DNA from: Apium graveolens
Lineage: Eukaryota; Streptophyta; Magnoliopsida; Apiales; Apiaceae
Direction: 5' to 3'
Assembly (NCBI RefSeq): GCF_009905375.1
Contig: NC_133655.1
Span: 41,330,422-41,394,421, forward strand
Length of the DNA stretch: 64,000 nucleotides
The stretch's first letter is position 1. Every line of letters begins with the position of its first letter. Of this stretch, positions 1 through 64,000 are shown piece after piece. Position numbers and translations under genes: made by a program. Under the pieces are notes generated by a model. The model saw nothing but the letters and a program-made list of their open reading frames with translations. It was not told the DNA's origin and searched no databases.

Positions 1-1665
1 GTACATTAGCTGGTGACAAACATGCTTCCGCAACATTAATCGATCAATTTAGGTTAACTGACACTCTAAATGCAATTAGTGATATTGCTAGCATCAAACT
101 GTTTGGAGTTTACCAAATAGACACCTCAAGTACAAGCATATTCAATGCACTGTAATTATGTAAAAAATTTAGTAAACTAATACAAAAGCATATATGCTTT
201 TTCCTTTTAAGAAAAAAATACAAGATAAAGCTGGCAAAAAAAAATAAGAAGCAAAACTAGATCATGAAAGACCAATGCCTTCTTAGGAGGGCAGTAAGCA
301 AAAGCTACTGAATATTGTTTCTTGGTGCTAAGTAGAATCGGTTCTATTAGAACTTAAAAGCATATAATTATTGGACTAAAGTCGCTAAATATCATTAAAC
401 AGAAGTAAAGACAAGACTCTTAAAAGAGATGCTAGCAAAACAAAAGCTACCGTGTAAATTCACAAAACTAAAAATAGATATAGTAACAAGATAAAAAATG
501 AGTAGTTTCTTTGATAAAAAAATTCAATTCCCACCGAATAAACATCTTATAAAATTTCAAATTAAATGGAATTTCCCTACCACACGGGACAACAATATTT
601 TCACCTATCTAAAAGTCTAGCAAATTAATTTATCTGATATATTGTGAAACTATAGAAAATGAGCAATCCTAGGGATTTTGAATTTTTGTAGCAAATCATT
701 CAATATTTCGCTTAATCATAAGTTTCGATCATTATGATAAATGCAAGCTTGAATACCAAAAATAATAGAACCAAAATTAAACATACTGTATCAAATGCTG
801 CACAAGGATCTAACTGTAAACATGGTATAGAATATAGATACATAAAAACTTATACAGGATACAAAGCAAGTATATCATAGACAAATATCTTGAAAATGGG
901 CTATGCTCAAATCAAATCAAAATTTAAAAAACCAGAAAACTTACAAAAAAATTGAAATATCTTCTGAGAAAGAACTAGCAAGAAATCAAGCCCTGCAAAT
1001 AACACAAAACATATCATTAGCTTATAGCCTAACCAATTAAAAAACATTAAACATAATTAACAGGAAAAATGAAAAGTTTGATGAAAAAAAGTGCTTACCA
1101 AGGTGATAGATTCATTAAAAGAAACAAAACAATTGGGAATAATGGGTGTTTGTTGTATTCTTTGATATTATATATTTAAAGTTTAGTAATCAAGACTGTA
1201 CATATAAGTACATATGAAGTACTTCTCTTCATGGGCTGTCAATGGTGTCATCCAGACAATTCACAGCAGTTTATCATCTCCGGCGTCCTTCAAATCAAAT
1301 AACTTATGGTATATAAAACTCAACATCATAACTTCAGCAAGTTGCATATCGAAAATCCCACACTTCAAAATTGCTGTAGAACTTTAGTTACTAGTCAAAG
1401 CCATACAATAATCATGTTAAAGTAGAACTTTAGTTACTAGTCAAAGCCATACAATAATCATTTTAACTAACACAAATAAAAAAATGTTAAAGACCTAAAC
1501 AACCACCCCAATTACGCTAATTCACCGCAAAATAAACTGACCTCGAGTACCTGATAAAGAAATAGAACATAATCATTAGCTAAGTACTTCCATTAAACAT
1601 TACAAAAATAACTTGATGCAAAGCTCACAACCATAAACTTCATGTTCATAGAGTTTAATTAGTAC
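1..1665. other. AT-rich non-coding stretch
   Basis: I see no reading frame with recognisable protein similarity in either strand here. It would be the region downstream of the EMC3 fragment on the minus strand. I looked for the EMC3 exons expected next and did not find them. It holds a short tandem duplication at 1376-1467 and otherwise low-complexity A/T runs. It is probably interior CACTA sequence. Confidence 0.5.
1376..1467. repeat. 46-bp tandem duplication
   Basis: Two adjacent copies of a 46-bp unit beginning GTAGAACTTTAGTTACTAG occur at 1376-1421 and 1422-1467. They differ by about one base (CATG versus CATT near the end of the unit). This is a simple recent duplication in non-coding sequence. 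Confidence 0.85.
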
Positions 1666-2232
1666 CATGATCGACTGCTGACATAGCTAACATCCACAGT
1701 ACTCAAATCAATTCCATTCTGTAACATAGACCTGAACCTCTGAGTCAGAGGAAAAGGTATCTTTGCTGGAGAGGAGAAAAATTACAGGAATCCAGATTAG
1801 CATAAAATCAGTGTTTATCAATAGAAAAGGGAAGAGATTTAGACATGAAGTCTGTGTAATAGTGATATAAGATGACATGTTAGAAATTTTCATTGGAAGA
1901 CAAAATAACAATCAAGTTTAATTTCAATAAAAGGGACCCCGACATAAATCAAAATAAGAGCATACAAACCTTCTACGAATCCGAAGAAAAAGAAGTTAAC
2001 CCAAGCAAAAGTAAGAGTCTGACCAAGAGAATATAAATATAAAAACATTAGAAATCAATTTCAGTGAAATTAAACAAGAACGAATGCTTTTATCTAATAG
2101 AAAAGGTACCTGGGGTATGATTATAGAGAGGTTTTTCTTCATCATATCCTTAGCCATGTTGGGATCAGAGAACATTTGAGCCTGTTCATTTGAAGCAGTT
2201 TGGCCCTTGGGAACATGAAGTAGTCCATTTTT
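1666..2232 (-). pseudogene. EMC3: EMC3 (ER membrane protein complex subunit 3) gene fragment, three exons
   Basis: Three consecutive minus-strand exons with good splice signals read as one EMC3 segment. Exon 2232-2110 (41 codons) contains NGLLHVPKG, QAQMFSDPNMA and MMKKNLS, ending IIPQ. Exon 2018-1970 gives TLTFAWVNFFFFGFV. Exon 1765-1666 gives [20 protein letters not shown] and [13 protein letters not shown]. Phases match at both joins (0, then 1), donors are GT and acceptors AG. EMC3 is the Oxa1-family membrane insertase subunit of the ER membrane complex, about 240-260 residues in plants. Only a central part, roughly 85 residues, is present. I did not find the N-terminal exon or the C-terminal LFGLRG-type exons on either side. 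A weakly similar possible upstream exon lies near 3078-3018. The surrounding CACTA context suggests a captured gene fragment. M-to-K (AKDMM) and F-for-S changes look like decay. Confidence 0.8.
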
Positions 2233-3471
2233 CTGCAATGTTGTACCTAGTTAACATGCATGGTGTTAGTTGCTCATTTGTTTTTGTTTACCTATAACAA
2301 AACCATAGCCTTAGGAAGACTACATCAGTTTATTATCAATCACAAACCACTCTATTATACATGTAACTTGCACATATTGGGAAATAAACATACAATATGT
2401 TGTTTTACGAGCAATACATAGTTTTAAAAGGTCAAACACAAAAATTGATTGTGTATATTAGAACCATTAGATATATCAAGCTCATCATACATACCCACCC
2501 TTTGTGTAATACATACATACATATAACATAGCAGGTAAATACAATTTTTTCTTAAGAGTTCAATTGCCCCTATTTTCCCGAAAGATCACTTCAAAACTAT
2601 ACCTAAATCTTGACAAACAAAACCAAAAAACACCCTAAGGAACTTATAAACTATAGGCATATCAAATAATCACAAAAATAACAGGGAATTAGAGAGATTA
2701 CTTAATTACGATTGAATTTTATTTTCAACTCAAATACTGCAAGGTGAAGTGTCCAGGGGTTTTAATAAGAATGATTTAAAAATTGTAAGCGGACTTTCAT
2801 CAAACTCAGAGCAATCAAATCAAACCTGCTTAAAACTACCATATTAAAACCATTAAATTAAAAGAATACAAACTATGAGAATCAGTAATTCTAATGGTCA
2901 CCGTCTGATAAAACCACAAAATAATGAAATTAAGATGAATAAAGCTGTTATATATGAGTTAATGTTGTAAAATAAAACCACAAGTAAGAATGGAAAATTA
3001 AAGAAGAAAAATACCTAAGCTTGAGTATAGCAGGATTGTAGTAACGGAATTGAAAAATCAAGGAGAGACACATCGGCGATGCAATTAGGGCAAATTGTTT
3101 TTACCTATTTTATCAATTGTATAACATCTCTATATAGCAAGATTTATTATTGCTAAATCTGTAAATGAGATCATGGAGAGGGAAATGAGAGCAACTGTGG
3201 GTGTTTAGAAAATGTGTTCTTGGTGGGTGTTCTTGGTGGATGTTCTCGACGCAGGTGAGGGTGAGAGATGATTTTTGATGTTTTTGTTTTATGTTTTTTA
3301 TGTTTTTTGTTTTATTTTTAATTAAAAGAGGGGGAAGATGTGTGTTAAAAGAGGGGAAAGAATTTTGTTAAGGTAAAAAACTGGGGGGAAAACATGGAGG
3401 GAATAAATTATTTGGCTAAGGGGGAAAAACCGGGAAGCCGCGCTGATTAATTTTTTTAAAACAAACATATA
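2233..3471. other. non-coding interior of the CACTA element
   Basis: I found no credible coding region in this stretch. On the minus strand 3078-3018 can be read as a short exon ending AAGCTTAG before GTATTTTT, which might be the 5' exon of the captured EMC3 transcript, but the peptide is not convincing. 3190-3420 is G/T-rich with runs of GGGG and TTTT. Confidence 0.4.
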
Positions 3472-3590
3472 ACATCGGTTGGGCTAAAACACTGATGTTT
3501 ATAAAACCAAGAGACATCGGTTGTTTAAAACCGATGTATAAAACACCTTTTACATCGGCTCCAAAAGCAACCGATGTCTAAGAGGCGATG
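3472..3590. repeat. CACTA subterminal repeats (ACATCGGTT / AACCGATGT)
   Basis: Copies of the nonamer occur at 3472-3480, 3514-3522 and (partial) 3552-3558 in one orientation and at 3529-3537 and 3569-3577 in the other. The pair at 3514-3537 forms a short hairpin. A further GCGATGT lies at 3585-3591. In CACTA elements such subterminal motifs are bound by the TNPA-like protein. Confidence 0.8.
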
Positions 3591-3600
3591 TCTATTCTAC

Positions 3601-3614
3601 TTTTTCTAGTAGTG
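3601..3614. repeat. CACTA terminal inverted repeat (right end)
   Basis: TTTTTCTAGTAGTG reads CACTACTAGAAAAA on the other strand, the canonical start of a CACTA element. The three bases that follow, TTA at 3615-3617, should be one copy of the 3-bp target duplication; its partner is outside the window. Confidence 0.8.
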
Positions 3615-6521
3615 TTATCTATGCCCTCTGGGCTTGTTTTAGAACTAGAAGACTGTTTTTACGTGCCTGCAATTCGCAGAAACATTATTTATGTTTCTTG
3701 TTTAAACAAGAAAGGTTTTTCGTTTACAATAAAGAACAACAGTTGCTCTTTTACTTTGAATAATTTAACCTATGGTGTTGCACATTTATTTAGTGGTTTA
3801 TATGTTCTTGATTTAGATAATCATGTCTGTAATAAAGAAAACAAATGACTTAAAATGAATGACTCAAATTAAACATACCTCTGGCATTGTCGTCTAGGCC
3901 ACATAAATGAGAAATGCATCTCCAAATTACATAAGGATGGATACTTGGATAAGTTTGATTTTGAATCATACCAAGAATGCGAATCTTCTTTGCTTGGTAA
4001 GATGACTAAACCCCTTTCACTGGTAAGGGTCAAAGGGCCACTAAACGTCTGGAGCTAATACATAGTGATGTATGTGGCCCAATGCGTGTGATGGCTAGAG
4101 GAGCCTACTACTACTTCATAACATTTACTGATGATTTCAGTAGATATGGATATGTATATTTTATGAAGAACAAATCCGATTCTTTTAAAAAATTTAAAGA
4201 ATACAAGGTTGAAGTAAAGAAGCAAATTGGTGGAGATGCAAGTATTAAGATTTTACGATCCGATCGTGGGGGTGAATACTTAAGCACCGAATTTAGAGAG
4301 TATTTGAAAGAGTGTGGTATTGTATCACAACTCACTCCGCCAGGAACACCTCAATGGAATGGAGTTTCACAGAGGACAAATCGTACCTTGTTGGACATGG
4401 TGCGATCGATGATGAGTTATGCAGATCTTCCAATAAGTTTCTGGGGTTACGCTCTAGAAACAACGGCTTTCACACTTAATCGTTTTCCTACTAAGAAGGT
4501 TCAAAAGACTCCATATGAGATATGGAAGGAGAAACGGTCAGGCATGAACTTTATGAAAGTTTGGGGATGTAAGGCATTTGTGAAACGTCAAGTATCTGAC
4601 AACTTAGACCTAAATCCGAAGAGTGCAATTTTATGGGATACCCTAATGAAACAAAGGCGTATTATTTTTATAGTCCTTCTGAGCAGAAAGTGTTTATTGC
4701 TCGAGATGCTGTCTTCATGGAAAGAGATTTTATTTCCAAAAGAAACAGTAGGAGAACTATAGATCTCGATGAAGAACAAGAACCACAAAATAGCATTGAA
4801 CCTGAAGTGGAACAAGAGAAGAATAATGATAATACTCAACAAACACAGGTTGTTCGTAGATCTGGTAGAATTCGCCATGAGCTAGAGATATATGGATTTC
4901 TCTTGACTCAGTGTGGTGATTTGATGCTCATAGATGAAGATGAGCCTCTCACATACCAAGATGCTATGAACAGTCCAGACTCTAAGAGATGGCTTGAAGC
5001 CATGAAATCCGAGATAGATTCCATGTACGAAAACCAAGTATGGACTTTGGTTGATCCACCTGAAGGGGTAAAACCCATAGGGTGCAAATGGGGTTTTAAG
5101 AAGAAAAAAGACATGGATGGAAATGTTCAGACCTATGATGCTAGGCTGGTTGCAAAAGGTTTCAAACAAATTCATGGTATTTACTATGATGAAACTTTCT
5201 CACAAGTGGCTATGGTAAAGTCTATAAGGATTTTACTTGCCATTGCAGCATTCCATGATTATGAAATTTGGCAAATGGATGTCAAAACAGCCTTTCTTAA
5301 TGGAAGCCTTGAAGAGGATGTGTACATGACACAACCTGAGGGTTTTATCGATCCAAAGAATGTTGGCAAGGTTTGTAAATTGCGTCGATCAATTTATGGA
5401 TTGAAGCAATCTCTAGGAGATGGAATATCTGTTTTGATGAAATAGTCATAGAGTATGGCTTTGTTCAAAACGAAGATGAACCGTGTGTTTACAAGAAGGT
5501 TAGTGGGAGCTATGTGGCATTCATAGTATTGTATGTTGATGATATACTACTAATGGGGAATGATATACCTTCTCTAAAGGCTGTTAAGACTTGGTTAGGG
5601 AGCAATTTCTCTATGAAAGACTTAGGAGAGGCATCCTACATTCTAAGAATGAGGATCTATAGAGAAAGATCTAGAAGGATGATCGGTCTAAGTCAGAGCA
5701 CATACATTGATAAGGTTTTGCATCGTTTTGGAATGCAAAATGCAAAAAGAGGATATGTCCCCGTGTCTCAAGGGATAACGATCTCTATGGACCAGTGTCT
5801 GTAATCATTGGATGAGATGGACCACATAAATAAAGTTCCATATACTTCAGTAATTGGATCTATCATGTATGCAATGGTATGTACTCGCCCAGATGTCTCG
5901 TATACTTTGAGCATGACGAGCAGATACCAGTCTAATCCGGGTGAAGGTTACTGGACGGCAGTCAAGAATATCCTTAAGTACCTGAAAAGAACTAAAGATT
6001 CATTCTTGGTGTATGGAGGAGAAGAGAAACTCTTTGTAAAAGGTTACACCGATGCAAGTTTCCAAACAGACAGAGATGATACTGTATCACAGTCTGGTTT
6101 TGTGTTTTGTCTAAATGGAGGTGCTGTAAGCTGGAAGAGTTCAAAGCAAGAAACAGTAGCTGATTCTACAATGGATGCTGAGTACATTGCAGCTTGTGAA
6201 GCAGCTAAGGAGGCCATTTGGATTCAAAAGTTCATTTCTGATTCGGGAGTAGTTCCATCGATCGCAAATCCCATTGATCTATACTATAATAATAATGGAG
6301 CCATTGCACAGGTTAAAGAACCTAGATCACACTCCCGGGCCAAACATATACTCATGAGATTTCACCTTATTCGAGAGATTAATGAAAGGGGTGATATACA
6401 CATATGTAAAATGCACACAAATGATAACATTGCAGACCCACTGACCAAAGGCTTGTCGCAGCAGAAGCATGATGGTCACACTAGTTCCATGGGTATTAGA
6501 TATATGGGTGATTGGCTCTAG
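3615..6521 (+). pseudogene. Ty1/copia polyprotein remnant (PR tail, GAG-pre-IN, IN, RT, RNase H)
   Basis: Protease-end motif PSGLVLELEDC begins right after the CACTA junction. The GAG-pre-integrase zinc motif (LWHCRLGHINEKCISKLH) follows at about 3883. Integrase has DFSRYGYVYF and SDRGGEYLS, then PGTPQWNGVSQRTNRTLLDM; the usual E of NGVAER is changed to Q. RT shows WQMDVKTAFLNG and YVDDILLMGN, and RNase H ends with the ADPLTKGL motif before a stop at 6521. Breaks: a TGA at about 3846, a TAA-containing stretch near 3873, frameshifts near 4011, 4640 and 5420, and a TAA at 5802. It therefore cannot make a polyprotein. Copia family is certain; the lineage is not. Confidence 0.9.
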
Positions 6522-6535
6522 TGCAAGTGGGAGAT
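6522..6535 (+). other. Polypurine tract of Copia-1
   Basis: AGTGCAAGTGGGAGAT directly precedes the LTR start TGTTAGTG at 6536. The purine-rich AAGTGGGAGA is the plus-strand priming site typical of this copia group. Confidence 0.7.
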
Positions 6536-6829
6536 TGTTAGTGTAGGTGCCCTAGAGGCAATACATTATTATTTTAAATCTTTGTGCCAGTTGATCATTC
6601 AATAAATACGACCTTAATTACTGCGATATTTTGTTAGCATAATAAATGTCCTTAGAATCATGATACGCATTGTATAGTTTAAGTACATGACTTGAACTTG
6701 AGATTATATAATATATCATATTCTTAATGGTCCCAAGTCGAGTATTTTTACGACCGGTATCTTCGTGTAATATTATTTGTGGATTTGGTATAATATTAAA
6801 GCCAAATGAAAATATATTCAATGATTGTA
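6536..6829 (+). repeat. Start of the 3' LTR of Copia-1 (truncated or of unknown end)
   Basis: It begins TGTTAGTGTAGGTGCCCTAG, directly after the polypurine tract, and contains the segment TTCTTAATGGTCCCAAGTCG found in many plant copia LTRs of this type. The 5' LTR is not in the window, so the length and end cannot be measured. The end given is only where the copia-like sequence fades. Confidence 0.6.
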
Positions 6830-9800
6830 CGTTTGTGTGAGTAAAAATTTCTGCCTTATAAATTTGCTTTATGTAGTGTATGATTTTTTTTTCAAAGCAA
6901 GAGTTTATTTGTTTGCTTTATTTTTGTTTTATAAGGAATATTCTAAACCTTGGAGAAATTCCTTTTAAAAGTTATTTTATTCACAAATTTCAAAAGTGAT
7001 TTTATAAAATTTCTAAAAATCCAAGTTATTTTATGGTATAAATTTTATAATTTTTGAACTTGTATTTTATTTTATAAAAATAAATCTTTACAAATTTTAT
7101 TTGTTATAATTATCAAATTACATAAGAGACCATGCATGCAAATCACCCATCTATTCTCTCAAAGGGCAAATAAGACTTTTCCAACCCCACTAACTCATTT
7201 GATTATTACCAAATTACTACATTAGCCTTGCATGCAAAATGGCCTAACTTTAGCTAAAGGACATTTTTGTAAGTTCTCACTTCCACTCATTATTTGTCAA
7301 CCAAAAAGCATAAAAAAAATCAAAGTGGGAGAAATCATTCCACTCATTCCACATTCCAACACACCACAAATTTTCTCTCTTTCCCCCCCTCCCACCTTGC
7401 TCTCGGCCGAAGGCCAAATTCCCCACCCCCCTTCCATTTTTCAATTCATTCTTCATCTTCCCAAGTGTAAATCTTTTACCTACATTCATCTTATATACTT
7501 TCCAAGTGTTTTGAGACTTGGAAGTTGAAGTTCCATGGATGCATGTGTAGTTCTTATGTGATCTCCAAAGAGAAACTCTTGATTCTTGTGAATTCAAGAG
7601 CTCTCTATGAGATATATTATGTATATGTGCTAACTAAGTGTTTTATGGAGATATCATGCTTTAAAATCCTTTGCATGCTACTGAAATTTCATTATATATT
7701 TATGTTTAGCCATGCATGCTAGTTTTAAGACATTAAAATGATGATCAACCATGTTTTGCATGCTATTCTTTTCGAAATCATGTTGTTATGTTTAAAAATC
7801 TATAAATGCGAAATAGGTTTGCTTGAAATAGATTGTTTCCATGATAAATTTCTTATTAATACTTAAAAGAAGTTATATTTCATGATTATTAAGGATGAGT
7901 ATTAGGTGCAAGTGGATTTTTCTAGCATTTAAAACTTTATGCCTAGCCGAAAGCTTGTTATGTGCTTTCCATGAGTTGCATGTTATATATTTAGTTGCAT
8001 TTTGTTGTTTTTGGGCATGGATGATCTCACCCAAGGTTATTTTGAGAATAAGGGAGTTAGTTCAGTAGATTACCATGTATAAGCCTTGGTTTAAGTATTG
8101 AGTTGTTGTTAATTGAGTTTTTCAAGTCAAAACCTTGGAAAATGAGAGTTATAGTTTCTGCAGAAAATCACTTTAGTATCCTGAAGTTTAGAGTGAGTTT
8201 TGGCCATGTCATTAATGTGCACTTTGAGGCCCAAGACACCAGAAGTTAGTATCGGGAGTATACAAAAGGTTTTAGGAGTTGGTTGGAGGTTTGCATGTCT
8301 TTTGGTTAGGTGCACAAGTAGAATCACAAAATCTGTCCAGCAGGGGACAGTTTTGTTGCAACTTAGAAATAGGGAGATTTGACCATGTCATGGATAGGCC
8401 CTCATTAGGCCCAATTGGGCCTTAGTTAGAGGGAGTGTCAGAGAAGTTTTTCCAACCATAGTTCATAGGATATGAGTTAGAACCATGTGTCACAAGTTAA
8501 TTCAAGTCATGGCATTTTCTGCCCAGAAAAGCAGGGGAACCTTGGACTTTTAGCTTAGGCCCAAGAAGGCCCAAGCCAGGCCCTTGAGCCACATCAAGCT
8601 TGTGAGATGCCCTTAGGTCAGGAGAGTCTTGTGTAAAAGTTTTGAAGGAAAACTTGTAGTTTAAGAGTGCCTAATGCACTCAAGAAACTATAGTTGTCAT
8701 TCTGAAATTTGCACCAGTGAGCACTATCACTTATCACATAGTTTTAGAACACTTAGAAGTGAGTATTAGGTCGACCACCATAGTTGTAAGATAGTATAAG
8801 GTCAGTAGAGAAAAAGGCATAAGTGAGGGTCAATAGGTGTTGGATAATTTAGGAAAGGCACATCGAGTTAGGAAGCCAAAATTAGAGGACTATGTCTAGT
8901 TTAGCGACCAAGTGACTTAAGTTAAGAGTCGAGATCATCCAAGCCTAGTGTTGCATTATGGTATATATGGTGTTATTTGGTGTTAATATATGATATGTGA
9001 TTATGTGGCTATGTGTGTGAAATTGTAATTTAAAAGTGAATATAAATTAAGTGCATATAGGCCTAAGTGCCATCCGTGTTAAATTTCGAGTTATAAATAG
9101 GTTAAGTTGGTGAGAATATATTATAATGAGGATTATTATTATTTATGTAGGATCTCGAGATGAGGGAAAACTTACCATAAAGGTCGAGTGAAGCTCCAGT
9201 TGCTCCTACCAGTCAGACCAGACCAGCCTATCTCAAGGCAAGTGATTCAACTTGACCTTCGTATTTACTATAAATAGTTCATATATATATTGATGCAATT
9301 ATCCTGAGTCATTTGATATGTTTTAAATAAAGTGTATCTTATGTTTATCTTTGAATCATATAGAAATGCCATGAACCCTCGAGTACGTATTGCAAGTAGT
9401 TCAAAAGTCTTATCATGACAGTATATTCAAGTAATTCGAATGCCATGATAAAATAAAGAGTTGTTATAGCACTCGGTTGATTCTCTTGATTACCATGCTA
9501 ATGATTCCTAAGTAATGATATCTCATCCTGATACTTGAATCCCTATAGAACCTTACCTTGATACCTGAAAGCCAGATATTTATCAAAGTTGTCCCTAATT
9601 GATTGATACCCCTCTTTCTTATCCTAAAGCTTGTCAATTCGGATATATCCTGAGCTAAAAATCATTTTTTCATACCTTAACACCCTTAGTATTCATGAAG
9701 CTTACATTCTTGATGATCCAGCACTTGAACCTTGATGAGAAACCATTGCTTTAAGCCCAATTTGGCACTTTCTTTCATGATAACCAATAGCCTCACTAAA

Positions 9801-10634
9801 TTCCCTTGTCCAAACTTTGATACATGAAAACCATTCAGTTACCCTAATAGAGTTTAGTTTTTTGAATCATGGCTCTGAGATTTAGTACCATATTTCTCGT
9901 GTTTCGAGTTGATCTATAATCCCTTAATAAAAATGTTTACTGTAAAAAGAGATTTTGTCATAATTCGGCATCAGTTTTTGAAATAAATAAAATGTGGGTT
10001 TTTCAGTCCCAAGGGGGATAAATGTTTTCTTTGAACGGTGGATCTGGACTGAGACGCGAGTCCTTTCCACACTTATATTAGGCTTAAAAGTTGCCTAGGG
10101 ATTCCCGTTAATGTTTTGGAACCCAGCGAGGTTCGGGATTACTTCGCGACTGATCACCGGCTGTAATCCGTAGCGTCATAAAATGATTTTGATTAAGATA
10201 TGATTTTGAAATTGTTTTGATATAAACGGAATGATGCCATTATCCAAAGTTTTATCTCTCGTTATCTCAGATTATGTCTTCCCATTGACATTCTTTAATA
10301 TATATCTCGATTTATGTTTTGTATCGTATTGTTTAGCACTTGTTGATCATTTGGCTCACTCCTTGCTTTACCCTGATATTATAGCTAGCAGCTATGGTTA
10401 GATTCAAGCAGACTGCCCGTAAGACCTGTGATGCTAATGCTTATGTTCGAGCGCAGGTAAAATAAGTAATAATAGTTTGTGTGAGGACTCGGTACTTTTA
10501 ATCAGATATAATAGTTGGTAGTGTTGGGCTGTTCCAAACCCTAAACTGTAAGATCTTGGAGTTGGTTGTGTATTCTTCATTTAAAATATTGTAATAGTTA
10601 TATTTAATTTGTTGTTTAAGTTGGGGGTGTGACA
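6830..10634 (+). repeat. 5' LTR of Tekay A, about 3.8 kb
   Basis: The right end is clear: GGGGGTGTGACA at 10634 followed by the primer-binding site. The left end is not defined because the 3' LTR is absent. I place it near 6.83 kb from comparison of internal landmarks with the Tekay E LTR (the segment CTCTCGGCC lies at about 7402 here and 57430 there). The LTR holds no long reading frame, but its last 240 bp carry a short coding exon (10394-10456). 7370-7440 is pyrimidine-rich, as expected of a transcript leader. Confidence 0.65.
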
Positions 10635-11128
10635 GGTTTTGGTATCAGAGCTACGGTTTAGAGTCCCTGGACAGCCCAAATAGGTTATAGGATTTGTGTG
10701 TAGGTTATAGATATTATGCGAGAGAGTAGGTTAAGTAAATTATTATTAATACTCCTCTTATTGGTTGTCAGCAAAGGGCGCATTCCTCGTCATCCTCTGG
10801 GTCGGATGACACTATTGCTTTCTCCGTGTATGCTGAGTTGAGGCGCGAGTTTGACATACTTCAGGGCAAGTACGACCGACTGATAGACCGACTGAAGAAC
10901 GTGTATCCGGACAGCCAAAACTATGAAGGGAAGCCCAAGGAGCAGATGACTGCGAGACTTGAGACCTTGGTTCAGTACGTCAACACTAAGCTTGAGGAGA
11001 TGCCAGCACATCGGGACCGTACCAACCAGTATGTCATTCAGATGGTGGCGGCTGAGCTCCAGAGCATTGTGAAGACGCTTCAAGAGGAAAAGACTACCAA
11101 GCCCCGTTCAGATGGAGTGGAACCTTAG
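10394..11128 (+). CDS. Spliced leader gene of Tekay A with a histone H3 tail-like N-terminus
   Basis: Exon 1 (10394-10456, 21 codons) starts with ATG inside the LTR and reads M-V-R-F-K-Q-T-A-R-K-T, which matches the histone H3 N-terminus (R2, K4, Q5, T6, A7, R8, K9) at seven of the ten positions after Met. It ends GCGCAG before the donor GTAAAA. Exon 2 starts after the acceptor TTGGTTGTCAG at 10772 and runs to TAG at 11128 (118 residues). Exon 1 ends in phase 0 and exon 2 is open in phase 0 from its first base, so the join is in frame. The 315-bp intron removes the LTR end and the primer-binding site. Exon 2 starts with a Ser-rich acidic patch (HSSSSSGSDD) and continues as a probable coiled coil (YAELRREFDI, YDRLIDRLKN). 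The splicing and function are inference. The exon arrangement recurs in Tekay B. Confidence 0.5.
10640..10651 (+). other. Primer-binding site of Tekay A
   Basis: TGGTATCAGAGC, complementary to the 3' end of initiator tRNA-Met, begins 5 bases after the LTR end at 10634. Confidence 0.9.
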
Positions 11129-11446
11129 TTCTTTCCATTTACCTTTCATGTTGTTATACTATCAGACTCTATGGATACCCCAGTTATTTCCGTTGTTTCC
11201 TTTAAATAAGCCTGTTATTTCTAGAATCAGACTTTGTCCCAATCCTATGTATTGTGACCTTTAAAGTTTCAATAATTATGTTCTATTGTTCCATTTGCTC
11301 TCAACTGTTATTTTACGTTTTTATATGCATCATCATATCTGCTTAATTTGGAAACTTGACCCCATATGTAAATAAGAATGCCATGCGATACCCTCGAATC
11401 ATTTCATCATTCATATCTGTTTTGACATAACTCTTATTTCAGGATT
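11129..11446 (+). other. Untranslated leader between leader ORF and gag
   Basis: There is no open frame. It is T-rich and ends CTTATTTCAG at about 11442, a good splice-acceptor-like sequence only a few bases before the gag ATG. The degraded Tekay D and Tekay B copies keep a similar CAATCAGG before their gag ATG. Confidence 0.4.
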
Positions 11447-14400
11447 ATGCCTCCCAAAATGAAGAACCCAACAACCACATCCACCACAGACCCAAATATT
11501 CTTCGACTACTGGAAACTTTGCAACAGCAGACCATTGCTATAGCTCAACAACAACTAACTCTTCAACAACGAATTGCAAACCAAGATAACCATGAGCCAC
11601 ACCAACCACCTGAACCACCAGTACCACCTAGACAAATTGTAACTTTCCAGACTTTTCAGAATATGAATCCACCTACATTTCATGATACCACTGATCCAGT
11701 GATAGCTAACACATGGATCAAGGAGATGGAAAGGGCTTTTGAGTTGGTACAGTTAGGAGACGATCAGAAGACGCCGTATGCTACTTACTTCTTGAAGGCA
11801 GAAGTCATCTATTGGTGGGAATCAGTAAAAGCTATAGAAGTCACTCAGCAGGTTTCTTGGGAGAGATTTAAGAAGTTATTTCTGGACAAGTATTACCCTA
11901 AGTACATGCAGAATCAGATGGAGCTAAAATTTCTTGAGTTGAAGCTAGGGAACATGACTGTATTGGAGTATGAGAAGAAGTTCACTGAGTTGTCAAGGTT
12001 TGTGACAAAGTATACCAGCACTGAGGAGGAAAAAGCAAAGAAATTTCAGCAAGGATTGGAGCCTTGGATCAGAGATAGGGTGGCTATGTTTGAGCTTGAA
12101 ACTTATGCGGGAGTAGTACAGAAAGCTGCTCTGATTGAGAATAATGGGATGCAGTCAAGGAAAGAGAGGGATAACAAGAAGAGGAAGGTTCCATTTTATG
12201 GAGAAAATTCTGAAGCAGGAAGTTCACAAGATCGGAATGTAAAGAGGATTGGTTTCCGGAAGGGCGGAAATTTTCAAAAAAAGGGAAATTTGGGCAAAAG
12301 GCAAGAATCAAAAGGGAACAATCAGGCAAGCCAAGGGCAAGTTGGAGAAAACAGGTTCCAGAGACCGGAATGCAAGCACTGTGGAAGAAGGCACCCCGGA
12401 GTATGCAATAAGCTGAGCATGACCTGTTATAGGTGCAATCAGAAGGGACATTTGGCAAATGAGTGCAAGATGCCGAAGCCAGGAGTTACGTGCTACAAGT
12501 GTGGGAAGACTGGACACATGGCTAGGGAGTGCAAGGCAACCGGACCAGTCAAAGCTCTGATGAACGTGGCAAGTACCAGTGCAAGCATGCCAGCTGAGGT
12601 ATTGGCATTACCTCCACCACCTACACCAACCCCACAAGCAACAGCAAGGACATTTGATTTGAAGATGAAGGATGCTGTACAGAATTCGGAGGTGATAGCA
12701 GGTATACTTTTACTCAATAATGTCAAAGCTAAAGTATTGATTGATTCGGGAGCAACAAGATCTTTCATATCAGAATCTTTTATTGATAAGCTCCAATGTC
12801 ATAAAATGGTTATGAGTGAGGTAGTAAATGTGGTAATTGCGAACCAAGAGAAGATTCCTGTGAATCAATTTTGTCCAAAGTGTGAGATTGATATTTCGGG
12901 GAATAAGTTCTCAGCCGACTTGATACTCTTCAAGTTGGGAGAGTTTGACATAATTTTAGGAATGGATTGGTTAGGAGAGAATAGCGCTCAGATTAATTGT
13001 AAGACCAAGAGAGCGTATTTAAAGACGAAGAGTGGAGAGAAGGTAGTATTTAAGGGGCAGAGGCAAGAGCAACTATTTCTTACAATTGTTCAGGCTAAGA
13101 AGTTACTTAGAAAAGGTTGTGAATCGTTCCTAGCTTATATAGTGGATTCAGAGAAAGGCAGCCTCAGCATGGAAGATATTCCTGTAGTTAACGAGTTCCC
13201 CGATGTGTTTCCCGACGAACTACCAGGCTTACCACCAGATCGACAAATTGAGTTCGAGATCAACCTTGCTCCAGGAACGGAACCAGTTTTAAAGGCCCCA
13301 TATAGGATGGCACCAGCAGAAATGAAAGAGTTGGCGAGCCAGCTACAAGAATTATTGGATAAGGGAGTGATACGGCCAAGTGCATCGCCATGGGGAGCAC
13401 CTGTTCTGTTTGTAAAGAAGAAAGATGGGAGTATGCGTCTATGCATAGATTATCGGGAGTTGAATAAGGTAACGATCAAGAACCGTTACCCGCTACCAAG
13501 GATAGATGACCTTTTTGATCAGTTGAAGGGAGCAAAATGCTTTTCGAAGATTGATTTGAGATCGGGATACCATCAACTAAAGATCAAAAAAGAAGGTGTT
13601 CCCAAGACCGCATTCAGGACCAGATATGGGAATTATGAATTCCTAGTAATGCCGTTTGGATTGACCAACGCTCCGGCCACATTTATGGATCTGATGAATC
13701 GGGTATTTAAGAAGTATTTTGACAAATTTGTCGTGGTATTCATTGATGACATCCTTATTTATTCTAAGTCGGAAGAAGAGCATAAGCATCACCTCTGGAT
13801 AGCATTGGAGATACTCCAACAAGAGAAGTTGTATGCCAAGTTTACCAAATGTGAGTTTTGGTTAAAGGAAGTTCAATTTTTGGGGCATGTCATTGGAAAT
13901 GAGGGAGTTAAAGTGGATCCGGCAAAGATTGAGGCAGTTATGAGTTGGGAGAGGCCAAAGACTCCTACGGAAGTGCGAAGTTTTCTAGGATTGGCCGGAT
14001 ACTATAGAAGATTCGTCAAGGATTTTTTGAAGATCGCCACGCCATTGACCAAGTTAACCAGAAAGAATCAAAAGTTTGAATGGAGTACAGAATGTGAAGA
14101 TAGCTTTCAAGAGTTGAAGCAAAAGTTGGTTACAGCTCCGGTGTTGGTACTTCCAGACGATCAAGGGAACTTTGTAATTTTCAGCGACGCTTCACATAAG
14201 GGTTTGGGTTGTGTGTTGATGCAACACAGTAAAGTGATCGCATATGCGTCAAGACAGTTGAAACCGCATGAGTTAAAGTACCCGACGCATGACTTGGAAC
14301 TAGCCGCCATTGTGTTCACACTTAAGATTTGGAGACATTACCTCTATGGAGAGAAGTGTGAAATCTACACGGATCACAAGAGTTTAAAGTACATTTTTAC

Positions 14401-14694
14401 TCAGAAAGAGCTCAATATGAGGCAAATGAGATGGCTGGAATTGATCAAGGACTATGACTGCTCGATAAATTACCATCCTGGAAAGGCGAACGTAGTGGCC
14501 GATGCTCTGAGTAGGAAGGAGAGATTGAATATGATGATACATCAAAAGAGTTATCTGAAGAAATCGAAAAATTGGAATTGGAACTTTGTGCTTATGGAAA
14601 AGTCGAGGAAGTTTGTCGTGCAATGACCTTTCAGCCAACACTAGTGGAAAGGATAAAGAAGTGTCAAGAAGAGGTAATGGAGAAAGAGAAGAAT
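11447..14694 (+). pseudogene. Tekay A gag-pol polyprotein (gag, PR, RT, RNase H), 3' end lost in gap
   Basis: One frame is open for 1,059 codons. Residues about 65-250 are the retrotransposon gag domain ([29 protein letters not shown]). Residues about 308-360 hold three zinc knuckles ([40 protein letters not shown]). The aspartic protease has DSGATRSFI near residue 433. The RT runs from the KAPYRMAP region to FIDDILIYS (the YxDD box is FIDD, usual in this group). RNase H starts at [10 protein letters not shown] and ends at [10 protein letters not shown]. Near 14540 a single-base frameshift diverts the frame to a stop at 14626. The correct frame continues to the gap (VCRAMTFQP then the start of the integrase linker). 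Integrase and chromodomain are not visible. The start MPPKMKN follows a splice-acceptor-like site and fits the family. This is the best preserved gag-RT in the window. Confidence 0.9.
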
Positions 14695-14794
14695 NNNNNN
14701 NNNNNNNNNNNNNNNNNNNNNNNNNNNNNNNNNNNNNNNNNNNNNNNNNNNNNNNNNNNNNNNNNNNNNNNNNNNNNNNNNNNNNNNNNNNNNN
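14695..14794. other. Assembly gap (100 N)
   Basis: Exactly 100 N, a conventional size for a gap of unknown length. The left side is Tekay A pol on the plus strand, the right side Copia-2 on the minus strand, so the gap replaces the 3' part of both elements or marks a misjoin. Confidence 0.99.
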
Positions 14795-14796
14795 CC

Positions 14797-17700
14797 TTTG
14801 TGGTGGAAGATGTGCTCTAGATGAGGTGGCCTCAGTATTGTCATGATGTGAGACAGAGTGTTGACTAGTTGAAACTCCCCCTGAGTTGTTGGTCCTTTGC
14901 AGGGAACTTGGAGTTCTATCAACTGATGATGTAAATCGATTATCCGTTGATGAACCATGATCAACGGATGCTTCATTTTGTACTTTCAACGGATGATGCA
15001 CTATGTCTTTCAACGGATACTGCATTGCCTCTATCAACGGATGCAGTATTTTGTGCATTATCCAAGGGCAAGTTTTGAATCCCTTTTGAAGTGTCATCTC
15101 CATCAGTCTCCTCTTCACTATCATCACAATATATCTCAATGTTGTCAAATTTGAGTCTCTCATTATGTCCCTCATCTGTTAGTCCATCAATCTTTTTATC
15201 ATCAAACACAACATGCACAGATTCCATAACAATGTTGGTTCTTAGATTGTAGACCCTATAAGATTTTCCAGCTGAGTAACCAACAAATATCCCTTCACCA
15301 GCCTTTGCATCAAACTTCCCTTTATGGTCAGATTGATTCCTCAGTATAAAGCATTTACATCCAAAGACATGAAGAAAGTTTAGAGTTGGTTTTCTTCTCT
15401 TGAACAACTGATAAGGAGTCATGCCTTTAGCTTGATTGATCAAAGAAATATTCTGAGTGAAGCAGGCACAATTAACAGCTTCAGCCCAGAAATATGTTGG
15501 TAACTTTGATTCTTCAAGCATTGTTCTTGCAGCTTCAATTAAAGATCTGTTCTTTCTTTCAACAACCCCATTTTGCTGAGGTGTTCTTGGAGCTGAGAAC
15601 TCATGCATTATTCCATTTTCTTCACAGAACAGCCTTAATGTCAAATTCTTGAACTCAGTTCCATTGTCACTCCTGATATTTCTAACCTTCAAGTCAGGAT
15701 GATTGTTGACTTGCCTGATGTGATTGATAATGATTTCACTTGCTTCATCCTTTGATCCAAGAAAATAGACCCATGAGAACTTTGAGAAATCATCTACAAT
15801 CACTAAGCAATATCTTTTTCTTGCAATAGACAATACATTGACTGGTCCAAACAAATCCATATGTAGCAGCTGTAATGGTTCATCAATTGTTGTTTCAAGC
15901 TTCTTTTTGAATGATGCCTTCCTTTGTTTGCCTTTCTGACAAGCATCACACAAACCATCCCTTGAGAATTCAACTAGAGGGATTCCTCTAACTAAGTCCT
16001 TTTTGACTAGATCATTCATTGTCTTGAAATTCAAGTGGGATAGCTTCTTGTGCCATAGCCAACTTTCAACTGAGCTTGCTTTGCTGAAGAGACAAGTAAT
16101 GGATTCTGCATCTGTAGAGTTGAAGTCAGCTATGTACACATTTCCTTTTCTAACTCCAGTTAGAACCACTTTGTTGTCTTTCTTACTAGTGACAACACAG
16201 GCTTCAGAATTGAAGGAAACTGTATTCCCTCTATCACATAGTTGACTGATGCTCAGTAAATTGTGCTTGAGACCATCAACTAATGCAACTTCATTAATGA
16301 TGACATTCCTTGTTGAAATCAAGCCATATCCCATAGTAAACCCTTTGCTGTCATCTCCAAAGGTTATGCTAGGGCCAGCTCTCTCCTTGAACTCGGTGAG
16401 CAGGGAGAAATCTCCTGTCATGTGTCTTGAACAACCACTGTCCAAGTACCATAGATTTCTTTCATTTCCCTGCACACCATAAAATCAATCAATTTGATTT
16501 TGGTACCCAAGTTTCCTTGGGTCCATTCTTGTTAGCCTTTCTCCTAGACTTCATTCCTCCTGCATCTTTAGACTTAGGTGAGTTTGAGTCAACCTTGGTC
16601 TTAGATGTAGTTGGTTGAGGTGTAGGGTTAGTCACAGAATCATTTAGCACATTTGTAAAATTATTAGGCATTGATTGTGCAAACATGTTATTCCATATGG
16701 GCATATTGTATGGCATTTGAGGCATACTACATGCAGCAAGATAAGGATTGTTAAAATATTGCATGTTTACAAAATGTGCATAAGGATTTTGTTGAGACAT
16801 AACAGGCATAGCATGTAGAGGTGATGCAGACATATTAGGCATAGAAGAGGGTACAGTTATGGGAGTCTTCTTAATGGATTTACAATTAGCAGATAGATGA
16901 TTAACACTACTACAATGCACACAGCTTTTTCTAGGAGCATACCTATCAGGTGTGTAATTGTTGTGTTTATTAATTCCTACCTTCCCATTTCTGTTGGATT
17001 TTCTTATAGATTCCTTTTTATCCTCAACCATCTTGAGCCTATTATTTAACTGTTCTAAGGTCATGTGCCCTACATTCACCTTACTGACATCTTTGGATGT
17101 GCTTGCTTCTTCTTTGACAAAGTTCTTTGAAGTTGAACCAAACTTTTTGTTGAGTTTCTTTAGATTCTCTCTTTTAGAAACATCTGCCTGTTTTAATTGA
17201 GGAACCTTCAACGGATGCTCCTTTTCTTCCTTCAACGGATAACTTTCATCATCCGTTGATTCCACATCCGTTGACAGTCCATCAATTAATTCTAGTTTCT
17301 TTTTATTTTTATTCCAGGCAGTTTCACAGAATGATTCAATTCCTTGGACCTTAGCAATTTGAGCACTTACATCCCTAGATGTCTTTCAGGCTTTAATCAC
17401 CTCTTGCTCTTTCTCTAATTGATTGGAAAGTATTTCTACTTTCTTAACAGATTCAGCTAGTTCATTTTCAACAGATATACAATGCAACTTAGTTTTCTCT
17501 AGGTCAATCATCTTATCTTCTAACAAAGCATTTCTATTACTTAAAAACAGATTGTTCTCTTTAATCCTACTATTTTCTTTAGCAAGAGATTTAAGAGATA
17601 CACGCAAATGATACAATTCAGTAGACATTTCATTAAAGGCATCATTGCACTCTTCTTTAGTAAGCTGTGTTAAGTCAGTAGTGATTACCTGATTGCTTGA

Positions 17701-18903
17701 TGAACTAACTTCATTTTCTTCAGAATCAGCCATGAGAGCAAGGTTGACATACTCCACATCTTCATCCTCTTCATCTCCATTAGTTGCCCAGTCCTTTTCT
17801 TGAGTAATGAAAGCCCTCTCCTTTTGCTTGAGCAGATCAAAATATTTCTTTTTGTAATCTACTTGTTCAAATTTCTTCTTTTCAGAAGTTGGCTTTCTGC
17901 ACTCACCTGCAAAGTGTCCACTTATACCACAATTGAAACATTTGAACTTGGATTTGTCCACAGTGTTTTTGTGAGGTTTAGTGGCTCTAGTGTTTTTCTT
18001 GAATTTCATCTTTGCAAATCTTCTGGACAGAAATGCAAGATGCTCATCAATACCATCTGTGTCATCTTGGCTGGAGTTGTCTTCATTTTCAGCAACTTGC
18101 TCTTTCCCCTTGCTTGATTCCTGACTTCTTATACCATCTTTGGAGTTTGATGTAGATCTCACAGTTTCTTGTCTGCATTTCCTCTCATCTTCAGCTACCA
18201 ATGCAACTGAACTTCCTTTCTTTCTCCCCTTCTCCAATACCTCATCCTGTTCCAGCTCTAGTTCATAAGTCTTCAAGATTCCATACAATCTTTCAAGAGC
18301 GAAGTCCTTATAATCTTGAGAGTTTCTTAAGGAGACAGTCATGGGTTTCCATTCCTTTGGCAAGGATCTTAAAAATTTAAGATTTGAATCCTTCACCTGG
18401 TACACTCTTCCATACAGCTTCAGTCCATTCAACAGCTTTTGGAACCTATTGAATGTTTCATTTAAAGATTCATTTTCTTCAAAATGAAAGTATTCATACT
18501 GTTGAATGAGAAGCTGCATTTTGTTTTCTTTCACTTGTTCTGTACCTTCACACAGTAGTTGAACTGTGTCCCAAACCTCTTTGGCAGTTGTGCAATTTAT
18601 CACATTATCAAACATATCCATGTTAAGACCATTAAACAAAATGTTCATAGCCTTCTTATCCTTGTGGACTTCTTCTGTGTCTTCCATTGTCCATTCTGCT
18701 CTAGGTTTTGGAATGGATTGACCAACAGCAACTGTGGCTGTAGCAACTGTGGCTACTTTGTGGGGAATGTGAGGACCATTCTCAATGCAGTTTACATAAC
18801 CTTCATCTTGGGAGAGTAGATGAAGGTGCATTTTCACCTTCCAATGGTGATAATTGTCTTTGTCAAGAACTGGGATCTTTACTCCAATATCCTTCTTACT
18901 CAT
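14797..18903 (-). pseudogene. Copia-2 gag-protease-integrase polyprotein, partial and broken
   Basis: It starts at ATG 18903 (MSKKDIGVKIPVLDKDNYHH), a copia gag start 62 bases after the LTR. Gag has the UBN2-type core (YHHWKVKMHLHL), a zinc knuckle CFNCGISGHFAGEC and a long acidic coiled-coil segment. After an in-frame TGA (17386, probably from TGG) it continues with a second knuckle CVHCSSVNHLSANC and WVPKSN. A TGA at 16489 and a frameshift separate it from protease (WYLDSGCSRHMTGD). GAG-pre-IN (SWLWHKKLSHLN) and integrase (DDFSKFSWVYF, RSDNGTEF, PQQNGVVERKN, with all three catalytic acidic residues present) follow. Another frameshift lies near 14990, after which the frame is Ser/Thr-rich up to the gap. 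RT and RNase H are lost in the gap. Confidence 0.9.
17205..17275 (-). repeat. Short-motif cluster TCAACGGAT/ATCCGTTGA inside Copia-2 coding sequence
   Basis: Four copies of the nonamer core lie in about 70 bases, two in each orientation (for example TTCAACGGATGC and CATCCGTTGATT). They fall in the linker of gag encoding Ser-Thr-Asp-containing sequence. A second coding cluster lies at 14930-15050 and a third in the LTR at 19555-19915. Confidence 0.8.
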
Positions 18904-18950
18904 CTTTGTTAGATTCCAAGATCTTTAAACTCTTTGTATGTCAAGAGCCT

Positions 18951-18962
18951 GCTCTGATACCA
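18951..18962 (-). other. Primer-binding site of Copia-2
   Basis: On the minus strand TGGTATCAGAGC, the initiator tRNA-Met complement, follows the LTR end ATAACA with a two-base spacer. Confidence 0.9.
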
Positions 18963-18964
18963 AT

Positions 18965-19996
18965 TGTTATTCCTAGTGGACTAACAATGAGATTTACAGA
19001 AGGGGGGTTGAATGTAAATCTCAAAACTTTTTCAAGTTTTGAGCAGTTTATGAAGGTTGTGTGTTCAAGAAGAACAAGTGTGTGAATTGCTTTAAGCTAA
19101 TGCAGACAGATATATATTCAAGCACAAATGTAAAGAACACAACAGACCTTAAAAACTTTTCTGGTGGATTTGTTGTTCCACCAGAGATGGTATATTAGAA
19201 AATCTGTGATTAAACAATGTTGATCACAGCTGCATCCTAGTACAAACTAGATGAATTTTCTCTCAATGTTTTTCTAAACAGCTCTGGAAAATCTCACATC
19301 TGATTACTAGCTTCTACTTGGTTTATATATTACCAAGTGTACAAGTGAAGAACAATATAAAATACAGTAATAAAATAAGATCTTCACTTGCTTCTTTTCC
19401 TGTTCACTCCAGTACTTTGTTGACTATTGCATCTTTGTACCAGAGAAGAACGGCTGCTTTTTCTGTTGTTCCTGAAATTCGGCTACCACATCTCAGTTGT
19501 CTCTATCAACCCATGTGCCTCTGTCTGTAGGTACAACTACCTCTTATCAACGGCTAATCATCAGAACATCCGTTGAAACTTTCATCCGTTGATGCACTCA
19601 TCCGTTGAAGGATGTTATCCGTTGATGACTTTATCCGTTGAAGCTTTAGAGACATCCGTTGAAGCTTAGCTTCTTATCCGTTGAAGGTCTTTAAGTCATC
19701 CGTTGATACCACTTCACTTATACAAAATTACAAGGCATGAAGTATTTACAATTGGCCTTCCTATCTGCATATCATCTAGTAGTCAACATGACTCATAGTT
19801 TCTCTCAACTTCCAAGAATTACATTTTAAATACAGAGACTGAAATATGCTACAACACTAAACTTATTTCTAAGTAAAGCTACACCATCAATGGATAGCCA
19901 AAGTGGTCTTATCCGTTGAGGCTACAGACACTAAATTTCTACTTAAGTATTTTGTTAAACATATCATCAAACTAATGCACATACATTCCTAACAAA
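18965..19996 (-). repeat. 5' LTR of Copia-2 (1,032 bp)
   Basis: On the minus strand it begins TGTTAGGAATGTATGTGC and ends GGAATAACA, giving TG...CA ends with short inverted repeats, followed by the primer-binding site. The other LTR is missing, so divergence cannot be measured. Next to it, AAATC at 19997-20001 would be one copy of the target duplication. Confidence 0.85.
19555..19915. repeat. ATCCGTTGA microrepeat cluster in the Copia-2 LTR
   Basis: At least nine copies of ATCCGTTGA lie here, eight of them within 19565-19715 with spacings of about 15-25 bases, usually followed by AG or TG. All face the same way, unlike the mixed orientation in the coding clusters of the same element. Confidence 0.85.
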
Positions 19997-20324
19997 ATCT
20001 TAGGTGCTTAAAACAAGAAAAACCCTTTCAAATGAAAGGTAAAAACTTGTAAGCCAAAAATCTAATTAATAATTTTATAATAATAATCCCATGTTGGTAA
20101 TTAAGCTGACTATTGGACTTGTAAAATTGCCCAACCAACGCCCATGCATGGACTCCAATGAAAAGAAGTCCAAAGACGTAGTTTTCTCCATAAGAACAAT
20201 AACATCAGCTCCGATATCATTTTGGGTCATTTATTTATATATATTTTTATTTTTGACCATTATTCCCCATTAATTTACATTTAGGGTAGAAAATTGATAT
20301 GTAGTATCACTATTTTTGATATTG
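19997..20324. other. Unassigned AT-rich sequence between Copia-2 and the MULE end
   Basis: There is no open frame with recognisable similarity and no clear repeat. It may be original host sequence or the outer part of the Mutator-like element. Confidence 0.4.
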
Positions 20325-20585
20325 TAACGCAATGTAGTTGCATATCAAGTTGAATGTAGTTGCATACCTTTTGATTATAGTTGAACTTTGTTGTTATCGG
20401 AATTATTTAACTTGCACATAAGTTGATTGTAGTTGCTAAAAGTATTGCATATAGTTGAATAATGGTTGAATTTAGTTACATTTAGATATTCAAGTTGAAT
20501 GTAGTTGCAGAAGAGTTGATTATAGTATAACACAATTGCTAACATGGTTGCATATAGTTGCAACATTTGTTTCAACTTGAACTTA
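20325..20585. repeat. Imperfect TAGTTGCA/TAGTTGAA repeat tract
   Basis: About a dozen copies of a TAGTTG core followed by CA, AA or AT, spaced 10-30 bases, fill this tract (for example TGTAGTTGCATA and TATAGTTGAAT). It lies just downstream of the MULE transposase 3' end and could be the subterminal repeat region of that transposon. No terminal inverted repeat could be proved. Confidence 0.55.
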
Positions 20586-20871
20586 GACACTAAGTTAACA
20601 ATTTTAATAGTCTTAACATTTTTAATAGTTTTTAGTAGCTATGGTTTCCATCTAAAATAGCATTTTGAGGCGTTACACCGGTTAAGGTTTTAATAAAAAA
20701 TACCCAAAAAATTACACGATACTAGTTTTGAATAGAGCTAAATATTTGCAAATATCAAAGAACAATCAAATATAATAATATTTTCTCCACATATAAATTT
20801 TTTTGAATGCAATTTCAATAGATTGTGGCAACCATAAATAATATAGCACCCATAAACAAGTAACTATTCTT

Positions 20872-21501
20872 CATTGGGCTACGACATGTTCTCCGATTAT
20901 GTCAAGTTTGATTACATTTCCCACATTTCATTTGTTTGAATGCCTTTGTCTTTCTCTCCCAATAAGCTTTTCATCTTCTTTTTTTTGTCTACGAACTCAA
21001 ATTTTTCCTTCTGGAGGATAGACTATCAATGATCTTATATTGTCTAGTAATTCCCAGCTGTCTTTATTCCGGTTTGGATAAACAGTTTCTTTATAGGCGT
21101 CAACCATAATTTCATTCTTGTAATTATAAGGCGAACAATAGTCAAAAGTATCGAGATTACATTTCTGAAAGATAGCAAAAGCATGGGCACAAAATATTTG
21201 ATCCACCTGGAATCTATATATTGACCAGATGATTCAAAAAATACATTAATATAAGAAATATGAGTTGTAAGCAGTTGGATATTCAGAAAAAGTTGTATAT
21301 ATACCTTTTGGACATTCAAGTTCTTGCATTGAGATAAACTACATTCTTTCATTCACCCTTAAGGATTTCAAATAAAATGTGATTTGTTAGATGAACCTAT
21401 TAATTTATTTCTAATTGAGTCAATCTAATATAAAAATGTTTAACATAAAGTTGTAGTAAAAAACTTTAAATAACTCATAGTTAAATCAAGTGAGCAGAGG
21501 T
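20872..21501 (-). pseudogene. MULE transposase, C-terminal part (SWIM finger and zinc knuckle)
   Basis: This is the 3' continuation of the transposase whose 5' part is at 35027-36523, displaced by the Tekay B insertion. Near 21345-21300 a Cys-rich C-x4-C segment appears. After a likely intron of about 95 bp, with acceptor TTCCAG at about 21207, comes DQIFCAHAFAIFQ, together the CxC...CxH SWIM zinc finger of plant Mutator-like transposases. Downstream are PNRNKDSWEL and PPEGKI, then a terminal zinc knuckle CGKCNQT-x-HNRRTC near 20940-20895, where the expected Gly is a stop (TGA). Frameshifts are present. Neighbouring Tekay B starts exactly at 21502, and GAGGT at 21497-21501 is duplicated on the other side. 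Confidence 0.75.
21497..21501. repeat. Target-site duplication GAGGT, left copy (Tekay B)
   Basis: GAGGT occurs directly before the LTR at 21502 and directly after the other LTR at 35022-35026. A 5-bp duplication is standard for Ty3/gypsy insertion. Confidence 0.9.
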
Positions 21502-24500
21502 TGTGACGCCCTAAATCTCGGGTTAGGAAATGAGGACTCACACACCTCTAATCTAATAATTAAATATGCATAAACCCCGATTTCCTACTAACAGGATCAA
21601 CAGGATAAAGTATGAGACAAGATTACAACTACCAATCACAAAAATATAACTTACAAACCCAAAATACAATTAAATAAACAATATCGATTCCGGCTGGGAA
21701 TCGACAGATAACCCATTGTATCTTTATACACCTCTTTCTAGGCGCGAGCTCACTCATTAACACCACTACCTGCTCTGGAAACCGGAAGCCCTCAACACGG
21801 TAGGGACCACCAGGTACGCTCTTACGAGCAGTGCGCCTAAGCCTGGCCATCTTCTTGCTTAACTTCCATTGTTAGATTAAGGCAAAACAAATGAGTATAA
21901 AACTCAGCAAGTAACTATATAACAGTTCTATAATATCAAAATCACAATATGCTTGAACAAAATAGGGCATTCTACTTTAATTAATCTAGGTGCCAGATTT
22001 CTATCTTTTTGGGATAAGGAAAGGTATCTGAAGAATAGTATGAGTTTTAAAGGAACAAGGCTCGAAACAGGACGAAAGCTGACATTCATCACAAATCATT
22101 ATAGGATCCAAAATAGATCTTTCGATAGAGGAAAGCAACAGTAGTTTAAGATATAGAATCAATCATACGATCAACAATTTCAAGAATCAGGGTTCTCGAG
22201 CTTTAAGCTCCACAATGACATATCAACTCTTTTCAAAGCAATATAAACCATTTTCAATTTCAAAAATCAATTTACTGAACAAAAGTTTCAGTTCCCTTTT
22301 TTAAATAATCACTCAGAACCCTTGATTAGATCACTTTATCTTTCCATTTCATTATATACGGGTGATCAGCCCGTATCGACCTCCATTCAGGTCTTTAAGG
22401 TACCAATCAACATAATTTCAGCCTTAAGTTGGACTAGTCCCACTAGCCTCTTACCATGACTGGACTAGTCCCACTAGCCTCTTACATCCCAATCCAATCC
22501 ATCAGGAATTCATTTGGAAAACCTTGAATTGGAAAAACAAATAGGTTTTCTAAAATCCATTTTATCATTACCAAGCATTTGAAATCATTCGGACTCTTTC
22601 AAGTCGAAACTCATTCTTAAATCAGATTTTAAGGAAACAAAGTTCAGGGAGTGATTCAAAAGTATGCAAGGAATATTTCACAAGAATACTGTATCAAGGA
22701 TAACAAGGCACTAAATTAGAAGGATCAACATATGTTTAGGGATCAATAGGGTGATCAAGAGAAACAAGGTATCATTAAACAGGGTTAACAAGGATAATCA
22801 AAAGGCTCAATATAATCCATGGCTTAATAGGTACTTGAACAGAAAGACAGATTATCAAAGGGTGAAATCAATAGGATTATCAATAACAGGTTATCAAGAA
22901 CAAGGGTACTTCAAATCAATATTAGGGTTTCATAAAGCAAGGGTTTCATATTTTAACAGTTCAATACTCTACATGGTATGAATAACATTCTCTTTATAAC
23001 CGTTTACACAAGTAATCAAGAGTTACTTGCCTGGATTTGCTTTCCTGAAAGTTGAACTACTGCCACCTAGTAAATCCTTTCCTTTCCTAGCCTGAATGTC
23101 CTCACGCTCTGAGTCTACAATAAAACAAAAAATCTTAATCAGATTCTCAACTTTCGTTCCCGGAACGATCACTCTATACGATAACTCGATTATATCTTTG
23201 ACTCGAGCATACGAATATAGCTTATACTTATAAGCACATAGCACAAAGCACATAACATATCCCTTTCTCGTAGTTTTATATCCTTATATACTTAACCATC
23301 AAAGCGCACTCGCTTGACCTTAGCTATTTCTTAAATCACACTAACACGACTCTATTACGAGTACAAGACCTAATCACAATCAAACAATTACGTTCACAAC
23401 TTTCACTTATATTCTTTAAAATCAATCAACTTAGTTCCCTTTTATTTTGTTCCTTAATTTGAACCACATATTATAATCAAGCAAACAAATTCATAGATAT
23501 TCACTTATACATCTTTAATCATCCTTTCGATCATAAAAACCAAGTTTTCGACTTGTAATCCCTATGGCCTATTCGGCCTTATCACACAAAATCAACCAAA
23601 TACTCACTTTAATTCACATACGCACAGAACTCATTCAAAACTTATTAAAAAATCATCCTCCTTTCCTTTAATCATAAAAATTCGAACCAAATTATACATA
23701 CATGCTCGCATGCAATTCAATTTCAACTTATCATTATATCAAACACTTCATTTTCATCAAGTAAGCCAACTAAGTTTATTAACACAATCCTAAATCACAA
23801 AATGCATCCATTTATTCATCAAATTAGTCCCTTTTAACTCAATTCCCATTCGGTAAAACTCAAATTTGCACCTCAAAGACAAATCAATGACATGCACATC
23901 TTGATCCTCTTTAAAACTAGCATGCAATCACTTTTAGGCCATACAAACTTAGTGTTTACCAAGATTATCTCACAAAAATCAATTTCCTTTCTTATTAACA
24001 CAAAATTCAAACCTAAACTTAGCATGCAACAACAATTTCATTCCTTTTTAATCTAATAATAATCCATCATCATTTTAAACAAGTTAACTCAAACCCACAA
24101 CTTTTAAAGATTAACACCATTCGGGCTTTTCAAAAAAAAATAAAACATGCAACTTGATATCCTTAATCTTTAAATCATAAATCAACCTATATTTCAACAT
24201 CAAATCAATAACTCATGCATTTCAATACAATCAACTTGATTTCCTAAAATAGTAAGGGCCATTCGGCCTTTTAATCAAAACACCACATGCAAACACAAAT
24301 ACTTGATTTTAAGGTTCTAGAGCTCAGTTTTTAACATCATAGCTCACCACCGGTTCAGCAGAGTTCATCATCGGTGGCGGTGGCATCTCGGTGGTGCCCT
24401 CATTCGAGGGTGTCCAACCACGAAGCCCCTGATTTGGTCAATTACGCAAGATAAACAAATATGCACATCTTTTCTATCATTGGTTTGCAAACAATCAAGC

Positions 24501-24959
24501 TTAACAAGATGACATCAATCAACAACAAGAAGGACCATGTGGTTCTCGGGTGAACACACACACCGAGCACACACAACACACACACATCGACATGCAAGCT
24601 TAATCATTCAGCCTGACGGCCCGACGCTCAGTGTTTTAATTACGCTTCTCAATATCTTTACCAATCAACACGTCACTTAGGATGAAATACTTTATTTACT
24701 CATTCATTCATTCAATCACATAATTCATATTTTATATTCTTTAACTCCATATTAGGACGGGTTCCGTTCTACCTGACGACCCGACACCACAACTTATCTT
24801 TTAAGCTGACTCTTTAAATTGGAACGTTTTTATCCACGCTCCTAAACTCTAGTATACAGATAAGACAAATAATCATCACTTAATCATATAATTATAATCA
24901 CATCACATAACACACTCTTTATTAACTTAATTACGACGCAAAATTCCTCAGTCGTCACA
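21502..24959 (-). repeat. 3' LTR of Tekay B (3,458 bp, internally deleted)
   Basis: On the minus strand it starts TGTGACGACTGAGG (24959) and ends GGGCGTCACA (21502). It matches the 5' LTR closely along its length, except that about 773 bp corresponding to roughly 33860-34675 are absent at about 24608. It keeps the H3-like exon equivalent at 21850-21770 (M-A-R-L-R-R-T-A-R-K-S-V, ending CCAGAGCAG before GTAGTG), intact and without the stop seen in the 5' LTR copy. Confidence 0.95.
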
Positions 24960-24982
24960 ATCTACCCTCCTTAAAAGGATTC
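24960..24982 (-). other. Polypurine tract of Tekay B
   Basis: On the minus strand CCTTTTAAGGAGGGTAGAT directly precedes the 3' LTR start TGTGACGA. Its position and composition fit the plus-strand primer of the element. Confidence 0.75.
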
Positions 24983-24987
24983 TGTCC

Positions 24988-27900
24988 CCAAAATCTAATC
25001 TAAGCATACAGATGGGGATACTTTTCTTTTATTTCGCTTTCTAATTCCCAAGTCGATTCCTCGACTAGTGGATTTCTCCACAACACTCTGACTAGAGGTA
25101 CAACTTTATTTCTAAACGTCCTTTCTTTTCGATAACATGGCTCACCTCAGCATTATATTTCCACATAGGACAAATCTGGTTGGATTTCCACCGGTTCCAA
25201 CTCAATAACATGGCTCACCTCAGCATTATATTTCTTCAGAAGAGATAGATGAAACACATTATGCAGATGTTGCATTTGCGGCGGCAGCGCCAATTCATAT
25301 GCCACTTTCCCGACTTGTCGTAATACTTCAAATGGTCCAATGTACCTTGGACTCAGCTTTCCTTTCTTTCCAAATCGAGTTAAGCCTTTCCAAGGAGATA
25401 TCTTCAACAAGACTTTGTCTCCAGTTTTGAATTGCACATCTTTTCGTTCTTGATTCACATACTTTGCGTGTTGGTCTTGAGCTGCAATTAATCTCTTTCG
25501 TATCATTTCAACCTTTTCCTTCATTTGCTGAACTAGCTCTAGGCCAATTAACTCGCGCTCACCAACTTCATCCCAATAAGTAGGGGATCTACACTTTCTT
25601 CCGTACAACGCTTCATAAAGCGGCATGCCAATACTCGCATGATAACTATTATTGTAGGAAAACTCAATTAAGGGCAAATGATCATCCCAATTTCCTTTGA
25701 AATCTATTGCACAGGTTCGCAACATGTCTTCAATCGTCTGGATTGTCCTTTCACTTTGTCCGTCTGTCTGCGGATGATATGCCGTACTCATTTTCAATTT
25801 CGTTCCCAAATGATCATGGAATTGTCGCCAAAATCTCGAATTAAACCTTGGATCTCTATCAGACACGATAGATACAGGAACTCTATGACGCATCACGATC
25901 TCATCCAGATATAATTTGACCAACATCTCTAATAAAGACCTTTCGTTTATCGGCAAGAAATGTGCTGACTTTGTCAACCGATCGATTACCACCCAAATCG
26001 CATCGTGATTTGACTTGGTTTTAGGTAATCCTACCACGAAATCCATCGCGATATGTTCCCATTTCCATTCAGGTATGTCCAGTGGCTGAAGCAATCCGCT
26101 TGGCCTTTGATGTTCCGCTTTAACTCTTTGGCACGTGTAACATTTACTTATCCATTCCGCAATTTCCTTTTTCATGTTTGGCCACCAATAATTTCCTTTT
26201 AAATCCTGGTACATCTTCGTGCTTCCAGGGTGAATTGAAAATCTCGAGTTATGCGCTTCTTGCAAAATCTCGTGCTTTAGTTCTACGACATTAGGTATCC
26301 AAATACGTGAGTTAACACGGTATATCCTTTTTCCATCCTTTTGAGCTTTAATTTCTTCTCCCGTCAACTTATCCTTTTCGCGACTCATCATTTGCTCTTG
26401 ACAACATCGAATCTTTTCCAAAATTTCAGGTTGAAACAGCATTGCATAAATAGCTTTACCTCCACATTCTAGAGTCTGCACCTCTATTTCCATCTTGTCA
26501 AAGTCCTTGATTAATTCTTCCGATGACGTTAACAGATTCAATCTTTCCTTTCGACTTAAGGCATCAGCTACCACATTGGCCTTTCCAGGATGATAGTTTA
26601 TCGCACAATCATAATATTTGATCAATTCCAACCACCTTCTTTGTCGCATATCCAATTCTTTCTGAGTAAAGATATACTTTAAGCTCTTATGGTTCATATA
26701 AATCTCGCACTTTTCCCCGTACAAATAATGCCTCCAAATCTTAAGGGCAAACACAATTGCTACCAATTCCAAATCGTGCGTTGGATACTTCTGCTCGTGC
26801 GGCTTAAGTTGCCTTGACACATATGCTATTACTTTCCCGTGTTGCATTAACACGCATCCAAGTCCTTTATATGAAGCATCACTGAATATCACAAATTCCC
26901 CTTTATCATCTAGTAATACCAACATTGGGGCGGTTACCAAACTCTTCTTTAACTCCTAAAAACTTTCCTCGCACTTTTCTGTCCAAACAAACCTCTCGTT
27001 TTTCTTCGTCAACTTTGTCAACGGAACAGCAATCTTTGAGAAATCTTGCATAAATCTTCTATAGTATCCAGCTAATCCCAGAAAACTTCTAACTTTCGTC
27101 GGAGTCTTGGGTCTTTCCCAATTCATTACAGCTTCTATCTTGCCTGGGTCCACTTTAATTCCTTCTTTATTAACTACATGACCAAGAAATTGCACTTCCT
27201 TTAGCCAAAATTCACACTTTGAAAACTTCGCATACAGCTTCTCTTTTCGCAGAATTTCCAAGGAAACTCTCAAATGCTCCTTATGATCTTCTTCCGTCTT
27301 GGAGTAAATCAGTATATCGTCGATAAACACAATAATGAACTTATCCAAATACTGCTTCAACACTCTGTTCATAAGATCCATAAATGCAGCTGGCGCATTT
27401 GTTAAGCCAAACACCATTACCAAAAACTCATAATGTCTATATCTCGTTCGAAACGCTGTCTTGTGTATATCTTCCGCTTTAATCTTTAACTGATGATACC
27501 CAGATCTTAAATCAATCTATGAGAAACACAAAGCTCCTTTCAATTGGTCAAACAAGTCATCGATCCGCGGTAGAGGATACTTATTCTTGATTGTCAACAT
27601 ATTCAGCTCACGGTAATCGATGCACAATCGCATACTTCCATCCTTTTTCTTTACAAACAACACCGGTGCGCCCCACGGGGATACACTCAGTCGGATTACT
27701 CCTTTGTCCAACAACTCTTGCAACTGACCTGCCAATTCCTTCATTTCGACCGGCGCCATGCGATAGGGAGCTTTCGACACTGGTTCCGTACCAGGAGCCA
27801 AGTCAATCGTAAACTCGATCTCTCTGTCTGAAGGTAGTCCAGGCAATTCATCAGGAAACACATCCGGAAAATCTCTTACTACCGGAATATCGTCGATCTT

Positions 27901-29513
27901 TACAGATTCTTTCTCCACATCCATGACATGAGCCAAATAAACTTCGCATCCTTGACGTATTAATCTTCTTGCCTCAATAGCCGTTAGAAATTTCTTCTCT
28001 TGCCTCTTTCCTTTAAATATCACTTCCTCACCATCCTTGGTTCTTAACTTCACCTTCTTACTTTTACATTCTATTTGTGCCTCATGGTTTGACAACCAAT
28101 CCATTCCTAGTATAACCTCAAATTCTCCTAACTTAAAAGGAATTAAGTCAGCAGAAAAGTGCCGACCTTCTATAGACACATCACAATCAGGACAAATCTT
28201 ATTAACAACAACTTTCTCTTGATTTGCTACCTCTATAATCAAATTAGGCTCTAGAGGGTATGCAACACAATTTAACTTATCAAGAATACTTTCAGAGATA
28301 AAAGATCTAGTTGCTCCTGAATCCATCAAAACTTTTACTTTTACTGAGTTTATAACAAGCATACCTGCTACCACATCCACCTCTTGCACCGCATCTTTCA
28401 TTGTCATGTTAAAGGTTCTAGCTCTGGGTTGAGATGATGGTGCTGGGAGAGACGACGGTCCAGCAATTCTGAGAACATTAGCCTTCTGCACAGGCTCCTT
28501 GCAATTTCTGGCCATATGACCCACTTTGCCACACTTGAAACAAGCCAAATCAGGTTTCCTTACTCCATTTGAACATTCTGAAGAATAATTCCCCTTATGG
28601 TTGCACTTAAAACATGTTATGTCCAGCTTATTACACCTCCCCGGGTGTCTCTTTCCACAGTTCCTACATTCTTGCATCTGGGGCCTGCTATCCTTTCCCG
28701 GTTGTCCAGCTTTCTGGAAACGGTTCTTTTGAGCTCCATTCCCGGGTCTAAACTTCTGTAACTTTTGGTTCTGACCTCCACCATTCTTCCCAAACTTCCC
28801 TCTGAACTTTGAGCTTCCTTGCTCTTGCTCAGAGCTTTCAAACTTCCTCTTTCTTCCTTCATTTTCTCTTCGAGCAGCTTCCCGCTCACCTTCCACTATC
28901 ATTACTTTCTGAACCAAGGCATCATAGTTCTTAATCTCCAACATTGCTATATGACTCCTAATCCAAGGCTTGAGTCCCTGTTGGAACCTGTTAGCCTTCT
29001 TCACTTCAGTATTCACGTACTCAGGTACGAACCTTGCCAATTCCGAAAACTTCACCTCATATTCTGCTACCGACATTTCCTCCTGTCTAAGATCCAGAAA
29101 TTTCATCTCCAACTGATCTTGCATGTAACTTGGCAAATACTTTTCCAGAAACATCTCAGTGAACTTCTCCCAAGATAAGTTTTCGCCTTCCAACAACGCC
29201 TTAGAAGACTCCCACTAGAAACTTGCTTCATCTTTCAGATAATAACTCGCGTACTGAGCTTTCTTATTATCCTTAACTTCGGCTAATTCAAAAGCTTTTT
29301 CCATCTCTCTTAACCACGACTGCGCTTTAATTGGGTCTGGCAAACCTAAGAACTCTAGGGGATGAACGGATTGAAAGTGCTTGAAATTTCCAACTTTTGG
29401 GCCACAGGTTGTTGCAAAAGCTGAGCAAGTCTGCTCATCATGGTGGTTTCTAGGTTTATTTCTGGGTCTTGGGTGGGAATTTCTTCTTCTTGGTGATCTG
29501 GTGAGTTGGCCAT
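24988..29513 (-). pseudogene. Tekay B gag-pol polyprotein (gag, PR, RT, RNase H, integrase, broken chromodomain)
   Basis: The gag ATG is at 29513 (MANSPDHQEEE), matching the start in Tekay D. A frameshift near 29400 moves to the main frame, which then runs to 25153. It is interrupted only by three TAG codons, at about 29215 (in the YWW-type gag motif), 27514 (RT, before IDLRSGYHQ) and 26956 (before ELKKSLV). Domains: gag; zinc knuckles [26 protein letters not shown] and [14 protein letters not shown]; protease [11 protein letters not shown] with FIDDILIYS; RNase [11 protein letters not shown] to [10 protein letters not shown], where the usual YTDHKSL is YMNHKSL, losing a catalytic Asp; integrase HHCC zinc site, then [17 protein letters not shown] and [11 protein letters not shown] with D, D and E present. 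The chromodomain tail (VLWRNPLVEESTWELE) survives in another frame near 25060-24990. Confidence 0.95.
25132..25233. repeat. 29-bp direct duplication disrupting the chromodomain
   Basis: A 29-bp stretch beginning ATAACATGGCTCACCTCAGC occurs identically at 25132-25160 and 25205-25233. The upstream (25205) copy is at its normal place in the integrase tail ([10 protein letters not shown]). The other copy sits where the first part of the chromodomain should be and brings the stop codon at 25153. Confidence 0.9.
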
Positions 29514-30051
29514 TTCTTACAAACCTGATTGAGCAATTATTTAGCAATACGATAGCATGGCATGTATATATTTAACAACAATTTCTATGAAATCTCTTTT
29601 GTGGGTTTTAAGTTTTACCCAATTTGCACATGCAATCCTATTACTACATAATTCTCATATCAGTGTTGTTTTATCATGGCACGGAATAGGGTTTTATGAT
29701 CTTTAAACATGGTTATACAAAAACATGGTTGTATTAAAACATGGCATCGAGAACAGTTTATAAGATAATCAAGGTGCACAATGGAATTATTTAAACAAAG
29801 GTTACATAGAGAATATTTTGGATATTAAGGTTCTGAAATAAGGTACAAAAAATAGCAGGGTTAAACAGAGGAAAAACTGGAAAACATCCCCCTATCTACC
29901 CCTAACTTCCATCTACTACTACTACTACTACTATTACACTGGTTTGAAATACAACAAGATAAATGAAAAAGGGATCCCGGCATCTGACCAAGGATCCCAA
30001 AGCCTACCGCCGCTGAAAACAACAATCTACGGGCTCAACCAACAGTCCTGT
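29514..30051 (-). other. Leader between the Tekay B leader gene and gag
   Basis: Non-coding. It contains a (TAC)n/(GTA)n trinucleotide run near 29913-29936. It ends near the gag ATG with CAATCAGGTTTG, a splice-acceptor-like site also seen in Tekay D. Confidence 0.5.
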
Positions 30052-31139
30052 CTAATCATCTAGAATCTCTCTCGACACAACCAACATCAAGCGAATGATC
30101 TTATGCAGCCTCCGGGCCTCAGCATCAGCATCACTAGTGGATGGTCCCTCATCCAATCTCCTCCTGGCAACCTGCTCCACCATCTTCACCCGAACTCGCC
30201 ACTCATCATCCATAACAGAAGCACTCTACCTAGACTCTCTGGCTAGTCTATCCACCAAAGCTCCCAACTCAGGAATGCGGGAGTACACAAAGTCTCGGTC
30301 CTGGGCTAACTTGCCACCAACACTGACAGGAACAGTCTTAGGCATCTTCGACTCTGGCTCAGGGGCAGGGGTCTCTGAATCAGGCCTCAAGGGTGAAATC
30401 TGCATGGGGATCTCACTACTCTCAGAAGGGTTTTCCTCTAGGTCTGAACTAACATACACAGGCTCCTCTGGAGAGGGTGGAATAGGGTCCATAAGGGTAC
30501 CAGTCAAACTAATCTCTGAGTCTGAGTCACTACCACTACTAGGATCCTGAGAGAAAACACAAAACAGCAACCAAGAAACAATGTTAGGGTTAAATAAAGC
30601 TTCCAGCTAACTCACACCCTAACTCTAGTTTCCGCTTTACTAATCAACACTTCCCTTAGACTATACCTAATAGTCTAACTCAACTCTATATGAGTCGAAC
30701 TCTCTCGTGATATAGATATATTCCCAAAATACCCCTTTTTTAAAACCTAACTTGTCTCAGGGACTAGATCCTGTAGCTCCGATACCAACTTGTGACGCCC
30801 TCAATCTCGGGGTTAGGAAATGAGAACTCACACACCTTGAATCTAATAATTAAATATGCATAAACCCCGATTTCCTACTAACAGGATCAACAGGATAAAG
30901 TATGAGACAAGATTACAACTACCAATCACAAAATATAACTTACAAACCCAAAATACTATTAAATAAACAATATCGATTCCGGCTGGAAACCGATAGATAA
31001 CCCATTGTATCTTTATACACCTCTTTCTAGGCACGAGCTCACTCATTAACACCACTACCTACTCTGGCAACCGGAAGCCCTGAACACGATAGGGACCACC
31101 AGGTACGCTCTTACGAGCAGTGCGCCTAAGCCTGACCAT
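30052..31139 (-). pseudogene. Spliced leader gene of Tekay B with an H3-tail-like N-terminus
   Basis: Exon 1 lies in the 5' LTR at 31139-31059 (27 codons) and begins M-V-R-L-R-R-T-A-R-K-S-V-P-G-G, aligning with the histone H3 tail (R2, T6, A7, R8, K9, S10, then a GG pair). It ends at donor GTAGTG. Exon 2 starts after TTTTCTCTCAG at 30546 and runs in frame to TAG at 30052 (164 residues plus stop). Both exons are phase 0, so splicing of a 512-bp intron joins them in frame. Exon 2 opens Ser/Asp-rich (SSGSDSDSEIS), is acidic and Pro-rich, and ends in a basic helical part (VEQVARRRLDE, EARRLHKIIR). Two in-frame TAGs break this copy: at the last codon of exon 1 (CAG in the 3' LTR copy) and at 30226. 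The arrangement matches Tekay A; the Tekay D fragment keeps the exon 2 end (EARR, KIIR). Confidence 0.5.
30776..30787 (-). other. Primer-binding site of Tekay B
   Basis: On the minus strand TGGTATCGGAGC, one mismatch from the initiator tRNA-Met complement, lies 3 bases after the LTR end GTCACA. Confidence 0.85.
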
Positions 31140-33924
31140 CTTCTTGCTTAACTGCCATGGTTAGATTAAGATAAAACAAATGAGTATAAACTCAGCAAGT
31201 AACTATATAACAGTTCTATAATATCAAAATCATAATATGCTTGAATAAATTAGGGCATTCTACTTTAATTAATCTAGGTGGCAGATTTCTATCTTTTTGG
31301 GATAAGGAAATGTATCTGAAGAATAGTATGAGTTTTCAAGGAACAAGGCTCGAAATAGGACGAAAGCCGACATTCATCACAAATCATTATAGGATCCAAA
31401 ATAGATCTTCCGATAGAGGAAAACAACAATATTTCAAGATATAGTATCAATCATATGATCAATAATTTCAAGAATCAGGGTTCTCGAGCTTTAAGCTCCA
31501 CAATGACATATCAACTCTTTTCAAAGCAATATAAACCATTTTCAATTTCAAAAATCAATTTACTGAACAAAAGTTTCAGTTCCCTTTTTTAAATAATCAC
31601 TTAGAACCCTTGATTGGATCACTTTATCTTTCCATTTCATTATATACGGGTGATCAGCCCGTATCAACCTCCATTCCGGTCTTTAAGGTACCAATCGGCA
31701 TAATTTCAGCCTTAAGTTAGACTAGTCCCACTAGCCTCTTACCATGACTGGACTAGTCCCACTAACCTCTTACGCCCAATCCAATCCATCAGGAATTCAT
31801 TTGGAAAACCTTGAGTTGGAAAAACAAATAGCTTTTCTAAAATCCATTTTATCATTACCAAGCATTTGAAATCATTCGGACTCTTTCAAGTCGAAACTCA
31901 TTCTTAAATCAGATTTTAAGGAAACAAAGTTCAGGGAGTGATTCAAAAGTACGCAAGGAATATTTCACAAGAATACTGTATCAAGGATAACAAGGCACTA
32001 AATTAGAAGGATCAACATTGGTTTAGGGATCAATAGGGTGATCAAGAGAAATAGGGTATCATTAAACAGGGTTAACAAGGATAATCAAAAGGCTCAATAT
32101 AATTCATGGCTTAATAGGTACTTGAACAGAAAGATAGATTATCAAAGGGTGAAATCAATAGGATTATCAATAACAGGTTATCAAGAACAAGGGTACTTCA
32201 AATCAATATCAGGGTTTCATAAAGCAAGGGTTTCATATTTTAACAGTTCAATACTCTACATGGTATGAACAACATTCTCTTTATAACCGTTTACACAAGT
32301 AATCAAGAGTTACTTGCCACCTAGTAAATCCTTTACTTTCCTAGCCCGAATGCCCTCACGCTCTGAATCTACAATAAAACCAAAAATCTTAATCAGATTC
32401 TCAACTCTCGTTCCCGGAACGATCACTCTATACGATAACTCGATTATATCTTTGACTCGAGCATACGAATATAGCTTATACATATAAGCACATAGCACAA
32501 AGCACATAGCATATCCCTTTCTCGTAGTTTTTATATCCTTATATACTTAACCATCAAAGCGCACTCGCTTGACCTTAGCTATTTCTCAAATCACACTAAC
32601 ATGACTCTATTACGAGTACAAGACCTAATCACAACCAAACAATTATGTTCACAACTTTCACTTATATTCTTTAAAATCAATCAACTTAGTTCCCTTTTCT
32701 TTTGTTCCTTAATTCGAACCACATATTATAATCAAGCAAACAAATTCATAGATATTCACTTATACATCTTTAATCATCCTTTCGATCATAAAAACCAAGT
32801 TTTCGACTTGTAATCCCTATGGCCTATTTGGCCTTATCACACAAAATCAACCAAATACTCACTTTAATTCACATACGCACACAACTCATTCAAAACTTAT
32901 TAAAGAATCATCCTCCTTTCCTTTAATCATAAAAATTCGAACCAAATTATACATACATGCTCGCATGCAATTCAATTTCAACTTATCATTATATCAAACA
33001 CTTCATTTTCATCAAGTAAGCCAACTAAGTTTCTTAACACAATCCTAAATCACAACATGCATCCATTTATTCATCAAATTAGTCACTTTTAACTCAATTC
33101 CCATTCGGCAAAACTCAAATTTGCACCTCAAAGACAAATCAATGACATGCACATCTTGATCCTCTTTAAAACTAGCATGCAATCACTTTTAGGCCATACA
33201 AACTTAGTGTTTACCAAGATTATCTCACAAAAATCAATTTCCTTTCTTATTAATATAAAATTCGAACCTAAACTTAGCATGCAACAACAATTTCATTCCT
33301 TTTTAATCTAATAACAATCCATCATCATTTTAAACAAGTTAACTCAAACCCACAACTTTTAAAGATTAACACCATTCGGGTTTTTAAAAAAAACAAAACA
33401 TGCAACTTGATATCCTTAATCTTTAAATCACAAATCAACCTATATTTCAACATCAAATCAATAACTCATGCATTTCAATACAATCAACTTGATTTCCTAA
33501 AATAGTAAGGGCCATTCGGCCTTTTAATAAAAACACCACATGCAAACACAAATACTTGATTTTAAGGTTCTAGAGCTAAGTTTTTAACATCATAGCTCAC
33601 CACCGGTTCACCGGAGTTCATCACCGGTGGCGGTGGCATCTCGGTGGTGCCCTCATTCGAGGGTGTCCAATCACGAAGCCCCCGATTTCGTCAATTACGC
33701 AAGATAAACTAACATGCACATATTTTCTATCATTGGTTTGCAAAGAATCAAGCTTAACAAGATGACATCAATCAACAACAAGAAGGACAATGTGGTTCTC
33801 GGGTGAACACACACACCGAGCACACACAACACACACACATCGACATGCAAGCTTAATCACACACATGCACACGAATTCAAGCTCTTGTATGGAATAAGGA
33901 TGAATATTCATAGAGTGTTTCAAG

Positions 33925-34078
33925 GAATTAGAGAGGGAGAGGCAATATACCGAGTGAAATCAAAGAGAGAGAGTTGTCGAGAGAGAGAGAGATAGTGAGA
34001 GTGAGAGAGAGTTCGGGAGAGAAAGAGAGAAAAGAAAGAAGAGAAAGTGAGTGCACAAAAGAAAGAAAAGAAAAGAAA
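33925..34078. repeat. GA-rich (plus strand) / CT-rich (minus strand) tract
   Basis: GAGA and GAAA repeats dominate. On the transcribed minus strand this is a CT-rich stretch just downstream of the TATA box, typical of plant transcript leaders. Confidence 0.85.
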
Positions 34079-34083
34079 GTGGG

Positions 34084-34092
34084 TTATATATA
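34084..34092 (-). promoter_or_regulatory. Likely TATA box of the Tekay B LTR promoter
   Basis: TATATATAA on the minus strand, followed about 30 bases later by the CT-rich tract. It lies roughly 930 bp into the LTR, upstream of the leader gene. It is absent from the 3' LTR because of the 773-bp deletion. Confidence 0.6.
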
Positions 34093-35021
34093 CCACTTAG
34101 AAACAAGGGCAATCTGGTAATTTACTAACTCTCTTTTGACTCACTCATTCCTTTTCTTTTTACTCAAATGCAACAAAATTCAAATATAAAATATATCTCT
34201 CTCGGAAACTCGAGAATTATTGAAAATGACAATTTTAACACGTAGGTCCCGAAATTAGCTTTTTATCCATTACTCATAATGAATTTTTGAGCGAACGGTT
34301 GATTTTATATGAATTTCGCAAACTTGCTTTAATAAATATATTTTTCTCATAAAATCAATTTAAAAAATGCAAAGATCAACAATTAAATTCACTCATCATT
34401 TTTAAAAAGTCTCTAGGACCTTTACAAAGATAACAGAACAAATCCCATGTTTTTATCTTAATCGAATGATTTTATAAAAATGTATTAAGGTTAATTAAAC
34501 CTTTACTTAAATCACGTAATTCCTTTAAAATTCACAAAATTGACACAGAACACGCAGTCATGCATACAATCAAGCAATCACACATATACAGTCACATAAT
34601 GACTCAGGTCTGATTATAAAATTCATCCTTCCTTATTCTTTATTCTCTTTTACGTGTATCGGGTCATGTTCAGCCTGACGGCCCGACGCTCAGCATTTTG
34701 ATTACGCTTCTCAATATCTTTACCAATCAACACGTCACTTAGGACGAAATACTTTATTTACTCATTCATTCATTCAATCACATAATTCATATTTTATATT
34801 CTTTAACTCCATATTAGGACGGGTTCCGTTCTATCTGACGGCCCGACACCACAACTTATCTTTTAAGCTGACTCTTTAAATTGGAACGTTTTTATCTACG
34901 CTCCTAAACTCTAGTATACAGATAAGACAAATAATCATCACTTAATCACATAATTATAATCACATCACATAACACACTCTTTATTTACTTAATTACGACG
35001 CAAAATTCCTCAGTCGTCACA

Positions 35022-35026
35022 GAGGT
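35022..35026. repeat. Target-site duplication GAGGT, right copy (Tekay B)
   Basis: Identical to 21497-21501, directly abutting the LTR end at 35021. Confidence 0.9.
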
Positions 35027-36523
35027 AGTTTTTCTTCAAGATTTCTACATACTTCTTTGTTTATTATGGGGAAGTTGCAATTGCTTTAATCTTGTTTCTC
35101 CAACTCCATTTCTGCAACAATGCTCACAAACTTTCTAACAGTGTACAAATCGGTAGCTCTCTGATGGACATGGTTGCAAAATTCAGAGATTCTGCAACAT
35201 TTGATGTCATGTTTGAGTATCTATTATTTGGTGAATACACTTTTGACCAGTTCTCATACCCAACCTCTTGTAAAAAGTCATGGACTCTACTATCAACTTT
35301 CCGTAGTTCTTGCATGTGGTACTTAATTTTTTTCAAAGTGTAAGCATTTGTCGCAGTGAGGAATGCATCATTTATTTTCATCAAATTCTTCGTAAATTTG
35401 CTCTTAATGTTTCCAAGAAGATGAAAGGCGCAAAATACGTTTGGTACTTCAGGGTATAATTTATTTCTTCCTTTAATGATGCTTTCATACCGGTCTGATA
35501 CTATAATCATCTCATCCCTCCCACCATATGCTTTTCTGAACTTTCCAAAAAATCATTCACATGCCTTAATATTTTCCGAATCAACTACAACAAATGCTAG
35601 TGGAAATATTTTTCCCCCTATATCTGCAGTTGCTACAACTAATAAAGTACCTCCATACGCTAATTTTAGAAATATTCCATCAACCACTACAACAGGTGTG
35701 TAATATTTCCATCATTTCATTAAAAATTTCAAAGAAACAAATACATGGAGGAAACAAATATTTTCAGTCAGTTGTAATTCTACTACTGAACCCACTTTGA
35801 AGTAAAAAACATATACATGTAAGTATATAGCTCAGCAAATGATTCTGTTGCATTGCCTCTTGTAATTTCTGGAGCCTTTTCTTTTGATCTCCAAACTTTG
35901 TTATACTTCACTTCCACATTGTGATCATGTTTCATATATCTGATTATATCCGCAACATTATATCTTGTATTTATGTTGTTGAACTTCTTTTTGATAAAAT
36001 TTGCTATAACACTTGTTATTGCTTGCTTCCGACTCTTAAACCTTATCTTCAAATCACAGGTATGATTATTGAATAGCTTTCGAATTATATACTGATCCGT
36101 TTTTCCATTCCCAGATGCTCGCAACAACCACTTACAATTCTTGTCAACACATATGACAAAGTACTCATTTATACACGAGTTCTTCACCTTATACTGAAAC
36201 TTATTCTTTATAGCGTATAGACTTAAAACCATATGCAAAGTTTCTTTGTCTCTTTATTTTTGAAACATCAACAACTCTTTAATGCAACTATTGGTAACTT
36301 CTTTATCCCAACAAATTTTTAATACATCATAATCTTTAGTTTCTTCAAGTGGCATCGCCATCAAATGGACATAAATTTGCTCAACAAAATCAATATAATC
36401 AGCAACACTATTTTTACTTGTTTCATCACCTCTATTATAAGAAAAATTTGATGAGACACCTTCTATATTTCCAAATTCTAAAGGTAAATTGTTTCCTATC
36501 AATTCTCTTTGATTTGAAGCCAC
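35027..36523 (-). pseudogene. MULE transposase, N-terminal DNA-binding and catalytic part
   Basis: It begins at ATG 36523 (MASNQRELIG). After an in-frame TAA at 36254 the frame continues with a plant MuDR-type N-terminal zinc domain (FVICVDKNCKWLLRA...NNHTC) and WRSKEKAPEI. After two TAGs near 35785 comes the transposase core: VVVVDGIFLKLAYGGTLL and GKIFPLAFVVVDSEN (first catalytic Asp region), then IIVSDRYESI (second Asp) and CAFHLLGNIKSKF, ending with NMTSNVAESLN. Stops after this point (SL*ALLQKW, TSP**TKKY) show decay. The reading direction continues through GAGGT into 21501, where SWIM and zinc-knuckle motifs follow. Mutator-superfamily transposases cut and paste DNA flanked by long inverted repeats. 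I could not find those repeats. The 5' side is cut by an LTR fragment at 36569. Confidence 0.8.
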
Positions 36524-36568
36524 AGAATTTTGAAAATTTCTGATTTACGTAATTATGCATAGAGGATA

Positions 36569-37483
36569 TGTGACGCCCTCCAAACTCGGGTTAGTAGTTT
36601 GGGGTTCACAACACACATATAATATATAAACCTGAATATAAAATATTATATGCAATGAACCTTCTTTACACAAGCACGGATCACAACAGGTTAAATATGA
36701 AAACAAGCCACATCCTTAACTTTTATTACATCTTTTCAAATCCCAAATAGTTTAACTTACAACGGATAGTGAAATTATTCTTACAATCTTGTATAACTCA
36801 ACTACAATATAAAGCTCTTGCTAGCTCGATCCAACTCAACCTGAAATCCTAGCTCGCACACTAGACTGGGAACCCTGGCTACCAACAATTTCTTTTTTAA
36901 CTATAAAATCATACAAAAGATTCGCAAGAGTGAGCTAACTAGCTCAGCAAGTCATAATAGTAATAACTGAGGTCAAACAATGATAAATTAAAATAATTCA
37001 GAGGAATCAAGTTTCTTGTTAAAAAATCATTAGAATTGGATACTAATTTTACATTTGAAAACCAAGGTTAGGCTGCTGATCAGTCATGTACTAACCCCGA
37101 GTTAGGGACACGCCCCTGCTCTATAAACCGGATCCAAGGCACACATTGGCCTAATTCGACCACGAATCTGGTCTGACCACGAATCTTGTCCACATAAAGA
37201 AAACTAATTAATTCTAAAATAATTAAATATGATAAACATTGTAATTTAATAAAATAGAATCATGATTAACATTAATAAAACATTTATCTCAGAGTATAAA
37301 GTAATTCATGAGTATCACCAGGGTTTATCAAGGTATATATATGAAGAAGGACTTCAAGCCAGTTGAAGAATCAGATATAAGATGAACAATGGTTCAATGA
37401 TTATACAAGTTGTGGATCTTTGATGTCATAAGGTATTATAGGGTTTATAAATTTCTGTATATTCAAGTAATTATGGTTCAGTG
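36569..37483 (-). repeat. Tekay-type LTR fragment (3' end of an LTR)
   Basis: TGTGACGCCCTCCAAACTCG at the left is the reverse complement of a Tekay LTR end (GGGCGTCACA). The internal landmark CTCAGCAAGT, shared by Tekay B and C LTRs at a similar distance from the end, is at about 36941. The fragment is cut at 37483 by the next LTR. It is diverged from Tekay B. No primer-binding site is visible to its left, so it would be a 3' LTR or a solo/truncated LTR. Confidence 0.7.
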
Positions 37484-38300
37484 TGTAACGCCCCCAAATC
37501 CGGGGTCAGAGGATTTGGTCGTCACTATGAAACCTCAATCCAAAATAACCTGTTAAATCAATAAATGAACGCTAGCGGAAGATATTTATCATTTATGACC
37601 CCAAACTAATCCAAGATCTTTTAAGGTTACAGTTCTAGAAACAAGAAATCCAAATTCCACAAATAAATTTTCACTTTCATTTAAAACTCTTTTCAATAAA
37701 TTCCAAACTCAAAGCTAAACCCCCTAGTATAACTTCGAAAAGAAGTATACTAGGCCCAACTATAAAATACACAACTATAATATAATATAATATAAACAAC
37801 TTAACACAATAAAACTTACACTAGTCCGCAAACCCTGCTTTGACTTGACCAGGATAACTCAGCTTAACTTGATTGGCATACCTTTGAATGTTAGGATGAT
37901 AAAATCATGGAATTTCAAAAAGAAAAGAATTTGATACCATAATGGGACCAAAATATGAATTTGAGAAAAAGTATTGTTGAAATAAAGAATAACTGGGAGA
38001 TCAATATGACCAAACGAACATGGTATTGCGTGTCCAAATTAAGACACTACTAAAGGTTGTTAACCTTCATGTATTCACAACACACACAAGTGATGGCGTC
38101 CCATCCAACTCCTATCACACATACATGTATACCTTGTGTCCCCTATAGTTAGGGTTGTTCATCTCAGTCAGAATAAAAAAATATCAAAGGAATTCAAAAT
38201 CAAATGAATAAAACTGGAAAGATTTTAAAGCTGATAATTCTGAAGGAAATGAAGTCCAGAGAACAAAATTCTGGCACAAAATGAATAAACGGGTGTTGGG
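37484..38300 (-). repeat. 3' LTR remnant of Tekay C
   Basis: 37484-37836 aligns with 38709-39066 with scattered differences, including the AAGTATACTAGGCCCAACTA block. Further right the match becomes poor, though a fragment near 38015-38110 still resembles the middle of a Tekay LTR. The exact end is unclear. Confidence 0.65.
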
Positions 38301-38708
38301 GAATATATCTTCTAACTGATATTTCTTTTTAAGAGAAGTCAAAAGAATTTATAGAAAGAGAAGGTATTTCCAAAGTCTTAATATTTATCTTCTATTTGAT
38401 CTCTTCTGTTGACTCATCGTCCAATTATAGACACTTCTTCATGTTCCAAGGATATCAATAATCTTCATCATCATCGAATCCTAGTAGCCTCGAAAGGTTC
38501 CACAATAGAAGTTTGGCAACTTCCAGGAGTTCCATCCAGCTCAGCACAACCATCTCAAACAAATACGCCTTATCTTAACTTACTCGTTGGTACTATATCC
38601 AATAGTCCAACAGGAACTCGATATGAGCTCAAGCGTCCTCACATAGCTATACACACTCCTACACACTCTCGTTTCTAGTTTACTATAACCTCAGCTCTGA
38701 TATTAACC
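38301..38708 (-). other. Internal leader remnant of Tekay C with primer-binding site
   Basis: Between the two LTRs only leader-like sequence is left. It resembles the leader of Tekay B just before its primer-binding site (ATAGTCCAACAGGAACTCG here, ATAGTCTAACTCAACTC in B). The primer-binding site at 38694-38705 reads TAATATCAGAGC on the minus strand, a decayed initiator tRNA-Met complement. No gag-pol remains. Confidence 0.6.
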
Positions 38709-41140
38709 TGTAACACCCCCAAATTCGGGTTTAAGGGATTTGGTCATCACTATGAAACCTCAATCCAAATTAACCTATTTAATCAATATACAAATGCCAG
38801 CGGAAGATATTTATCATATATGACCCCAAACTAATCCAAGATCTTTTAAGGTTACAGTTCTAGAAATAAGAATTCCAAATTCCATCAATAATTTTTTCAC
38901 TTTCTTTTAAAACTCTTTTCAATAAATTCTCAATCTCAAAACATAACCTGTTAGTATAACTTCCGAAAGAAGTATACTAGGCCCAACTATAAAATACATA
39001 ATTATAATATAATATAATATAAACAAACTTTACACAATAGAACTTACACTAGTTCACAAACCCTAGACCAACCACCTTCCAAAAGCTTCTTCTTTGCTTC
39101 CTTGAATTACGCAGCTAAACAATGCAAGCTAATCATCACTGAAGGTTAAAGTTAAAAACAGGAAAGTATGAGCGGAAGAAATGCTCAGCAAGTTCATTAT
39201 AGTAAATATCGGGTCATTTTGATATAAAACCGACATCTGCAATAACGCAGAACATTTTAAAATTATAATTGCTGAAATAAAAAATTTTAGTCGAGGAACC
39301 CCATAATTGATTCCTTAATTGTATTCAAAACCCTTTTACTATTTTCAAGCGAAATGCTTCAGCAATACTTTGAATCTTGACGAGAATCAAACTCGTAAAA
39401 CAGTGTTTACGGAAATATCGTAAACAACAATAACAAGAAACAATGATTATGGATTGAATCATAAAATTTACTCAAAACTGAACTCTTGATATTAATATTT
39501 ATTTTTTGTCATATCAAATTAGATATCAATACGAACTTTAATGCTCACAACATCCCATACTGAAGTCAACATCAATCATCTATACTAATACCACCTTTGA
39601 TATTTAACAACAACGTAAGTATTAGCATAAATCAGAATCTGAATCAAAACTGCATTTTACCATTATTCCAAAATAGAAACAGTTGATAAATCATTTATTC
39701 AATGAATATCAAAAATGATATGATAAATTAGATTGGGATCATTCTCCGACGGACGTACTATCACATGCTGATCAGCCCGTGTGATAGCACTGAGTCATGA
39801 TTCATAGAAACATGACCCCAAAAACACGAGTACTCAAACAAAAGGCAATATACTTGCCTGTGGAAAAAATTGTGTCATAATATTCCATATAACACTTAGA
39901 AATAGCCCTCCGATGGACCGTCCGTCCCGGTGACTTACGCAATTATGATCCAATCTTAAAACCTTTTATTGAAAAAGGGGTCATAATAATTGACACCCGA
40001 AATAATTTTTATTCCCCCATTCACTTTGGCAGGAATATTCGCAACCAAATCACTTTCCTCAAAATCCAACACATTTGTAAATCCAGTAAGTTGATAAGTA
40101 AAATCACTTAGCTATTCTGAACATAGAATAACATAAGAGTGCTTGAATAAACAGAATCATTTAATTCAGCGATATGTAAAACATTTATCTATTCTGAACT
40201 GAGAATAGGGAAAGCAATACTTGCATAAGAAGGTTTAAAATAAATATCACTTGAACAATAAGTGATGATAGGAATACTTGCCTTTGGGTTTTAGCAGTTA
40301 GTCACACTCGCAATGATGCATCTATTCTGACATTCTGTCTGAAAACATCTATGTCCTTCTTTTCAGCACTTTATTGATATGCTGCTCCTGCGATTGCTAG
40401 AAACGAGACATCCCATATCATTCCATCTTATTCTTTATCCAACATTTTGTCCCGATCAACTCGAGAGATCCACATCTATAATTAAAAGATATAACTTTAA
40501 TCGCCTAAACGATAATCACTCGATGAACTGCGCGTCAAAAGCCTATCGTCTACCCATACGAAAGCCCATACATAAATATAACAGACAATCACATGACTCT
40601 TGATCCACATACACACATAATTCACATAGTACATAATCACATAACTCTTATCACATAATTCATATCACATATGACTCGGTTCATTAAAAGGTTCGACTCG
40701 GTATGTTTAAAACTAAAATTGGGTCAAAATATGATTTATCGATCAATAATTGACTCAAAATGACTTATAAAATAAGCGACCTTTCGAAAAAAAAGAATTT
40801 AGGTCTCGAAAGTATTTTTATTGAAAGCGGAATATTTTTCTGAGTCTAGAGGCGTTCGTTTTGTATTAAACGGACGAAAGGTTGATTTAATATGAATTTT
40901 TGAACATTTTTCAGAATTAAAACGGGTCTCCGAATCATTTAATAATTAAATAATAGGGCCCAAACACCCGAAAATAATTTTATAAGAATTATCGAGCCTG
41001 GAAAATAATTTTAAATAATATTTTAAAATTCAAAACTATTTTTCAGAATTTTTAAATCAATTTAAATAATTAGATCAATTAAATAATCAATTAAAATTAA
41101 TTAATAACTAATTAAATTAGTTAATCAATTAATATTTATA
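38709..41140 (-). repeat. 5' LTR of Tekay C, first segment (left of the Tat insertion)
   Basis: It starts TGTAACACCCCCAAATTCG and carries the CTCAGCAAGT landmark at 39185 and two stretches where a GATCAGCCCGT motif recurs, as in Tekay B. There is no H3-like exon at the position where Tekay A and B have one. No coding region. It continues at 51561. Confidence 0.75.
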
Positions 41141-41712
41141 TGTTATGGATAAAAAACTAAGGTTATTATTTGCTGTATTTATTACTAAGATTCGGGAGCT
41201 CAAGGCCTTTAATGGATGCTCTCGTGTATCGTAGCTTAATTCTGCCTTTACAAGATGCCTACATATCTCTGTGAATTAGAGAATCAAGCCAAAAAACATA
41301 GTTCTGATTTATGGGGCGAGACCCCTTATATAGATGTTGAGAGTCCTTGAATTGGACTTGGTATAGGAGACTTGGGTGGCAAGTCTCATAATTAGAATGG
41401 ACTTTGGAGTCCTAGATAGTAGGAAACTGATTCCTTATCCTTTTAGGTCCCCTTGAGGCCAATCTACAAGGATTTATATCCCCACTAGGACTTATCTTAA
41501 TAACTGTTTTCCTCCTTTATTTATTAATTATGAAATTAATAAATAATCAGGGTTTTTGGGCCTTCTTTGTTCCATCAGGCCTGATCTGGTACATCAGGCC
41601 TGATCAATGTGTTGACCTTCTTGATCTGAATATCATACATCTTCTTATTGGGCCTAGCATCCTACACCTTGCAATATTTATTTATACAATCAAGATTTAT
41701 TTATCCCTATCA
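41141..41712 (-). repeat. 3' LTR of the Tat element (572 bp)
   Basis: It runs from TGTTATGGATAAAAAACTAA to CCCTATCA and pairs with 50989-51560. By eye the two LTRs differ at roughly twenty positions, with no net length change. Confidence 0.95.
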
Positions 41713-41730
41713 TTTGCCCCCCAACTTTTG
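41713..41730 (-). other. Polypurine tract of the Tat element
   Basis: CAAAAGTTGGGGGGCAAA on the minus strand directly precedes the 3' LTR start TGATAGGG. Confidence 0.9.
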
Positions 41731-41827
41731 GGAAACATTGATTAGGTTTCGCAAAAGTTAAGTCTATTCATTCTCTTACAGAGTTTCGTTTTTGTGTAAA
41801 GCGTGGAGCGACCTACACATTTACAAC

Positions 41828-42125
41828 GATTTTTCCTTTATTTCTGGATTTTTCCCTAATTTTCTGGGATTTGTCCCTAATTTTCTGGATTTTCCCTTAT
41901 TTTCTGGGATTTATCCTAATTTTCTGGGATTTATCCTTAATTTCTGGATTTTCCCTAATTTTCTGGGTTTTCCCCTAATTTTCTGGGATTTATCCCTAAT
42001 TTCTGGATTTTTCCCTAATTTTCTGGGATTTATCCCTAATTTCTGGATTTTCCCTAATTTTCTGGGATTTATCCTTAATTTTCTGGGATTTATCCTTAAT
42101 TTCTGGATTTTCCCTAATTTTCTGC
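41828..42125. repeat. Tandem repeat array, about 39-bp units (TTTCTGGGATTTATCCCTAA type)
   Basis: Alternating short modules TTTCTGGGATTTATCCCTAA and TTTCTGGATTTTCCCTAA repeat for about 300 bp. Any open frame here is a by-product of the repeat. It is part of the 3' untranslated region of the Tat element, a region known to gather tandem repeats in this lineage. Confidence 0.85.
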
Positions 42126-42432
42126 CTTAAAATCGATCAGGATGTATAAAAAATCGGTCAGGATGTATACAAAATCGATCAGGATTCCTGACTGATTTCG
42201 ATCAGGATCCTGATCGAATTAGCTCAGAAACTTACATTCTGGTCGACAGGATTCCTGATCGATTTCGATCAGGACTCTGATCGAATTGGCCTTCAAAGTG
42301 ACACCCTAGTCGACTGATACATGGGCTTAATAGACCAGGATTCCTGATCGATTTCGATCAGGATTCTGATCGAATTAAGTGGCTTTCTACCATTCTGATC
42401 GAATAGAATATCGATCAGGACTCTCTTCTGTG
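42126..42432. repeat. Palindrome-rich CGATCAGGA/TCCTGATCG region
   Basis: Many CGATCAGG and CCTGATCG copies face each other (for example CGATCAGGATCCTGATCG near 42199), giving nested hairpins of 15-20 bases. It grades into the 79-bp tandem repeat. Confidence 0.85.
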
Positions 42433-42690
42433 TCGATCAGGACTCTGATCGATCTTAGGGGATTTCTTCCCTCCTGTTCGAATGAGATATCGATCAGGAT
42501 CCTTTTTTGCGTCGATCGGGACTCTGATCGAACTTAGGGGATTTCTTCCCTCCTGTTCGAATGAGATATCGATCAGGACTCTCTTCTGCGTCGATCAGGA
42601 CTCTGATCGAACTTAGGGGATTTCTTCCCTCCTGTTCGAATGAGATATCGATCAGGACTCTCTTCTGCATCGATCAGGACTCTGATCGAA
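42433..42690. repeat. 79-bp tandem repeat (3 full units and a partial fourth)
   Basis: Units start at 42433, 42512, 42591 and 42670 with TCGATCAGGACTCTGATCGA (one base changed in the second). Each holds GGGGATTTCTTCCCTCCTG and GAGATATCGATCAGGA. Units are nearly identical. The array ends about 145 bp upstream of the TATA box of the antisense gene. Confidence 0.95.
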
Positions 42691-42833
42691 CCAATTTAAA
42701 ATTCTGGTCGATTTTTGACCTTTCAAATTCCACAGGAGTTTCTAGATTATTCCTGATATTTCTGGTTGATGGGCTTTTAGGTTGGGCCTGGCTAAATGGG
42801 CCTAGAAACGCCTCGTATCCCGAGCTTTTCGCC

Positions 42834-42840
42834 TATATAA
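42834..42840 (+). promoter_or_regulatory. TATA box of the antisense gene in the Tat element
   Basis: TATATAAG lies 170 bp upstream of the ATG at 43010. It is followed by a CT-rich leader (TCTCTCATTTTCTCTCATAA), the usual arrangement of a plant promoter and 5' untranslated region. The direction is opposite to the retroelement transcript. Confidence 0.65.
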
Positions 42841-43009
42841 GTGTAGTGTGAAGTGAGAATCCTTATTTCACCTCACATCTCTCATTTTCTCTCATAAACC
42901 TCTCTAGAATTCTCTCCCTTTGAGAAGGCGATTTCCGGCGACCTCAGCCACCGCAGCTCCACCTTTCTCAGGTTTTTCTGGGTTTCAAGCCTTCAACCGA
43001 AGCATATCA

Positions 43010-44862
43010 ATGGCGGATCGTGACTTGGCTCGTTTGCAGAAGATGAATGTCTCTAAGAGAGGTACAAACATTCAAATTCAATCTCCATATACTTCCCTAC
43101 TTGATATGATTAACTCGAGGGGTGATGAATATCCCTCTCTATCTGAGTTAGATTCGTATAATCATGGTAACACCTTTCATGAGTTAGATGGTAGGATAGA
43201 GTCTATGAACACCCTGTACAGACTTCCACCCCACCTTAGGATTACTCCAGCCGCCCCTGGGGATAGGACTTGTAATTGGGAGGGGGATACTTTGTTTATC
43301 TATCGAGGAGCCCTGACCGCGGGTCTCAGGTTCCCATTCCATGAATTTATTCCTCGCTTACTTGCAGATGTACAAAGTAACCCTTGTCAACTCCCTCCTA
43401 ACGCTTAGAGGAACATTATCTGTTTTATGGTCCTTTGTCTTAGAAACAATTTTCCTCTTTCCGTAGCTGTCTTTAGGAAAGTTTTCCAATTCTATAATAG
43501 CGCCATGAGTCAACCAGGTTGGGTTTTAATTCGTCAACGGCCCAAAATCCCTCATATCTTCGATAGTAATTCCATAGTTGAGAATAACCCTAAATGGAGG
43601 GACGAGTTTGTGAGGCTGACCTGGGTTGGGGGTGATTGGGCCACACTCTTCCGTAGGCCCTTTTGCAAAGTGTCAGATGGGAGTCCACGTAGCATCAGAT
43701 TATCTGATGAGGAGGAGGTGGCCTACCAAGCCTTAATTTCGGATGATGGGAAAACAGACACCTAGACCCTTTTAGAGGAGTTTTCCTTGAAGAAAGTTGG
43801 TCTCTCTCAGGCCAGTGATAAGGGTAAATTTATAACTGGATAACCATTTTTCCTTCCCTTTAATTGTAACATTTTATCTCTCCTGCAATTTAATATTCTT
43901 TCTATCTTTCTTTTTCAGCTTGCGAGGCCATCAATAATGTCAACAGGCCCAAGGAAGGGGAGTCAGGCCGCCAGAAGAGGGCCAAGCTAAACAAGGACCC
44001 CAGGAGCAAACCTGACGGTCCTTCTTTTCTTAAGCCCCACGTCCCGGTGGTCGAGTTGGGGGACGATGTGGATCCTCCACTTAAGGCACATTCCTTCAGG
44101 CCTAACTGGGGCTTCAGGAGGAGCGATACGGTGGTTGGATCCACCAAACATGCTAAGGATTGGTCGTACCATTCCATCACTCCCCATGACTTTACTGACA
44201 TTGTTACGGGAAGTGATATCGAGACTATTGAGCTTCTGGGTTCTCAAGCCCAAGCTGCGGTAACTTTCTTTTTTCTCTTTTTCTTTGAATCCCAACCTTT
44301 TCGTATTTCAACGAACTTGTGCTAACTCATACATATTTCTTTGCAGAGTAATACCTACTTCCAGGCGGCCCTCCACCAGGCTAGGTCCTGGAAGGGTAAC
44401 TCAGATGGGTTTGAGAAGGAGATGAAGAAATGGGAAGAGAGAGCCAAGGTCCTGGAGAAGAAGCTGGACACGAAGAAAGAGGAGCTGGCTAAGGCTTATT
44501 CCGAGCTGGTGAAACTTAGGAGCGATAAGGATAAGCTGATTAATGACTACATGGATTCTGACAAGTTTAAGAATCTCATGGAGATTCATGATGAGGGTCT
44601 TTATTCCCTACAGTTTACTCAGGGATGGGATGCAGCCATAAAGGCGGTTTCTGAGAAGCACCCGGGCTTAGTCGATCCTAAGGACTTTATAAGTCCCGAG
44701 CAGGCTGAGTCGGAGGACAGCATAGACGCCCTGTTCAACTCCCCTCAGCCAGATGATCGCATCTTGGATCCTAACACTGCTTCTCCTCCCGCTTCTCCTG
44801 CGAAGGATGCTGAAGGCGCTGATAAGGAGCAAGAGAATGAAGGCTCCCACATGGAGGAGTAG
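43010..44862 (+). pseudogene. Antisense spliced gene of the Tat element (Transposase_28-like protein)
   Basis: Three exons on the strand opposite to gag-pol: 43010-43823, 43919-44259 and 44347-44862. Introns are 95 and 87 bp with GT and AG ends (TTTTTCAG and TTTTTGCAG acceptors), and phases agree (1, then 0). The reading would give about 556 residues. Exon 1 has AGLRFPFHEFIPRLL, CFMVLCLRNNFPLSVAVF and QPGWVLIRQRP, resembling the plant PF04195 family (Transposase_28, putative gypsy-type transposon). Exon 2 has Lys/Arg-rich then NWGFRRSD. Exon 3 is a coiled coil (KKWEERAKVLEKKL) with an acidic tail. Two in-frame TAGs (43406-43408, 43763-43765) break exon 1. ATG 43010 (MADRDLARLQ) is the first ATG after the TATA box. 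Extra antisense ORFs are known in Tat elements; their role is unknown. Confidence 0.75.
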
Positions 44863-45228
44863 TTTTTCTGTTCTGTAATTTTATCCTTAACTTATGTCCG
44901 GACTTTTGCTTGTATTAAAACTTATTACCCTCCGGGGCTATTTTATATGCTACTTTCCTTATTTGCATTCTCTCCTTTATTTTTCCGATACTTTAATATT
45001 CAAACTTGGCTTAATGGGCCACACAAGTATTATCACAACTCAAACATCCATAGGTTAAAATAATTTCGAACTCTTCAATTTCAAGTCTGGTTTTCCAAAA
45101 CCTTACATAATATGGGTTCGACCCTGATCTATAATAGCTAAAAAATAAAAATCCTATGCAAACAAAGCTTCAAGGTGCTTTTAAACCTACTTGTCACAAT
45201 GACAAGTGAGAATCGTACTTCGACCATC
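44863..45228. other. Convergent 3' region between antisense gene and integrase
   Basis: Non-coding. It would be the 3' untranslated part of both the antisense gene (plus) and of pol (minus). Confidence 0.5.
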
Positions 45229-48200
45229 TTACACGTAGTAAACCTTCAGGTTTTGTGCGTGCCAGGTTCTCGGGACTTCAAAACCATCCCTAGTCTCCAG
45301 CTTGTAGGTTCCTCTACCCTGAATGCTCTTGACTCTATATGACCCTTCCCAATTTGGAGCAAGCTTTCCTTTCTGTCCGATACCAGAAGCCTCTATTTTT
45401 CTCAAGACTAGGTCACCTTGTTTGAAAAACCTCTCTTTAACCCTTAGGTTGTAGTAGAATGAAGTCTTTTTCTGATATTCTACTATCTTTGCATGTGCTT
45501 TATCTCGCACTTCATCGATTAAATCCAGGGCTAACCTCTGCCCTTCCTCATTTTCTTCTGCATTGAAAGCCTGAATCCTTGGAGAGGAATGTGATATCTC
45601 TACTGGAACTACTGCTTCTGCCACATATGCCAACATGAAGGGAGTTGCTCCTGTCGTGACTCTACAGGTAGTCCTGTAGGCCCATAATATTGGAAGTATT
45701 TCATCCACCCAATTATTTCTTGACTTCTCGATCCTCTTCTTTAGTCCATCCAGGATTATCCGATTTGCTACCTCTGCTGGCCCATTGGATTGCGGGTGAG
45801 CCACAGAGGTGAATCGTAACTCAATTTCATTTTCTTCACAATACTTCTTAAATTCCTCATTGTTGAATTGTGTTCCATTGTCAGTGATGAGGATACGGGG
45901 AATTCCATATCGGCACATAATGTTTTCCCACAGGAATTGTGCAACCTACTTAGTTGTGATTTTGGCCAAGGGTTTGGCTTCGATCCACTTGGTGAAATAA
46001 TCAATGGCTACAATCAGAAACTTCCTTTGTGACGTGGCCATAGGAAAAGGCCCTAGAATATCCATCCCCCACATAGCAAAGGGAATAGGCGAGTTGATAG
46101 AGGTCAGCATCTCGGGGGGTTGTCTAACAACTGGTGCATGCTTCTGACAGTGATCACACTTCTTCACATATTCTTTGGCATCAGCCATCATTTCTGGCCA
46201 ATAGAAGCCTAAACGGGTTATCTTATGAGCCAAGGCCCTGCCCCCCAAGTGTTGCCCACAAATACCTTCATGCACTTCCTCAAGAGCGAAGCGTGCCTCG
46301 TCGGGCCTGAGACACCTCAAGTAAGGAACCACGAAAGATCTCTTATACAGAATTCCATCTATCAAGGAGTACCTTAGTGCTCGAATAGTTAACTTCCGTG
46401 CCTCAGTTGCATCGTTTGGCAACCAACCGGTCTGAATGTGAGCCTTGATAGGATCAATCCATGACGTCCCCAAGCCCATGGGAGCCAAAAGCTTAACATC
46501 TATGCTTCGTGTCTTCAAAACACGGAAGTACACACTTCCTGAACTTTCTTCAATCTCAGATGAAGCAAACTTTGATAGCGCATCTGCTTTAGCATTTTCT
46601 TCCCTTGGAATGTGTTCAACATGGCATTCATTAAATTGGGTCATCACAGCCCTTACTAGGCGAACGTACTTAGCCATCGTATCATCCCTTGCCTCAAATT
46701 CTCCCTTTACCTGGGATATGATCAGCTTCGAGTCTCCACGGACCTTTAAGTTTTTGACTCTAAGTGTCCCAGCTAGACCAAGGCCAGCAATCAGGGCTTC
46801 ATACTCTGCTTCATTGTTTGTGGTTGGGAAGTCTAGCTTCATAGCATACTCAATTAAGAATCCATCAGGGCTTTGCAAAACCAACCCTGCTCCACTGGAA
46901 TTTGTTTTTGATGCTCCATCAAAATAGAGAACCCAATATTCTTTCTCTTTATCATCCTTCTCCCTGTCCCCATTGTCGACTCCCTTGTCTTGAGGTATGG
47001 TATCTTCCTGCCCCCCGACTTCTTGGTTGGGTATGGTACATTCCACCACGAAGTCAGCTAGTGCCTGGGCTTTTATAGCCGTACGTGGCTTATACTTGAG
47101 ATCGAACTCTCCCAACTCTATTGCCCACTTAATCAGTCTCCCACTTGCCTTGGGACTGTGAATGATATTTCTCAGTGGCTGATTTGTTAGCACTTCAATC
47201 TGGTGAGCTTGAAAATAAGGACGCAGCTTTCTTGAAGCCATTACCAAGGCTAAAGCGAATTTCTCAATAGTTGAATAATTCAACTCAGCATCATGCAAAA
47301 TTTTGCTGATATAGTATATGGGTTTCTGCACTTTCAGTTCTTCCTTAACCAACACCGCGCTCAAGGCGCTCTCTGAAACAGCCAAGTACAAGAATAAAAT
47401 TTCACTCAGAACTGGCTTGGCCAACAACGGGGCCTGGGCCATATACTTCTTTAACTCTTCAAATGCCTTCTGGTTTTCCTCACTCCATACAAAGTCTTTG
47501 ATGCTCTTTAGCGATTTGAAGAATGACAAACACTTGTCCCCCGACTTGGAGATGAATCGTCCTAGCGCAGCAACCCTTCCTGTAAGCTTCTGAACATCCT
47601 TAACAGTTTTTGGTGATTCCATGTCCAGGATCGCCTTTATTTTATCCGAGTTAGCCTCAATTCCCCTCTTTGAGACCATCAGTCCCAAGAATTTTCCAGA
47701 TCCTACTCCGAAAGCACACTTCGTAGGATTCAACATCATCTTGTGGTACCTCAGGACCTCAAAAGCTTCCCTTAAATGGGCTATATGATCAGTCTTTACT
47801 AGACTCTTGACTAACATGTCATCAACATAGACTTCCATAGTCTTACCAATAAGATCCTTAAAAATTCTATTCACCAACCTTTGATAGGTGGCTCCTGCAT
47901 TCTTGAGACCAAACACCATAACAAGATAACAATAAACACCAAAGTCAGTGATAAATGATACCTTTGGAATGTCATCCTTATGCATTTTGATCTGGTTGTA
48001 TCCGCTAAATCCATCCATGAAACTCAGCATCTCATGTCCAGCAGTGGCATCAATCAAAGTATCAATTCTAGGCAGCGGAAAACAGTCTTTGGGGGCATGC
48101 ATCATTCAGATCAGTGAAGTCTATACACATCCTCCACTTTCCATTAGCCTTCTTCACCATTACAGGGTTTGCTAACCACTCTGGAAATTGAATCTCCTCA

Positions 48201-48607
48201 ATGAAACCAGCCTCTAAGAGCTTTTCTACTTCCTGTTTTATAGCCTCTTGTCTTTCTGGGGCAAAATTTCTTTTCTTTTGTTTCACTGTCTTCCGGCTTG
48301 GATCCACGTTTAGCTTGTGAGTAATTAACTCCGGGTCTATGCCTGGCATATCAGCTGCTGACCATGCAAACACATCACTATTTTCTTGCAAAAATTTCAC
48401 TAACTTCCCTCTAAGGGGCTCCTCTAATGTGGCTCCAATGAAAGTCATCCTCTCAGGATTCTCGGGGTCTAAAGGAACCGAAAGCAATTCTTCTGCTGGC
48501 CTTCTTCTATTCTCATCATTTTCTCGAACATCCATATCTTCAATAGGAAGAACCTGCCCCCCGACTCCATCTGCCCTCAAAGAGGCCACATAACAGCTTC
48601 TAGCCAT
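45229..48607 (-). pseudogene. Tat pol: RT, RNase H, archaeal-type RNase H, integrase
   Basis: Starting near 48607 (MARSCYVASLR) and the RT entry ANPVMVKKANGKWRMCIDFTDLN, there is a frameshift at about 48105. The frame then runs through DGFSGYNQIKM, FGLKNAGATYQRL and YVDDMLVKS (catalytic YVDD). The first RNase H region follows (YYISKIL, ALADFVVEC). The second, archaeal-type RNase H has YWVLYFDGASKTNSSGAG, NNEAEYEALIAGL and RGDSKLIISQV with its D, E and D. Integrase has an HHCC site ending KKCDHCQKH, MDILGPFP, ITDNGTQF and NGPAEVANR. A single in-frame TAG (45946) separates the first and second thirds of integrase. It ends WHAQNLKVYYV at 45229. There is no chromodomain, as expected of Tat. Two breaks make it inactive. 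Confidence 0.95.
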
Positions 48608-48763
48608 TTTTTGATCTCCTCTCTCTTCTCCAATCCCGTTTCAGGTGGGAAATTTCATGACTGAATGGTAGGAAGAGGGAACTGCCTTGAAGGCATGTAT
48701 CCCTGTTCTCCCCATGATAGCATTATAAGTTGAACTAGCCTTTACCACCATGAAATCCAGCAT

Positions 48764-50953
48764 CTACGTTGCTTGCCTTGGTTCCGTACCTATGGTGGTC
48801 GGCAATTTGATTATCCCTTCCACAGGACATTCTACTCCAGCAAATCCATATATCGGCATGTCGGTTGGTGTCAACTGGGAGTCGTTATACCCCATTCTTA
48901 GAAAGGTGTCGTGGAGCAAGATATCCACAGAAGCACCATTATCCACAAGGACCCTCTTAACCGGGCTATTTCCTATTATCAGTGTTATGACCAGCGGGTC
49001 GTCATGGGGAAACTTCACACCCTCTAGGTCGGAATCATCAAAAGCCAATGTTACTTCTGTCCTGGCCCTCTTCGGGGCTTCTGCAACAATATGCATAACC
49101 TCCCTAGTATATGCCTTTCTGGAATTTTTGGACAATCCAGCAGCAGTTGTACCTCCAAAGATCGTGTTTATCACAGGCCCTCGAGGGCGTCGCAGTCCTC
49201 CAAAAATTGCATTTATAACCGGCCCTCTAGGTTGGGGATTCCGCCCCTGATCGTCTTGGTCCCTACTACGATCTTCAAAGTTCTTCTTTCTATTATTATT
49301 CCTGTCCCCTTCATCTCCAGTATACTTGTTCAATCTTCCTTTTCGAATCAAAAACTCAATTTCATCTTTCAATTGCCTACACTCATCGGTGTCATGGCCA
49401 ACATCTTTGTGAAACCTGCAATACTTGCCCTTATCTAGCTTGGCAGGATCAGCCTTCAAGGGCTTAGGCCAGCGAATATCTCTGTCTTTCTCAATCTCCA
49501 TCAAAATCTGACTTCTAGGAGCATTCAGCTTAGCGTATTCAGTGAACTTTTGCCCAGGTCCTCCCCTCTTGGGGGTTGAATCAGGGTTTTGTTCGGTCCT
49601 AGGATATTTGTCTTTTGCAATATATTCTAAATCAGTTTTCTGCTTCTTGCCTCCAGTAGGCTCATTACTTACTATGGTCTTCCTTATACTTTCTTCAACC
49701 TTGATATACTTCCCTGCCCTCTCTTGGAGCTGCAACATGCTTTTAGGGGGACGTTTGGCCAAGGAAATCTTTAAAAACTTGTCCCTAGTTCCTTGTTGCA
49801 GTGCTATCATGGCTACCTTATCATCAAGGTCCGGGACTTTTAAAGCCTCCTTTGTGAAACGATTCAGGTAATCTCTCAAGGATTCCTTAGCTCCCTGCAC
49901 AAGACTCATAAGAGATGCTGAACTTTTCTCATGGACTCTTCCACTGATGAATTGCTTAATAAAAGCCTGACTTAATTCTCTGAACGATCCAATAGAATTT
50001 GGGGGTAAGCGACTGTACCATCTTTGAGCCATACCCGACAGGGTTTGAGGGAAGGCCCGGCACTTAATAGCGTCATTCACGGGTTGCAGCAGCAGTGCAT
50101 TAGAGAATGTCCTGACATGGTTAGCGGGGTCTCCGGTGCCATCATAGGCTTTGATAGTGGGCATCTTGAATTTCCTTGAGATATGAGCATTCATTATTTC
50201 TTCTGTGAAGGGTGGAGTTGGATCATCAGGGTCTCCAAGGGGAAGGAGATTGCTTGGATCAGTTCTTGGAAAGACAGCCCTTCTTCGTACCGGACCATCC
50301 AGGTCTATAACAGGAAAAGGATTTCTCCCCCTAGGAGGCATCTGGGGTCTGGTGGCCTGGTGAGCTTCCAAGTCACGCCTCAACCTTTGGATCTCAGCCT
50401 CATGAGCCCTTATCCTTTCCTGCACTTCCTGGGGATTCGCCCCTTGGGTGCTTCGAGGGCGTTGCCTTCCATCGGCCATCGGCTCCTTGCCTGGACGTCT
50501 CCTTCTTGGGGCCACTTCATCATCCGAAGATTCGGAATCTCTCTCAGTGTAAGGACCAGAAAATTCCCGATCCTCAGGGATAGGACCCAAACCTCGTATA
50601 TAGGGGGGCGACTGCCCTCGTGCTTCGCTTTGCCCAACATATCCGCTTCCTCCAACCTCAGGGTGAAGGGGTATCCCATAAGGGGGGTTAGTAGTAACAA
50701 TAGTTGAATATTCATACCCGACGGGTCGAGAATTCACAGGTATATGTATTTGTTGAACTTGAGGATTCGTACCTTGAATAGTCGGGGGAGTTGTCCCTTG
50801 TGGCTGAGGTTGAGTTGCCCCTATCTGGGCTTCCCCCTGAGTAGATGCATAAGTCGAATGGGGAGGAACCTCCACGGTTGACGAAATCACCTGGGTTGTC
50901 TCTGATGGTGTTCCTTCCTCTAGAGCTCTAATTGTTCTCCGTGTTCTCGCCAT
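48764..50953 (-). CDS. Tat gag-protease
   Basis: The open frame of 729 codons starts with MARTRRTIRAL 36 bases after the LTR, next to the primer-binding site. Residues 1-240 are Pro/Gln/Arg-rich with an acidic-basic coil. The gag domain follows at about 260-420 (AYDGTGDPANHV, AQRWYSRLPPNS, DYLNRFTKEAL). A zinc-knuckle-like CRFHKDVGHDTDEC is at about 515. The protease motif LVDNGASVDILL is near 670, with the Asp-Asn-Gly form found in Tat elements. The frame stops at TAG 48764. The same frame continues toward pol with one further TGA, so gag-protease and pol were probably one polyprotein. Some MARTxRT similarity to the H3 tail start exists here by chance or otherwise; see the rejected list. Confidence 0.9.
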   Translation of the reverse strand: MARTRRTIRALEEGTPSETTQVISSTVEVPPHSTYASTQGEAQIGATQPQPQGTTPPTIQGTNPQVQQIHIPVNSRPVGYEYSTIVTTNPPYGIPLHPEVGGSGYVGQSEARGQSPPYIRGLGPIPEDREFSGPYTERDSESSDDEVAPRRRRPGKEPMADGRQRPRSTQGANPQEVQERIRAHEAEIQRLRRDLEAHQATRPQMPPRGRNPFPVIDLDGPVRRRAVFPRTDPSNLLPLGDPDDPTPPFTEEIMNAHISRKFKMPTIKAYDGTGDPANHVRTFSNALLLQPVNDAIKCRAFPQTLSGMAQRWYSRLPPNSIGSFRELSQAFIKQFISGRVHEKSSASLMSLVQGAKESLRDYLNRFTKEALKVPDLDDKVAMIALQQGTRDKFLKISLAKRPPKSMLQLQERAGKYIKVEESIRKTIVSNEPTGGKKQKTDLEYIAKDKYPRTEQNPDSTPKRGGPGQKFTEYAKLNAPRSQILMEIEKDRDIRWPKPLKADPAKLDKGKYCRFHKDVGHDTDECRQLKDEIEFLIRKGRLNKYTGDEGDRNNNRKKNFEDRSRDQDDQGRNPQPRGPVINAIFGGLRRPRGPVINTIFGGTTAAGLSKNSRKAYTREVMHIVAEAPKRARTEVTLAFDDSDLEGVKFPHDDPLVITLIIGNSPVKRVLVDNGASVDILLHDTFLRMGYNDSQLTPTDMPIYGFAGVECPVEGIIKLPTTIGTEPRQAT

Positions 50954-50967
50954 GGTTTTTGTTGTGC

Positions 50968-50988
50968 TTTCCCACAGACGGTGCCAAA
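50968..50988 (-). other. Primer-binding site of the Tat element
   Basis: On the minus strand TGGCACCGTCTGTGGGAAA follows the LTR end ATAACA after a two-base TT spacer. This is the non-Met primer type common in Tat elements. Confidence 0.8.
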
Positions 50989-51560
50989 TGTTATGGATAA
51001 AAAACTAAGGTTATTATTTGCTGTATTTATTACTAAGATTCGGGAGCTCAAGGCCTTTAATGGCTGCTCTCGTGTATCGTAGCTTAATTCTTCCTTTACG
51101 AGATGGCTACGTATCTCTGTGAATTAGAGAATCAAGCCAAAAAACGTAGTTCTGATTTGTGGGGCGAGACCCCTTATATAGATGTTGAGAGTCCTTGAAT
51201 TGGACTTGGTATAGGAGACTTGGTGGGCAAGTCTCATAATTAGAATGGACTTTGGAGTCTTAGATAGTAGGAAACTGATTCATTATCCTTTTAGGTCCCC
51301 TTGAGGCCAATCTACAAGGATTTATATCCCCACTAGGACTTATCTTAATAGTTGTTTTCCTCCTTTATCTATTAATTACGAAATTAATAAATAATCAGGG
51401 TTTTTGGGCCTTCTTTGTTCCATCAGGCCTGATCTGGTCCATCAGGCCTGATCAATGTGTTGACCTTCTTGGTCTGAATGTCATACATCTTCTTATTGGG
51501 CCTAGCAGCCCACACCTTGCAATATTTATTTATACAATCAGGATTTATTTATCCCTATCA
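50989..51560 (-). repeat. 5' LTR of the Tat element (572 bp)
   Basis: Same ends and length as 41141-41712. Confidence 0.95.
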
Positions 51561-53458
51561 TTAAATTAATTTACTAATTAAATAATTAATTATCAACTAA
51601 AATTAATTAACTAAATAATTTGGATTTATTTTTGAATTAAAAATAAATTTTCAGAATTAAAATAATGATTTTCAAAATAAAAATGAATTTTTAGAAATTA
51701 AAAATTAGATTTTTGAATTATTTTAATTTTCAGAAAATAATTTAGAAAGTAGAATTAGGGAAATCTGGATCGAAATCGGGTCATGGCGGGTCAAAAAGAA
51801 GCGACCGGGTCACGAAGAACACCGGAGGTTCTTTCCTGAATCCGGTCGCCGTCGGTGCGGTTCCGGCGGACTTCGAGGAGGACCAAAACCCCTTCTGCTG
51901 CCCTCGATTCTTGCTGTAACACACTCGTACATAACCCAGCATTTCAGATTCAACATTAGTCATTAAAAACAATTTATGGTTCAACGTTTCCGGCTTAAAA
52001 TCCATGGAAGCCGGCGAAGTCGAGCTCCAAGTCCGGTCAACTCGCTTTCCATCGATTTAGCAATAGAATGAACACAATAATAGTATAAATCGATTGTAAA
52101 TGATCACATGAATCTATCCAGGGCATCAAAACCATCCAAAAATGCTTCAATTAAAAAGTCCTAATTTTTGACATGAACTCTAGCAAATCGAATTCACAAA
52201 TTACCAGTCCTCTGGTGATTTTAATGATAGATTATGAAATAGAAGTTCAAGGGCTTCAAATCGAGTACTCGAACATTAAAATTGGAGTTCTACATCACCC
52301 TCAAATTTGATTTTGATTTTCAGAACTCTTCAAGAACACCAAGAACAGTTTTTTTTACAGAATTTCCAGAAAATCAAACTTCAATTACTACATTATATTG
52401 AACTCTATTTTTGAAGTATAATATATGAAATCGACCAGAAAAACATGCTCTACAACATGGAATCATCGAAACATTCATATAATCACGTCTGCAAAAATTC
52501 ATATTTTATTCACTAATTCGAATTAAAATAATTAACTAAGAAAAATACCTTGATTTCTGGGTAAAAACTGATGATTGATTCAGAAAGAAGATTTTGAGAG
52601 CTTCATTTTGATATGTTGCACGCTGAATCGGAGTTCGATAACGCCTTCGTTTACACGTTTGACTTTCAGGAACGTATCGGTTTTTAGTGTTTTTCTCTGT
52701 ATTTACTGTATTTTTACTGGTTGTAAATGAATAAACAAATAAAATGAAATAAGAAATATGCTATTTATATTTACGGAATATTGGTTCGTTTTGGATCGTT
52801 TTGGATCGATAAATTAGTTGCTTAGCCGCTAAGTAACTATAAAACGATCCAAAAATAGATTACTTAGCCGCTATGTAACTATAAAAATGATATAATTTAA
52901 TACCAGATTTGGATAATTATCAAAACCGAGCTTTTCATAAAACACCATATACGAAAATAATGTAAAAATATCCCGTCTCCCGAGAATACAGGTTTTATTG
53001 ATCTACCGAAATGATTATCGTACCGAAAACCTTGCGCCGGGCCGCGCACGGGTCAAACCGTAATCCGGATCGAAAAAGTCAAAACACGGAAAATGTCCGG
53101 AATTACCAGATTAGGTTAGGAAGGAGTTTTCGGAAGACTTTTGGGATGTAAAAACGTAAAAATGGTTGAAGTTGGACGACTCCCGGCTTTATAAAATAAT
53201 TTTGTAAGTACTCAAATAATAATTAATTATTCATAAATCATTATAAAATCATATAACACTCCAAAAATTACAAGAAAAATACCTTAATTATCTATATTTT
53301 ATTCTGCACATATAAAAATTAACACACTCAAAGAATATCATATATAAACATTCAAACATCAATTCCAATTATCATATAATTCACTAAAATTCACATAAAA
53401 TCACATAAATAATTCCAAATAATTATAATACTAATATTTAAAAATATGGGATATTACA
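51561..53458 (-). repeat. 5' LTR of Tekay C, second segment (right of the Tat insertion)
   Basis: It continues the LTR broken at 41140; the flanking A/T-rich, TTAATTAA-like sequence is alike on both sides. The outer end at 53458 reads TGTAATATCCCATATTTT on the minus strand, a Tekay LTR start. Joined with 38709-41140 the LTR is about 4.3 kb. There is no gene. A 74-codon open frame at 51781-52005 has no recognisable similarity. Confidence 0.75.
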
Positions 53459-56400
53459 TGCTGAGGCCCGAAGGGTTTATAAGATCATTCGTTGGATGTA
53501 GTCCGTATTGAGAGAGATCTTGGATAGTTAGATGGTGATGACCATGTAGGACCTTTAGTGGAGCAGTAGTTGTCGATGTAGTTGTATTATGTTTGGTTTT
53601 ATATGGTTGTAGTCAGTAGAGGCTAGGTAGAAGTTGAGGGTAAGAAGGGGGATTTTTCCAGTTTTTCCTCTATTTTATCCTGCTGTATCATTGTACCTTA
53701 TACCCGAACTTATTGTACCTAAACTTCTTCATTATGCACTGTTGAAGCCTTATATAAATCTTTCGCCTTGTAAACCCTGGAAATCTTTATCAACTCTTTT
53801 ACATACCATGTTTCTAAATACCTTGTAAATCATATCTTGTACCATGTGAGAACCATAACTGAGGAGCTAATTATGTAGTAATAGCATTGCATGTGCAAGT
53901 GGGTAAAACTTAAAACCCACAAATGGTTTCAAAAAGAATCTTTATTGTTATATAGTCCATGCTATCGTATTACTAAATAATTGCTCAATCAGGATTGTAA
54001 AGAATGGTCACATCACCAAACCACCAATCAAAAACTCAAACCCAAGACCAAGAACTAAACCAAGATACTCCTATGATGAACCAACTTGTTCAACTTTTGC
54101 AACAACATGTAGCCTCTAAAGTCGGGAACTTCAAACATTTTCAGTCCGTGCATCCCCCATAGTTTGTAGGATTGCCAGAACAGATTAAATCTCGGTCGTG
54201 GTTGAGAGAAATGGAAAAGCGTTCGAGTTCGCGGAAGTTAAGGATGAGAAAAAGGCGTAGTACGCAAGTTATTACCTTTAGGTTGAGACAAGTTATTGGT
54301 AGAAATCTTCAAAGGCGCTACTTGAAGGAAAAGTTATAATCTGGGAGAAGTTTACGGAGATGTTTTAGAGAAGTATTTTCCAAATTATATGCAAGGCCAG
54401 TTGGAGATGAAGTTTTTGAATCTGAGACAAGAAGACGTGATTTGTTTTAAGTACAATCAAGAAGGTCAGTATTCGACGGAATGCCTAAGTGAAGCAGGGA
54501 AGCTGAAATTGACTTATTTTAAATATGGAAAGGTGGGCCATATGGCAAGGAATTGTAAGGAGCCTATTCAGAAGGCAAATGTGCTTAGGATTAATGGACA
54601 ATCTCCCTCTGTAGCACCAGCAGCTCAGCCAAGGGCAAGAATGTTCAACATGACAATGAAAGATGCTGTGTAGAATGCGGATGTGGTGGCAGGTATGCTT
54701 GATATAAACTCAGTAGAAGTTAAAGTGATAATGGATTATGGAGCAACTAGATCCTTTATTGTTGAAAGTGTTATTTTTAGATTAAAGTGTGTTGCATACC
54801 CTCTTGAACCTAATTTGATTAGAGAAGTAGTGAATCAAGAAAGAGTTACGGCCAAGAGAATATGTTCCATTTGTGATAGGATTATAGAAGGTCGACACTT
54901 TTTCATTGAATTGATTCTTTTTAAGTTAGGAGAATTCGACATTCTATTAGGGATGGATTGGTTTTTAAACCACTATGTGCAAATTGAATGTAGAAGCGAG
55001 AAAGTGAAATTAGAGACCAAGGATGGTATTGAAGTGATATTCAAAGGAAAGAAGCAAGATAAAAAGTTTCTAATGGCTATCCAAACGAAGAGACTGTTAT
55101 GACATGGGTGTGAAGCGTATTTAACACATGTGAAGGATGTAGAAAATGAGTCCTTAAGGATTGAAGATATTCCAGTAGTTAAAGATTTTCTCGATGTGTT
55201 TCCAGATGAATTACCTGGACTAACTCCAGATCGAGAGGTCGAGTTTACGATTGATTTGGCTCCTGGAACGAAATCAATATCGAAAGCTCCCTATCGAATG
55301 GCTCATATCGAGATAAAAGAGTTAGCGACATAGTTGCAGGAATTGCTGGATAAAGGGGTTATTTTCCTGAGTGTATCCTGAGGAGTGTCCTAGTGCTATT
55401 TGTAAATAAGAAAGATGAAAGTCTGAGGCTGTGTATCAATTATCACGAATTGCATGAGTTGAGGAATCAGAATAAGTATCCTCTACCGCGAATCGATGAC
55501 TTACTTTGATAAATTGGAAGGAGCTACTTGTTTCTCAAAAATTGACTTAAGATCTGGGTATCATCAGCTGAAGATTAAGCGGGCGATATACCCAAGACGC
55601 ATTTCGAACAAGATATGGACACTATGAATTCTTGTGATGGCGTTTGGATCGACAATATGCCAGCTGCATTTATGGATCTCAGGAATAGAGTATTCATAGA
55701 ATATTTGGATAAGTTGGTGATCGTATTATTTATTGACGATATCTTGATATACTCCAAGAAGAAGGAAGAATACATGGAACATTTGAGGATTTCTTTGGAG
55801 ATTTTGAGGAATGAGAAGTTATATGCAAAATTTTCGAAGCGTGAGTTTTGGTTAAAGGTAAGTTTGTGATCTACAACGATCCTTCGTATAAAGGGCTAGG
55901 TTGTGTGTTGATGCAGCACGGGAAAATGATAGTATCTGTAACAAGGAAATTAAAGCCTCACGAGCAGAAATATCTTACGCGTGATCTATAATTAGCAGCG
56001 ATTATATTTTTCTTTAAGATTTGGAGGCATTATTCATATGGTGTAAAGTGTGAGGTTTATACGGATCATAAAAGCTTAAAGTATATTATTACGTAGAAAT
56101 AATTTACTATGTGGCGAAGGGGATGGTTGGAATTCATCAAAGATTACGACGGTATTATCAGTTATCCTCCCGGAAAGGCGAATGTTGTAGTAGATTCGCT
56201 AAGCCGTAAAGAAGGGTTGAATGTGTTAAACCTCATTTGAGGAATTAATCAAGGATTTTGGGAAGTTGGAAATAGAAGTGCGAATTCCAGAAATGGGAAG
56301 TGAGGTAATATATGCAATGACTTTTTAGCCGGAAATTTTAGAAAAGATTCGACGTCATCAAGAACTAATGATGAACCACGAGAAGGATAAGTTGTCTATA

Positions 56401-56763
56401 AAAGAAATTAAGGCTCAAAAGTATAATAAAGCAATATACCAGTTGCTCGCGTATCTGAAATTTTTACTGTTATGGAATTGAAACACGAGATTCTTCATGA
56501 AGCGCATAACTCAAGATTATCGATTCACCATGGAAGTACAAAAATGTAAAAGGACTTAAAATAAAGTTATTGGTGGCCAAATATGAAAAAGGAAGATTGC
56601 GAAATGGATAAGTAAATGCTATACGCGCCAGAAAGTAAAAGCGGAACATTAGCGACCGAGTGGATTGCTTCAACCACTAGACATACCTGAACGGAAATGG
56701 GAGCTTATCGTGATAAATTTCGTGGTAAGATTACCAAAGACTAAGTCTAATCATGACGCAATA
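53459..56763 (+). pseudogene. Tekay D remnant: leader end, gag-pol to integrase start
   Basis: It starts in the middle of the leader ORF (EARR, KIIR as at the end of the Tekay B leader gene), then leader sequence, then the gag ATG at 54004 (MVTSPNHQSKTQ). Many stops and frameshifts follow. The zinc knuckles are damaged ([28 protein letters not shown]) and about 180 residues of gag upstream of them are deleted. Protease is DYGATRSFI with the catalytic DSG changed to DYG. RT keeps [10 protein letters not shown] near 55730, but most of the RT palm after KREFWLK is deleted and RNase H follows at once. It breaks off in integrase at KSNHDAI, exactly where the Tekay E LTR begins (56764). Closest to Tekay B among the copies here. 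Confidence 0.85.
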
Positions 56764-58880
56764 TGTAATAACCCCAATTTTTGGAATTTTTGAAACATGG
56801 ATGAATAGTAACTTTTGCTGATGATGCTGATTAAGGAAAATTATCAGACCACGCTATATAGGAGTACTGTTATAGAAATTCTAAGATCGTATTAGTATTC
56901 CATAAAGTAAATAAGTGTATGTAAAGATCGTCAAATTCGAACACTTTGATTTTTCCCGAAAATCCACCAGATACCGAAAGAATTGTGTATAAGGTAACAT
57001 GATTAAAATGATTTAATTCAAGGATTATAAGAGAGGATCATAAAAGGAATATAAAATATTGAGAAAGGTTTGGGGGAACCCAAGTAATAAGATTCCGGGT
57101 ATGATCCCTCAAACGATAAACGAGAACGAAAGTTAAGCGAACTGTATAACAGATCAGCGGTCATTAGCCAAGTAATTAGGGGTTAATCAAAGAGGTTAAT
57201 GGATGATGATGTCATCACACCAACAAGAGGAAGACAAGTGTAATAAGACGACATAAGCAGATGACATGAGCATGACAAAGTAGGAAGGATTGGTTGGTTG
57301 ATTGTGAGCCACACAATTTTTACCATGGTAACAATTTAATTAACAAACAAAAGGTAGCAACCAAGCAAAGGCAAAACAAATCACAAAACACAAATTAGAA
57401 GTTGACTTTTGCTTTCCAAGAACAAAAGCTCTCGGCCAAAACCAGAGAAGCAACTTCAAACTACCATATCTCCTTCAATACTCACTCAAATATTGTGTTC
57501 TATAGCTCGTTGGAAAGGTATCGAGATGACCTACAACTCTTGTTCACAAGTCTCGTCCAAATAAGCATGGTAAGACCCTCATTTTTAGAGTGCTTTAAAT
57601 CGGACTTTTAGAAACTTCAAAACCTAACTTTGTGTTCTTGATTTCTTTGGAAAGATCAAGCTTGTAGGAGGTTAGATTAAGGCTCTCTAAGGCTTGCTAG
57701 CAACTTAACACCTACCAAGGAAGGTATCAACTTCAAACCCTAGCTTTGATTTTATGATTTCATTAAGTTTTATTGAAGCACTGTTAGTATTAAGGCTTGA
57801 TCTTTGATTATAAGTAGTTTTGGTGGATTTGTATTGGTTTTGAATATTGGATCTTTGATTGGTTGGATAAATTGGTAAAACTTGAAGTTGAGGACTGATT
57901 TTGTAGTATGATGGTTGAATATTATTGTATTGGTGGTTGTGAGTGAATTGATGATAATTTAGAGTGTTAATTAAATTGGAAATCGCGTAAATATAAAAGT
58001 CATAATGCCCGATTTTCCTTAACTGCTCTGTTCTTAACTTTAGGACCCGTGAACTCACTGAAAGATTCTAACCTTTGCCATTTTTAGGTAGTTCAAGTTA
58101 CGAGCTTCGTTTTGATATGTGGTTCGCTTGAATCCGATGTACGGTTTAGGAGAAACGACCGTTTTAAGTAACGACGTTTCGCAAACGAACCATTACCCCT
58201 CGCCTTACTTTGAAACCTTGGTTAAGGCCCTTAAATGACTAATTGGAGTATTAAACAATTATGTAAAGTGGATTAGGAAGTTGGTAGAGTACTCGCGAAA
58301 GAATTTCCTTAAAATTCTTAATGGTTAATTTATTAAAAATGGTGGAGCCAAGGGTACTCGAATGACTTATGTGATTCGTTAAGCGTAGAAGTGACCATAA
58401 GCGAACATTAGGGTTCAATTGGTTAAAGCCTAGTTTCTTAAGCGACCGTGGGTTAATTCCAACTTATGTTATTGTTCATAGGTTATCGGACCCACTCTAA
58501 GGTTAAGTCTATCCGGGAACACTCAGGCAAGTTTTCTACCCGTTATACTGTTGTTGTGATGTAAATATATGTATATGCATTATCTTGTGATAAGTGCATG
58601 ATTATTATTAGCAAAGTCTTGCGATATATTGGAGCATGTGATATGATATTTATATGCATGCTTGTTTCATAATCTTGATATCTAATTATTGATTCAAATG
58701 CTTATAAGTTGCATAATACATATGCTAGAGATAAGCAGTAGTTGCGTATACCCTTAGTATAGGGGACCCAAAGGTGAACATTTTCTAAACCGGGAGTCGA
58801 TGTTCCCGTGTATAATATATATATATATTGAAATAGTTTTCAAAACTATTAATCTAATATGGTTTATTCTATAACTTTAG

Positions 58881-58992
58881 TTTATTTAATGAATATTATT
58901 TTGAATATTCATTCGAGGACTTATGACTCCGCTTACTTTATTTAATGAATATTATTTTGAATATTCATTCGAGGGCTTATGACTCCGCTCCT
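58881..58992. repeat. 56-bp tandem duplication in the Tekay E LTR
   Basis: Two units starting TTTATTTAATGAATATTATT at 58881 and 58937 are nearly identical and include CATTCGAGG and CTTATGACTCCGCT. Confidence 0.9.
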
Positions 58993-59500
58993 TTTATTAA
59001 ATATTATTCTTTATTTTATTAAAGAATAATTTTTCGATTATCAAACTTATTTTCGATTATTCAAATAAAGATCGTACTTTCATATAAGTATATTTTGGTT
59101 ATTTATTATTCATTTCAAGTATGAGTCTTAAAACTTCTACTTCAATTATTTTTATAAAGATTATCCTTTATGGGAATATTATTTAAATAATAATATTCAG
59201 ATATTCTCCAACATATCAGGACTGGTTTATTTTATTAAATCAGCATCACTCCAAACATTCTTAAAAAATGTTTTCGAGTCTTCAAAATGATTTTTAAAAG
59301 TTAGAGCGGATCCCAAAACTCGTTTTCACATTTAAGATCTTCCTTTCGAAGGGGACTTGAATACTCGCTCAAAATTTAAAGGATCCGGCTCTGTGGTATA
59401 TTTATATTCGCAACGAGGTTGCTGTTTTGATAAATGAATTGATTACTTACCCAACGTTCGGGAAGTAAGTCCATCTATTTGAGTTGGCATAAGCAACATG

Positions 59501-59577
59501 GGCTCAGTGGGCGTCCATGAAAGTGTAAGTGGCTCAGTGGGAGTCCATCAATGTGTAAGTGGCTGAGTGGCAGTCCA
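59501..59577. repeat. 30-bp tandem repeat in the Tekay E LTR
   Basis: Units begin GGCTCAGTGG at 59501 and 59531 and GGCTGAGTGG at 59561, each followed by a GTCCA and an AGTGTAAGT-like spacer. Confidence 0.85.
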
Positions 59578-60360
59578 ACATAGGTCCTAATGTGGCCAGG
59601 GTGATGACCAATGGGAAATTCATCCATCTACTAGTAGAAAATGTTACTTATTGGTATCTTTGCCTGATCAGCAAGATATCAGGTTTATGCCAAAGTTTTC
59701 TCCTTTCCAAATTCATTGGATATTGCAACTCTGTTTATAATTTTCATTACAGAGGTTTTCAAGGAGTGTATGAAATGTATATATATAGGTGTATATATAT
59801 ATCGAGACTTAATGAAGTATCTCGTAACTTCATTATTTATAATGATATTTCAAAGATTGAATCTATCCAAGTCTTTTCTTGTAGTCTCATCTATGTGATG
59901 AACTTTTGAAACTGATTATACCTTGAACGGTGGTAGTTCAAGTAGTATTCGGAAAAGATATAAGTATATTGGAGTATCTTGTAACTTCATCTTTTCAACT
60001 TATATCTGGTTAATGATTATCGTATGCATGACAAAGATTTTCACAAAAATGTTGAGACAAGGTTAGATATATGAGATCACCTTGCAACAATATTTTTATA
60101 CAGTTATAAACTGGAACTTTGTGTATATTATGCATGGAAGAGGACTTCCAAGATTTTGAAAAGTATAGATACATATATACTGAATATTTTGTGACTTGGT
60201 TGTGATAAGATATCAAACTTGGTTCATTTTTTACTTGACCAAGACTTTCATGAGTACTATGAGAATGCTCATATATTGTTAATCATTATACATATTATTT
60301 TGGTTAGCTTGTTGGTCACCCTTGCTTTCTTCTTTCATCACACAACAACAGATAGACAAG

Positions 60361-61115
60361 ATGAACAGGACCAAGCTCCCAATTCGTGAGCGGATAGGAA
60401 ATGTTCCGCAGTTTCTTGTAGGCGTTGATGCCGTTGTGGATGTGGTAGGAACTACCAATAGGCTAGGCTTTAAACTTTTGATGTACTAGACTTATGTATA
60501 TTATGAATTGTAATAATGGCAAAGAAAATGTAAATTTATTCAGAAACCCTTCTGAGGTATAATGACTTATAATTGTGGAATAAAATGACTGGCGTTATTT
60601 TTGGTATTCATCTCTGAGACTATAACTTGTGGTGTGTGTGTGTATATTGTGGGGTCATAGTACACAGTGGTTGGTTGTTTATTAAGATTAAGAGTTGTTA
60701 AGGGAATTGGAACTCGTGACAACCCGGATCCCCGACCCCGGATTTGGGGGTGTTACAGAAATGGTATCAGAGCCAAGCGTTATAAACCTCAGAGATGATG
60801 TGACGTTAAAATAATAAGTTCACTAAGATAATAAGGACTCTTGCCAAGTTCATAGTCGGACTACCTAACGTAGTACTGAGAGTTAAAACCCTTATGGGAA
60901 CCCTTATACATATCGTGATAGAAGCATAGTTCGTTATCGTATATGGTAGCGGGACTCCGAACCCTGAGGTTGAGGAGCAACAACGCGATGATGTTTTATT
61001 ACTTATTGGAGATCAGATTGTGGATCCGATAGAGCGTCATAACACAGGACCGGATGATGTTCATATTGAGTATGTAGCGGTTGAGGATGTTGTCCTAGAA
61101 GGGATTGTTGCTTAG
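60361..61115 (+). pseudogene. Leader gene relic of Tekay E
   Basis: A short LTR frame from ATG 60361 begins M-N-R-T-K-L-P-I-R, similar to the H3-like exon of Tekay A and B at R2, T3, K4 and R8, but without the TARK core. A clear GT donor after CAG is missing (CCGCAG is followed by TTTC). After the primer-binding site an open stretch at about 60948-61115 is acidic (PEVEEQQRDD, DDVHIEYVAVEDVV), like exon 2 of the other copies, and follows an AG at 60949. The homology is positional and weak. Confidence 0.4.
60762..60774 (+). other. Primer-binding site of Tekay E
   Basis: TGGTATCAGAGCC follows the LTR end TTACA after four bases. It matches the initiator tRNA-Met complement. Confidence 0.9.
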
Positions 61116-61239
61116 GAGGATCCCGTGGGGGATCCTGAAAAGAATGAATAAAAGACCACTGAGGAATTGATAACCATGGTTAGGGAAACTACCCGAGGTA
61201 GGATTGGTCGGTCACTACCGGAGGTTCGTTCAAGTTCGT

Positions 61240-62090
61240 AAAGATAGTAGCCCCTTTAACGCGCTTACTCGTAAGACTGAGAAGTTCGAATGGACAGAGA
61301 AACACGAGAACAACTTTCAAGAACTGAAGCAAAGATTGTGACAGCCCCTATGATGGCATTTCCGGATGGAAAAGGAGATTTTGTGATGTGTAGTGACGCT
61401 TCACATAAGGAATTAGGGTGCTTCTTATACAGCACAACAAGGTAATCGCGTACGCGTCAAGACAATTAAGGAAATATAAAATTCGATATCCCCACCCATG
61501 AGCTTGGGCTCGTGGTAATAGTTTTTCCCTAAAGATTGGAGGCACTACTTGTATGGAGAGAAGTGCAAGATTTACACAAACCATAGGAGCTCTAGTACAT
61601 TTTTACGTAGAAAGAGCTCAACATACGCCAGAGGAGGCGATTAGAGCTAATCAAGAATTATGATTGGGAGATTCTTTATCATTCGGGGAAAGCCAATATG
61701 GTGGCTGATGCCCTTAGTAAAAAGGAGAGACTCAAGATGATAATGTCTTTGGGAGAGTATAAGAGATTTTGAGAAAATGGAAATAGAAGTGAAGGTAACC
61801 GGAGCCGGTACCGAAAAACGGTTTGAGATTGCAATACAGCCCGATTTATTGGAAAAGAACATATTGTGCCAGAAAAAGTGATGAATGAAGGCAGAGAGCC
61901 AACAAATAGATAAGAGATTAATACCGAGAAAGATGATAAGGGAATAATGTGGTATTCCTACAGAATTTGGGTTCCAAATGTTCAAGAGCTTAAAGATGAG
62001 ATCTTAGATGAAAGCTAGTTTGAGGAATAAGATTTAGAGAAAACCCTGAACGTGATAGTCAGGGAGGTTGCCATCAAGATAGAAGGAACC
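61240..62090 (+). pseudogene. Displaced RT-RNase H fragment in Tekay E
   Basis: In several frames the sequence reads as the RT-RNase H junction and RNase H of a Tekay-like element: [51 protein letters not shown], then the linker DFEKMEIEV. It lies upstream of the gag fragment, which is the wrong order for a gypsy element. Confidence 0.75.
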
Positions 62091-62149
62091 CATAACATAA
62101 TGAAGTGGAAAATAAGGATTTAAAACATGTAGGATGACCCCGATTATGG

Positions 62150-62930
62150 GGAGGAGGAGGGAACGTTTAGACTGAGGAAACAGAAGTCGAGTAAGGAAAG
62201 GAGACCCGAGACGGTACTCCTATATGACAATTTATGGACCTTTCTAGACAGAACTTAGACTATTATCCCCAACCACCACCCTGAGGAAACAATGCAGTGA
62301 GAAATTCTTTCAGGACCTTTAAGTTGCTAAGCTCTCAGAGTTCCAAGGAACAAACTAACCCAGTCGAGGCAAGAGCCTGGCTAAAGGAAATATAGGAATC
62401 ATTTGAGATTCTAAATGATTGACGAATCACAAAAGACTATTTTTGTCACTTACCCTCCTAAGAGAGAGGCCACCCGCTGGTGAAAGGCCAAGGAAGGCAC
62501 GGAGCAAGAGATTATAATAAACTAATTTAAGTTCAGTCAATTGTTTTCAGGAAAGTACTTCCCAAGGTTATGGAGATAGTGTAAAAGCTTTAGATCTAGA
62601 ACAAAGGCAGATGAGTATGATGAATTATGAATCTAAGTTGTAAAAGTTGCCAAGATTCGTTCTGAGGACACGAATCCAGAATGATGGGATGTTTGAAATC
62701 AATGCTTATGTTGTGTTGGTTCATGAAATAATGATAAGATAAAGGAAAATAAAAAGAAACTGAAGTGGAAAGGAAAATAAAGGCAATAGAGTTTGAGGAA
62801 TGATAAGGGAGTTGGGTATGAGGAAACCCTAAAGACTCGTAACAATAGAAATAGAAAAGTATGTAATCATCAGGATGAGGGTGATTCACCATGAGTTAAA
62901 ATTGATGGTTGAAGGCATAAGAGATACATA
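62150..62930 (+). pseudogene. Degraded gag of Tekay E
   Basis: Gag motifs recur in shifting frames: NSFRTFKLLSS, NPVEARAWLKEI and SFEILND, then KVLPKVMEI and MNYESKL resembling KYFPRYM and the YEAKF motif of Tekay gag. Stops and frameshifts are numerous, so the borders are approximate. Confidence 0.6.
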
Positions 62931-64000
62931 TATTTTATCCCCTGTAAGTTGGGAGGATTCGAGGAAACCTTGAGATAGTTCGAAGGATAAATAATGAGAC
63001 GCAGATAGACTGAGGAGACAAGGAAGTAAGAAATTAGGAAAATTGGATGAAGGAAGTGACCTTCAAGAATGTGAAGTGTTAGACCAGTGGCTTGATACCC
63101 AGAAAGGGAGACGCCAGGTATGAAAGATATCCCAACATTGAGATGACTGTTGAGATAAATAACAAAAGTAAATAAGGAATTATTAAGAAGAAGTTCACGT
63201 TGAACACGACCAATATCTTCCAGAACATCCCTGTTGTCATTACCAAATTAGGAAAGCAAAGCGGAAAAAAAACTGTTGTTATCTTTTGGAGGCCATATTG
63301 GTTGACCTCATTTTGAATAAGGATGCTATTGTGAAATTTGGTATAGACTATTGAGATGGGAATGATTATATAAGATAATCTATCAAAGTTATATGACTTG
63401 ATTTATCAATGGAAGGATGCATGTACCTTTTTAAAGGTGGAATTAAGGATAGAACCTCGGTAACTTAAAATGAATCCTAGGGGAATGCATAAAGGTTGGC
63501 ATTTCACCCTTAATAGGGATAGTATGAGTTTTGACAGTATGAATTGGAAAGGATTAAGGTAACAACAATATTTAAGGATGAGTGGAGAAATTTTTCAAAA
63601 GTATATAGACAATGGTTCTAGTATTAGTAAATGGTATTTTGATATGCCCTGTATCTAGGGAATACAAGAGGAACAATTCAAGGATAACCTTAGAGGTCTT
63701 ACAAGGAGAAAAGGTAATATTCAAAGTTCTCAAGAATAGAAATTTTGATAAAGGAAATATGACGTAATTATAATAATGCCAGGTGGGGCACGTGTTGAAC
63801 CATAAGAAAGTATAGATCGACCCAATAAGGGTCGAGATTTGTGAAAACAAGAAGGACCCAAGATAAGAGACGTCCTAAGTATGATCGAGAGTCAGTCGTG
63901 GTAATGTTCACATCTAAAGACTAAGGCAATGACTTATGGAAAAAATGGTGATTTTTTTCTTCTCACCAGGACTTAAGAAAAGCATTTTCATATAAGCAGT
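62931..64000. other. Degraded internal sequence of Tekay E
   Basis: Purine-rich on the plus strand as in retroelement coding sequence, but so damaged that no domain is certain. It probably covers the protease and RT start. Confidence 0.4.

Follow-up and report, generated by a model that had tools for sequence, protein, structure and literature searches.

Element A and element B

A 64-kb stretch of celery (Apium graveolens) DNA, referred to below as the window, was analysed. On its plus strand, element A carries a putative two-exon gene ahead of its gag-pol region. Exon 1 (MVRFKQTARKTCDANAYVRAQ, 10394..10456) comprises 21 codons and starts MVRFKQTARKT at the ATG at 10394, residues 2–11 resembling residues 1–10 of histone H3. 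It ends at a phase 0 donor (GCGCAG/GTAAAA, 10457), and the putative GT...AG intron (10457..10771) closes with the acceptor ...TTGGTTGTCAG, the last base of which is 10771. Within the intron lie the end of the LTR (...GTGTGACA, at about 10634 as read by eye) and a primer-binding site (PBS; TGGTATCAGAGC, 10640..10651, 12/12 match). Exon 2 (10772..11128) continues in phase 0 and encodes 118 amino acids plus a stop. The ATG, donor, acceptor, phase and stop at 11128 are all as claimed in an earlier note on this DNA. That note had also described a Ser-rich acidic coiled-coil part. The Ser-rich stretch is present; the acidity of exon 2 is only mild in element A (pI 5.7), and the helices that follow the Ser-rich stretch are those predicted in a Heracleum relative (P0008, a low-confidence model). 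For exon 1 the pI is 10.3 to 11.4, which makes it strongly basic.

The gag-to-RNase H open reading frame of element A spans 11447..14626 on the plus strand, and two tested pieces of it match the Pfam families Retrotrans_gag, zf-CCHC, RVT_1 and RT_RNaseH. An assembly gap (100 N, 14695–14794) follows pol, and the integrase, chromodomain and 3′ LTR are out of view. No second copy of the LTR region of element A (8000–11500) was found within the window. We infer that exon 1 of A lies in the LTR because the PBS at 10640 follows it.

Element B, a second Tekay-type element on the minus strand, was not used in the original observation and therefore serves as a test of the claim. Its 5′ LTR (30790..35021) and 3′ LTR (21501..24959; both given as match bounds) are 95.7% identical over the 3108 aligned bases of the main matching segment, and the 5′ LTR contains an extra 0.8 kb or so (33859 to 34669) relative to the 3′ LTR. 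A 5 bp duplication, ACCTC, flanks the ends of the element as read by eye. Both LTRs have an H3-like start, M[VA]RLRRTARKS, and encode M[VA]RLRRTARKSVPGGPYRV at the site equivalent to exon 1 of A. The copy in the 5′ LTR (MVRLRRTARKSVPGGPYRV..., 31059..31139, minus strand) ends with a stop as its last codon, and that in the 3′ LTR (MARLRRTARKSVPGGPYRV..., 21770..21850, minus strand) is open up to the donor; exon 1 is 27 codons long in B versus 21 in A. The order of features is the same as in A: an in-frame stop a few codons before the ATG, exon 1 with its phase 0 GT donor, then the end of the LTR and the PBS (30776..30787, minus strand, 11/12 match). A pyrimidine-rich acceptor and a Ser-rich acidic frame in phase 0 follow, also as in A. 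This frame (exon 2, DPSSGSDSDSE..., 30226..30546, minus strand) runs to the first in-frame stop (30226–30228), and celery relatives of it with a longer open frame exist. Since both LTR copies are present, the position of exon 1 in the LTR, which the earlier note had proposed for A, is proven for B.

The gag-pol region of element B (25000..29571, minus strand) is interrupted by stops and includes integrase pieces and a chromodomain-like end. Two pieces match the Pfam families RT_RNaseH, Integrase_H2C2 and SH3_Tf2-1, with rve falling just below the cut-off (30.1 versus 32.6). The Tekay chromodomain is characterized by the motifs EEXTWEXE and (K/R)-X-(L/T)-R-X-(k/r) (PMC3350952). The first was found as EESTWELE near 25062 on the minus strand, behind stops; at the second, element B reads RTFRNK, which is off at one position. 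Across 1920 aligned bases of pol, identity between A and B is 71%. Both elements share their LTRs, PBS and gag-pol order with the Tekay (Del) Ty3/gypsy chromoviruses, and B shares the EEXTWEXE chromodomain-like end as well. They differ from the published clade, which is described by its polyprotein domains, the accessible parts of the sources mentioning no spliced LTR-encoded accessory gene.

Other LTR ends were inspected for comparison. In element D, a third element of the window, a start reading MNRTKLPIRER... (60361..60444, plus strand) lies about 400 bp 5′ of a perfect PBS at 60762. Its likeness to H3 corresponds to a P value of about 6 in 10,000 per ATG, 12 ATGs having been examined, and is suggestive only of a decayed version of the H3-like exon 1; if it is one, some elements lose the H3 block. 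No H3-like start was found among the seven ATGs before the PBS at 38705 (minus strand), the three before that at 18962 (minus strand) or the 14 before the PBS of contig L003. The latter came from a search of genome_contigs with a reverse transcriptase query, which gave four loci; L001–L003 are on contigs of 3.2 to 4.8 kb in bacterial assemblies and may perhaps be plant DNA. Among these three a PBS was found in L003 only, the reverse transcriptase of which is 74% identical to that of element B over 141 residues. No protein relatives were found in viral_contigs. Within the window, PBS-like sites with two mismatches occur at 2160, 20219 and 35503, and no PBS was found near the start of element C (53603–56765). 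MARTRRTIRAL at 50953 (minus strand) was considered and rejected: it lacks TARK and looks like the gag start of another element.

Protein relatives and predicted splicing

Three protein searches returned 20 distinct hits. Ten of these are named, and all ten are from Apiaceae: celery (tribe Apieae) or hogweed (Heracleum sosnowskyi, tribe Tordylieae). Exon 1 is present in eight hits, all of them named, namely P0001 and P0005 (celery type A), P0008, P0010 and P0019 (Heracleum type A) and P0013, P0016 and P0018 (celery type B). The exon 1–exon 2 junction predicted in the earlier note is used by all eight of these annotated models, an agreement between models that may in part be ab initio. Two of the carriers, P0013 and P0016, are NCBI LOC models, which usually draw on RNA-seq.

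The 12 hits without exon 1 are P0012 and P0020, which are named models with a different start, and ten open reading frames on contigs of 0.5 to 5.2 kb; five of the latter enter exon 2 from intron sequence and five start at an inner Met. Under LOC141682795, P0012 carries the name isoform X2 and P0013 isoform X3. Six residues differ between the exon 2 parts of the two, which points to two copies or to names affected by clustering and leaves alternative splicing unproven.

The Met of the H3-like block is the annotated start in four of the eight models (P0008, P0010, P0013 and P0019). The other four (P0001, P0005, P0016 and P0018) extend further upstream than the block and resemble fused gene models. 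In both A and B an in-frame stop is located just upstream, which places the H3 block at the N-terminus. On clustering at 90%, P0008 represents 13 members and P0013 nine, so that an additional protein-coding gene outside gag-pol is kept in several copies (20 hits, with clusters of these sizes).

The sequence evidence thus far gives good support to a two-exon accessory gene in Tekay-type elements, with an exon 1 near the 3′ end of the LTR that would encode a copy of the N-terminal H3 tail. Equally well supported by sequence is an exon 2, between the PBS and gag, for an acidic Ser-rich protein. This protein is probably mostly helical: in AlphaFold models of relatives, which are of poor quality (mean pLDDT 57 and 60), the N-terminus is disordered and exon 2 forms helices.

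Resemblance to histone H3

The ten residues after every ATG in the window (2492 ATGs) were scored against ARTKQTARKS using BLOSUM62. The three LTR sites, one in A and two in B, rank 1 to 3 with scores of 34, 33 and 30 (7, 7 and 6 identities); the ATG ranked fourth scores 23. In 120 simulated windows (299,988 ATGs) the maximum score was 26. Among 2,000,000 simulated ATGs none scored 30, none had seven identities and six had six identities, and the pattern M.R.[KR].TARK[ST] did not occur in 300 simulated 64-kb windows. The H3-like start reported in the earlier note therefore stands, and it recurs in B and in Heracleum.

In a repeat-rich genome the resemblance might still have arisen by chance, as repeats multiply any accidental motif. 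A single codon pattern for M-V-[RS]-x-x-x-T-A-R-K was found in 18 stretches of viral_contigs, 17 of which read M-V-S and one M-V-R, that is, with Arg. Against chance stand the simulated starts, none of which reached the observed scores, and the recurrence of the block, equally placed with respect to donor and PBS, in two types whose LTRs are not clearly alignable. Chance was rejected on these grounds and on the sharing of the block by element B and the Heracleum relatives; we consider it highly improbable.

The three Heracleum models read MVRTKQTARKS (MVRTKQTARKSSNGVA...), which is identical to H3 at residues 2–10, and this form matches H3 chains in the PDB, at best over residues 1 to 21 (E = 0.005). 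The celery A and B exons alone gave no PDB match up to E = 10. No histone family was matched by P0001, P0008, P0013, P0016 or the exons, which gave only below-cut-off matches to unrelated families. Each of H3 residues 1–10 is found in at least one type. R2, T6, A7, R8, K9 and S/T10 are kept in the A and B copies of the window and in seven of the eight models, the exception being P0005, in which Ile replaces R2 and TARK is kept. The two celery types have F or L instead of T3, and type B has Arg instead of K4, which favours K9 over K4 as the relevant site. The simplest account of the likeness is an H3-like ancestor whose descendants drifted at T3, K4 and Q5. The suggestion in the earlier note that the exon was captured from an H3 gene is thus plausible, given that residues 1–10 are all represented across the types and that the Heracleum form equals H3 2–10.

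A PAF15 origin of type B, considered from a likeness of the stretch SVPGGPYRV to part of PAF15, found no support in Pfam. Six queries gave no match to a Pfam PAF model up to E = 10, in a search whose filters may drop queries as short as these. A PDB search with the provisional PAF15 letters returned nothing, and the likeness carries no weight as evidence.

Celery type A and Heracleum agree at nine of ten residues in the first block and at nine of ten in the junction block (21–30), the identities in successive blocks of ten being 9, 4, 9, 6, 6, 6, 4, 2, 5, 5, 6, 6 and 4, and one in the final nine. Between types A and B, no homology of exon 2 was detectable by comparison of profiles (probability 0.5%, E = 0.12; the profiles are shallow), which leaves the H3 block as the part common to both types.

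In the first 33 nt, A matches one B copy at 10 of 11 first, 8 of 11 second and 6 of 11 third codon positions, and the other B copy at 10, 7 and 6. This pattern is in the direction expected under constraint at the protein level, over 11 codons only. In the TARK codons 11 of the 12 bases are identical between A and B, and with DNA so nearly identical a nucleic acid role of those bases is possible. Aligned over their length with strict gap costs, the A and B LTRs did not stand out from shuffled sequences (score 25 versus a mean of 22.4 and a maximum of 33 in 200 shuffles). With lenient gap costs, a piece of about 180 nt including exon 1 exceeds nearly all resampled sequences, those scoring as high numbering 0 and 1 per 1000 for A–B, 0 for B–D and 24 for A–D. 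Once the 33 nt block is removed, the upstream piece is marginal (28 and 88 per 1000 for A–B, 26 for A–D, 135 and 68 for B–D) and the downstream piece lacks significance (resamples as high numbering 92 to 374 per 1000), so that the similarity signal of the LTRs is mostly the block. Within the LTR pair of B, exon 1 differs at 5 of 81 positions and the 483 columns that include exon 1 differ at 4.8%. The pair shows no constraint since insertion, as is expected for dead copies, yet this gives no support either.

These comparisons bear on a reading in which a few H3 codons were captured long ago and retained for a mundane reason, the likeness having no function as mimicry. Exon 1 could then be useful for its start codon, its donor or an N-terminus that is basic or directs the protein to the nucleus, or its DNA or RNA could act as a signal for splicing, packaging or transcription (a promoter signal). 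The near-identity of the TARK codons and the strongly basic character of exon 1 would suit this, as would element D if it retains an exon-like start without TARK. We think it unlikely: within the first 33 nt conservation is lowest at third codon positions, the flanking DNA is without clear conservation, and a leader needed only for its basic charge would not retain T6, A7 and S/T10, or the exact spacing from Met, in different types.

Possible roles of the H3-like tail

Retrotransposons form a large part of many plant genomes and are repressed by H3K9 methylation. Histone mimicry is known from cellular proteins and some animal viruses; a report of it in a transposable element was not found in the matches listed.

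As a working interpretation, we tentatively favour, as the most likely of those considered, a role for the accessory protein as a decoy or competitor of the host H3K9 silencing machinery. Transcription would begin shortly upstream of exon 1 in the 5′ LTR. Splicing would remove the LTR end and the PBS, giving a dedicated mRNA that could not be primed for reverse transcription, and unspliced RNA would keep the PBS and serve as the source of gag-pol and as the genome. This two-RNA scheme is suggested by the anatomy of the element, its basis being position and gene models. The initiator Met is usually removed before Val or Ala. Its removal would free V/A-R-x-K/R-x-T-A-R-K-S/T, with R2 and T6-A7-R8-K9-S/T10 at the spacing of H3. 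The acidic part may oligomerize and so present several tails. These would occupy host proteins that write or read H3K9 marks, or would be modified by them; KYP/SUVH, CMT3-type and ADCP1-type proteins are candidates. Acting as a decoy, the accessory protein would weaken the silencing of its own element. The fuller proposal, that Tekay-type elements captured the N-terminal codons of H3 as the first exon of a counter-silencing H3K9 decoy, is possible and more doubtful. If it is true, the H3 tail encoded by the element would tie host and element together directly, at the molecular level, in their contest over silencing. Nucleosomal H3, with which a decoy would have to compete, is very abundant.

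In a second, rather unlikely reading the tail of the spliced protein, perhaps methylated, would act as a tether, being read by heterochromatin readers or by the group II chromodomain of the element itself. Integration complexes would thereby be guided, or element RNA and protein concentrated, in heterochromatin. Element B has the chromodomain-like integrase end EESTWELE, and group II chromodomains localize to heterochromatin by a mechanism and through a partner given as unidentified in the accessible parts of PMC6317226 and PMC12786077. The chromodomains of seed-plant chromoviruses are, in the part of the survey available, described as lacking the aromatic cage for methyl-lysine (PMC6317226). 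For this reason binding of a methylated K9 mimic by the chromodomain of the element, as suggested in the earlier note, is not the default expectation. The present finding bears on the question of what group II chromodomains bind.

The free N-terminus might instead dock through R2 into a PHD finger or a KDM1-type demethylase, by analogy with PAF15/UHRF1 and SNAG/LSD1, so that maintenance of DNA methylation, or demethylation, would be hijacked or blocked. Proteins of the VIM/ORTH type are candidate plant PHD-finger partners. R2 is found in A, B, D and the Heracleum type. In PAF15, mutation of R3 or T4 lowers ubiquitylation by UHRF1 and K5A has a small effect (PMC7060239), and the LSD1 pocket accommodates SNAG as a mimic of the H3 tail (PMC5896174). 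This docking is more improbable still than a tether, as both celery types have F or L in place of T3, A, B and Heracleum all keep TARK[ST] at 6–10, for which a reader of R2 alone would have no need, and P0005 has lost R2 yet kept TARK.

The predicted product resembles PAF15/PCLAF, which is likewise a small non-histone protein with an extreme N-terminus that imitates H3. PAF15 begins with Met and Val followed by R3, T4 and K5 and diverges from H3 after K4; its start, V-R-T-K, is that of the Heracleum type. It differs in being a PCNA-binding cellular protein studied in vertebrates, whereas the match described here extends through K9 and S10. The SNAG domain retains little H3 sequence. Cellular and viral H3K9 mimics mostly lie away from the N-terminus, and influenza NS1 is a viral example. 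LIG1, WIZ and NS1 share a short K9-like motif with the present block and differ from it in that up to nine consecutive H3 residues stand here at the correct N-terminal distance. The N-terminus of PAF15 is bound in the manner of H3 by the PHD finger of UHRF1 (PMC7060239). The SNAG domain of GFI1 and SNAI1 is likewise an N-terminal H3-tail mimic borne by another protein, there a transcription repressor, and shows that such a mimic can block the H3 enzyme LSD1 (PMC5896174). LIG1 and WIZ carry H3K9 mimics (PMC10611923), and that of LIG1 is read by the DNA-methylation machinery (PMC8594673).

Transposon-encoded proteins thought to counter host silencing include VANC, which the accessory protein would resemble in that respect. 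VANC is the anti-silencing protein of the VANDAL DNA transposons, and its action is directed at DNA motifs of the transposon itself; to our knowledge it has no histone likeness. The retroviral proteins tat and rev are products of spliced RNAs. Spliced accessory RNAs of LTR elements have been described for Cer1 and EVADE (PMC12786077) and for Bagy2 (PMC7264820). In all of these a spliced subgenomic RNA gives a separate protein, as is predicted here; the present case differs in that the first coding exon would lie inside the LTR, and hence be present in LTR copies, and the intron would remove the PBS.

No histone mimic of a retrotransposon was found among the listed titles and abstract openings, two of the listings showing 20 of 448 and 20 of 76 papers and the coverage mostly leaving out subscription journals and preprints. 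By term counts, histone, Tekay and chromovirus are absent from the main text of a review of additional open reading frames. In a large survey of plant LTR retrotransposons the minimum length for an extra open reading frame was 250 codons (PMC6317226); a split gene of about 140 to 190 codons is below this threshold and would have been missed. If the fuller proposal of a captured H3 exon is true, LTR copies elsewhere, solo LTRs included, could, with the exon in the LTR and a start site and a donor next to it, splice a histone tail onto downstream host exons.

Celery proteins and contigs related to the elements

Two celery proteins related to exon 2, P0012 and P0013, are named as isoforms X2 and X3, respectively, of LOC141682795. 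Their first exons differ, one of the two being the H3-like LTR exon, and six differences were found between their copies of exon 2. The pair reflects either a single gene model that takes in two element copies or an effect of how the clusters are named.

The RT query also matched three short contigs within bacterial genome assemblies (L001–L003), the retrotransposon RT of which is 61–74% identical to that of element B. These contigs are probably eukaryotic contamination of the bacterial assemblies.

Surroundings of elements A and B

In element B, an upstream ATG at 31158 (−) opens a different frame of 10 codons that overlaps the start of exon 1; it might lower or regulate translation of this exon. 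Approximately 0.8 kb of the 5′ LTR of element B, at 33859–34669 (−), is missing in its 3′ LTR. A run of 100 N is located at 14695–14794, shortly past the end of the element A pol frame; because of this run, the minus-strand ORFs beyond the frame may not truly adjoin it.

Further LTR elements

The LTR of the third element, D, contains an ATG-initiated frame (MNRTKLPIRER...; 60361–60444, +) followed by GT, with the PBS at 60762 (+) and an acidic frame downstream of the PBS. The LTR frame may be related to the H3-like exon in decayed form, and element D has apparently undergone an internal deletion.

A frame beginning MARTRRTIRALEEG at 50953 (−), preceded by TTGGCACCGTCTGTGGGAA, which is PBS-like by eye, looks like the gag start of a further LTR element. 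When compared with the H3 tail, its start has a score of 23, corresponding to ~7.5 in a million simulated ATGs, but TARK is missing from it. Direct repeats of 575 bases with 96% identity, at 41140–41714 and 50988–51562, are possibly the LTRs of this element.
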